Shown here: piece by piece, positions 1-64,000 of the stretch | Layout of the letters: each line of letters begins with the position of its first letter | Position numbering within the stretch: position 1 is the stretch's first letter | Origin: Ilex aquifolium | Lineage: Eukaryota > Streptophyta > Magnoliopsida > Aquifoliales > Aquifoliaceae | Assembly: GCA_951799425.1 (NCBI GenBank) | Contig: OX637409.1 | Span: 19,499,460 to 19,563,459, forward strand | DNA: 64,000 bases | Reading direction: 5' to 3' | Made by a program: the position numbers and the translations under genes | Notes under the pieces: model-generated | Told to the model about the DNA's origin: nothing | The model's input: the letters and a program-made list of their open reading frames with translations, nothing else | Database searches by the model: none

Positions 1-962
1 AGCTTTGGACAGGACAGCAGTGAAATCTTTTGACTGAAACAACAATATAATAATAATAATAATAATATCCACCCCAGCCCCTCTCTCTCTCTCTGGTCTG
101 ATCGCCGCTTATCTGAACCATGCCGAAGGTGGCTGGGATCGGGTGCCATCAACCATCTAGTTGTGAATTATAGGGGCGCATAATCGCATGTTAGTTTGTA
201 ATTACTCTTTTACCTTTGGGACTATGTTCAACAAGTGTTTTTCGGTATCGTAATTGGACTCTTTCTTTTATACCAATTGGCAAGGGATTTGGTCTTAAAT
301 AAAAATACAATGTCATCGTAATAACCGTTGTATACCGAGAGGTGAGTTACATACATTGAATATTTCCTATATCCCGTAGTATTAGAGGATTCGCGCCTCT
401 AATTTTTATTTTTATTTTTATTTTATTTTTTACAGATCATTCACCATTAATAAGTGGAGGCCCGCTTATACATAAAAGTTACAATTCGTTTTGTACAAAT
501 GAAACAAGAAACGTGGACACAGGTGAAAACAAAAACAAAAACAAGTCCAACAGCTTCAAGCCCATACTGTAGCTTGCCCTTCTGGGCGACCATCGCTATA
601 GCCCAAGGCTTACAGAAACGTGGAAAAGTAGAGGTCTGGACTGGGCTGGGCTGGGCTGGGCTACTCACATCACATATCAATCTGGCCTAATATCAATATG
701 TGACTTCTTTATTGCGTTGTAAAGAGAGATCGAAGACGAAGATTTTCTGACACAGTGCGGAAACTGAATAGAAAAGACAGCAAATGAAACAATCCACCGG
801 AAAGGCATACCCCAAGGAGCACCAATCTCCCCCAACAAACATCTATATGCATGAAGCTGACCTATAGATAGAAAAAAGATACTTTGGGGGTGTGAGATAC
901 ACGGACAGTGAGTATGCAGCCGAACAACCTCAGGGACCTCTAGTAGTGTTAGTTGAACTAAC
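1..962. other. gene-free start of window
   Basis: I see no gene I can support here. There is an (AAT)n run near 44-67, a CT run near 83-95 and four GGGCT-type units near 640-661. A short in-frame stretch ends at a TGA at 31-33 and could be the tail of a plus-strand gene lying to the left, but ten codons are too few to judge. The reverse strand at 677-1003 is open for 108 codons without a recognisable domain. Confidence 0.4.
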
Positions 963-1246
963 AAGATAGGCCGCCCAAAATCTTTACAATTTTGGTCACA
1001 CACCTAAAAATTTTAATTCGTGTCTATTTGATCCCTAAAATTTTTAATTTGTCTATTTGGTCCCTCATATTTAACGCGTGACCAAAACCATTAACGATAT
1101 TCTGATGAGCGTTTGGGATTGAACCAAATAAATACAAATTAAGAATCTTAGGAATCAAATAGACACAATTAAAAATTGAGGACCAAACAGACACTAAACG
1201 TATACTTTGAGGATCAAAAGTGTAACTTACCCTAAATTACTTGCCA
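963..1246. mobile_element. MITE, 'tttggtcc/agtgtaa' family, copy 1
   Basis: The left end reads towards the middle as a run of 'tttgatccctaaaa' and 'tttggtccctcat' phrases. The right end carries their reverse complements and finishes with 'atcaaaagtgtaacttaccc'. The whole is a degenerate palindrome of about 280 bp with no coding capacity. A second member of the family sits in the tetraspanin intron (39309-39708). I could not define a target duplication, so the ends are approximate. Confidence 0.55.
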
Positions 1247-2298
1247 AATATTATTTTAAGAATCAAGTTAGTGAGACTCAGACCCACCTCGAGATCCACT
1301 CTACAGAGCTATAACAAGTAAAATAAATTTAAAAATGGTTTGAATTTCAAAATAACCTTCAGCAAACTAGTACACCTGGTGGGATACAAAAACAATACCA
1401 AAGAAAAATCCAAACTAGCCCTTGGTGGAGCCAACCCCCAAAACTAGAACAATCTATGTTTGTAAACAGAGTTCCTAAAGGCAAAAAAACACATGACCCA
1501 GATCACTTAGAATTATTATCCAAATCTTAATCTAATGACTTGCATTTTAACCAAAAAAAATTTAATCACAGTGAACATTTGAACTGCTCGGTTACATTCT
1601 AATCAGAGTTTATAAAAAAATGGAATAGTATGGGGAGTACTCTAGTCATATCTTCGGGTTACAGGTGCATCGGCAAATTTGAGAACTGAGTTGAAGGGAC
1701 TAAGCAGCAATTATGTCCAATTTCAGACCATATTCAAGAGCTGCTGATGCCAACCAAGCTTGTTCTGCCTTAGCCCAAGGTGTATGTACATTTTCGGGAT
1801 CAAGTCCAACAAAACCGAGAAAAAAAAAAAAAAAGCAATTCAAATAGAACATACTCTTAAGGGGAAAAATCAATTCAAATAGAACATACTCTTGAGGGGA
1901 AAAAGCATCCAAATAGAACATACTCTTAAGGGGAAAAAGCATCCAAAGATCAGTAACTTGACTTGAACAAATAGGTTCAATTCAACCATTGACTGGCTTA
2001 GACATTGATACTTCCTTAATTCAATACCACGGCCCATTGTATGTAAATTACAGAACGGCACAATGGCATACAGAGAAAGGTAATCGAGACGCAAACAGAT
2101 CACGAGAATGCAAAGAAAAAAGAAATTATCTGACTCGAATTTTTCGGTTTGCTAAGAGTATTGTCAGTTTCATCTTAATGATACAGAGCATGCAAAGCTA
2201 ACCCATTGATAAAGAAGAGAGAGTTGGGTTTTGGGTGGGAAAGAAAACAAGAGATCAAAGGGGATAATCTGCTCACAAAATCCTCTCTCCGCTGGAGC
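1247..2298. other. intergenic, downstream of RPS23
   Basis: AT-rich DNA between the MITE and the RPS23 stop codon. It holds a 35-bp minisatellite (1836-1946). The RPS23 3' untranslated region must lie at its right end. No coding region is supported. Confidence 0.5.
1836..1946. repeat. 35-bp minisatellite, about 3.2 units
   Basis: Units start at 1836, 1871 and 1906, with a partial copy at 1940. Each contains 'aaatagaacatactctta' followed by 'aggggaaaaa'. The short reverse-strand open frames here are only reading through the repeat. Confidence 0.8.
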
Positions 2299-5094
<2,796 letters not shown>

Positions 5095-5199
5095 GTTTGC
5101 GGAATGTAGAGGTTCTTCGGCTGTGAGGGAAGGCTAAAGAGTTTCGAGGTCGAAAGAGAGGTGGTTGCTAAGGTGGTGATGATGATGAAACCCTAAAAT

Positions 5200-7050
5200 G
5201 AACGACTTTAAAAAGGGGATGCCTTGTAGTAGTCTTCTGTTTTAATTTACAGAAAACTCCCCTACTTTTTGTGATTTTAGACTCTTCCCCAACCCTTAGT
5301 ATTTTAACACTTTTCTTTCGTTTTTTACATCATGGACCCAGATAATTTCCAGTATATTTTCTTCGATGTGAATCAATAATTTATACTAAACAAAAAGTTA
5401 AATTTTTTTTTTTAGATGTCTAGACTTAAGTCGACTATTCTCTGGACTTCAGCAGTTAGTCACCGTGGCTTGAGTTGAATTAGAGCATGTCTCTAAAGGG
5501 ACAAGAGTGGTTAGCCCCTAAAGAGTATGGAAAGTAATTAAATTTGAGATCTTTGAATTATCAAAGATTAGACTCAACCGTCGAACCACCCCTAAAAATG
5601 ATCATCTCTAATGAAAATTCAAACCTTAACCCAAATTTGAGTAAAAAAAAACTTGATTTGATATAGACCTCTACAATAGAACAATTTAAATTTAAAAGAA
5701 GAGAAATCCAAACTTAAATAAGGACAAACTCAAATATAAATGAGGGTAAAATATGACCATTTAAAGCGGTGTGTAATGTCACCATTAAAGATTTGAGTAT
5801 AGATGTGAGTAAAAAAATGAGTTTCTCTTTCATTTGATATGAAAATAGGTCTAGCTAATATTGGAGAATATTTTTAAGAATTTTTTACCCAAATATAAAT
5901 TTGAGTTTACATAAGGATAAGGATCCGAGATGGTCTAAGGGTTTAAAAAAAAGTTAATTACCGTTAAGCAAGTCTTACTTGATTTTATAGTGAGATTTAC
6001 AACACAATAAATTACATCATTAAGAGCATCTTCAAGAAAATAGTTAAAATTTAGCTATTCAAAGACAAAAAACATACTCCAACAAAAAATGTTCAGAATA
6101 GGTAAAATACATTTTTGTTACAATGATACTTTAAATATAGAATAACATTGTAATATTATGTATAAATAGTTTATAATATATTCTCCCTGCTCTTATCATT
6201 TCTCATCTCTCTTGTCTGTTCCTTATCTTTGCCTCCATTTTTTTCTCTTTTTTTAATAGTCCCAACAAAAGTACGACATATGAAAAATAATATTTAAAAG
6301 AAATAATTAAAATATAAAAAATCTGTCAAGACATTGGATATACCACTTGATAGCCAAGGACTTTTCTTTTAATTGATTTTTCAATTTTCGATTTGTAGTT
6401 TTTGTACAAGTTAATGAAAATCCTAGCATTGCATTGATAAAATATTTTTACATTTTTAAATAATTGAAATATAAACAATTGTGCAATCGCTTTGAGATCT
6501 TGACCTTCACTAAATGCACCATGATAGGATTGAGCTAGTGATGTTCGCCAACAAGTTTCTTGAGCTCAAATTTTAGCAATTCCTTGAGACCAAATCATAA
6601 AAAATTAACCCCCTCGTGAATACTTTTGTCCTGATGTAAATGTTTTACCTTTGACTTCAACGGCACACAATTTTCCAACCAGCTCTATCTATAATAGGAT
6701 AACAGTAACCTGAAATGAACACAACCAAACAATCTAACATGGTTCCACCCTCATGGGTTGAATCGCTCTAAGCCAAGCAGAGTGAACAAAAGATTCTAAG
6801 CAGAGCAGACATCGGTTATTGCATCTGATATGATCAAACAACACAAGTATATAACTTCAGAGGATAGTTTCAGAACACTTACAACCAAAAAAACATCTTG
6901 TAGTAAGTAGCAAACAGCTGATCGTTTACAACAGAGGTGTTTAAAGTCTAAAATTAACTTTGCATAATCAAAAGGGCAGTATAACTGCATATTATCATAG
7001 GGTAAAATTAAGTTAATACATTGTGGCAAAAGGCAAAAGGGCAAGGTTCA
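5200..7050. other. RPS23-ICR intergenic region with MITE-like debris
   Basis: Gene-free and AT-rich. RPS23 is transcribed away from it and ICR is transcribed towards it from the right. Two stretches begin with 'gagcatgtctctaaagg' (about 5484) and 'gagcatcttcaag' (about 6025). These resemble the GAGCATC termini of common plant MITEs, but I cannot find matching right ends. The ICR 3' untranslated region probably occupies the right end. Confidence 0.4.
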
Positions 7051-7252
7051 AAATTACCGCTACCACATTACTATTAGGAGCATTGCAGAAGTGCACTAGG
7101 CACACAAATATCTTAAAAAGAAAACTCTGCTTTTGTCGCGTAGGATGACATCTGTGAGGAGAAGAAACAATGTGATTAGGTATAATTGCATAATTGGAAC
7201 TATAGAATAAAAAATAGTTACAGAATATATAGGTGACCTTGTGGCCGTGCTT

Positions 7253-10200
7253 CTATTTCTGTGGCTTCTTCCACAAGACCCCAATCCTCTTCAGCATGTT
7301 CCCATTTTTCTTTTTGATAAATTCATCCTCCATGTCTTCGGAATAAGGTGAACCAATCTTCCCTGCCATAGGACTATAGTGGCTGTCCATTGACCCAGTT
7401 CTCTCCATAAACTTTCCATTGTTTCCTGTTGAAAGCATAGCTGCAGCTGCCTCTGCGGCCTTTCTCCACTGGTCAGACTGCACCTTCAGCCTCCTTAACT
7501 CAGCCTCCATTTCAGAATTTGCTGCCTGCACTGCCTCCAAATGCTCAGCCACTCGTGCTGCCTTCCTGTTACTCTTATCTGCTTCCTCCATCACATAACC
7601 GAGCTTCATGAGAGCCTCTCGCTCTGCAGCCCTTGCAGCCTCTAAGTCGACAACAACCTCATCACTCACTTTACCCCCATTGTTCATTTCACTGTTTCCA
7701 GTTTCAAACTTTAGCATCTTGTTTTCCTCCGAAAGATTCTGTAATTCTGTCTCCTTATCCATCAAACTCGCTTTTAAATTTTCAACATCGTCCTTCAATT
7801 TTTTGAGCTCCTTTTCAAGTTCAAACTCTCTATGGCCTGACAGAGCATTCTCCAGCCGCATATTCAAATCCTCATTTTCCTCGCAGATACCCTGCAATTC
7901 AGTTTCCTTATCCATCAAGTTTGCCTTCAACTCTTCAATATCAACTTTGGATTTCTTTAGTTCTGCCTCCAGCTCACCCTCTCTCAGGCTCGATGTGGAT
8001 TTTATCTGCTCTACCATTTCATAAGCACTTCTAATCTGCACTGTGCTTTGAGTTTGTTCTTCATGGTATCTGATCTCATTGGCTTCCAGAGCAGATCTTA
8101 GTCGTTCTACTTCAGAGTTCATGCAACTAAGCTCTGCTTCAATTGGTTTTCCAGTCTTTTCAGTTTCTACGATTTCAGATTCGTGGTTTTGATCACCTTC
8201 ACGATTCGAGTAAATATTGCTGCCAGCATTACTGTTATCATCCTTAAGTTTGTTTACAATTTGTTCCAGTAAGTTTTCGTGTGCCATTGATTGGTCCAGC
8301 TCCATAGTCATGGCTTCATAGGCCTCCTTGGCTTTGATACCATCCAACCTGAGGTTCTCTACAGTCCTTCTGGTTGTTTCCAGCTGAAGCATAGTTTCAC
8401 CAAGAAGTGCCTGTGCCTGAGCTTCCGAATCTTTGCAATCTCTCAGCTGGTTTTTCATGTCTTCCAAAAGCAAAAGGGTCTCTGCAAGGTTTTCTTTCAA
8501 GCTATGGAGTTCGGCATGGGTAGATTCTGCTTGCTTGGACTTTTCAACCTCAGATTCAGCTAACATTTCAAGCTGGACTTTTAGTTTCTTAATCTCATCC
8601 AAAGCACAGGCCAAAGCACCTGACTCAACTGAATGCTGCTTCTGGATAGCCTCAAGCTTGGGTTCCCATGCTTGATCTCGTTCCTTGGAGATACTTTGGA
8701 GTTCAATTACACTGGCATCCTCAGAAGCAGACCGCTCCAAAAGCTGCTGCTTGGACTCTTCGAGCTTTGAAGATAGGGCTGAGAGCTGCTTTTTTGACTC
8801 CTCTGCTTCTTGTTGGGCTTGCTCCTTCAATGATTCTGATGAACTCAGCTGATCCTTCACCTTTTTCAAATCATTTTGAAGTTGAGAAATCTGAGATTCC
8901 AGCTCAGCAACCCTGCTTGGGCGCTTCTTCTGCATCTTGCAAGAACAAAGATAACGTTCAGGAGTTTCATGCCACACCCAATGTTCACCAATGTGCACAA
9001 AATTTCAAAGGCATGTGAAAGTTGAGCAATATATGCAAAAAGTAGTAGGCAGAAACTACTTACTATGTGATGGTAATACAAACTAATGTTAAAATAATGT
9101 TCATCGGTCAGCCGGCTTAGAAAACCCGATTGACGGATGACCGAGCAATAAAGCTGGACTGTATGTGACTGTTAGTGAAAGTAGGAGGGGATACAAAATA
9201 TGGTACACCATGTTTGAGAATAGGCATACCTGGTCCTCCCTTTCTATTAAAAACAGTAACTCTAACATCTCCCTAACCTCTTTCCCAAACAAAAAATCTC
9301 CCTGACCTATACATCATCCAACAAAAAAGTGAATATAAACTGGATGCATTGCCACGGTGCAGCATTGTGTGTTTGGATGGGTCAAGAAACCTAGTTACAA
9401 TGACTCATGCAAGCCTTTATAACCAACTTTAATGGAACATACTGCACAAGTGCACAGAGCATGATACTAAACTTTTACAACAAGAGCTAAATGCTTAGGC
9501 TTTTACATTGCCAGCACCAAGATAAACTCAGATAATTTGCGACACCTACTTCGCTGCAAACTGATGCAAGTCCGGCGGGTTCTTGTAATTTAGTTTACCT
9601 CAGGAACTGGGCTTCTGGGTGACTTGCGTTCATTCACTTTAGGGCTTCTGTCTTTTGGTGTCCTACTAGCTTGGTTTGAAGCAGATGAAGATTCCAATTC
9701 CAATGCAGTTGTCTTCAGTTGACGCACAACTCGAGGAGAAATCTTTTGAGGCACTTCTGAAGAAACCGCACGAGGATAAATCTTTTGGGGCACTTCAACA
9801 GAAACTGTTCGAGGAGAGATCTTTTGAGGCATTTCTGAAGAACTGCTTCTGCTATCAAAACCAGTCAAGTAGTCAGCTATTATTTCGAAAAATCAGGAAT
9901 CATCAGAAACTAACAAAAGAATCATTTTCAAATGAAAGTTAAATCACGAGGACAATTGAAATCCACTGTATTCTGGATGGCAAGCAAATCAATTGGTGTC
10001 GGAGCAGTTCTCCAACACGAGTCAATCCTACAAACTTGGGAAATAAATCGTCCTAGGCACTATTACCAAGTTTTTTAGTGAATAAGAGGAAGTACAAAAA
10101 GGATATTACATGACCGACAATATTGTTGAAATTAGGAAGCAAGTTGCCATCAAAGTACCTCAAAGTTACAAAGAAACTTGGCAATACATGATAAATTGTT

Positions 10201-11602
10201 ATCAGTATTCAGGATTGTGTCTAATGTGCAAACATTGCAAACTGTTTAGTAATGGTCGTCCAATAATGAGTACTTTAGCTGGAATAGGAAAGGACTGACA
10301 CAAGACACTTTAACAAATCTTAAGTTTCTATTCACAATGCTCCAGATGGCTCAACGTGATACTATATTCAAGAAGTCATAAGTGTCTAGGCAGGTAAACC
10401 TTCTATAATCTTCTTATATGGTGTATTAAAGGGCGGTTATTTTCGGTCACAAAAGAATCAAAACCATTGAATCGTCCTCATCGAAAAGAAAAGGAAAAGA
10501 AACTGTCACTAGGGAGGCGAAAATATTAGGACCCAATAGCAAAATTGAATCCCAGTCCATCCCTGTTAAGCTAACGTATGTAAACAATCCACAAATATAA
10601 GACCAAGGAACTAGAGGACCACATGATCTACAGTAGATGACAAAATTATCCAAAATTCAGCAAAGAGGAAAAATAAGTATAGCGTAAATTGCCTAAGCAT
10701 AGACCCCCAAGCTTCCAAAAATGCGTTGCTGGTCCCAGTAAGAATGCCCTATAGCATCCCAAGACAAGAATGCTAAATTTTTGTGTGATACAAAAAAGCA
10801 AGTAAACTCGGTTTAAAATCTTCCCACAAATTCTAGTTCTCAGATATTGATGGACAGACAAAAATGTGGGGATACAGATGTATGATATTATATTAGAGAA
10901 TTAAGAGAGAGAATGAATTAACAGCAGAAGTTTAAAACACAATAGGGCCACCAATTTCCAACACATTCAATTTAAGAGTAAAGTATCAACCTCACCCAAT
11001 GGGCCCTTTCAATTTTGAATACACAAATGGACATCCAATGTGACAAGTGATTACAATTTCATACATCTGTATGAAATGCGTCTGCTAGTCCCAGTAAGAG
11101 TGCGCTATAGCACCCCCAAGACAAAAAAAAAATGCTAAATTTTTGTGTGATACTGAAAGCAAGAAAACTCAGTTTAAAATCTTCCCACAAATTCTAGTTC
11201 TCAGATATTGATGGACAGACAAATATGTGGGATAACAGATGTATGATATTATATCACAGAATTAAGAGAGAGCCAATGAATTAACAGCAGGAGATGTTTA
11301 AAACACAATAGGGGCACCAATTTCCAACACATTTAAGAGTAAACTATCAACCTCACCCAATGGGCCCTTTCAATTTTGAATACACAAATAGACATTTAAT
11401 GTGACAAGTGATTACAATTTTACCAACCAAAGAGGGAATACCAAATCCTTGGTGGAACCCACCATATGATTTTTACCAAATTCTTGCAAAGAACAAAACA
11501 GCTCCATAAGTTCCATCCACCAAGCAACTTGCCAAACAGCATTTAAAGGGAAGGGGAAGAGATAAGATTCATAAAAGCTTACCTTCCCTTTGGGGTCTGC
11601 AT
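7253..11602 (-). CDS. Interactor of constitutive active ROPs (ICR/RIP family)
   Basis: Plant-specific coiled-coil scaffold that binds GTP-loaded ROP/RAC small GTPases at the plasma membrane or on microtubules and links them to polarity and exocytosis. Coding exons are 11583-11602, 9599-9851 and 7253-8929. All introns are GT-AG and the total is 1950 nt, giving 649 aa. It starts MQTPKG, as in the family. Residues 7-91 are a Ser/Pro/Lys-rich head ending TPKDRSPKV and KSPRSPVPE. The coiled coil then opens with [18 protein letters not shown]. Near the C-terminus are [14 protein letters not shown], needed for ROP binding in the family, and a basic tail with [14 protein letters not shown]. Two oddities are a triplicated PQKISPR-type motif in the head and a duplicated coil segment around LMDKETELQ. 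The paralogue (ICR2, 3 or 5 type) is not resolved. A 5' UTR intron precedes the start exon. Confidence 0.93.
10721..11418. repeat. about 340-bp direct duplication in ICR intron 1
   Basis: Copy 1 (about 10721-11058) and copy 2 (about 11078-11418) share 'gtcccagtaaga', 'gctaaatttttgtgtgatac', 'cagatattgatggacagac' and 'cacccaatgggccctttcaa' in the same order. They differ by small indels and point changes. Both lie wholly within intron 1 (9852-11582), so the protein is unaffected. Confidence 0.85.
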
Positions 11603-13460
11603 ATTTTAACTACCCTCCTGCCACAGAATGAAGGCTGTATAAGATCTTTGCTACCTCAATGCTTCCTGGCTCACAAGACCTGTAAAAATCCAGAAATATC
11701 ACAAGCTGAGATACAGAGTATGGAAGAGAAAGATAATTTTATAAAAGAGAGAGAGAGAGAGAGAGAGAGGGTATCCAATGTGGATGAAAGTAAATGAACA
11801 TGTATAAGTGTAGGATTCACTGAAGGACAAGTACTCTTTATCAACATACACAAGCAAATAAGCAATAACCTTTTGAAGCAAAATAACCAAACAACCTAGT
11901 TCAGTACTTTCAAAATGCTCAGCAAAAGCAGGACATTAGTAATTTTCAAGACTCCCTTTGCCACATTCATTACATCAAACAGTTAATGCATGCTTGGTGC
12001 CATTATTGCAACCATGAAGTGTACACAGCTACTGGGGACACAACAAAACGAAGGAAATTACGCAAATTACCCAAATAGGACAACTGTGATAGTTCTTCAA
12101 CAAACACAACTTAATAAGTTGGTTTCCATTCAAGGGCATTCTTGTCATTTTGAAAGAAGAAAAAAAATCCCCTCCAATTTCGCCGTGATTAAAGGCACTA
12201 CTCTAAGCTTCTTGGTTTGACATTTGAAGAACACAGGAAGAAACGGAAACAAAATAATAATAAAGAACAGCAAAAAGTCTCCGTCTTCTCAAACATAAAA
12301 CACCATTTAAAACTCAAAAAAAAAAAAAAAACACCACTAAATGTTGCTGTAAGTTGAAACTCAACACACTGAAACCCTGGTTCAAGATAAAATCCTTATC
12401 GTTAGATCAAGAATGATGAGTAAATCAAACGTTAAAGCCAAAATAATCCAGTCATTGAATCTGTAGGCAATGTAGCTCAAAAATCAGCTAACACTGGTTC
12501 CTTCCACAACTATGGTACTGAGAGAGAGAGAGAGAAGCGTTTCAAGGGGGTGCAGATAGAGATAGAGAGAAAGAGGGAGAGAAAGAGGGAGAGAGAGAGA
12601 GAGAGTATTCCAGCCTACCAGATAACAACAAAAACAACAAACCCAAACACAGAATAAAAGAACCTAACGCTTAACAGCCTTTCTTAGATTCGAATAAAGC
12701 AGATTTGAAGAAGACATGTAAGAATAGCCTGCAAATTTGTGCTATCAGGCTCTGTACACCTAGACCTAACGCTCTTGTCTTATTCACAAATGAACTTCAA
12801 AAGAAAAAAAAACATCATTATTTGTACAGAAAAATAGCACATCATTACAACAAGCGCAATTTTCTCAAAGAAAAAAGTAAAAAAAACAAGGAACCCACTT
12901 CTAAAGTAGGGTGGATTCTGCAACAAATAACTATTCTTCAAAAACCCAGATGGCAAAACACGAAAAAACACCATTTTAACCTCCGTTAAGTTCTCGGAAA
13001 GCTTAAGAGCCTTTGCTCTGCTCACATTTTCCCGAGAACCAAACAGAGAAAAAAGGAAGGAAAAGGAGATGGCTATATTTCTTCTATTAACTCTTTTCGA
13101 GAAGATAAGAAGGACAATGCGTTTCATTCTTACCAAGATCTTGGGAAGGGAGGGGAAGGGTTTAGATCTTTGTTTCGAGACCCTGAACACTCTTACACCG
13201 AACCACTGAAACAAGAAGAAGGACAATGAGCCATTTGTGCTTTGAAAGAGTTCTGTAGACACAACTTTCAAGGCCACCTGCCTCCGTCTTCAACTGCTAA
13301 GTGGGACTTTGGAGAGAGAGAGAGTTTGTGCGTTCACGTAGAGGGGCCTGAGAGAGAAAATGCAAAAATAGAGAAAGACAAAAGAGTCTAGAGAGAGAGT
13401 TGTCGTTTTACGAGAGCGTCTGAGAATATAGATTAAACTAATCTTTACGTTTTGGGCCCA
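11603..13460 (-). promoter_or_regulatory. ICR leader and probable promoter region
   Basis: The start exon's untranslated part runs from 11603 to 11679 and is preceded by an acceptor (tttttacag on the minus strand). A plausible upstream untranslated exon has its donor at 13132-13133 (cttg^gtaaga on the minus strand), making an intron of about 1.45 kb. GA tracts, CT on the transcribed strand, lie at about 11749-11769, 12518-12605 and 13311-13324. The transcription start is not determinable. I place it near 13.3-13.45 kb. Confidence 0.5.
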
Positions 13461-14302
13461 CAGCAGTGTGGATGATTCTCCAATTTTTATTTTATTTTTC
13501 AACGATAAAAGGTCTTCGGGCAACTTCTGCATACTTCGATTAATTTTGTCCTTGATTAAATCAAAGTCAAATCATTCACGTTAGAATTAAAATATTCAGT
13601 CTGATTCCAAAAAATTGTCAAAATTTGAGTTAAAAATATCTGAATTTATAATTTATCTATGTTACAACTAATTCTCTAATTTGCTATTGTAAGTAAAAAA
13701 TATATCAAACTAAAGTTAAACACAAATAATACAATTAATAAGTAATATAAATAAAAAATGGATATTTTCTAATTTTTTTTAACATATTATTTTTATGTCA
13801 TGTCATCGTACACATAAAACTAACACTCATCCACTTTTCCATCTAAAATTAAGTCGCGTGAGTTAGAGGTGAGAGGGATATAAACTTAAGTATAAAATCA
13901 CAGCCCCATGTGATGAGCTTTTCACGAGGAAAACCTCAGTTTCCAGATACAAAATAGATATGAGCCAAATTATTGTCAAATCGTAAAAGTGAAAATGCGC
14001 AGCTGTTCATCTTGAAGATCTACAAAATGTCTTGGATAGTTAAAGAATACAACAATGATTTGTGCACCGGAGATAGCCAGATTATGGTAAGGGCTTTTCT
14101 TTCTCTGTCTCTTTTTTTGTTATATTGACACTGTACATCATTGTTTTTTGTGTTTGTGGGACTTTGATTCTTGGTTTTTTTAATCTTTCTCAAATAGTTG
14201 TTCCCATTTGTTTTTGTCCAAATGGTTCTTGCCATTAGTTTAATGGAAAAAAAAAACATATTGTATTTTGCCTTTTGACTTTTGCGTTGATTATGTGAAT
14301 GC
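13461..14302. other. gene-free AT-rich region
   Basis: No gene is supported. It includes the left arm (13795-13895) of an inverted repeat whose other arm is at 15010-15110. Confidence 0.4.
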
Positions 14303-15110
14303 ATTAGTTGGGGGAAAGGCTATGGTACCGAACGAGGTACCGTACCGAAAGTTACAACAATTTTAGGTTAAGTTCTAATTTTTTTGAAGTGTAAGTTACA
14401 ATTTTTTTGAGGTATAAGTTACAACTTTTAAAAGTCAAGTTATAATTCAAAAAGGAGAAGTTACAACTGCTCAGGGAACGTCCATGATCGATCATGTGTA
14501 TCTGTGATCGATCATGGACCTTTAATCGATCAGAGACTTTATCTGAACAATTGTAACTTCTCCCTTTTGAATCGTAACTTTACCATAAAAATAGTAACCT
14601 TCGGTACAATACCCAAGGCGGTACCATAAACTTTCCCATTAGTTGGATTTGAAAATGATTCTTGTTTTGTTTGTTTGTGGGAGTGTTTTGGGAACTTGTG
14701 TGGACCTATTTTTATATTGGATGTGGGGTTATGGTTTTTCTTGGTTTTTTTCTCTTTGGAGACTTTTTTTTTATTTGCTTTTAAACTTTTTTATACAAGT
14801 GATGATTCCGGATATTTCACAATTAGAATTCATCACAATGAAAAATTTGATAGTTGTGGTGATAAAGTGTATATTGGTGGAAGAGTGAATAGTATTAATA
14901 TGTGTCACTTTGATTAAATTTCTCTCATAGAATTGGACAACATGCTAAAGAATATTAGAATTGGTTATAATCAAACTACCATATTTTATTTTGGCGCCAA
15001 GCATATTGAATTTTACACTTAAGTCCATGTCCGTCCCACCTCTAACTCACGTGACTTAGTTTTAGACGGAAAAGTGGATGGTTGTTAGTTTAAGGTGCAC
15101 AATGATATAA
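13795..15110. repeat. about 100-bp inverted repeat pair around a nested MITE
   Basis: The arm at 13795-13895 ('catccacttttccatctaaa', 'gtgagttagaggtg') is matched in reverse complement at 15010-15110 ('cacctctaactcacgtgac', 'ggaaaagtggatgg'). Identity is roughly 85% by eye. The right arm continues to about 15220 with text typical of plant MITE or MULE ends ('ttgagattaaccctaaa'). The left arm lacks a clear match for that part. The 326-bp MITE at 14312-14637 lies between the arms. Confidence 0.55.
14312..14637. mobile_element. Mutator-type MITE (326 bp) with perfect 9-bp target duplication
   Basis: The left end is GGGAAAGGCTATGGTACCG and the right end, reverse-complemented, is GGGAAAGTTTATGGTACCG. 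The flanks are ATTAGTTGG at 14303-14311 and again at 14638-14646. A 9-bp duplication is the mark of the Mutator superfamily. The inside is a long imperfect palindrome with 'agttacaa' and 'gatcgatcatg' motifs and no coding capacity, so it is non-autonomous. It shares motifs with the large foldback at 44916-48685. Confidence 0.88.
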
Positions 15111-16077
15111 ATTTATATCTTTGAGAGTGTAAATTGATATTTTTAAACTTTGATGGTGTAATTTGAGATTCGAGAGATCTTTCGGGATACAATTTGAGAT
15201 TAACCCTAAAAATAATATGAGTTGACAACCTTACTTCTCCCCCTTTAAAGGCAAATTTTTAGTGGAATCAATGAATCTTTATTTTTCAAAAATGGTCCTA
15301 CTCTTTGCTATTTCTAATAATATAACTAGTCACACTAAATTTGTAAAAACCCATTAAACCACAATGTATAGATTCACATTAGACAACATTTTTTTAAAAA
15401 TTTTAATTAATTCAATTCATAATTTCAAAAAAAAATAATTAAAATTTTCACGCATGTCCATGTATGTTAGGTTTAATTATAGGGATATTCCTCATATTTT
15501 ATGTAGATTCGAACACAGACCCATTAAGCTCGTACCCGAAACACTTTGCAACTCACGTGCCTTAATTTATTAAAGAAAAATGAATGACAATCTGGACGAG
15601 GTTCACATTGCTACCAATTCGTAACATTGATTGTGCATATTAAGATTTTTAATGTTTGAAAGTGTAAATTGATAATCAAAATAATCCTTAATTTTGAGGC
15701 TAGTTTCACAAGACATGACCGTACATAAGATTGGGCCAGCATGTTATAGGCAGGTATGTATGCGCCTAAGTAGGAAGTCCAAAAAAAAAAGTTGGCTTTG
15801 TGATCATTAGTACCTCACCATGGACAGCATCCCCAAACCTCAATTAATTATCTTTATTTATTTATTATTAATATTAAAAATAAAAAAAAATTATTTATTA
15901 TTTTCGCTTTAGACCTCAAAATGTCTCGGGCTGACCTGTTCATTACCAGTGAGCTTTAAAAAGGTTTTTTTTTTAAAAAAAAATTGGGGATATAAATTCG
16001 ACGTGCTATCTTTTCTTGCCTTTGGCCACTGAGCCTCTGGATTCTTTGCTAAGCATCCAAATTTGTTTGTAAGTGCA
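14647..16077. other. gene-free AT-rich region
   Basis: No coding region is supported. The hydrophobic open frames at 14643-14917 are T-rich low-complexity sequence. A second, diverged copy of the 'aactcacgtg ... gtgtaaattgat' text is at 15550-15690. Confidence 0.45.
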
Positions 16078-16457
16078 ACATCTTTGGCCGGTCGGTTATT
16101 ACCTTCCCATTAGGTAAGCAAGATAATAATAAAATTTTGGATTATGTTGAATTTGTTTAGAATTTTGGATTATGTTGGCTTGAGTTTGAGCTTACGCTTA
16201 GGTTTGGGCTTGAGCTTGGGTGGGTACGGGGGAAGCGGGGACAGAGGCGTGGATTATAAATTTATCCGCGGACGGGAATAGAGATGAAAATTATACCCGT
16301 TAATGGGGGTGGACTGGAGATGAACGAAATTTTTATAAGCAGGTACGGGAATGAAGACTACACCCGCCACCACTTCGATCCACCGACATCCCTACGTAAC
16401 ATCTTTGGCCGGTCGGTTATTACCTTCCGATAAGGTAAGCAAGATAATAATAAAATG
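16078..16457. repeat. 63-bp direct repeat flanking an insertion
   Basis: The text beginning 'catctttggccggtcggtta' and ending 'agataataataaaat' occurs at about 16079-16138 and again at about 16398-16456, with two or three differences. The 257 bp between them are richer in G and C, with 'gggtacgggggaagcgggga', and end in 'gacatccctac', which resembles an hAT terminus. Either a small insertion landed at the junction of a tandem duplication or this is a decayed element with short direct repeats. Confidence 0.65.
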
Positions 16458-16799
16458 TCCATATCCAAAAACACCGACCAGGAATTTTGGGAGGTCTTGT
16501 TTGAATATGCTACAATTAGTGCAGTGGGACCTATCTATAGATACCCTAGGCGTGGAGGTCATCTTTTTGCACTAGTTTTTATTTAGGAAAAATTTCAGCT
16601 CCATTCCTTCTAATTTATCATATTTTTAAAGACATCTTTTCTATTTTTTGAATCTTCACTACACCTCGTGTCAGATTAAAGGTGTTAACTAAAATATAAT
16701 TTTATTAAATTTCTCATGATATATTTGAAGAAAAAATCAATCCACTTCCCTTCTAGATAGACATATTTTCAATGAGACCCTTTCTATTTTCTAAATTTT

Positions 16800-17150
16800 T
16801 TACGTATTAAAATTCGAACTGATTAAATTTTTAATCGACTCAAATTTTAATACGTAAAAAATAAATTTTAATCAACTTGAATCGAATTTTAATTAGCATG
16901 AATTTTAATAATTAAAAATATATAAATTTTAATCGACTCAAAGGGAATTTTAATCGACACTAACATCTCAGGTAGACCTCAAATCGCCTATTATTTTAAT
17001 ATGTAAAAAAGGAAATTTAATAGGCTCAAATTCTAATACGTAAAAAAAATTAAAATTTAATCAGCTCGAATCGAATTTTAATCGGCTCGAATTTTAATAT
17101 GTAGAAAAATAAATTTTAATCGGCTCGAATTTAATCGAATTTTATATAGA
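16800..17150. repeat. degenerate 'ttttaatcggctcgaatttt' repeats
   Basis: The phrases 'aattttaatcgactcaa', 'aattttaatcggctcgaatt' and 'taatacgtaaaaa' recur with irregular spacing across the stretch. It is low-complexity and AT-rich, with no gene. Confidence 0.6.
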
Positions 17151-19260
17151 AATATTGTTTGGTGTTTATGTAGGAATATTTTTGGTATTTTAGATGATTT
17201 TTTTTGTTAGAAATGGTAGTTTAATGGCAGGAGTGTCAGTAATGTTTAAATATAAACTTGAAAAGATTTCGGTGATGTTTTTGATAATAGAAAAAGTGTC
17301 CTTGAAGATATGGTAAACTAGAAGGGGTGTGGCTGATTTTTTTTTTTTTTACTTATGTGTTGGGCAAATATGCTGATCAATGTATCTCATAGGAAATTTG
17401 ATTAAAGTAAATTCAAATCTGAATTTAGAATTCCGGTTCGTTGTGGATATTTGACAAATTTAATTTTCATTATTTAAAATTAAAATTTGTAAAAAAATTA
17501 AGATAATTTGATTCGACCAATTCAATTAAAGTTTGATTTAGCAAATTATAATTATTTTTAATGAGATTTCATCAAATAATCACCCGATTTTAACTTCTGG
17601 AACACAAACAGATAACAATCGAATTAAATATTAATTTACATCTGCACGATGGACTATGATATAATGAATCTAGATTCAAATTTAGATAATAAGTTAAAAA
17701 TGCATATGCATATATATAATCAATTATACTTGGATTCGAATTAAATTTGAAAGCAATATATTGGTCGCTACTAATATAACTCATTCGAGTTGCAACAATC
17801 TCAACATCTTATTTTCTTGAGACCGATATATATTTCATATAAACCACAAATCTCACTTGCGCTACATGGTTTATTCAGAGGTGTCTCAAATAATTTGACT
17901 GAATCATTCGAGTTATATTCAACGAATCATAATATATAATCTGATATCATTATTTATAGCATATTTTTGGATTGCAGACGTGCCAAAATTTGACTAAACT
18001 TAAAATCATATATGACCTTACCAATTTGAATCGGCGTGAAATTCTAAAATCGTGATTGTTCAGGTGATTGTAACGAAGAGTAATGCTACCTCTAGGTTCT
18101 TTTCACTACCTAGGAGATCAATGACTTAATTAATTTCCAAATAGCAATGTAATAAACTGAAATGTAGAAAAACAATTGAAATCGAAAGTAACAAAAAGAT
18201 TGACAAAGATAATTGTGCAAACTACTGTATTTTGCATTAAATGAAAAGGAAGATCACCGGAATGGAGGGTTAAAAGCTAAAGAAAAATTGAAGAAAAATA
18301 AACTAAGTAAATGAAAGGCTAATTTTGTGTGTAGTTGTTGTATTGATCGAGGGATTTATTCTTTGTAGCCATGCCTTCTGTATTTATAGGATATAGCATC
18401 AACCGTTGAAGTCATCTTTTTCGGTCATGACTGCAATCATGACTTCTTTCCCCGATACTCTCAGATGCGCACTGAACCGTCTTTAATTGGCAACTCATGA
18501 TGTCACGTCATATTTCGGATTTTTGAGAGTTCTACTTCTTTAACTGTCATGTTATACTTGGACTCTCACTAACTTTCCCCTGATTCTTGGATCATTGCCA
18601 CATTTAATTCTCAAATTTTAATATTTTTGGTATAAACACATTCTATGACTGATGGTATAAATAGCCAAGAAGTATAAATAGCCAAGAAGCGTGAGTGGGA
18701 ATGAGTTGGATGAGTTGTAAGGTAAATGTATTGTGTGTGTGTGGTGAAATGAATAAGAATGCACAAAAATACAATAGTTTGCTCAACTGAACAACCGAGT
18801 TAGTTCACTATAATGAAGACTCTTACTTCTTAGAGTGTATTGTTTGAGGAAGAAGATGAGTACAATGGTTCTCTCTCTAGGGCAGCATATGTATTTACCT
18901 TTTTAGTAATCATTTGTCTTTTATAACCGAATTGTCAAATAATATTTTAGGGATATTTAGCAGATAGAGACACTTCTTTTTGAGGCGTGATGTGGTCTTT
19001 TAGAAGTAATGACGTGGCATTCTAAAATTGGTGACTTCTTGCCCAATGTAGAGTTTATTGGTGAAAGTCATCTTCTAACGCTTCTGATAAATTTTCGAGC
19101 TATCACTTGTCTTCAGGGGATTCACAGTTCACCTGTACTCCTTCAGGTCAGCTCGACATATGATGACCTGAAATGCTGCATTGTCTTGTTCTTAGTATGA
19201 GTTGGACTTTTTCTTCTGATATTGTCAACAATGCATATGTGTATTCCTGCGCAATAGTTT
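17151..19260. other. gene-free AT-rich region
   Basis: I see nothing coding. The part from 18320 to 18620 is less AT-rich, with 'cttctgtatttataggatat' and 'gacgtcat'-like text resembling a retrotransposon LTR, but no partner copy is present in the window. Confidence 0.4.
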
Positions 19261-20790
19261 GAGATACAGACATCTAGGTAAGAACGCTAAAAAAGGTCCT
19301 ACAAACAAGGAACAAGGTTTAAAAGGGGCCAGAGATGAATTCGACTTATCTCATCCGATGTTTAAGTCAGTCGGTGTTCAAAGGAAAATAACGTTTATTG
19401 TGCTGCAATGGTCTTGGTTGCATACTTGAGACCTAATTCTTTGGATTATTTATACCTTCAGAGATAATAACATGACATTCTGGGGAGGTCCCATCAATTC
19501 AGCTAGTAAGGACCCCTCTAAGGACGAGCAATCAATGACTATTGTCTTCTTCGAGACGCGCAATTACTAGACATAGAGTAGATCGACGGTTGCTCAGGGT
19601 CACACTTCGCAATGATTGCCTTGCTTGGGAGATCGAAAATTTAATGTATGTCTCCTCAACATTTAATGGCTTCTATCGGACATGCAATGAACTATGTCAA
19701 ACACTTGTTGGACTTGTGCCAAGCATTAAATATAGCCTATATAGGCGCCCTGACTGGTACACGTTAACAAGAGTTATGTCTTTATTTGAATCTTTTGATA
19801 TTTGAAGTAACTCGATATAATGTGTTTGTGCAGATAATCATTTTCTCTTGTATGTCGCATCATTGGGCCTCACATACCTGCTTAACATTTATTGCTCGAA
19901 CCCAAAACCATTTGTCTTTCTATAACTCCAAGGGTATGCACCCTTGGGGTCTCTTGTTCGGGGCCAAACATCCCTCAATAAAGACTTGCTCATATTCACA
20001 TGTCATGTCCTTATATCTTTATACAAACGTCGTATCGTATCTTGTGAAACGGGGACTTGATATTATTGAATTCCTTAAATTTTATAGCAGATTGATGCAT
20101 CTCAAAGTCTTCTCAATTCAGTACTACTTATGACTCACATGCCTATCTTTGAATCGCTAGTGTCCAATTTTGGATCGACTAAATGGTGCAACAATATCTA
20201 CCGTCAGTCACACTTTGACCATGTGCTTTTGAATATAACGGTGAGACTTAACAATACAAATAAAAGTTATTAATTTAAATGTAATAATTATTAAGTTGTA
20301 TAGGATCTACTTACTCATTTATTATTTTTTATTAGATGATTACATTACGTAAAAATAATGATGTGATGTTACCATTACATCAAATATTTTCTCCTTTTAG
20401 AGACCTATTTTGGGAGAAACTATTTGGTTAACAACACATTATTATTGCTACGTGTGCGCTATTATTTAGTAATAAACTATGAGTAACTCGTGTCTGAAAG
20501 CAAGATGCAATGTGAATACTTTTGAGAGGGATGTTGATGGTCATTAGATGCATCTATTTGAGACTGTATGATCAGCTTATTGAAGTCTGCCATGTTTTAT
20601 ATTATAGATTATAGATATAATATACTAGGGGTAACATGTGCCTGAAGACACGATGCAATGTGAATGATTTTAAGAGAGATGTTAGTGACCGTTTGATGAA
20701 TTTATTTGAGACCGAATAGGCTTAATAAAGTCTACCATGTTTTATATTATAAATTAATATGTGAAAAAATGAATTCTACAAGTCTTAATG
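19261..20790. mobile_element. LTR-like remnant and MITE fragment
   Basis: Text at 19340-19420 ('cttatctcatccgatgttta', 'agtcagt') and a TATA-like 'ggattatttatacctt' near 19442-19457 parallel the LTRs of the Ty3/gypsy elements to the right. This looks like a solo LTR or truncated copy. At 20330-20390, 'acgtaaaaataatgatgtga' and 'gttaccattacatcaaatat' match the right end of the MITE at 50061-50930. Boundaries are uncertain and no coding sequence is supported. Confidence 0.4.
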
Positions 20791-20829
20791 AGTATTTACT
20801 TCATGCAAGATAATGACTAACTGTTCTAA

Positions 20830-21305
20830 AATACTGAAGGTGCGCCACTAATCTTCGAGTATTATCCAATTCATGAGCTGCAAAATCAAAGAGAGGTTAG
20901 AGGGACCCCTGGCATTGAGCCAGGGGAGGCCCCTCCGATGCCTAAGTTAGTATTGCGATCAATACGTGAATAGACTAGTGTATAAAGCTAGAAAAATGAA
21001 CAAAGGTGTGTGTGTGGAGCATGGAGCCGAGGTGCTCATGCTTCAGGTCTCCCTACCTTTGGGTCTTCACCCATTTTTATAGAGAAAGTTGAGAGCTACT
21101 TACCGTGGAGAGGTCATACTCCTTGAGTTGATACCTTCTTGAGATATGTGTCTCTGCAGGTATTAAAAATTGTGTTTGACTCCAATTGGTCAATCAGCAA
21201 GGCTGTCAACTCTGAGTTGCCTTAATAAGATAAATCTTGGGTCTTTATTATAATACACCCATGTGATGTGGGGCCCTCTCCATTGATGCAAAATATGGTC
21301 CATCA
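20830..21305 (-). repeat. 3' LTR of outer element
   Basis: It aligns with 35690-36112 over 'actgaaggtg', 'gagtattatccaattcatga', 'gatgcctaag' and 'ttgagataccttctt'-like text. It ends in CA at 21304-21305. On the minus strand a purine tract ('agttggggggcag') at 21306-21319 precedes it. Confidence 0.75.
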
Positions 21306-21319
21306 ACTGCCCCCCAACT

Positions 21320-23584
21320 TTTATGTCCTTCATAAATACTAGAAGGGGATAAAAGCTACGAAGAATATTCATGCTGCCTCTGATAAGATACAACTTAGGA
21401 TAGATACGTCAAGATCTATCATATGTCATCAAAGTTATCATGAAGCCCGAATTAAATAGATAATAGCATGCACAAAGTCGTAATGCATTTTTCTTTCCTA
21501 ACAGAATACCAAGATCAATATATGTAGAGCTCGAAGATTCTATAATCAACGAATGATAATCTCAATAATTGGAACAATGCGTCTGTTGGATATCGTAGTT
21601 GATCTTTTCATGCTCGATCTAAAGGATAAGAATATTATAATGATGGGCTTGACTAATAACAATGATCATACAAGAAATCCCTCACGCCGAACAATAATGA
21701 GGTGTTCCACTGAAAGGCAGAATAATAGAATCACAAGTATAATCATAAGATGCTGATAGAGAGAGTCGAGCATTATTGAAAAGCCTCATTAATGGGATGG
21801 ATAATAGAATACCAAACATAACCATAAGACGTTACTAGAGAGAGTCAATTCCTGAATAGGACGATCATAATTGAACCTCAATCGCATCCAAAGAAGATAA
21901 TAATATTCCAATCCCGTGAAGGACAATAACTAAATCCCAACAAACGATCGCGGGGTGTTGTCCGAGGAAGACCCGACCACTAGCCATTAGAAATGGCCTA
22001 AATAAATCTGTCCACTTAGAGAAAAATCGAGTAAACTTGGCCTATTGAGGTCATGAGAGAAGACCCGAACATATACGTCACTTGGCCTCGATAATCTCGA
22101 GCTGGTGATGAACTCGACAATGAGTCTTGTATTTTCCTATCATGTTCAAGTAACATTTAAATAAACGCGTACCTTGTGAAATCGAGTCTTGAATGTACTA
22201 AGCCCGTGGTTAGACAATTCAAGGTTCTCTCAATTCTGCTTGTGAGAATATTTATATCCAACCTTTGAGCATGCATGTTGATGCTAGACTAGTTTTTTTC
22301 CTCATAACTGTATGACATAATGTCAAGGGTCTCACCCAGAGTCTCGTGTTACCTCCCCAAGCAAGGAATACACCCCATGCAAGTTTTTGAACCCATCTCC
22401 GAGAGGATTTATGTTTCCAATAAGATTTTAGGTGTTTTGGCCATGCAAAGGCTTACCCATTTCCAGGGTCGGAGCCCTTCCAAGTGCCTAAACATGTAGG
22501 GCTTCTAGTGCTTTGGCCATGCAAAGACTTACTCGTGTTTGGGGCTTAATCTCGGGTCTCATACCACCTCCCTAAACATGGAGTACTCCCGAGTCCAAGT
22601 TCTTGAACCTGTCCCCGAGAGGTTTTATGCCTACATTAGGACTTTTGGTGCTTTGGCCGAGCAAAGGCTTACCCGTGTTCGAGGTCTAACCCCGAGTCTC
22701 ATACCGCCTCCCTAAACAAGGAGTACTCCCGAGTCCAAGTCCTTGAACCTGTCCTTGAGAGGTTTTATGTCTACATTAGGACTTTTGGTGCTTTGGCTGA
22801 GCAAAGGCTTACTCATTTCTAGGGCCCGGAGCCCACCAAGTGCCTAGACATATAGGGCTTTTATCTTGAGTTTGTGCCCCCCCAGTATCATGCTTGTGAT
22901 ATCACTCGGCAGCTGTTCTTCGTTACTTGGCAATAAAAAACCGTAAGGGGTTGGGAGCTCATCCCCCCTTATTTCAACTCTCCTTCTCGTCTACTTATGT
23001 TTTCCCAAGCAAAACTTTAGAGTTGGAAAGCGTACGAAATTGGACAACCTCTCAAAGCGAAGTAAATCCTTTCTGATGCTTGAAATCATATCATGGTGAC
23101 ATTGCCAGGTCCGAAGGAAATGAGTAGAATTAGGAAACCAACCGATTTTGATCCTTTTCCGAGCAGCTCGATGTTATGACCGCAAATTAGGTATCAAGAA
23201 GCTTTAATCACAGGTCATCTAAAGAACGGTATCAAGTTGAACTCGGTGCGACCAAAAGACTACCTCGTGGCTGCTAGGAGCCAAATTAGAAGGTTCTTCT
23301 AGGTAATTGCAAATGCCCATAAATTTTTTTGTTTGCATCAATTCGTGACAGATGGTAGAAAGAAGAGTCCGAACTCCATCACTTGGCCGAGGGGGAAGAC
23401 CATCACAATAGCTTGGTTTCCTGATTGTGAATCCATCCATTAGGAAAATTTTCCTATCTTTTGACTGTATATGTCATGGATCTTTTTAATAGACCGAGAA
23501 CATTTGGGCGACAGACCGAGCATTTTTTATGACAATTCGACTATCTGAGGCTTTTGTGATTGCATAGTGAAAGCTTTGTCCTTT
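21320..23584. other. outer element internal sequence with 140-bp tandem repeats
   Basis: No protein similarity is visible on either strand. The segment 22330-22870 holds about three and a half tandem units of roughly 140 bp. Tandem repeats between pol and the 3' LTR are known for plant Tat-lineage retrotransposons. The segment ends at the GTTGG target duplication of the inner element. Confidence 0.55.
22330..22870. repeat. about 140-bp tandem repeats in a retrotransposon 3' region
   Basis: The phrases 'gagtctcataccgcctccct', 'gtactcccgagtccaagt', 'gagaggttttatg' and 'gtgctttggc...gcaaaggcttac' recur in fixed order. Two successive 'gtctcatacc' starts are about 140 bp apart (22556 and 22696). 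The first unit is the most diverged. Confidence 0.75.
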
Positions 23585-23589
23585 GTTGG

Positions 23590-24372
23590 TGCACGGGATA
23601 TTTCCTGCAATCAATGTGAGATAGTGATCGAACTGTTGGCGAACCCTGAAACAACCACAAGGTTAGGAAAAAAAGGGAGCCAGGCACACGCCCGGCTTAT
23701 CCCCTCCGAAGTTTAAGTCAGTAAGGGTGGGAGGATGAAGCTCTATTGAATGTGTTCTGATTCGAGTTTGCGTACCTTTGTTCATTTTTCTGAGGGATAT
23801 TTATACCTGGACTCGTAATGATTGCTCTGACACAGAGGTCATCTCAGCATTTAATGCCCTTCTCAATTATCCATGCGCAATGAGTGATTCCCACCTGGAT
23901 TCCCGTGTCATTAATGCTCGGGGGACGGAACTAGTCCTCGGAGCCACACCGAGGACGTCCAGCTATCTCCGAGTACTCGAGTGCCTATGAACGGCGTCTG
24001 ACACCTACTCCCGAGTAGTCGGCGTCTAGGGGGCAAGCACCCTCTACTTTTGTTCTCGGCGTCTTAGCCATTAATGCATCCACTCATGACTGTCAGTTTG
24101 GGTCTTCGAGGGTGCGGAGACTCATTAAATGCTCTGTCTAAGTCACTCACGTCTCCATAAATGCTGGGTCACATCGCATTAATTGCTGGTGTCAGAAGTT
24201 TATACTCGGCTCCACGAAACCACGCTCCTTCGTCGGCTCTCCTCCTCATTGTCGGCACTGGCTCATTGCTCGGAGTCGGCTCCAATCCTCGGCATCGGCT
24301 CCACGGCTCCATAACGGCTACACCTGTACACGTGTCGCCTTGGGGTCTACTGAGCCGCCTTGAGTCCCTCCA
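23590..24372 (-). repeat. 3' LTR of inner Ty3/gypsy element
   Basis: 783 bp, starting TGCACGGGATATTTCC and ending GAGTCCCTCCA. It matches 33172-33954 at about 98% by eye. On the minus strand the purine tract 'gtgggggctgggggcagt' at 24373-24390 directly precedes it. Confidence 0.93.
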
Positions 24373-24728
24373 ACTGCCCCCAGCCCCCACTCTATTTGCG
24401 GCGTGGGACAGGTGGCGCAAGGAGAGAGGGGGCTTGCCTGTCACGTCTATTAAAGAGGGGCGGTTACTTGCACGTTTTGAGCCGCCCTTTTCAAATACCC
24501 TAATGATGAGTGTCTTCTCGATTCCCGCTCTCTCATCTGCCTATAAATAGGGGAAGTTTTGGCCATTTGAGAACTTTGCAACTTCGAATTCCCTTCAAGC
24601 ATTTAGCTGCCGAGTAATCCTTCCTCTCCTCCCGAGAACTCCCTTGCGAAGAAAATCCTGTAAGTACTCTCTTCATTCTATTTCCCTTTCTTCTTCTACT
24701 CCTTCCATTCTCTTCAGAATCTTTATCC

Positions 24729-26919
24729 ATGGCCAGAAATCGTAGCAGTGAGGTTAGGAGCCCTCTTCCACCAAAAACCCGTAGGTTGAAATAGACCACA
24801 GTAAACGAGGATAATATAGGTGCCTTTAGGGCCAAATACCAAATCCCCGAGAGAGTTTTGACCTTCCCATTCCACCCCTCACAACATAGCAGGGAGCGTA
24901 GGTGTGTAGAGATGATGCCTTTTTACACCAAGGTCATCATGGAAGGCGGCCTAACTTTCCCCCTGCCTCCCCTTGTACTGAAGGTGTTGATGCAGCTCCG
25001 GCTGTTTTCACTTCAGTGTGGGGTGAACTTCTTTAGGATAGTTATGGGCGTAATCGCCCTGAATGCTCGGCTCGGAGTAAACTTAGGAGTAGATGAAATT
25101 TTGTTCTGCTATGACCTAAGACTAGTCGGCGGGGGAAGGTACTACCTCAAGGCCCGGGACACTTCTATGTACCTGGTCACCCACATGCCGGACACTTCTA
25201 TGTACCTTTCTCCCACATGCAGAAGTTGGGAGAAAGGCACTGACCCCGAGTATGACGGATTGTACTGCCCCAAAGTGCCAAGGGATGAAGGTGTGTGTTG
25301 CACTAGTTAAAGCTTGTTCGGCTTATCACTGTCTGCCTTTCTGAACTTGTCTTTCATTTTTGTAGAGGGATACCGGCGTGACGCAGCTCAGCCCTACAGA
25401 TCCCAAGTCAGGTTTGCCGACTTGTTGAAGGTGTGGTCCTCCGAACCGGCCAACGAATACTCTCGAGCAGTGCACGTGCTTCTCGGATACCACCCATCCT
25501 ACAGTCGGTTTTCCCAGATCCCCCCTCCTTTCGATCCCAAACGTTGGGATGATCTCTCTTCATCAGAAGAAGACGCCGAGAGAACCCCTTTCTCCCCCCG
25601 TGCCTTCTTCTCCAACTGAAATATTTAACGTTCCACCAGTCTCTGTTGCTACCATGGAAGCTGCCGCTTCTCGGCGAAGAGCCAGGATCTCGGGATAGGG
25701 AGAACCCCCGAGCGCAGCACCGACCATCCCCTCACCAACCGTGCCTCAACGGGATGCGCCTCCACCTCCTCCGCGTCCTCAGCGATCAGGGGACACAGCC
25801 ATTCCGCTGACTGAACAACAAGTAATTCGCCAAGTCCCTCCTACCGGCGGTCAGCATACGGGTAGGAGGGGTCGGGACCCCGAAGCACCTGAAGAGCGCC
25901 GGCAGAAACGCTGCTTCGACGCCCCGGGCGCAACCACTTCCACCCCTGGAGCGTCTACTTCCACCGAGTGGGTGGCTCAGGCGGAAAGGAGGGAGGGCCA
26001 ACCTATCCTGGACTCAGACTCCATCATTCAGGATAAGGAGGTGGCATTCGCCGTGGCTTCGACCCTCCAGTTTGCGGCCGACATGAGGGTCCATCACGGT
26101 CAATCCGACAATACACTCCTCTTAACCGCTCTCCAGAACAACTTGGTGGTAAGTGTCTAGTTCTAACCCTTATCCCATATACTCGACATTTGCCTAACTC
26201 GTTCTTCTATTGTTTCCCAGGTTTCCCAACAGCAGGGGGTCATCATTGAACGCTTCTGGGAGCACAAGCAGGTGGCGAGGGGCGCCAAAAAGACGATCGA
26301 CTCCCAGGATGCCCACATCAAAGGCATCGAGGCAGTCCTCGCCGACCAGAAGAATCACATTACCAACCTCATCTGCTAACGCGACTCCCTGGACGCCGAA
26401 TTACAGAAGCTAAGGGCGAGTGAGGCTGCGACGATGAAGAAGGTAGAAGAGTACAAGCTGAAAATCGCGGCCGCCGAGGACAAAGCTCTGGACTCCAAGG
26501 GCCTTGTCAGGGAGCTAAACGCCCAAGTGGACTCTTTGACGGCGGAGAAGGCGGGGGAGCCGCAAAGGCTTCAAAGTGAATGCGAAAGGGTGTACTTGGA
26601 AACCCAAGAGCAGATGGTCCCTGTTTTCGAAGAGGCCAAGGTCATCGCTTATCGGCGTGGATGGGTAGATGCCTTGCACGCCGCCATGGTGGACCCAGCT
26701 AATGAACTTTTCCAGAGGCACAGTTCTCTTGCCGGGAATGAAGTCGAGCTACTTCTAGAAGGGCAGCCAGACGCCGATGGGGGTGATGCGGCCGAGGGGA
26801 ACAGTGCAGCCATTACTGTAAGTGATGGTTCTGATGGCCTTTCCCCTATCATCGGCGGCCAAGACCCTAATCTTCCTGCTTCGCCTGTCGAAGAGCTCAC
26901 TGCGCACGAGGCGAGGTGA
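24729..26919 (+). pseudogene. antisense ORF (aORF) of the Tat element, putative gypsy-type transposon domain
   Basis: The frame runs opposite to gag-pol between integrase and the 3' LTR, where Tat elements such as Grande and Retand carry an antisense ORF. The product's role is not established. It starts MARNRSSEVRSPLPP at 24729 and a TAG at 24792 interrupts it. A hydrophobic-aromatic block follows (about 24858-25285, including VDEILFCYDLRL and GGGRYYLKARD) that resembles the 'putative gypsy type transposon' family of plant databases. The likely intron at about 25290-25364 has gtgtgt...tttgtag ends. The intron at 26149-26220 (gtaagt...tttcccag) joins LQNNLV to VSQQQG in frame. The C-terminal part (26221-26919) is a Glu/Lys-rich coiled coil ending at a TGA, with another stop near 26377. 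Other internal stops make it a pseudogene. Confidence 0.68.
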
Positions 26920-27636
26920 ACCCTGTGGCGAGCTCTATTTTTCTTTGGCTTTTCTTTCTCTTTTTTAGGCCATAGGGGACGCAAAGCCCCATTTTGATTT
27001 GTAATGCAATATTTCACCAATTAATGAAACCTTTCTTCATTTCATTTGTGTTCGAACTATGGATGCGATTGATCTCTACGCTGCCGTTTCCTCTTTATAT
27101 GCGTTCCTTCGTTTTCTTTTTCTCTTACTGACTGTCCCCGAGTCATTCGATCTCTGGATCGTGCTAAGTGTTGAATCGGCCCGCCTCAGCCTTTTCCCCC
27201 TAGGGGCCGAGATCCACACTTATTATTGCTTAAGGATTATCACTGCTCAAGGATCATACCACCTTATTTCTAGGAAGCGGAAGTGAAGTTACAACTAGTC
27301 AGTAACAGCCTCCAGAAGTAGCATGAAAGAGAAAACTGAGGCAGTAAGGCTTCACGCCGAAACCATAAAGAGGGAAATTCTCAATAGGTTAAAAACGAGC
27401 AAACCCTTTAACTGCTGATTGTTACACTGCCGCCAACCTCTCCTCAAGGCCAGGACGGTGAGGACTGAGAGCTCGTCTCGTGTTATATTTTTGAGAGTGT
27501 TGCCTCAAGGGTGAGGTCTTATACCCCTCAGGACCATGCCCCTAACGACTGAGAGCTCGTCTCGTGTTATAACATTCCAAGCAGAAACAGGACACTGAAC
27601 TCATTAACAAAAATATCTTTTTAGATTAGATACATT
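26920..27636. other. gap between antisense ORF and integrase end
   Basis: Non-coding part of the Ty3/gypsy element. The phrase 'gactgagagctcgtctcgtg' occurs twice (about 27463 and 27549). Both the aORF from the left and pol from the right must terminate here. Confidence 0.5.
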
Positions 27637-28872
27637 CTAGGGTCGGATTACATCATTGCCATCCATATTCTGTAGCTTGTACGCCCCGGTGCCCCCCACT
27701 GCAATCACTTTGTAGGGGTCTTCCCAATTAGGTCCGAGCTTCCCTTCGACGGGTTCCTGAGCAGCGCCTACCACCTTTCTAAGCACCAAGTCCCCCACTT
27801 TGAAATCTCTTGTTCAGACTTTCTTCTGATGCTGTCTCGACAGTTCCCCTTGATACTTGGCTAATTTTATGGACGCTAGTTCTCTTCTTTCCTCAGCCAA
27901 GTCAAGATCTTTGTCAAGCATCTGGTCGTTATTCCCCAAATCGAATGCTTGACTTCGGATGGTCGGGAGCCCAACCTCCAACGGGATGACGACCTCAACC
28001 CCGTATGTCAAGGCGAACAGCGTTTCCCCTGTTGAAGTTCTCGGCGTAGTTCTATAGGCCCATAGTACGTTGAGTAATTCCTCGGTCCATTTTCCCTTTG
28101 CCCTCTCAAGCCTTTTCTTGATTCCTGCTAACACAGTCTTGTTAGACACTTCTGCTTGTCCATTACTCTGGGGGTAGGTTGGCGTGGAATAATAGTTGCG
28201 TATTCCAAACCCTGAGCAAAATTCTCTGAAAGGACCACTGTTAAACTGAGTGCCGTTGTCCGAGATGATAGTCCTAGGAATCCCAAACCGAGTGATTATG
28301 TTCTGCCACACGAATTTCTTTGTCTCGGCGTCTCGGATGCGGCTCAAGGGCTTGGCTTCAATCCACTTAGTAAAGTAATCAGTGGCTACCAATAAGAACC
28401 TCTTGCCTAAGGGAGCCTTCGGGAGCGGACCCACGATGTCCATTCCCCACTGAGAGAACGGCCAAGGACTGGTCAGCAAATTCAGATCTCTTGCCAGCTG
28501 TCGGATCATAGGAGCAAATTTCTGACATTTGTCGCATTTTCGCACATAACTCTTCGCATCTTTCTGCATATAGGGCCACCAATACCCTTGTGTCATTGCT
28601 CGGTGCGCAAGGGATCTGCCTTCCGTGTGACTTCCACATACGCCCTCATGGATCTCGTAGAGCAGATGTTCCACCTTGTCCTCGGGGACACAAAACAGAT
28701 GGGGACCGGAGAAAGATTTTCTATACAACTGCCGGTCGGCGGATATCCAAAACCTAGGAGCCTTGAGTCTGATCTTTCTGGCTTCTTTGGCATCCTCGGG
28801 GAGCACGCCCTCCGTTAGATAGGCAACAATGGGTTCCATCCAGCCGAGAGTTGACTGTGCTTGCATAGACAA
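27637..28872 (-). pseudogene. integrase region of Tat-lineage pol
   Basis: Integrates the retrotransposon cDNA. The zinc-binding HHCC domain is visible as HEGVCGSH and KCDKCQ. The catalytic core shows the three acidic residues in WGMDIVGPLP, IISDNGTQF and PQSNGQAEVSNKT, so the D,D-35-E site is complete. A TGA at 27814-27816 cuts the frame. The same frame then continues another 58 codons, with FKVGDLVLRKV and PNWEDPYKV of the C-terminal domain, to a natural TAG at 27637-27639. The arginine usual at this point (CGA) explains the TGA by one transition. Upstream it is out of frame with the archaeal RNase H, so there is a frameshift near 28870. Confidence 0.9.
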
Positions 28873-29461
28873 TACTTGCCGGGAACCTGTCTTCTATGCT
28901 TGGCTTTTCCCGGTTTTCAACAATGATACGATGGGTTACCTCTGAAGCCAACGCCGAGGCCAGGCAGGCTAAGGCGTCGACGTGGGTGTTCTGGTCTCTT
29001 GAAATCTGGGAAACTTCCACTTTTCCCAATTTCTCTATCTTTGATTTCGCCTTCTGGCAGTACGCTTTCATCCTGTTGTCCTGGACCTCAAAGTCACCAT
29101 TGATCTGATTCACCACTAGTTGAGAGTCACAGAAGACATGTAGGTGTCTGACTCCAACCGAGTAAGCAATATCGATCCCTGCCAATAGTGCCTCATACTC
29201 GGCTTCGTTATTAGATGCTTTAAATCCCAATCTGATAGCTCGTTCTATTGTGAATCCTTCTGAACTGGCCAGTACTACCCCTACTCCTGCCCCTCTTGCG
29301 TTCGAGGACCCGTCAACATGAAGGCTCCAGCCAACATCAAAAGCGGCAATCTCCGGCGGGGGCTCGGGCGCAGAGAACTCGGCAATGAAATCAGCAAGGA
29401 CCTGGTCCTTAATTGAAGTACGAGGCTTGTACCTTATTTCGAATTCCCCAAGCTCCACAGC
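28754..29461 (-). pseudogene. second, archaeal-type RNase H (aRNH) domain
   Basis: An additional RNase H lying between the Ty3-type RNase H and integrase, a hallmark of plant Tat elements. Active-site regions are visible: HVDGSSNARGAGVGVVL (Asp), NNEAEYEALLAGI (Glu), VFCDSQLVVNQI (Asp) and NTHVDALACLAS (Asp). The reading frame is the same as that of reverse transcriptase but is separated from it by a TAG at 29462-29464, at a point where relatives have tryptophan. It loses frame near 28870 before integrase. Its presence classifies the element. Confidence 0.88.
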
Positions 29462-30892
29462 CTACTTGGCGACTCTACCTGATATGTCGGCTTTCTGAAG
29501 GATGGGCCTGAGAGGGCGATCAGTCAATACCTCTATAGTATGTGCCTGGAAATAGTGTCTGAGTTTCCTCGCCGAGACAACCAGAGCAAGAACTAACTTT
29601 TCCATCGGCAGGTATCTTGTCTCGGTATCGAGCAGGGTCTTACTCACAAAATAGACGGGCCTTTGTGCCCTTTCACACTCCCTTACCAAAGCACCACTGA
29701 CAGCTTCCTCCGAGACAGACAAGTAGAGGTACAACGTTTCCCCTGCCCTCGGGACGGACAGGGTCGGAGGACACTTCAGATATTCTTTAATTCCTTCCAA
29801 TGCCCGGCCACATTCCTCGTCCCAGACCCCTTTTGCCGCCCCCTTTAGCTTGGCAAAAAATGAATTGCACCTATCAGAGGATTTGGAAATAAACCGATGA
29901 AGGGCGGCAAGCATACCGGTCAGCTTCTGGACATCTTTGATAGTCCTGGGCGCTTGGACGTTCTGGACCGCCTGAATCTGCTCGGGATTAGCCTCAATGC
30001 CCCTATGGGTCACCAAGTACCCCAAAAACTTCCCCGAGCTCACTCCGAATGCACACTTCGATGCGTTAAGCTTTAAGCCGTAGCGTCGGAGTATGGCGAA
30101 TGTAGTGCCGAGATCAGTCAGATGATCGGCGCTCTCCTTACTCTTCACCAGCATATCATCGATGTACACCTCCATGGTGACGCTGAGAAGATGCTTGAAC
30201 ATCTTGTTCATTAACCGCTGGTAGGTAGCACCGTCGTTTTTCAATCCAAACGGCATCACCGTGTAGCAATAGATTCCTCGGGGTGTAATGAAGACTGTCT
30301 TCTCTTGATCCGACTCCTCCAGAGCGATTTGGTGATAGCCAGCCCGAGCATCCATGAAGGTGATGCGTTTGTGACCCGCGGTTGCATCCACTACCTGATC
30401 AACTTTGGGAAGTGGGTACCCATCCTTGGGGCACGCCTTATTTAAGTCGGTGAAATCCACGCAAACCCGCCACTTGCCTTCCTTCTTTTTGGCGCACACC
30501 GTGTTAGACAGCCACTCGGGGAACTGGACCTCCCGAATGGTACCTGCCTCTAGCAATTTATCCACCTCTTCGTCCACGGCTTTTGCGTGATGCGGGGCCG
30601 TCCTGCGCGCCTTCTGCTTCACCGGCTTGAAATTCGGATTAGCATGCAGCCGATGGGTCATGACCTCGGGGCTGACCTCTGTCATCTCGGCATGAGTCCA
30701 GGCGAAGACATCGGCATTTCGGCGCAGGAAAGAAGTCATCTCCGCCCTCTCGGCATCATCCAATGAGGACCCTATAAAGAAGTACCTCCCTTCATCATCG
30801 GGACTCAAAAGGATTTTGAGCAGCGATTCGGTGGAACGGTCGGCTGGTTCTACTACGGGCTCGTCTACCCCAGGCCGACCAAACTGTGATTG
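29462..30892 (-). pseudogene. reverse transcriptase and Ty3-type RNase H
   Basis: Copies the element RNA to DNA. The RT motifs appear in order: FKPVKQKARR, WRVCVDFTDLNKACPKD, ITFMDARAGYHQI (first catalytic Asp), VMPFGLKNDGATYQRLM and the active-site YIDDMLVKS. These are followed by the thumb and connection and a degenerate RNase H (RPVYFVSKTLL, KLVLALVVSARKLRHYF, LTDRPL). The frame is open from 30892 to the TAG at 29462-29464. Upstream it continues the gag-protease frame after the TAG at 30893-30895, so gag-pro-pol was a single open frame before the stops arose. Confidence 0.92.
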
Positions 30893-33126
30893 CTATTTGG
30901 CTACAACCTCCTCGGGATCACGGTCTCTCAGGCGGGCACCAAGCCCTGTCTTCATCGCGGCGTAGAAACAGTTTTTTGCTGCCAACTGGTCACCACGGAT
31001 TTCCATGATGCCGCGCGGGGTGGGGAATTTCATTTTTTGATGATAGCTGGAGTGGACTGCTTTCATGGCATGCAGCCACGTCCTCCCCATTATGGCATTG
31101 TACGAGGAGTCAGAGTCTATTACCAAAAACTCCACCGGGATTGAGACGATTGCCGCCCGAACCGTCAAAGTGATCTTGCCGAGTGGAAGAGCACTCGACC
31201 TGTTAAAACCAATGAGGGGTGTCTGGACGGGCTTCAAGTTCTCCCGTGCCAGACCCAACTTTCGGAAGAGGTCGTCATACATTACTTCGGATGAGCTCCC
31301 GGAATCTACTAGGATCCTACTTACATCACTTTTGTCGATCGGCAAAGTGATCACGAGAGCATCATCATGCGGCAGGGCCACTCCCCCTAAGTCAGCGTCG
31401 GAGAAGCTGATAACCTCGTGATCCCGCCGGGGCCTCTTGGAGGATTGCCCTTCCCACTCACCTTCTTCAACCTTCAACGCTTGGGAAACCCTCTGGCGCT
31501 CAGCCCGGAGGACGTTATACGTCAGCCTTTCAACTGTGCAGGCATGTATAACGTTAATTATAGGAACAACCTCTCGAGGCGACTCCGCCCTCTCCTCGAC
31601 TGCCCTCCGACGGGGCCTCTGGTCAATGAACTCCCCGAGGTGGCCATCCCAGACCAATTGCTCGAGGAAGGCCTTGTACGCCTTGCAGTCCTTAGTCATA
31701 TGGCCAAAATTCCTATGGTAGGAACATCTGGCTACTGAGTCCCTCGTGGTCGGGTCTCTTAACATCTTTGGGGGCCATCTAAAATAAGATTGATACCTTA
31801 TCTTTCTCAACATCCTGTAAATCAGTTCTTTAAAAACCGTGTTCACCCCTTGGAAGGACAAGCGGTTTGGTGGCAAAGTGGGTGCACTCCTCCGAGATGG
31901 CTGTTCTCTCTCTCTTTTCCTTGGCTCCGGGGCCCTGTTTTCAGGAACAGTGGTCTCTTCCTCAACTCGCGCGTACTTGTTTATGCGCGCCATCAGGTCC
32001 TTCATATCCTCAGGAACCTTCTTAGTAAGATACCTGTATAGGCCGGTGTCCCGGGACAACCCCAGCCTAAAAGACGCTGCGGCCATTGCTTCCGAGCACG
32101 CGTCCACCTCATTAACCTCCTCCCAGTACCGTATTGCATACTATCGGAGGGATTCCCCGTTTTTCCGCCGAAGTGTCAACAAGGCGCCAATGTCTTTCGG
32201 CCTTCTAGTGCTGGTGATGAACTGCGCCTTGAAGAGCTCGGCCATTTGCCTCCAAGACTTGATGCTCTCCGGGGCCAAACTCTCGTACCACTTCATAGCG
32301 GTATCTCCCAGGCTCATGGGGAAAACTCGGCATAACACCCCCTGGTCGGTGTCATAAATTGACATTAGCTGCTTGTAATGCCGAAGGTGACTCTCAGGAT
32401 CGGTCCTCCCATCATACACCTTGAATCGGGGGACAACGAACCTCTTAGGCATTTCGGTTTCCCTGATTGACCGCACAAAAGGAGAAGAGACCTGCTCATC
32501 ATCTCCCCTGGGCTGCGGTTCTCGGCGCCTGTCGTCAGGGTGCTCGCGGGGGTATCTAGCCTCCCTTGGCCCCCTTGCGGTAGACTCTGTCTGAGATCCC
32601 GTAGACACGGCATCCCGGAAAATCCCACGGCGAAGGTCCCACCACGAAAGGCTTGTACCGCGGCGATCTTCCCTGGACCCTTCGGCGGGCGCATGCTTCC
32701 CCCAATCTCGTGGATTTGTCTATCGGCTGAGTGGCCACGCCGATTCCTCTCGGGGGTGTCAGGCCTCCCCCTCCTGTACTCCCCTCGGCTAGGACTTCGA
32801 CTCTCTGGTTCTCGGGTATGCCAGCTGGCAGTTGCCGACCGTTCGAACTCTCTGAGCCTATGCTGCACCTTTGCGTTGTCTTTTTCAAGTTCCTTGATGT
32901 GTTTCTCCATATGCTTCTCCCCCATCTCCACGATGTCACGAGCTGAGGGGCCTTGCCCCCTGGACCCTGATCCACAGGATATGTTCGCTGTGAAGAACGC
33001 CCCACCCCAGCCGAGTGACCCACTGGGTCTAATTCCGTAACCATCGGGAGGCAGGTAGCCTCCATGTTTCTCATGCGTAAATTCCCTACCCCCTCTCCTT
33101 GGGATCGTGTGTTCACCATGACGCAA
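30893..33126 (-). pseudogene. gag and aspartic protease of Tat element
   Basis: Gag packages the RNA and the protease cuts the polyprotein. The N-terminal part (33126 to about 32.6 kb) is Arg/Ser/Pro-rich with a short coiled coil (EKHMEKHIKELEKDN). It lies in another frame from the rest, so a frameshift sits near 32.62 kb. The gag core follows (FKVYDGRTDPESHLRHY, FPMSLGDTAMKWYESL, FKAQFITSTRRPKDI). A TAG at 32141-32143 replaces a residue just before YAIRYWEEVNE. Further on are a CCHC-like knuckle CSYHRNFGHMTKDC, the protease motif ILVDSGSSSEVM, and NAIMGRTWLH. The frame ends at the TAG at 30893-30895, after which RT continues in the same frame. Confidence 0.88.
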
Positions 33127-33150
33127 CCGCTACAAGGGAAATGTTGTATG

Positions 33151-33168
33151 TTCCCACAGACGGCGCCA
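33151..33168 (-). promoter_or_regulatory. primer-binding site of inner Ty3/gypsy element
   Basis: On the minus strand it reads TGGCGCCGTCTGTGGGAA, beginning three bases inside the 5' LTR. TGG matches the CCA end of a tRNA and the TGGCGCC start is common in plant Ty3/gypsy elements. I cannot assign the tRNA with certainty. Confidence 0.85.
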
Positions 33169-33171
33169 AAT

Positions 33172-33954
33172 TGCACGGGATATTTCCTGCAATCAATGTG
33201 AGATAGCGATCGAACTATTGACGAACCCTGAAACAACCACAAGGTTAGGAAAAAAAGGGAGCCAGGCGCACGCCCGACTTATCCCCTCCGAAGCTTAAGT
33301 CAGTAAGGGTGGGAGGATGAAGCTCTATTGAATGTGTTCTGATTCGAGTTTGCGTACCTTTGTTCATTTTTCTGAGGGATATTTATACCTGGACTCGTAA
33401 TGATTGCTCTGACACAGAGGTCATCTCAGCATTTAATGCCCTTCTCAATTATCCATGCGCAATGAGTGATTCCCACCTGGATTCCCGTGTCATTAATGCT
33501 CGGGGGACGGAACTAGTCCTCGGAGCCACGCCGAGGACGTCCAGCTATCTCCGAGTACTTGAGTGCCTATGAACGGCGTCTGACACCTACTCCCGAGTAG
33601 TCGGCGTCTAGGGGGCCAGCACCCCCTACTTTTGTTCTCGGCGTCTTAGCCATTAATGCATCCACTCATGACTGTCAGTTTGGGTCTTCGAGGGTGCAGA
33701 GGCTCATTAAATGCTCTGTCTAAGTCACTCACGTCTCCATAAATGCTGGGTCACATCGCATTAATTGCTGGTGTCAGAAGTTTATACTCGGCTCCACGAA
33801 ACCACGCTCCTTCGTCGGCTCTCCTCCTCGTTGTCGGCACTGGCTCATTGCTCGGAGTCGGCTCCAATCCTCGGCATCGGCTCCACGGCTCCATAACGGC
33901 TACACCTGTACACTTGTCGCCTTGGGGTCTGCTGAGCCGCCTTGAGTCCCTCCA
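33172..33954 (-). repeat. 5' LTR of inner Ty3/gypsy element
   Basis: 783 bp, same length as the left copy. Differences are almost all transitions. It contains 'gggatatttatacctgga', a TATA-like stretch. It ends CTCCA at 33954, followed by the target duplication GTTGG. Confidence 0.93.
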
Positions 33955-33959
33955 GTTGG

Positions 33960-34227
33960 GTTTGGGCAATGATGTCGACCAGCCCTTGAAGAATATAGAT
34001 ACTCGAATAAGAGCTGAGTAGAAACATTGGCCTTTGTTCAGTGCACTTGAGGTGTTTGATATAATGCATAATTGAAAAGTCCTCTGAGAACTGGTTATAA
34101 TTTCTACTTTTTCTAGAATGGTAACCATCTGTGTGGGGAACCATGCAATGAAGCCTTGAAGAATTTGTGTGATGGCTCATCCACCTCTTGACGGTAAACC
34201 AATCACCAGTGATGCACAAGGATTAGA
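33960..34227. other. outer element internal sequence, right of inner insertion
   Basis: It continues the outer element after the GTTGG duplication. The reverse strand is open for 90 to 120 codons here, but I recognise no domain in it. Confidence 0.4.
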
Positions 34228-34232
34228 CTTAC

Positions 34233-35254
34233 TGTAAGAGGTAAAAAATGAGAATACCTCCTACTGGAATGATAGATTGTTAATTCAGATAGTGTTTCTC
34301 TGAATTTGGCCTCCTATTTTCCTTCCTACAAAACGAACAAACTGCCTAAGATCGAAGTGCTTCGATCGAAGGCACTCCAATGCTTAAGTCAGTAATGAAA
34401 TTCAATAAGATGCAAGAAGACTGAGAGATTTCAGCGTACCTTTCACCCAGACTCATTGTTCATTTTATAGGCTGTTACCTCATTAGGGTTTCCGAGGTTT
34501 TGGGTTCAAGGTGGCACACCTTCCTTTCATTCAGTGATTCAGTTTGGGAAGTCGCTGATATTTCTCCACCAATTCCTTCTAATCTCTACAATTTCGTTGA
34601 TTTGCTTATCTGAAAGTCGAAGTTGTAGGCGCATCTCTATCTTTATGTATATCTTTTCAAACAGCTCGGCTATAATGATAAACGAACACCTTCAATGTTT
34701 GCCGAACTAATTGATCAACTCGGCTTGGTACAAGCTGAGCTCTTCAAGTATTTTACCGAACTCATTAGTCAGTTCGGCTAGGTTCATCTGATTTGAGCAG
34801 GTGATGTCTTCGTCACGTGCCCCTTCTTGTCAACCTCACGTGGGTTCATTTAATACCATTTAATGTCATTACACGTGTAACAATGGGAGCCATCCCCTTA
34901 GAGATTAGAAGGAATTGCTGGAGAAATATCAGCGACTTCCCAAACTGAATCACTGAATGAAAGGAAGGTGTGCCACCTTGAACCCAAAACCTCGGAAACC
35001 CTAATGAGGTAACAGCCTATAAAATGAACAATGAGCCTGGGTGAAAGGTACGCTGAAATCTCCCAGTCTTCTTGTATCTTATTGAATTCCATTACTGACT
35101 TAAGCATCGGAGTGCCTTCGATCGAAGCACTTCGATCTTAGGCAGTTTGTTCGTTTTGCAGGAAGGAAAATAGGAGGCCAAATTCAGAGAAACACTATCT
35201 GAATTAACAATCTATCATTCCAGTAGGAGGTATTCTCATTTTTTACCTCTTACA
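34233..35254. mobile_element. 1.02-kb LTR-like foldback element
   Basis: It begins TGTAAGAGGTAAAAAATGAG and ends with the exact inverse, CTCATTTTTTACCTCTTACA, so both ends are TG/CA. Flanks are CTTAC (34228-34232) and CTGAC (35255-35259), four of five bases alike, as expected of a retrotransposon target site. Arms at 34233-34588 and 34900-35254 are inverted copies of each other at about 97% by eye. They contain the LTR-like phrase 'atgcttaagtcagtaatg' and 'tgttcattttataggctgtt'. The 311-bp spacer is unrelated. It could be two LTR pieces fused head to head or a solo LTR of an unusual palindromic family. Confidence 0.75.
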
Positions 35255-35655
35255 CTGACCATCTCCCAAGGAGTGGCTGCCCACTTAAGAAGCTTGGATT
35301 CAACTAGCCATGCCGATCGAAGACCCCTCCTAGATTGCTTGAGGAAGTCTATAGTTATTGGTAGGTGCCCAAAGGGAACTGGAATTCTTTCCTCGACACC
35401 GAGTAAAAGCTAAAGTCTGTAAAATTCCATGGCATGTCCATTATGTGTATACCATTTCTTTATGGTGGGACTTTGCAAGATTGAATTAGTTTGTAGCAAA
35501 GACTGAGTACCATGGACATAAGAAAATTGAGTCCGAGACAAATCCGAAGGTAAGAGAATGCACGAATAATAACAAGGACTGAGTAGTGCTCACGGACTGG
35601 AGATAAGAAGATTTTGAGGACACACTTTCTTTGTTTTTCACAGACGGCGCCAAAT
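35255..35655 (-). other. 5' leader of outer element with primer-binding site
   Basis: Non-coding. At 35638-35652 the minus strand reads TGGCGCCGTCTGTGA, directly inside the right LTR and nearly the same primer site as in the inner element. Confidence 0.7.
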
Positions 35656-36112
35656 TGTGTAGGCAAAGATTCGCACAATCACTAAAATACTGAAGGTGTG
35701 TCCCTAATTTTCGAGTATTATCCAATTCATGAGCTGCAAAATCAGAGAGAGGTTAGAGGGACCACGACGTTGAGCCAAGGGAGGCCCCTCAGATGCCTAA
35801 GTCAGTATTGCGACCAATACGTAAATAGACTAGTGTATAAAACTAGAAAAATGAACAAAAGGTTGTGTGTGGAGCATGGAGTCGAGGTGCTCATACTTCA
35901 GGCCTCCATACCTTTGGGTCTTCACCCATCTTTATCGAGAAAGTGAAGAGCTACTTACTGTGAAGATGTCATACTCCTTGAGTTGATACCTTCTTGAGAT
36001 ATGTGTCTCTGCAGGTATTAAAAATTGTGCTCGACTCCAATTGTCAATCAACAAGGCTGTCAGCTCTGAGTTGTCTTGAGAAGATAAATCTTGGGTCTTT
36101 ATTATGATATAC
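35656..36112 (-). repeat. 5' LTR of outer element, truncated
   Basis: It starts TGTGTAGGCAAAGATTCGC and follows the left LTR closely from 'ctaaaatactgaagg' to 'cttgggtctttattat'. It then breaks off at 36112, about 50 bp short of the left copy's end. Confidence 0.75.
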
Positions 36113-36262
36113 CCAGGGCCGGGCCAATAGTATGAAAAAAAAAGCATGGGTTTTAGGCTCCAAATTTTTAAAAGGCCCCATAAATTTAGATCGACAAAAA
36201 CTAACTAAAAATATTTGATTTTTTTAAAAGGATAAAGTTGAATATGTGTTATAATGTTTTTA
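36113..36262. mobile_element. hAT-like terminus fragment
   Basis: Starts 'cagggccgggccaatag' and continues with a poly-A stretch and 'ggctccaaatttttaaaagg'. Such GC-rich starts are common at plant hAT ends. No matching right end was found, so this is a fragment at best. Confidence 0.3.
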
Positions 36263-36516
36263 GGGAAAGTCTATGGTACTGAAAACTGCTAGTTATTATT
36301 TTTTATAATAAAGTTATAACTTTGATAGGATAATTTATAATTACTCAAGAGAAGGTTATGATCGATTACAACACTCATAATCGATTATGAATTTTTTGTA
36401 TCGATCTCAATCTTCTATGATCGATTATGTCAATTAAAATTATAACTTACATCCCAAAAAAATATAATATAATTTTAAAATATTATAATTTTCGGTACGA
36501 TACGCTACCCTTTCAC
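36263..36516. mobile_element. Mutator-type MITE, 254 bp
   Basis: The left end is GGGAAAGTCTATGGTACTG. The right end, reverse-complemented, is GTGAAAGGGTAGCGTATCG followed by TACCG. The flanks ATGTTTTTA (36254-36262) and TTGTTTTTA (36517-36525) agree in eight of nine bases. The interior has inverted 'gatcgattatg' motifs as in the 326-bp MITE. It is more diverged and so probably older. Confidence 0.72.
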
Positions 36517-36525
36517 TTGTTTTTA

Positions 36526-38222
36526 TTATAAAGTACAAACTCAATGCAGTATTTTCTCTTTCGTTATGCTCAAGAAAGTACCCAATGAAGCGTTGACACA
36601 GTTTTTTAAGCCCAACACATGTAACTGATTCATTAAAGTCTTTCTTTAATGATTTAATCAAATCTTCACTCAATCAACCAAATTACTCCACAACCACAAG
36701 CCAATCAAACAAATTAGAAGACCAATTTACACACTCAACCCTCCAAAATATCTCCCTTGTTCAACAGGGCATATATGTCATTTCATCATATAAGACTTAC
36801 CCATTAAGCCTTTTTCTAATTTAGTCAAATCACTCCATCACCAACTCACCCCCAGAAACAAAAATCAAGAAACCGACATAAACTTACTTATCACTGACAT
36901 TTCCTCAAATTAGAAGACCAAATTACCCACTCAACCATCCAAAATAATACCCCTCTCAAAAGGGTATATTTGTCATTTCATAAAAAGACTTGTAAACAAT
37001 TTTAAAAACTGTTGAAAGTTTGGGACACCTATTGTTTCTTTGATTGATATTAGGGTTCAGATCAAAAAAAAAAAAATTAATATTGGGATTAATTATTTTT
37101 TATTCCCTCATGATTTTGACTATAAACACTTTACCTATCTGACGTTTAAAATTATGTACATTATCTCCTTATAATTATGTACTAAAGTGAAATAATTGAT
37201 ACCGTAAACAAAATTAAAAAATTATCATAATACCCACATTTTAAAATCAGATTTTTTGTCTGATTTACTTTTGACCATAAAACTAATGGAATATGATAAC
37301 AAACCAAATACATTTCAATCAAACATTTCGAGTCTCTTTTTTCTCCCAAGTGAGGTTTTGATCCAGGGTCGAAAATCACTTATATTTTTCTTACATATTT
37401 TTTTTATTTGAGACCGATGCCCTACCTATTTGAGTATTATTATTATTATTTTTATTTTGGGAGGGGGAGGGGGAGGGGAACTTGAACCCTTGACTTATTT
37501 GAGTATTATACCACATATTATAAAACGAATTTTAGGCACTTAGATAATATTTTTTTTGGAGGAAAACAATGAAAACAAAACCCAAAACATAGACAATATT
37601 TTTCTTGGAGGAAAACATAAAAAAAAAACCCACGACATAATTTCAACGTGCGGAGCAAACTCTCTAACTTAAATGATAAAAGTAACAAGTTTACTTTAGT
37701 ATATAATTACAATGAAATAATGTGCATAATTTTAATCGTCAAATAGATAAGGTGTTTTTAACCAAAATTACATAAAAATAAAAAAATAATTAATCCTTGA
37801 TATTAATTTGGAATTTAAAATTTAATAAAAAATTAGATAAACATAGTAAGAATGTTTCATTTTCATGCCAAATTTTTTGACTTTACAGCCACAGCCACAG
37901 CCACAGAAACCAACCCAGGCTCAAGCTAACCACACACTTATCACTCACACTTCCCCAATTTAGAAGACCAAATTACCCACTCAACCCTCCAAAATTACAC
38001 CCCTATTCAAAAGGATATATTTGTCATTTCACAAAAGACTTGTTAAATAATTTATGGCAACCCCATTAATATCTTTCTCTCCACCCCATCAATCACTGCC
38101 ACTGTTCATACTGCATCTATAAAACACTATAAATAATATCACCTTGAATCTTACATCTAAGTCCCCAGATCTCTCAACAACCAAGAACCCAAGAGAGAGA
38201 AACAAGAAGTTTAGAGAGAGAG
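36526..38222. promoter_or_regulatory. tetraspanin upstream region with triplicated fragment
   Basis: A fragment of about 100-120 bp containing 'tagaagaccaaattaccc', 'actcaaccctccaaaat' and 'atatttgtcatttca' occurs at about 36712-36800, 36865-36990 and 37930-38050. The last copy lies about 170 bp upstream of the tetraspanin start codon and probably within its promoter. CT/GA-rich leader sequence lies at 38190-38222. The rest is AT-rich and gene-free. Confidence 0.6.
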
Positions 38223-41200
38223 ATGAGAACCAGTAACCATTTGATAGGTACACTGAACTTCCTAACCTTCCTGCTATCAATCCCAATACTGGGTGGTGGA
38301 ATATGGCTAAGCGGCAGAGCCAACAACACAGACTGTCTCAAGTTCCTCCAGTGGCCTCTCATCATCATCGGAGCCGCCATCATGGTGGTCTCACTCGCGG
38401 GCTTCGCCGGCTCGTGTTACCGGAACATCTTCCTCATGTACTTCTACTTGTGGGCCATGTTCTTCATAATAGCGGCCCTAATAGGGTTCGTGATCTTCGC
38501 CTATGTCGTGACGGATAAAGGGTCGGGCCGGGTCGTGACGAACCGGGGCTACCGCGAGTACCACTTGACGGACTATTCTGGGTGGCTGGAGGAGCGCGTG
38601 GCGAGTCAGAGTAATTGGAGGAAGATCAGTTCTTGTATTAGAGACTCTCGTGTGTGCGCTAAGATGAGGAGGGTGTCTGGTGGGTACTCTGAGACTGCTG
38701 AAATGTTTTACCTCAGAAAACTCAATTCTATTCAGGTACTACCCTTACCCTGCTTTAAAATACACCGGTGTTTCTTAACTTAATTTATTGATTTAATTTA
38801 TTTTTTTTTTAAAAAAAATTGATATATTTTTTTTTTCTGCATAATTTTTGGATGAATTTCTGCATACATAGTTGTGTATATGATATTTTATTATTCGTAC
38901 TTAATTTATTTATTTTATTTTTTACTAATTTAATCCTCTATTATCATTGTATTGACGCCGAACTTGATCTGAAATTAGAACAATAATGCAAATTATGTTA
39001 AGAAATTGAGTACAAGTAGCTTTCTCAGCAATGAAGTTGGTAAGGTTTTTTTTTATTTTTATTTTTTTCTCTTTGGAAGTGGTGAGCTTGTGTTTGCTTA
39101 AACCTAATTGATGAACTTATTTTTATTATGCCAGATATATATATATATACTTAAGATTGTAGTGGTCCAGAGAATTGCAAACACAAATGATTATGGGTTT
39201 TAAAAAATAAATAAATAAATAAATAATGGGTGATGGATGGATTCCATTCCAATAATTGATTCTAAATAATTAAAAAGATATTTTATTGGATGGGTAATGA
39301 TAATACTTGGGTAAACTATACTTTTAGTCCTCCCAGAGTATGCGTGTAATATCTATTTAGTCTCTTAAGGTTTTTAATTTGTATCTATGTGGTTCAATTC
39401 TAAACGTCTGTAAAAAATTCGTTAACGTTTCTTGTCACGTACCAATCACGTGGACCTAAATAGACATAAATTAAAAACTTTAGGGACTAAATAGACACAA
39501 AGTAAGAACTTTAGGGATCAAATATACGTAAAATTAAGAATCACGTGATTGACGTGTGACTAGAATTATCACGATTTTTTTATGGACGTTTGAGATTGGA
39601 CCACTTAGATACAAATTAAGAATTTTAGGGATCAAATAAAAATAATTTGAAGATAAGAGGTTAAATAAACACTGTACATATTTTTGAAGACTAAAAATAT
39701 ATTTTACGCATATGGCCAGAATGATGCCAAGAAGAAAAAGGGCATACTATGAATAGACATCCATGGGTTGGGTGCAGAATGAAAAGTTTTTGGTTTGTTT
39801 GGCCAGCTTTATTTAAGGATGAGACATCTTAACCACTTGCCCAACCATTGTCGTTTAATGAAGAGTACCAACCAACTTTATGTGATTAGAATTCAAAGTG
39901 AGTTAATATTTGAAAAATGAAAATTTAAAGAGAATATCTTTTCAAAGGGTACACAATTATTTTTTGGGGACTTTTGGCTTTTTAGTAGCCTTTTTTGCCT
40001 CTATCCTTTTGGCCTTCCTTTTTTGGTAGAATATCCTCCCTCCTTTTGGTTTTATCCTTCGTTTGGTTTCAACTCAATGCTTGGTTGGTTGGATAGGGGC
40101 CAAAATATCAGTGGTGGTGGTCTGGGAATATTAGAGCTTCTCTGCACTTCATTGTCATTCTGTCCTGATTTCTATTTTTCTTCTTCTTCTCTGTGTCTTT
40201 TCTTGGTAACCAAAGCAGATATCAGTAATGTTATGCGTACCACGATTTTTATCAAATTTTTTATTTCAAATGATGTGAGATAATTTCCAAGGTGACTGAC
40301 ACTGATCTAATGGTTTAGATTGATTTGATAAGCATATTTGATAAACTATTTTAAGTAAGTGCAACAATAATCTTTTTCATTATATGCCAAACATCAATGG
40401 GGGATGGCCAATCAAGTGGGAAAGCGTTTTATCAAAATGAACAATGCTATGTTGGACTGATAATTGAGTCGAGTTGTTCGGGCTCGGTTCGGATAAGACT
40501 AGATTCAAGTTCAGCTCGTGTTCTAAAAGAGCTAAGTTTGAACAAATTTTTAGACTTGTTTAGAAAATGAGCCTAAAAAGCTCGGCTTGGGTTTGACTCA
40601 TTTTGGACTCAGTTCGGGCTCAACTCATTTTTTAAACAAGTCAAACCAATTTTTTAAATTCGTTTATAAAAACGAGCTCGAATGTTATGTATAGTGTTTT
40701 TCTTTTATCTTGGAAAGATATTTATTAGTTTTCAAAACATTTTAAGTTGTTAAATATTTTGCATTCCAAAAGTTTTTTTGGGATAAATATATACTTTTTT
40801 TAAGACATCAACCAAAAACACAATACCTTGACCCCTTCTCTCCCAACTAGATCTATCTACTACTAAAGTCCTCTGTGAATAAAATCTACTTGATTTTTTT
40901 TTTGTAACTAAATTAATTAAAAACCATTTAATTTAACGATAATTCTCACAACACTTGATAAATAAATGGAAGAAAAAAAAAAATTTCACCGGGGCTTCGG
41001 TCATTGGCTCCTTTGTCATCAAGTCATCAACTTCCTTGACCTTCTGACACTAGACAGACGTTAGTCCCCATACATGGTCTTACAGCTTTACGGAGAGTTG
41101 CTCGGGCCTGGTCATACATTTTCTTCCTATAGTATCCATGATAAATTACAGCCAGCACTAACAAAATGGACAACCCTCAATGTCATGGTGTGGCCTACTC

Positions 41201-41912
41201 CTACTGTAATTGGTTTGAGAGGGATGGGAGCCTAAATTCTCATAAACAGACTCAATAATTAGGATCCTGTTTCTTCATACATTATTGATGGTGATGTTGC
41301 TCATATTTTGTTGCTTTTCCCAAACAGTGTCAATTATAAATGGAGTCCACATAAATAATATCTCTTAAACATATTGACTAAAATACCCAAAAAAATCATG
41401 GGACAGATGCTTCAGATATTTTATAAAGAAATTTCCAACAATAACACCATTATTGTAGAAGCTGAAAAGCCTAGCTGACCCCTCTTGACTTCACTAACTA
41501 TTTAGATCCTTTTCCTGAATTCATATGTCTTTCCGTAGGTCTTATTGTAACTGATGTCTAGAAATAAACGTATTCATATTTTTTCACCACGATGTGCATT
41601 TTGTGTCATTGCTCGTTGCTCTACTTCTATTTGTCTAGATGTGATTCAAGTACCTAAGGGTGTTAAACGTGTCGGGTTAAACGATTATGTGTCCAATTAA
41701 ACGGGTAATGAGTGAAAAACATGTAAATTCATACACGACCCGTTTAATAAAATGGTGAAAAACATCAATACGAACACGAACCATTAATAAATGGGTAATA
41801 TGACATGACTCGTTTAACCCGTTTAGTTTTAATTTATTATTAGTTTATTATTATATTTTTTGTGACTGTCACTAAATTAAAAAAAAAAAAAATCTGACTA
41901 TCACTAAAATAA

Positions 41913-41943
<31 letters not shown>

Positions 41944-42877
41944 TTTTCTGTGGCTGTCACTAAAAAAAATCTGCCTAATTTTTTAAAATAATTATTAATT
42001 TATTATATTAAACGTGTCTAACGAGTCAACTCGTTTATCATTTGAACCCATTAAAGTCGCCCCCCCAACCCGCTTAATTCGTGTCGATTAATCGTGTCGT
42101 GTCGACTTTTGACAAGTCTACAAGTACCTGAAGAGCATATCTACTGAAACAAATACGATTTACCTCCACTCCATAAGATATTCCTTTCATTTTTCCTCTA
42201 TGTTGTTTACGAAATCTTCTTCTTTTGGGGTTATAGTTGATAGTAGTTGTTCAATTCCATCTCTACTACAGAACCGGACACGAGTGTTTCTTCTCATCCA
42301 GCTACTTGTTTTTGCCAAAAGATCATGTTTTTATTCTAACAGTTTTATTTTGTCATTGTTTCGAATCTCTTTTTTTTTAACTTCTTGTTAACAATTTAAA
42401 CTTTATTATATGTGCATATGTGCAGATACATTACATTTACATTTATGATAATGATCTACAATTGCATAATGAAAAAAACGTTCGACAAGACCATTCTTAA
42501 TGAACCTTTTCATTTGGCATGATTTTGTGTAGTCTGGGTGTTGCAAGCCCCCAACATCCTGCGGCTATACATACGTAAACGAGACAGGCTGGAACCCCGG
42601 AGGAGCGACGGGAGGAACCGACCCCGATTGCCTCCAGTGGAGCAATGATCAACAGCAACTGTGCTATGCCTGCAACTCGTGCAAAGCTGGTGTACTGGCC
42701 AGCCTAAAGAAGAGTTGGAGAAAGGTCTCTGTGATCAATATTGTAATAGTGATCATCCTGGTCATTGTTTATGTGGTTGCCTGTGCAGCATTTAGGCACA
42801 CCAAACGTATCGACAATGATGAACCTTATGGCGAGACCCGAATGGAGAAGGCACAGCCTAGCAGGCTACATTTCTAA
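38223..42877 (+). CDS. tetraspanin, TET3-like
   Basis: Four-pass membrane protein that organises plasma-membrane microdomains. Plant TET3 is found at plasma membrane and plasmodesmata. Exons are 38223-38735 and 42533-42877 (GT-AG, phase 0), total 858 nt, giving 285 aa, the family length. It starts MRTSNHLIG. Membrane segments fall near residues 7-28, 44-66, 72-98 and 232-257. The large extracellular loop carries the plant tetraspanin signature GCCKPP at residues 173-178, immediately after the splice site, and further cysteines in DCLQWS and [10 protein letters not shown]. The short cytoplasmic tail is basic. The single intron after codon 171 is in the position known for plant tetraspanins, but at 3.8 kb it is long and full of inserted elements. 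I see no defects. Confidence 0.95.
39309..39708. mobile_element. MITE, copy 2 of the 'agtcc/gtaaac' family, in tetraspanin intron
   Basis: The left end is 'gtaaactatacttttagtcc' and the right end, reverse-complemented, is 'gtaaaatatatttttagtct'. The inside alternates 'tttagggatcaaata' and 'aattaagaatttt' phrases in both orientations. It is related to the element at 963-1246. Confidence 0.65.
40440..40690. mobile_element. decayed hAT-like non-autonomous fragment in tetraspanin intron
   Basis: The stretch has 'gagtcgagttgttcgggctc' near its left side and 'aaaacgagctcgaatg' near its right, with 'cggcttgggtttga' between. Gly/Leu/Arg-like GCTCG motifs in an AT-rich intron are typical of a plant hAT MITE group. 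Ends are not defined. Confidence 0.35.
41656..42120. mobile_element. hAT-like non-autonomous element with 8-bp target duplication
   Basis: AAGTACCT occurs at 41648-41655 and 42122-42129, an 8-bp duplication as made by hAT transposases. The left end is 'aagggtgttaaacgtgtcgg'. The right end, reverse-complemented, is 'tagacttgtcaaaagtcgac'. Subterminal 'acccgtttaa', 'gtgtcgtgtcg' motifs recur, and the centre holds an (AT)n run. It lies in the tetraspanin intron about 400 bp before exon 2. Confidence 0.72.
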
Positions 42878-43595
42878 GAAGGATGTCATAAAACTGAGAA
42901 TTGGAACTCAAATTCGGAAAAACCTTATATAGTTATCTGGATAATGTATGTGACTATGGTAGGTTCTATGTCTTATTCTGAAGGGTTGGCTTGTTTTACA
43001 GAGTAGGCTGTGAGGAAGCTTTCTTGGTAATTTTCGTTTTGAAGGTAGATTGGGTGTATATGTTGTTCTGATTATGTTGTATTTTCATTTCACTAATCCT
43101 TCACTCAGAAATTTACAAGTTGTGTATGATATGATGTTGAAGCTTTGATTGCAATTTAGTTTTCATAGAAGGTTCACTTGTTTGTTCCTTTCTTTTTTCT
43201 CACCTAGAGAAAAAAAAAAAAAAACGAACCACGAGGCTCAGGATGCGAAAAAGTCTGTCTTCAAAACTCCGATAGGTAAACTTATATTATATGGTGATGT
43301 TTCTTGGTTTAAAGAATGCTAGTGCTACTTATTAACGTGTCATGACTGCGATTTTTCATGATAGCACCCATTCAAAAGGGGCACACAATGTGCATAGTTC
43401 AAACTAGTTGATCAATACTTCTCTTAGAACAAGTACCATTAATCAAAAAAAGGGAAAGATTGCAGCATTGTTACATGATATAATAGTAGAGGGTAACTTA
43501 CTATGATAGATGGGCACAGCTATGGGTGGATAAGGACTGAATGAATACTGTCCTGAATCTCACCTGAGAACTTGAGAAATAGCAAGTAACCTGAT
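42878..43595 (+). other. tetraspanin 3' UTR and spacer
   Basis: The 3' untranslated region probably runs to about 43190, where T-rich sequence and 'gttttcatagaaggttc' follow. The rest is spacer between the tetraspanin and Sen2, which converge. No gene is seen. Confidence 0.45.
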
Positions 43596-43958
43596 TTCAA
43601 CTGTAGTTGGTCATTTCCAAGAAATGATATCTGAGGCAGCGGAACATTACCCATTCACCGGCGAAAGGCTTGAGAGAGATCGGCTGTCCAGCAACCGGTG
43701 GACTTGAGAAAATTATATAGGGTATAGAGGTTTTTGCAAAAAGAAACCATGTGCCAAAAATTCCTCTCCTTCCCTTTGGATCATCACAACAGAACACCAT
43801 GGTGCCTGGGTTTAGATAAATCCGATGACACTCTAAATGATCTGCACATGTCTAGAGCCTTCCATCAGAGAGCCAAACAATACTCAAACATATCAGGTTT
43901 AGATCAATATGTCATATATGAAACCTGCAAATAGTACAGTCTAGACAAGAAGTCAAAT

Positions 43959-44693
43959 CTATCCATTGGTTCGATTTTCAACAATTGGTTGATCTTCACG
44001 ACATTGCTCTGGACTCCATCTAGTGACCGTGTGCTCTTTGACACTGTAACTCTCCAAACATGATGGAGAGATAGCCCTATGCCCATTTTTATTGACAGTA
44101 AGAATTAACAATGTCTTTGCAACACTGCCACAAAGTCTAATAGTGCAGTGAATATCATACCAGACCCTCAAACGACCATTTGCACTATCATCTCCCTCTG
44201 ATAAAACAAGCACGGCATATTCAGAATGCACCAGAGCTGGATGGTGACGGTACGCAACAAATTCCACACCATACTGGGATCCTGACCTAACCACCCAATT
44301 CTTCATCCGAAGATGACAATAGGCCTTGAAAAATTCAGGAAAGGATTCTTTCTTGGACGTCATGTATTTCCATACTTCTTCATCACTTCTTATGCAATTA
44401 TCCTCACCTACAATTGTGATACATTTTATGGAGTAACATAGGTAAAAAGCTTCCTCCAAAGTAAATTGAAACCATTGTTTATCCTTCTCAGCTGTGATTA
44501 TAGGTCGACCAAAACATGCACGATTGAGAAATTCGGTTTGTTCTGTATCTGCTTCAAGGATTACGCTATTGCCTGAGAGTAAACCTTGAGACTTTGACAA
44601 AATTAGAGAAGACTGAAGTTGAGAAATGATCTTTGAAATGGGATCTGCAAGAGCTTTACCTTTTGCGCCCTTGCCTTTCCATCTTGGTGCCAT
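43959..44693 (-). CDS. SEN2: tRNA-splicing endonuclease subunit Sen2
   Basis: Catalytic subunit of the heterotetrameric enzyme that cuts the 5' splice site of intron-containing pre-tRNAs. It is a single coding exon of 735 nt, giving 244 aa. I chose the second ATG (44693, MAPRWKGKG) because plant Sen2 proteins start this way; the upstream ATG at 44705 adds only four residues. The nuclease fold is at about 115-205. The catalytic triad is complete: Tyr148 in VEFVAYRHHP, His156 in ALVHSEYAVL and Lys193 in CGSVAKTLL. The C-terminus keeps VTRWSPEQCRED. The segment 43600-43958 is probably 3' UTR. A large foldback element starts 223 bp upstream of the start codon, so its promoter or leader is interrupted or replaced. 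Confidence 0.94.
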   Translation of the reverse strand: MAPRWKGKGAKGKALADPISKIISQLQSSLILSKSQGLLSGNSVILEADTEQTEFLNRACFGRPIITAEKDKQWFQFTLEEAFYLCYSIKCITIVGEDNCIRSDEEVWKYMTSKKESFPEFFKAYCHLRMKNWVVRSGSQYGVEFVAYRHHPALVHSEYAVLVLSEGDDSANGRLRVWYDIHCTIRLCGSVAKTLLILTVNKNGHRAISPSCLESYSVKEHTVTRWSPEQCREDQPIVENRTNG

Positions 44694-44906
44694 TAAATCC
44701 TTCACAAAAAATAAAAGAAGATTCTAAACTCGGCCACATAAAGTAAAGCTATCCAATGGTGTACCAATAACTATCTAAAAACAAAAGAATGAAAAACATA
44801 GGAATTTTACTTTCCGAAAAAAACATAGAAATTTTTTATTACAAGCATGAACAATAACCATAATGAAAAGCCCCTTTGAGGAACATTTCATCAAACATGT
44901 AATGGT
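44694..44906 (-). promoter_or_regulatory. residual Sen2 upstream region
   Basis: Only 213 bp separate the Sen2 start codon from the target duplication of the foldback element. Any original promoter further upstream now lies beyond 48694, 3.8 kb away. No core promoter element stands out here. Confidence 0.4.
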
Positions 44907-44915
44907 TATAAGACA

Positions 44916-45716
44916 GGAGCCGACTACGGTACAGCCAAAGGAATTTTCGGTACCATACCGAAAATTCTTTTTTACAACATCGGTATAATTTACTAAATTT
45001 ATGGATTATTTACAACTTCAATGACATTGAAATGACACCGGACAAGACATTGAAATGACAAGACAAGACATAAAAAAAAACCGTCATTATTGACTTGAGG
45101 GCAAAATTACAACATTAGTGGGAAGTTTACGACTTCAATGGATTCATTACTACATTTATGGTAATATTTACAACTATTGGGGAGAAGCATTTACTAAAGC
45201 AATTGTAGTTTTTACAATATTTAATGGTCCATGATCGATTATGGCATATGTTTGATCGATCATGACACTCATTTACCACTTTAATGGATCATTTACCACT
45301 TTTATGGTAATATTTACAACTATTGGGGAGAAGCATTTACTAAAACAATGGTAGTTTTTACAATATTTAATGGTCCATGATCGATCATGGACCATGTTTG
45401 ATCGATCAATATGTAAGGTGAGTTGTAAGTAATGGATAATCCAATAATATATACAAATTTAATGGATCATTTACCATTTTTATGGTAGTTTTTACCATTA
45501 TTGGGGAGAAGTATTTACTAAAGCAATGGTAATTTTTACAATATTTAATGGTCCAAGATCGATCATGGCATATGTTTGATCGAACAATATGTAAGGTGAG
45601 TTGTAAGGAATGGATAATCCAATAATATATACAAATTTAATGGATCATTTACCACTTTTATGATACAAAACTCGAATTTGGGGATATTTGATCGATCAAA
45701 TCTTCTCAGTACTTTT
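44916..45716. repeat. left inverted arm of the foldback element
   Basis: 801 bp. After a unique outer 200 bp it holds about three subrepeats containing 'ggggagaagcatttactaaa', 'tttacaatatttaatggtcc' and 'gatcgatcatg'. It ends at 'cttctcagtactttt', the mirror of the right arm's start. Confidence 0.88.
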
Positions 45717-45949
45717 CATTCTGATTCACAATAGAAATAACATGATCGATCAAATATATGTTTGATCGATCGAATTTACTTACCAACGATTTGATGGATC
45801 AATATATCTTTCTGATCGATCAAATTCAATTAAAACTGACAAATTAATCCAATTAACATGTAATTTCATCAAATCAACACCAAATTAACAACAAATTAAC
45901 ATTCAACTCATCAAATTAGAATTCAATTCATAAAATTAACACCAAATTA

Positions 45950-47861
45950 ACACTCAATTTCATTTAATTAACATTCAATTTTTTTTTAATAAGCATTTAA
46001 TTCACGAAATTAACATTCAAATTCAACTACTTAACATTAAATTAACCAAATCAACTTTAAAATTTCATTCAATTAACACCCAATTCATCAAATTAACATT
46101 CAAATTATCAAATTAACATTCAGAATTATCAAATTGACATTCAATTTTATCAAATTAACATTTAATTTATCAAATTAACAATCAATTTCATCTAATTAAC
46201 ATTCAATTTTTTCTAATAAGTATTTAATTCACGAAATTAACATTCAAATTCAACTACTTAACATTAAATTAACCAAATCAACTTTAAAATTTCATTCAAT
46301 TAACACCCAATTCATCAAATTAACATTCAAATTATCAAATTAACATTCAGAATTATCAAATTGACATTCAATTTTATCAAATTAACATTTAATTTATCAA
46401 ATTAACCATCAATTTCATCTAATTAACATTCAATTTTTTTCTAATAAGCATTTAATTCACGAAATTAACATTCAAATTCAACTACTTAACATTAAATTAA
46501 CCAAATCAACTTTAAAATTTCATTCAATTAACACCCAATTCATCAAATTAACATTCAAATTATCAAATTAACATTCAGAATTATCAAATTGACATTCAAT
46601 TTTATCAAATTAACATTTAATTTATCAAATTAACAATCAATTTCATCTAATTAACATTCAATTTTTTCTAATAAGCATTTAATTCACGAAATTAACATTC
46701 AAATTCAACTACTTAACATTAAATTAACCAAATCAACTTTAAAATTTCATTCAATTAACACCCAATTCATCAAATTAACATTCAAATTATCAAATTAACA
46801 TTCAGAATTATCAAATTGACATTCAATTTTATCAAATTAACATTTAATTTATCAAATTAACAATCAATTTCATCTAATTAACATTCAAATTTTTCTAATA
46901 AGCATTTAATTCACGAAATTAACATTCAAATTCAACTACTTAACATTAAATTAACCAAATCAACTTCAAAATTTCATTCAATTAACACCCAATTCATCAA
47001 ATTAACATTCAAATTATCAAATTAACATTCAGAATTATCAAATTGACATTCAATTTTATCAAATTAACATTTAATTTATCAAATTAACATTTAATTTATC
47101 AAATTAACAATCAATTTCATCTAATTAACATTCAATTTTTTCTAATAAGCATTTAATTCACGAAATTAACATTCAAATTCAACTACTTAACATTAAATTA
47201 ACCAAATCAACTTTAAAATTTCATTCAATTAACACTCAATTCATCAAATTAACATTCAAATTATCAAATTAACATTCAGAATTATCAAATTGACATTCAA
47301 TTTTATCAAATTAACATTTAATTAACATTTAATTTATCAAATTAATAATCAATTTCATCTAATTAACATTCAATTTTTTCTAATAAGCATTTAATTCACG
47401 AAATTAACATTCAAATTCAACTACTTAACATTAAATTAACCAAATCAACTTTAAAATTTCATTCAATTAACACCCAATTCATCAAATTAACATTCAAATT
47501 ATCAAATTAACATTCAGAATTATCAAATTGACATTCAATTTTATCAAATTAACATTTAATTTATCAAATTAACAATCAATTTCATCTAATTAACATTCAT
47601 TTTTTTCTAATAAGCATTTAATTCACGAAATTAACATTCAAATTCAACTACTTAACATTAAATTAACCAAATCAACTTTAAAATTTCATTCAATTAACAC
47701 CCAATTCATCAAATTAACATTCAAATTATCAAATTAACATTCATAATTATCAAATTGACATTCAATTTTATTAAATTAACATGTAATTAACATTTAATTT
47801 ATCAAATTAACAATCAATTTCATCCAATTAACATTCAATTTTTTCTAATAAGCATTTAATA
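45950..47861. repeat. 227-bp tandem array, about eight units
   Basis: The marker 'ttcacgaaattaacattcaa' begins at 46001, 46228, 46456, 46683, 46910, 47157, 47395 and 47622. Most units are 227-228 bp, and two are longer (247 and 238) through small internal duplications. Units are nearly identical. Inside each, a shorter degenerate phrase 'tcaaattaacattcaa' recurs, so the unit itself arose from about 15-20-bp repeats. The last unit breaks off at the right arm. Confidence 0.93.
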
Positions 47862-48685
47862 AAAAGTACTGAGAAGATTTGATCGATCAAATAAGGTTTT
47901 GATCGATCAAATATCCCCAAATTCGAGTTTTGTATCATAAAAGTGGTAAATGATCCATTAAATTTGTATATATTATTGGATTATCCATTCCTTACAACTC
48001 ACCTTACATATTGATCGATCAAACATATGCCATGATCGATCATGGACCATTAAATATTGTAAAAACTACCATTGCTTTAGTAAATACTTCTCCCCAATAG
48101 TGGTAAAAACTACCATAAAAGTGGTAAATGATCCATTAAATTTGTATATATTATTGGATTATCCATTCCTTACAACTCACCTTACATAATGATCGATCAA
48201 ACATGGTCCATGATCGATCATGGACCATTAAATATTGTAAAAACTATCATTGCTTTAGTAAGTGCTTCTCCCCAATAGTTGTAAATATTACCATAAAAGT
48301 GGTAAATGATCCATTAAAGTGGTAAATGAGTGTCATGATCGATCAAACATATGTCATGATCGATTATGGACCATTAAATATTGTAAAAACTACTATTGCT
48401 TTAGTAAATGCTTCTCCTCAATAGTTGTAAATATTAACATAAATGTAGTAATAAATCCATTGAAGTCGTAAACTTCCCACTAATGTTGTAATTTTGCCCT
48501 CAAGTCAATAATGACGATTTTTTTTTATGTCTTGTCTTGTCATTTCAATGTCTTGTCCGGTGTCATTTCAATGTCATTGAAGTTGTAAATAATCCATAAA
48601 TTTAGTAAATTATACCATTAATATTGTAAAAAGGAATTTTCGGTATGGTACCGAAAATTCCTTTGGTTGTACCGTAGTCGGGTCC
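47862..48685. repeat. right inverted arm of the foldback element
   Basis: 824 bp, the reverse complement of the left arm, with an extra 'aggttttgatcgatcaaat' near its inner end. It ends at 'ccgtagtcgggtcc' before the target duplication. Confidence 0.88.
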
Positions 48686-48694
48686 TATAAGACA

Positions 48695-50060
48695 TAAGTT
48701 GAAGGGGAATAGCATGAACACTGTAGTTTAGCCAAAAAGAGCCAACATGACCGTTGCATTTGACTACATATATAATGCTCTACAAAGGTCTAAAGAACAG
48801 CTAATAGTGCAGGGAAAGAAGAAGAAAGGAGAGAGAGAGAGAGAGAGAGCGCGGGGGGGGGGGGGGGGGAAGGAGAAGAGGAGAAAAGGCAAAATTGGTT
48901 ATCACAACATCATTTATGCAAAATTAACCTCTGAAATAGTTATTGTTTGCTATAATCTAAAAAGATATCATAAATACAAGAATCCATCAATGATAGATCA
49001 CTCTTCATTTGTATCCTCAGTAAGGTCCCACATTTATCCCCATACATTCTCTAAGGTTTGATCCACTCTATTATTATCACCACATGATAAAACATGATCC
49101 ATGAAATTTTTTCTCTCCAGCATTCCTTCCCATTCGGCCACCCCCCATCCCTCTCGCCTCTCTCTCTTCAACCTACATTACCCCCTACTTTCTTGCTCCC
49201 TCTTTTTTCTCTCTTCTCATCTTTCTTTCTTCGCCTTAACAGGTGCCTGTAGGACACCCATTAACCGAATCTATAAACAAACACATCGATCTTTTTGTGA
49301 CCCAACTGAAAATCATACTAATTTTTTCTATACAGTGATGTGAAATCCAGGAGGGTGGCTAAAATTATCTGGCAAGTAAGAAAATGAACAAAATATAACA
49401 ATTGTCTATGGACGAGTTGAGTTGAGTACTTACCTATAAACTGGATGTTATTCTCGTTCTTCGGAGATTACAGTAGTAATACACTGTATGCCTTCTCAAC
49501 TGCAGAATAAATTCCCCTTTTGTTTCTTTGAAAACAAAATTGGCATGGAACTATAAAAGACTTATTTGCAGTAAACACTTATCAATACATATGTGGGTAG
49601 TGGTGGTGGCGGCTGTGGCTGCGGCTGCGGTGGCGGAGAAGTGGGTGGCCAACGAGAGGATAATTTTGGGGCTGAGGAATTTGGTGAAGAGAGTTGAAAC
49701 CCTAGTGGTGGCTCTTCTGAGAGCCCCTGATGAATCCTTAGTACCGTTTTCATAGTTTTCAACAGAATAGTTCCAATAGCAATCAAAAAAAAAAAAAACA
49801 AATTGGGATCCAGATCATCATCTTCACTATTTTTTCACGTAAGTGGGTCGATCCTAAAAATTAAAATTTAAATACATATTATTCTGGATGAGTGTTGAAC
49901 GAGTGAGTCTTACTAAAAAAATTAATGAGATTTACTCATCTAAACGATAATATGCATTTGAATTATAACTTTTTGAATTTTGTAGCATTACTCTTATTTA
50001 TAAATGGACTCTTCATACATTAGATGATGGAATTGTGTAAATGTGTAATACGAAAAAAAA
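48695..50060. other. intergenic with GA/G tract and purine-pyrimidine stretches
   Basis: A (GA)n tract runs into about 18 G residues at 48831-48870. A CT-rich stretch lies at 49140-49230. The open frames at 49101-49343 and 49528-49755 have skewed composition and no recognisable domain. I do not support a gene here, although the original Sen2 promoter may lie at the left end. Confidence 0.4.
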
Positions 50061-50930
50061 AATATTGGATGTAACGGTAATGCTATATGGTATTAATGAT
50101 GTGGTGTCACCAGCCACTGATAGAATACTAAGTGGATTTAATGAGCTCCATTATTTTATTAACTACCAATAACTATCTCTGTCATGTTGGAACAGTGAAA
50201 TTCACCAATCCTATTTGTTGTTTTATAATTGAGTAATGGTGACGCCACTTAGTAATATGGGTGTCCATGGGCCGGGCCGGACTAAGTCAACAAATTTTTT
50301 TTTGGGCTGGGTTTGGGTAGTGTAGGCCTAAGTCCTTACTCGAACGAGTTATCGGGTGGGCCTGGTCAGGTTCGGGTAGGTTAACCCGCCACTCATTGGA
50401 CAGACTTTTTTTTATATACATACAATTTCATTTAAAATATTTCAACTTAATATTTTTTTAAATTACATTTTTGAATTAAAAAATAGAGTCAAAATGAAAA
50501 AAAAATAAATAATGAATAATTTTATTTAAATAAAGTAGAGTCATATATTACCACCAAATTTTTAAAGTTTCAATAGTCAATTTTTTTTCAAACAATTGGG
50601 TGAAAGGGTAAACGGACTAGGCAGACGGGTTGGGTTAGACTGGCGAGCAAGCTCATGAGTCTAGTTTTTGCGAGCAGGCTCATGGGCCAAGTTCAGGCCA
50701 GGTAATAGATTTGAGGGCAAGTCCAAGCTTTCTCTTCAAGGATATTGGGCTCGAACTCGAGTTCGGATGGACAAACTAATGGGCCTATCAAGCTTCAAGC
50801 CTATTTTTTTTTGCCGAGTAATGGGATCCATGAGCAACACGGTTCATGGACACCCCTACGTAGTAATAATTGAGTAATAGTGACACTACGTAAAAATGAT
50901 GACATGATGTCACCATTACACCCAATATTT
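50061..50930. mobile_element. MITE split by a nested hAT insertion
   Basis: The left end is 'aatattggatgtaacggtaa' and the right end, reverse-complemented, 'aatattgggtgtaatggtga'. Without the inserted 603 bp the element would be about 270 bp. The same right-end sequence occurs at 20330-20390. No clear target duplication was found. Confidence 0.6.
50256..50858. mobile_element. hAT-like non-autonomous element, 603 bp
   Basis: The left end is TATGGGTGTCCATGGGCC. The right end, reverse-complemented, is TAGGGGTGTCCATGAACC. Flanks CTTAGTAA (50248-50255) and CGTAGTAA (50859-50866) agree in seven of eight bases, as expected for hAT. The inside has 'gggccgggccgg' and 'gggttgggttag' motifs and no transposase. 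Confidence 0.78.
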
Positions 50931-52660
50931 ACTCGTGTAATTGAGAGAATCCGATCTTATCCAATCATGTAAATATTTAAAAAAAAATTAATATCGTTGT
51001 ATTATTAATACACAATTTATTAAGTATTTATGAATTATAACTCAAAAAAATTAATATCACTTCATTATTAATACATAATTTATTATGTATTTATGAATTG
51101 TAATTTTGTATTAATCCTATTTTATTTAATACAATAATTATGTGAAATTGATTATTTGATTACGCGAAATTTATTTTGCATACATTATAATTTATGATTA
51201 GTTGTTTATATGTGATAACATAGCATCATGCTTGAATTTAGATTTAAAGAACCATTAGCTCAAGCAATAACATATGGATTGCTTTAAAATATTTTTTGAA
51301 TACAAAAGTGGTTTTTTATTAAACAAATTATATACTATATCCCCTTTAGATTAACCCCTGTAATTTGGGATGAAATTATAAATTCTCTCCTAACACAAGG
51401 ATTTTATATATTTTGGCAATCCACTTTTTACCACCCATAAATCAGGAAATTCAGCATAATATTAACAAATTCGTTATAGAAACGAATATATAAATGGGTA
51501 AATCATATTTCACCGCCCTGTTAAATTACAAATATTAGCCCTTTTCCTTATTTTATACTGTACATTTCTTCAGGACATATACATTATTATCATTATATCC
51601 TATGATCATTCTGGAAGAATCTGATCCATGAAACAAAGTTTGCACCATCCTCTTGCTAGCACCATCTGCAGTAGTACCATATGGTTACATCCATAGGTGG
51701 TGTAGTAGCAGCAGCAAACCATGATTCCCAGATTAAAGTTGGGATCTTCTGTCATAGATCTCCTCCTCCTCACTGTCAAATGAATCATCTTCTTTGGCTA
51801 TGTATTTCGGCTTCGCTTGCCACTAAAATTTTGGCTTGCCGAGTTTCTGTTTTCATGAAGAATGTTAGATCTTGCATTAGTAAGTCGAAAACCGATAGGA
51901 TAAACCAAATACATATACTTTCTATTCTTCAAGTTTCATGTACTTGATAAACAATGATTTCGTCCCAGAAATGGGGTTGGATCCATAAGATGTGACTAAG
52001 AAGTCGAGGAGAATACAGACTTTAGACTGGTAAGATCCATAAGTTTGGAGGTTGAAGTGCACGAAAGAATTCAACTCTAGTAGTCCTGTGTCGCACATGA
52101 TATATACGCATCTCTCACGTCTAAACCCTAAACCTTAAAACCCTAGTATTTGTCTGCCTCCAGCCAGAGTTCATTCTGGCATTATGCTGTAGGTCTCAAC
52201 CTAACCTCCGTATTATTTATATACCAAAATTCTGCATTTAAATTCAAACCCACATTTTTTCCATGGTCAACTCGAGCTTTTGCCATTACGCCAACAATGA
52301 CCCTTCGAAATGGCCTTACAATTGCTTCGGCATTTCTCCCATACTCGGAAAACTCTTAAATAATACATGAAAATATTTAGCAGATAGGGTCATCTCCCAA
52401 AACTAGCCCAAGGGCATGACTATACTAACGCAAATGTATGTTGACATGGTGAAGACTGTTTCCCTATGCATGCTCTGTTGGTTAGGTCCTTTGGATATAT
52501 GTTGCACCAAACATATAAATCAGCATATAATCAAACAGTTCAACCTCTGACGACTAAAATTAAATGTGCATAACAAATATTCTAACACATCCTTATTTAA
52601 TATGGCTACTAGCCACTTCCTAGGTCCTAACACAAATATTTTGTCTGGATACTTAACTTA
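50931..52660. other. intergenic with two possible exon remnants
   Basis: Mostly AT-rich. On the minus strand, 51733-51822 reads as an acidic C-terminus after an acceptor 'attttag' (KEDDSFDSEEEEIYDRRSQL, then TAA). The segment 52178-52358 is open for about 60 codons, including MAKARVDHGKNVGL. I recognise neither, and no joined gene model works. Near 52119-52145 is degenerate telomere-like text ('aaaccctaaacc'). Confidence 0.3.
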
Positions 52661-52665
52661 CGTAT

Positions 52666-52897
52666 TGTTAGAATTCTTATTTATACTCTTAGTAATGTAG
52701 AGTAATATTGTAATTTCCCTAATATCAGTTTACCATAAATAACAGAATGTAGGGCAACTGATTATTTCTCTCAATCTCTTTCTGATTATAGCCTACACAA
52801 CTGATTATTTCTCTCAATCTCTTTCTTCTCTCTCTTCCCTCTCTTCCTCCATTCTTCTCTTTCTCATAAACCCTAATATCTACTTTTCCTTTTAACT
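52666..52897 (+). repeat. 5' LTR of copia element
   Basis: 232 bp, starting TGTTAGAATTCTTATTTATA. It is about 40 bp longer than the 3' LTR because 'ctgattatttctctcaatct' with its neighbours is tandemly duplicated (about 52758-52825). Confidence 0.88.
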
Positions 52898-52909
52898 TGG
52901 TATCAGAGC
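52898..52909 (+). promoter_or_regulatory. primer-binding site of copia element
   Basis: TGGTATCAGAGC, complementary to the 3' end of plant initiator tRNA-Met and the usual site in Ty1/copia elements. Confidence 0.93.
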
Positions 52910-54149
52910 AAGTGTTTTTTTCTTTTTTGCAAATAATTGCAAGAACAACACAGTACAAACGATTAGGATGATTTTCCAGCGCTGAGGTAATTGCCAGAAA
53001 GTTCACTGGAAAATCGTCGGAAAAGTGACGTCAGCAATTTCAGGCGACTTAAATTGTGGTCCGACTCAAAATTTTGCCCTGCTAATTATGGTGATTTTTT
53101 TAGAATTTTTTGAGTCATCTGAGTTGGTTTTTCTATTTTTGAACTATTTTCAGAAAAAAAAAATAAATGGAGCTATTTTTCAAATCTGCAGATCTGAGGC
53201 CTTTCTTCCAGATTTGTTGCTTGAAGCATAGCCCTAGGGTGCCAACCAAAGCTTCAGTATGGTTCCCAATGATGCCCAGCCCTTTTAGGCTGGTTTAGGT
53301 GTGATTTTTGCCCTCTTCAGGCCATTCGACCACTCTTTTCATTGACTGGACAGTGACGGGACTGTTCCAACCTTCTGGTTTTCCATTATTTTTGGCTTAT
53401 ATGTGTATTTAAGGTCTGGTATGTTATCTTCACTTGGGCAGTTGGTTTTCTGGTGCCCAGACACTTTGGTGGTTGGTTTTTTGGTGCCCAGGTACTTCAG
53501 CAGTGTGTTTTGTGTTCTTGGCCCTTCAATTGTGTGTGATAAAGAGGGTGTGCTATTGTGTTGGACCTTGCTCTGGATTCCTCGGCAGTCTGTGCTATTG
53601 TTGGGTAAGGAATAGTTGTTATGTGATTTGTGTTGTAATGTTGTTTACAGTGGGTAGTTTTGTTTGTGTTTGTGGTTTGTGTTGTAGTGTTGTTTACAGT
53701 GGGTAGTTTTGTTTGTGTTTGATTTGGATTGATTTTCGTGGTGTTGTTTTATGTTATTAAGGATGGAATTTAAGCCTAATTTCTTCCTATTTAGGTGACG
53801 GGTCAGTTGTTTTCTAGTTGTTTTGCAGTGGCTTAATTTGGCCCGTTGAATTTGTGTTGATTGGATTTGAGGTGTTGTGCTTAGTTATAATTCATCCGTG
53901 GATTTCTCAATGACGTTTTTTAATGGTGCTTGTGATCCGCCCCATAATGTTAGTTGTGGAGGTCTATCCACAGGACATAGTGGATGTAGTGGTCCGATTT
54001 GCTTCTGGTTCTGACTCTCATGATGATCTTTCTTCTTAGCTTACATAACTCATTCACAAGTTGTCTTCACTCTCTTCAAGTTTGTCTGCTTCTACTACCG
54101 GTGTTGCTAATGTAGGTACCACAACATGCATAGTTACTCAGCCTTCTTC
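52910..54149 (+). other. copia leader region without recognisable gag
   Basis: No gag similarity is visible. The part at 53380-53880 is rich in G and T. A unit of about 64 bp containing 'gttgtttacagtgggtagtt' occurs twice (about 53627-53720). Either gag was lost or this is an extended leader. Confidence 0.5.
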
Positions 54150-56808
54150 GTCTTTCTTGGATCATTGATTCAGAAGCTAATGCTCATATGTCCAGTATGT
54201 CGTCCCTATTCTCTAATTTTCGTGCGTCAAACTCACGTATTATGTTAGTTGATGGTTCTTTTCGACCGGTACATGGGACTGGTGATCTCAATCCTACTCA
54301 GTCCTTGTCATTAACTAATGGTTTGCTCGTTTCTAATTTTCCTTTTAATTTGTTATTTGTGAGTCAATTAACCAACTCCTTATAGTGGTCAGTAACCTTC
54401 TCTCCATCTTCTTGTGTTTTTCAGGATCTCAAGACGAAAAATGTGATTGGTATGGGACATAAGCGCAATGGTCTTTATTACTTGGATCACGAAAGTTCAT
54501 TTCCTGCCTCAAGTACAACTATGTCTCATCTACAGTGGCATTTTCGACTAGGTCATCCTTTATTGTAGAAGTTGCATCAAGTCATCTCTGGTTTGAGTTC
54601 ATCTTCTGTGTTAGAATGCGAAACTTGTCAGCTAGGCAAACTTCACCATAGTTCTTTTCTTCCTAGCTCTTCAAGTCGTCAATCTAGTTTTTTTTCATGT
54701 TATTTATATAGACATTTGAGCCAAGCGAGAGTTAAAATTATTTATGGTTTTCAATATTTTGTGATATTTGTTGATAATTTTTCTCATATAACTTGATTAT
54801 TTCTTATGAAAGACCGATCTGAGTTATCCAAGGACTTTACCACATTTTATAATGAAATTCTGACCCAGTTTGGTGTTCGCATTAAAGTTCTTCAGTCTGA
54901 CAATGCCCTTAAGTATGCTCAATCATTTATGAAAATCTTTTGTGCTAACCGTAGCATTATCCATCAAACCAGACGTCCTCATAAGCTTTGTCATTTGTGG
55001 TGTTGCCGAACGTAAGCATTGTCATTTGTTGGATGTTGCCCACACCTTGATGTTCAACACGCATGTGCCAAAACCATATTGGGCTGATGTTATTCTTACT
55101 TCAGTTTATCTTATTAATCGCATGTCTTCCCCCATTTTGGATAATAACTCTCCTTTCTTGTTGCTTTATCCTAATAAATCGTCATTTGGTCTCACTTCTC
55201 GTGTCTTTAGTTATGTTGTATTTGTTCATCTCCTTGGTTTGGATAGGGATAAACTTTCACCTCGCTCGGTTAAGTGTCTTTCGGGGATACTCTCGTACTC
55301 AAAAAAAGTTATCGCTGCTATGACCCGATTTCTCGTTGATACTATCTCAGTGTTGTTGTTACCTTTTTTGAGTTATCCTCATTCTTTTCTGTGTCGGGTG
55401 ATATACTTTCTTCATATTTAGTCTTTTCCAGTTGAGGGGAACCTTTGTTACCTATTGTGTTAGACTATGTATCTTCTTCCTCCCCAAGTCCTCCTCATCC
55501 CTTGCAGGTTTATCATCTTCCAAGGATAGACATATGTTCCAACTCCACAGCCATTACCTAATTCTACTGAGGTCCTGCCCCTGAGCCGTCAGCTAGTTCA
55601 TCATCTTCTGATTTGCCTATTACATTGAGAAAAGGTATCCATAATTGTACAAAGCCTTTCATTTCTAATTTTGTTTCTTTGCGTCGACATTCACTATCCT
55701 GTTGTTTTTCATTGACTCTATTTTTCAGTATTTGTTCCTATTTGTTTAAAACAGGATTAGTATCTCCTGGTTGAAAACTGGTTATGGATGAGGAAATGAA
55801 AACCTATAATGAGAATCAAACATGTGACCTTACTTCTCTTTCTTCTGATAAACAGTCTGTTAGTTGTTGTTGGGTATACACACTGAAGTATCGTCTTGAT
55901 GGTTCAGTTGAGCGCGTATGTTGACGAAATTATCATTAGCGGTGATGACTCAGATGGTATTGCTCACTTTAACATTCATTAGAAGAAGCAATTTCATACC
56001 AAAGACCTAGGTCTATTCGGTATTTTCTTGGAATTGAAATTGATCGGTCAAAGGAAGGTATCAATTTGTGCCAACGAAAATATATATTAGATTTATTATC
56101 TGAAACTGTTACTCTTAGTGTACATCCAGCTGATACTCCCATGGATTCCACGGTTAAGTTGGATGCTGATAGTGGTGAAATTTTTTATGATGTAGGTAGT
56201 TATCGAAAGTTGGTTGGTAAGCTGATTTACCTTACAGTTACACGTCCTGATATTAACTATATTGTTGGATTGGTTAGTCAGTTCATGCAAACTCCTCGTA
56301 AAACTCATTGGGAAGCTATTTGTCGTATTCTTCGGTACTTGAATGGAGCACTAGATAAAAGATTATTATATCATCCTTCATCTTTCATGATTGTTACTGA
56401 TTTTTTTTATGCTGATTGGACAAGTAGTCGTACTAATAGACGATCTACGTCAGTTATTATACATTTATTAGTGGCAATCTTGTTACTTGGCCTAACAAGA
56501 AACATAATATGGTTGCACGTTCGAGTGCAGATGCTGAATACCGGACCATGACTCATATTGCATGTGAGATGTGGGTTCGTTCATTACTTCGTGATATGGG
56601 TATCATTGTGTCCTCTCCTATGAAGATACATTGTGACAACCAAACAACTATTTTCATTGCCAAAAATCCGATATTCCATGAGAAGACTAAACATATTGAA
56701 GTAGATTGCCATTTTATTCGAGATCTCTTGATGCATAAGGAGATTATCACACTAAACATCAAGTCTAGTGATCAGCTGGGTGATATCTTTACAAAACCAT
56801 TGCCTTAA
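54150..56808 (+). pseudogene. copia pol relic (protease, integrase, partial RT, RNase H)
   Basis: The protease motif reads WIIDSEANAHM, with Glu where the active site needs Gly. The pre-integrase follows (NGLYYLDH, HLQWHFRLGHPL, ECETCQLGK), then the integrase core around FVIFVDNFSHIT and KVLQSDNALK. All are broken by stops. The RT begins with EEMKTYNENQTCDL and WVYTLKYRLDGSVER, and at about 55915 jumps directly to YVDEIIISGDD, skipping most of the palm and fingers. The RT end and RNase H follow (KDLGLFRYFLGIEIDR, DTPMDSTVKLD, KLIYLTVTRPDINY). A frameshift precedes ARSSADAEYRTM. The last frame ends QLGDIFTKPLP at 56808. Confidence 0.9.
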
Positions 56809-56875
56809 TTTGTCTTCAATAATTTTTGTTCCAAGTTAAACATTTTTTATCTTTATGCTCCAGCTTGAAGGAGAG

Positions 56876-57069
56876 TGTTAGAATTCTTATTTATACTATT
56901 AGTTGTGTAGAGTAATATTGTAATTTCCCTAATATTAGTTTACTAAATAAATAGGAGAATGTAGGGCAACATAGCCTAAACAACTGATTATTGCTCTCAA
57001 TCTCTTTCTCCTCTCTTCCTCCTTTCTTCTATTTCTCATAAACCCTAATATCTACTTTTCCTTTTAACT
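56876..57069 (+). repeat. 3' LTR of copia element
   Basis: 194 bp with the same start TGTTAGAATTC and the same end CTTTTCCTTTTAAC as the 5' copy, preceded by the purine tract at 56866-56875. Confidence 0.88.
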
Positions 57070-57413
57070 CATATGTGAAAGCATCTTCAAGACAAGTAAC
57101 CAATAACCCGTTGTGTAGCATCCATTGTTGCAGGTCACCAGGGCATGGGCATCCAAAAGATATGGAAACATTCATAATTCACATCACAGATGAAACAAGT
57201 AGGTTGTGCTTTTCATGTCATTAGTTTAAGAAATGCACAGCACTAAGGATTGATGATTACAAGAGATCATCACTAATATAAACAAGCTCCCTATGAGAGC
57301 TTCAATTTCACAAAGCTACATCTTAGCTCTGCCAAAAAAAGAAAACTTGTTTTCGCTTTCACAAGACAATGTACAGTGAAAACGACCTTTAGGCAAAGCA
57401 TTTAATTCTAATG
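57070..57413. other. spacer between copia element and PITP gene end
   Basis: No gene is visible. The PITP 3' untranslated region probably lies here. Confidence 0.4.
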
Positions 57414-60400
57414 TCAGTCACATTCAACAGCTCTGAATCCATGAAGCACGATAATCTTAGAAGCTGATTGCAAGGGAAGACAAATGTCCTGCAACATTTA
57501 ATCTCACCCTTCCGCCAAGTTTTAGAACTCAGAGCTCTTAAAGATTTAACTAGACTACAAAACATGATAATGAATTACTGGCTAATGGCACAAATCATGA
57601 ACTCAGTTCCCAATAAATCTTGCACTATTTACTTTCGCCAAGTGAAAAGCAAACCAGTTCAAACAACTTCAGAAACAAGACCTTCAATGTGACATTGGAT
57701 TGGACAATATGAGCAACAAATGCATCTATTGGAACATATACACAGAAGCAAAAAGAAAGGCACAAGCACACTCTTGGGCACACATACCAGGATAATTATC
57801 ATCATGCATAGAGAAGGAATTTCATGGCCAGTAGAATAAGCATGTCTCAAAAGTTGGAGCAAAGAAATTAGAAATTGTTTGAAGAAACAATTTACTTCAT
57901 CAAACAATCTCACAAGCTATTAACTTCAAGACCCACTGCCAATTTGAACTTGGTAGAACTACTCTTTTGTCAAATCAGCAGTAGTAATCATTATTGATCA
58001 CTTTTACTTTCCAAGCAATGCTTGAAGTTTATGATATTCTTACCTCGTTCAATGAGGAATCACTTTGTTGTTCAAGCTCTCGCATGATTTCCACTGTCAT
58101 CCCAAACCATTCATCAATCCAAGCAAAACAATTCCGATGACTTTCAAGGAAAAGTGATCTTTCACCCTGCAAAAAGTGCATCTCAACATGAATAGGGGTT
58201 TTCCAAGTAATTCTTACTAATGCAAATGGATAACTTGAAGATTATTGCAACGAAATTAAGCAAAACTAAAATTAAAAAAAATAAGAAATCAACAATTAGG
58301 GACCAGTGAATATCACAAATGGAGGAGCACACAGATATTTTGGTATGTCGTAAGAATGACTCTGCACATACAAATGTCTACTCTTGTCATTGAAAGATCT
58401 TAGGCTGGAGCATAGCTAGAAAAACTACAGGTGACAAACAATCCTAAAAGTCCAACGAAGAGTTTTGAAATCACTATGTAAATGTCAAAGGGGTAGATCA
58501 TTTTCGGACAGAAAGGTTATAAAGATGTACCGTTGAAAAGAACAAGGACAAGGATATTATCCTTTAGAATTCTGCATCAAAAACAATTATCTCTAAATTT
58601 CTACGAATATAAGATAATAAGAAATAATACCGCTAGAAATGCTTGTTCCAGTCGACTACCAAAGCCCCAGTATGGAACATCTACTGTCACCAACTTGTAT
58701 GCTGTCATAATCGGATTACACCTATCCTGAGAATACCAACATGCAAAAAGTCATTAAACCACAAGTCAAATACGCACCAGGATTAAAGACAATGCCATTT
58801 TGTTTAAGCAGCTAAATAATTCTGCGAGCAGAAAGAATTCAAAGAACATTCAAAAAATTATTTGTTGCTCGTCAATTAACCTGAAAAAACTGCTGGTGCA
58901 ATAGAAGGTTCAAATAGGTTATACTAAAAGCAACATCATATTATACAGTTTCTGCATTGCAGTTTGAGCCCCTTCATAAGGAGATTAATGATGCATCTTA
59001 TGATATTCTTTTGGTAGACCAAAAAGGCCGAAACTATAATTTAAAATATAAATGGTTTATGGCAAAGGGAGACTTGAATTAAGCAAACTAGAGGAAGAGA
59101 GGCAAGAAGGGGTAGTAAGATTTGCTACAAAAAGAGAAAAACTATCCTACATTTAATCCTCTAAAAGGAAGGGGCATTAAAAAATCAAAAATACAAAAAA
59201 AAGAATACAGGAAGATATTGCTAAGCACGTTAGTTTCAGCTGGTAAACCAAGTACATTCTAAGTGACAAATTCCAACAAAAAAATAAAAATAGAGGTAAA
59301 TTCGAGAGATGAAGGAATGTTGTTGGGATTTATTTAAACTCTAAATAAAAAAATCAACAGTTTAATGGAGCATGTACCCCCCACCTCACCTCTCTCACAC
59401 ACACACACACACATACAGAGAGACAGAGAGAGAAGGGAAAGAAAGGATAGCTAAAGAAATTTTACAGCATAGAATGAAGCCAGACCATGCTAAAAAGCAG
59501 TCTTAGATGCCCTACCACCATGAAAGTAAAACATCTCCTTGTTTTTTAAAAGAGAATTTTTTTTTCACAAAAAAATTAGCCCATTGACGAGATGGAGACC
59601 AAACTATGCAATTATACTGGATATATTGACCCAAGTAAAATTACACTAAGCGAAGCTGAAATGAAGTACACCATAGCAAGAATATTAGGAAAATTAAAAG
59701 CAGTATGTAAGAAAAATAATATAAAGGAAAGAAAAATTAAGATCTTTAATTGATACAGCTGTTGAGAAAACTTATGTTGCGTTGTGCCCCTTTTGACATC
59801 ATTTTATCTTCTAGTCATTGCCTCTTCAAAAATGACACAAACATAAAAGTTCTGTACTTATCTGATATGATTGCACTTTCTATATCAACTTTCTTCAAGG
59901 GTCAGGGCCGATAAAAAAAAAAAAAACTCAGCCTAGAGCTGTAGACCATGGTAATCAAAACGGGAAATTAACACTAAATGATAAACGTGGAAAGTAGATT
60001 AGAGAAATATGCTGCCCTACATATATGTGAGGATAATGTGAAGTACAGTACAACTTGCTATCCACTGAAATAAAAAGACAAATATTCAAAGGAAACTGAA
60101 TTGGGAACTTCATCAGACAAAAAAAAAATATAGGTCACATAATGTGTGAAAACCTTACTGAAAAAATTGAAGAAAATGGTGTGAATTTTATGTCTATAAA
60201 GCAGATGCTCATGAAATACATCTGAAATATAAAAAACGCGAAAAGAGAACCTACTTTCCAATAACTTTCAAATATTTTCAAGATCATCTTAATCACCTTA
60301 AATTCTAGCAGAAAGAAAATATTATGCAAATCACCAAGTAAGGATTAACAAGCAGCCTCTGCAAAACGACTTCCCAGTGAATAGGACAAGTCTAAGAAAT

Positions 60401-61723
60401 CAAGCAGAAAATTAAAGGATCTCAATTTGCAAAGTGTTTTTGACGATAAGAAAGAATTCATCACTGGTTCAATCTGTCATCCAAACAGTATAAAAGTTTA
60501 AGCTAAGAGAATGATTTAAGCTTCACGAGTACTCTTCTCAGCCTGACCACATGCTTATAATATGGTGTGGTATCTCATCCATTATGATTGAGACCAACAA
60601 ACCTTTGATTGATTGATATGGGCGTAAGTGGGGGTTTGTTCTCTGAGAGAGCACTATTACTTTATTAGGAATGACAAGATTTTTTCAAGTTGAGAAATAA
60701 AAAAGTGTAGTACCTACATTCCTGTTACCTGGACCAACAAATTATTAATCACCGCCAAAATTTTATGCTTCTATATTTGAAAAGGATTTTCTATCAAGTA
60801 CCGTGCATCTTCTTGGAATCCAACGACTGAAGACTGTCCCATAGTTATCTTGTCTAAAGTTTTTTTGTCAAAAGATATAATAAGATCTAGGACTGGAAAT
60901 CGGATGATTGCAGGGACTACAGTCCAGAATATATTCTTTTATTGGGGGTTTAAGTAATGCCAATAGTTCAAAACTTTGACTAAACCTTATAGTAAGCAAC
61001 AGAGTCAAGAATCTCAGATCCACAATATGCGTATTCCACTAGATCTGTAATGTGAAAAACAATAGAATTTCAAATTAGTGGTCATAAAACACCAACCTGC
61101 CATCCCTCTAAAAGTGGACCACGCCCAGTCCTTGCCGATTGGAATTTAGACAGATCAATACCGCTAATTCCAACTATGTAACCCCAATAGTCGCTTGCAG
61201 CAGAAGCAATATCAATATTTTCCAGCTGTCTGTTTGCTAGTTGTTCTTTACTCAGACAATGCATCTAGATGGTCAAATTCCCAATTGAACGAGGTCAATA
61301 AAACCAACAAGAAAGAATAAGGTGCCAAACTCAAGAAAACATATTTACTTTCAGAAGCTTACATTTTCCGAGTGTCCATTGTCAGCTTTGTGTATAGTTT
61401 CAATAGTTAAACAAAACTTAGGGAAGTATGGGCACTGCAAAATAGCAAACTTGATGAGTTCTGTTTAATTGAAATGTTTACCAAAGGACATTTGAAAGGT
61501 TGAAAATGTAGTTACCTTAATTACTGTGTAACATCATGTCGAATGTCGGACAAAAAAACAATGTTTATATCAAAACAAGTTCAAGAAGAAACATATAATG
61601 CTAAGAGAGGAACAAAGTGGACAAAACAAACCTGATTTACATCTTGGATATGCATTCCAGGCTTCCTCTTGCATCACAAGAGTATCTGGCGGAGCAAAGG
61701 CGGTAAGCCAAGCAGGAGCTTTG
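57414..61723 (-). CDS. phosphatidylinositol transfer protein, 5' end not found
   Basis: Class I PITP, a START-like fold that carries single phosphatidylinositol or phosphatidylcholine molecules between membranes. Exons on the minus strand are 61632-61723, 61363-61460, 61097-61264, 58631-58726 and 58044-58166, all GT-AG and in phase. A last exon at 57414-57488 is tentative (DICLPLQ..., then TGA). Diagnostic blocks are EEAWNAYPRCK, CPYFPKFCLTIETIHKADNG, SKFQSARTGRGPLLEGW, MTAYKLVTVDVPYWGFG and CFAWIDEWFGMTVEIM, matching the animal PITP series (ARTGRGPL, AYKLVTV, F.WIDEW...MT). The N-terminal third, including the start, lies beyond 61723 or outside the window. The exon at 61363 needs the upstream acceptor to stay in frame, which adds five residues (FAILQ) relative to relatives. 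Confidence 0.88.
58727..61096 (-). other. 2.4-kb intron of the PITP gene
   Basis: Intron between GWQ and DRCNP. It is AT-rich, with (CA)n and (GA)n at 59394-59435 and no inserted element that I can bound. A possible exon at 60990-61040 was considered and rejected. Confidence 0.6.
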
Positions 61724-63720
61724 CTGCAAAAAGTAGGGCCATGGAGCAATGCATTTTAGTCAGCCTTTAACTAAACAGAAGGTTCTAACACAATCTTCTT
61801 CTACAAGGAGAAGTCATAAACATAGGCGGAGCCACTTGAGGAATGGGGGGCCCACCCTGAAATTTTTATAAGAAAATATTACTTATGTATGTGTATTTTA
61901 GATAATTTTAAATATATTTAAGTGTGCCCACTCTATTTTTTTTTGTCCTATCAATTAGTATAGTCTCATACCTAAATAATTATGAATTTTTGGACGCACT
62001 TAGGACACTTTACAGATACCATCTAGATAAGTTTTTAAAATGTCCGACTCATTTTTTAAGTTATAAAGATTGTCAAAATTATAACGAGTGATCAATAATT
62101 AATAGTTTGATTGGTTAAGGTGCTTAACATTCCTTTTATTTATTCCAGCGAAGAGGGATCTATATGGTGCTTAGAATTCCATTAATTGTACGTGTTAAAC
62201 AACAATCTACTCCAAAAGTTTAAGCTGTTAGAGAAGGTGTAACTTCAGTATTTATATTTCAAGCAAGCTAAATTTTAGGCGTAGCATATGAAATTCTTTT
62301 TTTTTTTAATAATTAGGGTGGCGGCAAGATTCGAATACGGCAAGATTCGAATATTGGGCCTCCTACTCAGATACCATTTGTTGGAAAACTAGGGAGCCTG
62401 TTAATCAAAGGTCCAATATACATGTCTGGAACTCATATCCACCTAAAAGCTTAAGCCTATAGGCTGTAATACCATGTTAAACAACCATCTATTCCAAAAG
62501 CTTAAACTGTTAGAGGAAGTGTAACTTAACTATTTATACTTCAAGCGTACACAAATCACATGATTCATATTTTGGTCGGCAGAGCAAACGTTCAGTTATG
62601 TGATGCCATCAAGTGACTTGCAAAAGAAGATACATCCTTAATATAAAGAAGCACCTATCAGTAGCAAATTTGGGTTACAAGGTGGAATCACTTCCCATCT
62701 ATATAATAACACATGACTCATTTTGAATCCCTTAATTTAGCTTAGCACAAGAGTAGCTGAGATTCATTCAATCCAACGGCTCAAAATAATCACAAAAAAA
62801 AATTTCCAACTTGAAAATCCCACCTAGCCCATACCTTTTCATGTTCATCACGGCCAGATTGCCCCCAATCTATATAATAAGGGAGCTAAGAGTCTGAATC
62901 CTATCCCTATATATATTTTCCGCTCATTTCTATCACACCACCCATTTCTATAACAAGTTAAATCATTTAATTTTTGATTATTTTTTGACTCAATACATTT
63001 TTTATTTAAGACATGTTGATATTTTGTTGAAATCATGTATTTTGAAAAAAATTTGTTGATTTTTTTTAAATAATAGAAATTAATTTTAAATTTTGCAATA
63101 AAATATAGTGGGATCGATTTTTTAAAAATTAATGGATAGTAGGAAAAAAATTATAAAAACGTTGTTATTTCATATAGTGGGATCGATTTTTTGGCCACTT
63201 GAATTTTATATTATATCGTGTCTTCAGTAACAAATTTGGGTTGCAATGTGGAATCCTTTCCCATATCCTTAATATGCCTCAGGGAGCATGCTCCCCCCCC
63301 CCCCCCAAACTTTTTGAAATTATACTTTATATCTCCAAATTTATTTTTTGATTTCACTTTACATGGCATTCTCAAGCATACAACAAGTATTTAAGAGATC
63401 TACACAAATTTTGTCTCAGTTTACTCAGTTTTTTGTACTTTGCAGAGACATAATGAAATATAGTTGACTTTGCATGATTATGTGATAAAATTACGCTCAA
63501 GTTGCTGATTGTTTTTTATTGTTTGATTAATTAGTCTAAAATTTGTCTGCATGTACATAATTTAACAAGTTTGAATTAATTTCACCGATTTCATCAAAAA
63601 TGAATACAATTAAAATGTGACCATTGACGACAACCCATTGAATGACCCCCACTGAATAAAAATTTATAGTTATGCCACTCTTTGGCCCCCACACAAGAAA
63701 AAAACCTGTCTCCATCCCTA
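61724..63720. mobile_element. TE-rich sequence, probably inside an upstream PITP intron
   Basis: The left edge near 61824 reads 'aggcggagccacttgaggaa' and the right edge near 63718 'ctgtctccatccctacg'. These resemble the GGCGGAGCC/GGAT-type ends of plant hAT elements, but the match is weak. Inside, a phrase of about 75 bp ('gttaaacaaccatctattcc', 'aactgttagaggaagtgtaa') occurs at about 62187-62265 and 62474-62550. At 62868, 'atctatataataagggagct' resembles a Helitron start. A run of about 17 C is at 63291-63306. No transposase is seen. Confidence 0.4.
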
Positions 63721-63768
63721 CGTAGTACGATGATTAGGGTCTTCTTTCAAGCTGAAACAACTTGATAC

Positions 63769-64000
63769 TCCAAGCACAAAAGGTTTGTAGAGGACAATAG
63801 GCAACATTTTCTGAGGGAATAAAATTATAAATGCAAAGTTATGGTCGTGTGGCCTTAGGGGTTAGTGTCATGGTGTTTGTGGTCCAAGCACAAAAGGTTT
63901 GTAGGGGACAATAGGCAACATTTTCCGAGGGAATAAAATTATAAATGCAAAGGTATGGTCGTGCGGCCTTAGGGGTGAGTGTCATGGTGTTTGTGGTAAA
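63769..64000. repeat. 114-bp tandem duplication at the window end
   Basis: Units begin 'tccaagcacaaaaggtttgt' at 63769 and 63883 and contain 'caataggcaacattttc' and 'gtgtcatggtgtttgtgg'. They differ at about six positions. The array may continue past the window. Confidence 0.85.

What the first reader, a model, noticed from the sequence alone, without database searches (positions are those of the whole stretch)
44907..48694. A 3.77-kb foldback element with a perfect 9-bp target duplication and a satellite core
Seen directly: TATAAGACA on both sides, inverted arms of about 0.8 kb, and an internal array of 227-bp units. No coding frame is present. A 9-bp duplication is the mark of Mutator-superfamily transposition. 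MULE relatives with long inverted ends are known, but a Mutator-type foldback built from hairpin arms around a satellite array is unusual and I know no named family with these ends (GGASCCGACTACGGTAC). The near-identity of the arms suggests recent activity.
Basis: partly seen in the sequence, partly recalled or inferred. Interest (0 to 1): 0.87.

Follow-up and report, generated by a model that had tools for sequence, protein, structure and literature searches.

The report
Foldback jumping gene in holly DNA
This is a 3.8-kb piece of mobile plant DNA, in a holly genome, made of two mirror-image arms around a block of short repeats; it carries no gene, was most likely moved by an enzyme made elsewhere, and fits an already known kind of transposon.

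Summary
A 3,770-bp element (44916-48685) lies between perfect 9-bp repeats. Its arms (804 and 825 bp) are 97.1% complementary, its core is an array of 227-bp units 98.7-99.6% alike, and no stop-free stretch exceeds 76 codons. The host is a holly (Ilex): the adjacent Sen2 gene is 97% identical to that of I. paraguariensis. The element lies 222 bp upstream of that gene's ATG.

ATGATCGAT has 18 matches in the three elements and none in the other 59,650 bases.

Best explanation: a non-autonomous, Mutator-type (MULE) foldback element moved in trans. This kind is known: Tm1, MuTAnT and, partly from recall, FARE. Tetris is a foldback with ~220-bp tandem units. The array is the least ordinary part and probably a secondary expansion. 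Not shown: other genomic copies, an autonomous partner, an empty site. The host-genome search did not complete (9 tries), so the superfamily assignment rests on duplication length and anatomy.

The parts
44907..44915 (.). left target-site duplication TATAAGACA
44916..45719 (+). left inverted arm, 804 bp, modular (146/178-bp direct repeats, TGATCGATCA palindromes)
44936..44970 (+). imperfect palindrome 20 bases in from the left end (16-bp stem, 3-base loop in the fold); mirrored in the right end
   Evidence: fold of both 70-base ends
45720..45942 (+). spacer with further GATCGATC motifs and decayed ~21-bp repeats; no counterpart on the right side
45943..47860 (+). tandem array, period 227 bp, built on a ~20-21-bp subrepeat; 1.7% G against 16.8% C on this strand
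47861..48685 (-). right inverted arm, 825 bp, 97.1% complementary to the left arm
48686..48694 (.). right target-site duplication TATAAGACA
14312..14637 (+). second, short related element (326 bp), ends GGGAAAGGCTATGGTACCG / GGGAAAGTTTATGGTACCG, flanked by ATTAGTTGG (14303-14311 and 14638-14646)
36263..36516 (+). third, more decayed related element (254 bp), ends GGGAAAGTCTATGGTACTG / GTGAAAGGGTAGCGTATCG, flanks ATGTTTTTA / TTGTTTTTA (8 of 9 alike)
43959..44693 (-). neighbouring gene: tRNA-splicing endonuclease subunit Sen2 (244 aa); its ATG is 222 bp from the element

Best explanation
A non-autonomous DNA transposon of the Mutator (MULE) type with a foldback shape, in a holly genome. Inferred mechanism: a transposase encoded by an autonomous MULE elsewhere recognises the terminal ~17 bp and probably repeated sites in the modular arms, cuts the element out and joins it to a 9-bp staggered cut, giving the TATAAGACA duplication. 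Shown by sequence: the duplication, the ends, the arms, the array, the lack of coding frames, and two short relatives in the same window. Inferred: the transposase type and movement in trans. The 227-bp array is most likely a later tandem expansion of an older ~21-bp minisatellite inside the element: its units are more alike (98.7-99.6%) than the arms (97.1%). Any transcript through the element would form a ~0.8-kb double-stranded hairpin, a likely substrate for small-RNA silencing (inferred).
For: Perfect 9-bp duplication exactly at the ends of the inverted arms (identical random 9-mers 3.8e-5). Second element in the same window with a perfect 9-bp duplication and a third with 8 of 9 (random pairs with 8 or more of 9: 2.8e-4). 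The end pattern GGGAAAGNCTATGGTACCG, up to 3 mismatches, has 3 matches in the window, all at ends of the two short elements; 0 in 100 shuffles. The ends of the long and short elements share 11 of 17 bases at the same offset (left ends), a level reached by 3.1e-4 of the window's 17-mers. Shared modules: GATCGATC 15 sites in the long element, 2 in the second, 0 elsewhere, expected 0.48; GGTCCATGATCGAT 6, 1, 0 and 0 elsewhere; ATGATCGAT 13, 3, 2 and 0 elsewhere (matches on both strands). MULE duplications are 8-11 bp, MULEs tend to insert near genes (PMC6446971 passages), and Mutator is the largest TIR superfamily in three hollies, 5.27-6.76% of the genome (PMC11435385 passages). The element lies 222 bp upstream of the Sen2 ATG.
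Against: No transposase with these ends was seen: no Pfam transposase domain in the 10 of 24 ORFs scanned; the rest of the genome was not searched. Other superfamilies also make 8-9-bp duplications. The arms exceed the 14-500-bp TIR range stated in PMC6446971 (one row of its table gives 640 bp). Kinship with the short elements is partial: BLAST of the element against the rest of the window gave only two 36-38-bp hits, both in the second element, E = 4e-4, and missed the third; the third element's right end matches the long element at only 7 of 17; it has no TGATCGATCA, GGTACC or GGRGAAG; and the TTAYVAC and GGRGAAG modules are common outside the elements (54 and 24 matches). The third element failed the 9-bp and 8-bp scans and was seen by eye.
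Confidence: 0.82

Rival explanations
1. A foldback transposon of another superfamily (P/Galileo-like, hAT-like, or Rehavkus-like), with the same anatomy but a different transposase.
For: Foldback shape is not tied to one transposase: the Tm1 paper says so and names Galileo. Rehavkus has 9-bp duplications and a minisatellite. Tetris has 8-10-bp duplications and ~220-bp repeats with no transposase found.
Against: Rehavkus is listed for arthropods and annelids only. hAT and P duplications are 8 bp (recalled). Two of the three elements here have exactly 9.
Confidence: 0.12
2. The 227-bp array is a working part of the element, for example repeated protein-binding sites or a spacer under selection, and not an incidental expansion.
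For: The PMC4079207 passages report binding sites in Galileo's internal tandem repeats and suggest more repeats may raise transposition. The units are 98.7-99.6% alike.
Against: The repeated motif typical of the family (GATCGATC) lies in the arms and spacer, with 0 sites inside 45943-47860 (positions listed). The two short relatives have no array and still carry duplications. The array is on one side only: it abuts the right arm directly and is separated from the left arm by 223 bp.
Confidence: 0.12
3. Not a transposon: an inverted duplication made in place, with the 9-bp repeat a coincidence.
For: Only one long copy could be examined and no empty site was seen.
Against: The 9-bp repeat falls exactly where the inverted arms end; chance 3.8e-5 for this pair; a second element with related ends has its own perfect 9-bp repeat.
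Confidence: 0.02
4. An assembly artefact: a false hairpin join or a wrongly resolved tandem array.
For: Hairpins and arrays are hard to assemble; raw reads were not available.
Against: The arms differ at 23 of 802 columns and by a ~20-bp insertion, so one is not a copy of the other; the duplications and both flanks are clean.
Confidence: 0.03

Closest known systems
FARE (foldback elements of Arabidopsis, Windsor and Waddell 2000)
   Same: Plant foldback with long modular inverted arms and palindromic ends, counted among MULEs (as cited in PMC4486113, passages). Recalled from its abstract, paper not held: 9-bp duplications, arms of about 550 bp, short members made of arms only and large members with a MULE-like transposase.
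   Different: No sequence comparison with FARE was made here. The arms here are 0.8 kb. I recall no 227-bp array core in FARE.
MuTAnT (Medicago truncatula, PMC4486113)
   Same: Plant MULE with long arms folding into a hairpin, mostly non-autonomous copies (passages).
   Different: 200 bp to 1.6 kb, inserted in TA microsatellites; no such target here.
Tm1 (Meloidogyne, PMC3169594)
   Same: Foldback-type composite arms with tandem modules, 8-10-bp duplications in 45 of 53 elements, non-coding and transposase-coding members (passages).
   Different: Nematode; Phantom-type MULE transposase; ~14-bp repeats sit in the arms; different end motifs.
Tetris (Drosophila virilis, PMC4079207)
   Same: Non-autonomous foldback with ~220-bp AT-rich tandem units and 8-10-bp duplications; short relative DAIBAM shares its ends (passages).
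   Different: Animal; the units lie within both inverted repeats, not in a one-sided core; superfamily unsettled; its units also form free satellite arrays, not testable here.
Rehavkus
   Same: 9-bp duplication, minisatellite before the 3' TIR (PMC6446971 passages).
   Different: Listed for arthropods and annelids; carries a PHD-finger transposase; arms 26-400 bp.

Membership tests
Mutator (MULE) superfamily | 8-11-bp target-site duplication | tested here: met
   9 bp perfect for this element and the second; 8 of 9 for the third
Mutator (MULE) superfamily | terminal inverted repeats | tested here: met
   804/825-bp arms, 97.1% complementary; longer than the 14-500 bp stated in PMC6446971
Mutator (MULE) superfamily | MULE transposase in the element or in a partner with the same ends | not tested
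   none in the element (longest stop-free stretch 76 codons); partner search unanswered 9 times
Plant foldback MULEs (FARE-like) | long, modular inverted arms able to form a hairpin | tested here: met
   146/178-bp modules; 786 of 804 left-arm bases pair with the right arm
Plant foldback MULEs (FARE-like) | imperfect palindromes at the ends (FARE feature, partly recalled) | tested here: met
   16-bp stem with 3-base loop in both 70-base ends; no shuffle control was run for it
Plant foldback MULEs (FARE-like) | sequence similarity to FARE | not testable with these tools
   no plant genome or repeat library held; FARE paper not held
Rehavkus | PHD-finger transposase; animal host | tested here: not met
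   no coding frame; plant host

The most novel reading that the evidence does not exclude
The element is a satellite nursery in a plant: a foldback MULE whose G-poor 21-bp minisatellite has grown into a homogenised 227-bp higher-order array that can be spread by transposition and could seed free satellite arrays elsewhere in holly genomes, as described for Tetris in Drosophila.
Probability: 0.12. Interest if true: 0.55.

Novelty: new member of a known kind. Interest (0 to 1): 0.3.

Why it matters
It gives a clean set of ends, arms and modules for naming a family of foldback MULEs in hollies, where Mutator elements take up 5-7% of the genome. A long hairpin next to the Sen2 promoter region could make small RNAs or alter that gene. 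If the array also occurs outside the element, it would be a plant case of a satellite born inside a foldback transposon. On the present evidence it is otherwise ordinary.

Tried and rejected
The host-genome search was tried nine times with the same request and never answered, so copy number, the spread of duplications, the autonomous partner and the array's presence elsewhere stay open. A scan of viral contigs for the arm's outer 22 bases found 0 matches, which says little, as that collection is not a plant one. Pfam on 10 of the 24 listed ORFs showed Gypsy pol and gag, Sen2 and a tetraspanin and no transposase of a DNA transposon; the other 14 ORFs and the six-frame remainder were not scanned. 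I considered dating the insertion from the arms (23 of 802, 2.9%) and dropped it: the arms may have differed at insertion or been converted, and the mutation rate of holly is not known to me. CTAYGGTAC alone is too common to define the family: 21 matches with up to 1 mismatch against 10.9 expected (largest shuffle 19); of its 5 exact matches one, at 12510, lies outside the three elements, and I saw no element there in the 341 bases read. One extra hit of the 10-bp scan (34361-35126) lies inside a longer 98% inverted pair and was set aside. The shuffles behind the hairpin and kinship scores kept base content only, so they are lenient controls; the scores exceeded 1000 of 1000 or 500 of 500 shuffles.

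Full report
What is there. The finding's coordinates are right. TATAAGACA stands at 44907-44915 and 48686-48694, and exactly between the two lies a 3,770-bp element whose ends read GGAGCCGACTACGGTAC and GGACCCGACTACGGTAC inward. The arms (804 and 825 bp) match at 779 of 802 ungapped columns (97.1%); the main length difference is a ~20-bp insertion carrying one more GATCGATC motif in the right arm. The arms are modular, with direct repeats of 146 and 178 bp. Each end holds an imperfect palindrome, about 20 bases in, that folds as a 16-bp stem with a 3-base loop. Between the arms lie a 223-bp spacer and a 1,918-bp array of period 227 (8.3 copies). Self-comparison peaks at 20-21 bp and its multiples and at 227 bp, so the unit is a higher-order repeat of about eleven ~20.6-bp subunits. 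The seven full units are 98.7-99.6% alike, the left edge is more decayed (about 91% and then 73%), and the strand has 1.7% G against 16.8% C. The longest stop-free stretch is 76 codons.

Host. The neighbouring gene on the minus strand (43959-44693) is Sen2, a tRNA-splicing endonuclease subunit (Pfam PF01974 and PF02778). Its best match is Ilex paraguariensis at 97% over the whole length; the other 119 listed rows (of 517 matches) are at most 76%. The window is therefore from a holly; the species is not settled. The element starts 222 bp upstream of the ATG; the true transcription start is not known.

Relatives in the same window. A scan for exact 9-bp repeats bordering inverted ends found this element, a second one at 14312-14637, and two hits inside this element's own arms; the control averaged 0.5. 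The second element, 326 bp, is flanked by ATTAGTTGG and ends in GGGAAAGGCTATGGTACCG / GGGAAAGTTTATGGTACCG. A third, 254 bp, at 36263-36516, was seen by eye from a cluster of ATCGAT motifs; its duplication has 8 of 9 bases alike and its right end is decayed. The end pattern of the short elements with up to 3 mismatches occurs 3 times in the window, all at their ends, against 0 in 100 shuffles. Left ends of the long and short elements agree at 11 of 17 bases in register; the third element's right end only at 7 of 17.

Shared modules. GATCGATC: 17 sites in the window, 15 in the long element, 2 in the second, none elsewhere, 0.48 expected. On both strands GGTCCATGATCGAT has 6, 1 and 0 matches in the three elements and 0 elsewhere, and ATGATCGAT 13, 3, 2 and 0. 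Other proposed modules are weaker: TTAYVAC has 54 and GGRGAAG 24 matches outside, GGTACC 6 outside and none in the third element. BLAST of the long element against the rest of the window gave two short hits, both in the second element. I take the three as related by ends and modules; that one enzyme moves them is an inference.

How it works. Shown: duplication, ends, arms, array, no coding capacity, relatives. Inferred: a transposase made elsewhere recognises the ends and perhaps the repeated palindromic modules, and inserts the element at a 9-bp staggered cut. In plants a 9-bp duplication with long inverted arms points to the Mutator superfamily (8-11 bp, PMC6446971 passages), and Mutator is the largest TIR superfamily in three hollies (5.27-6.76%, PMC11435385 passages). 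No transposase with these ends was found, because the genome search did not complete. The array units are more alike than the arms, which fits growth or homogenisation of the array after the arms diverged; this is an inference.

What is known. Passages, not whole papers, were read. Tm1 is a Mutator/foldback family with 8-10-bp duplications in 45 of 53 elements (PMC3169594). MuTAnT is a plant foldback MULE, and its authors cite FARE as a foldback with long palindromic ends classed as a MULE (PMC4486113). Tetris is a foldback with ~220-bp tandem units that also form satellite arrays (PMC4079207). Rehavkus combines 9-bp duplications and a minisatellite in animals (PMC6446971). The main text of the holly repeat paper has no occurrence of 'foldback', 'MULE' or 'satellite'. 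Seven searches of an open-access library listed no plant foldback MULE with a satellite core; most subscription papers are not in it, so this is no proof of novelty.

Verdict. A real transposon and a new member of a known kind (foldback MULE), with a one-sided tandem array as its least ordinary trait. Interest 0.3.

Noticed in passing
23590-33954: A Ty3/Gypsy LTR retrotransposon on the minus strand: two 783-bp direct repeats 98% alike (23590-24372, 33172-33954) around ORFs with integrase, reverse transcriptase and gag domains.
   Followed up: partly
34233-35254: A second hairpin: 356-bp inverted arms, 98% alike, with about 310 bp between them, just outside the Gypsy element; no duplication was established.
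   Followed up: partly
13800-15108: A 99-bp inverted pair (84% alike) frames the second short element, which may be nested in an older element.
   Followed up: no
20826-21261 and 35682-36115: Direct repeats 91% alike on either side of the Gypsy element, perhaps the LTRs of an older element it inserted into.
   Followed up: no
4096-4884: A 313-bp tandem repeat, 2.5 copies, 93% matches.
   Followed up: no
48830-48869: An AG microsatellite followed by a run of about 18 G, 150 bp downstream of the element.
   Followed up: no
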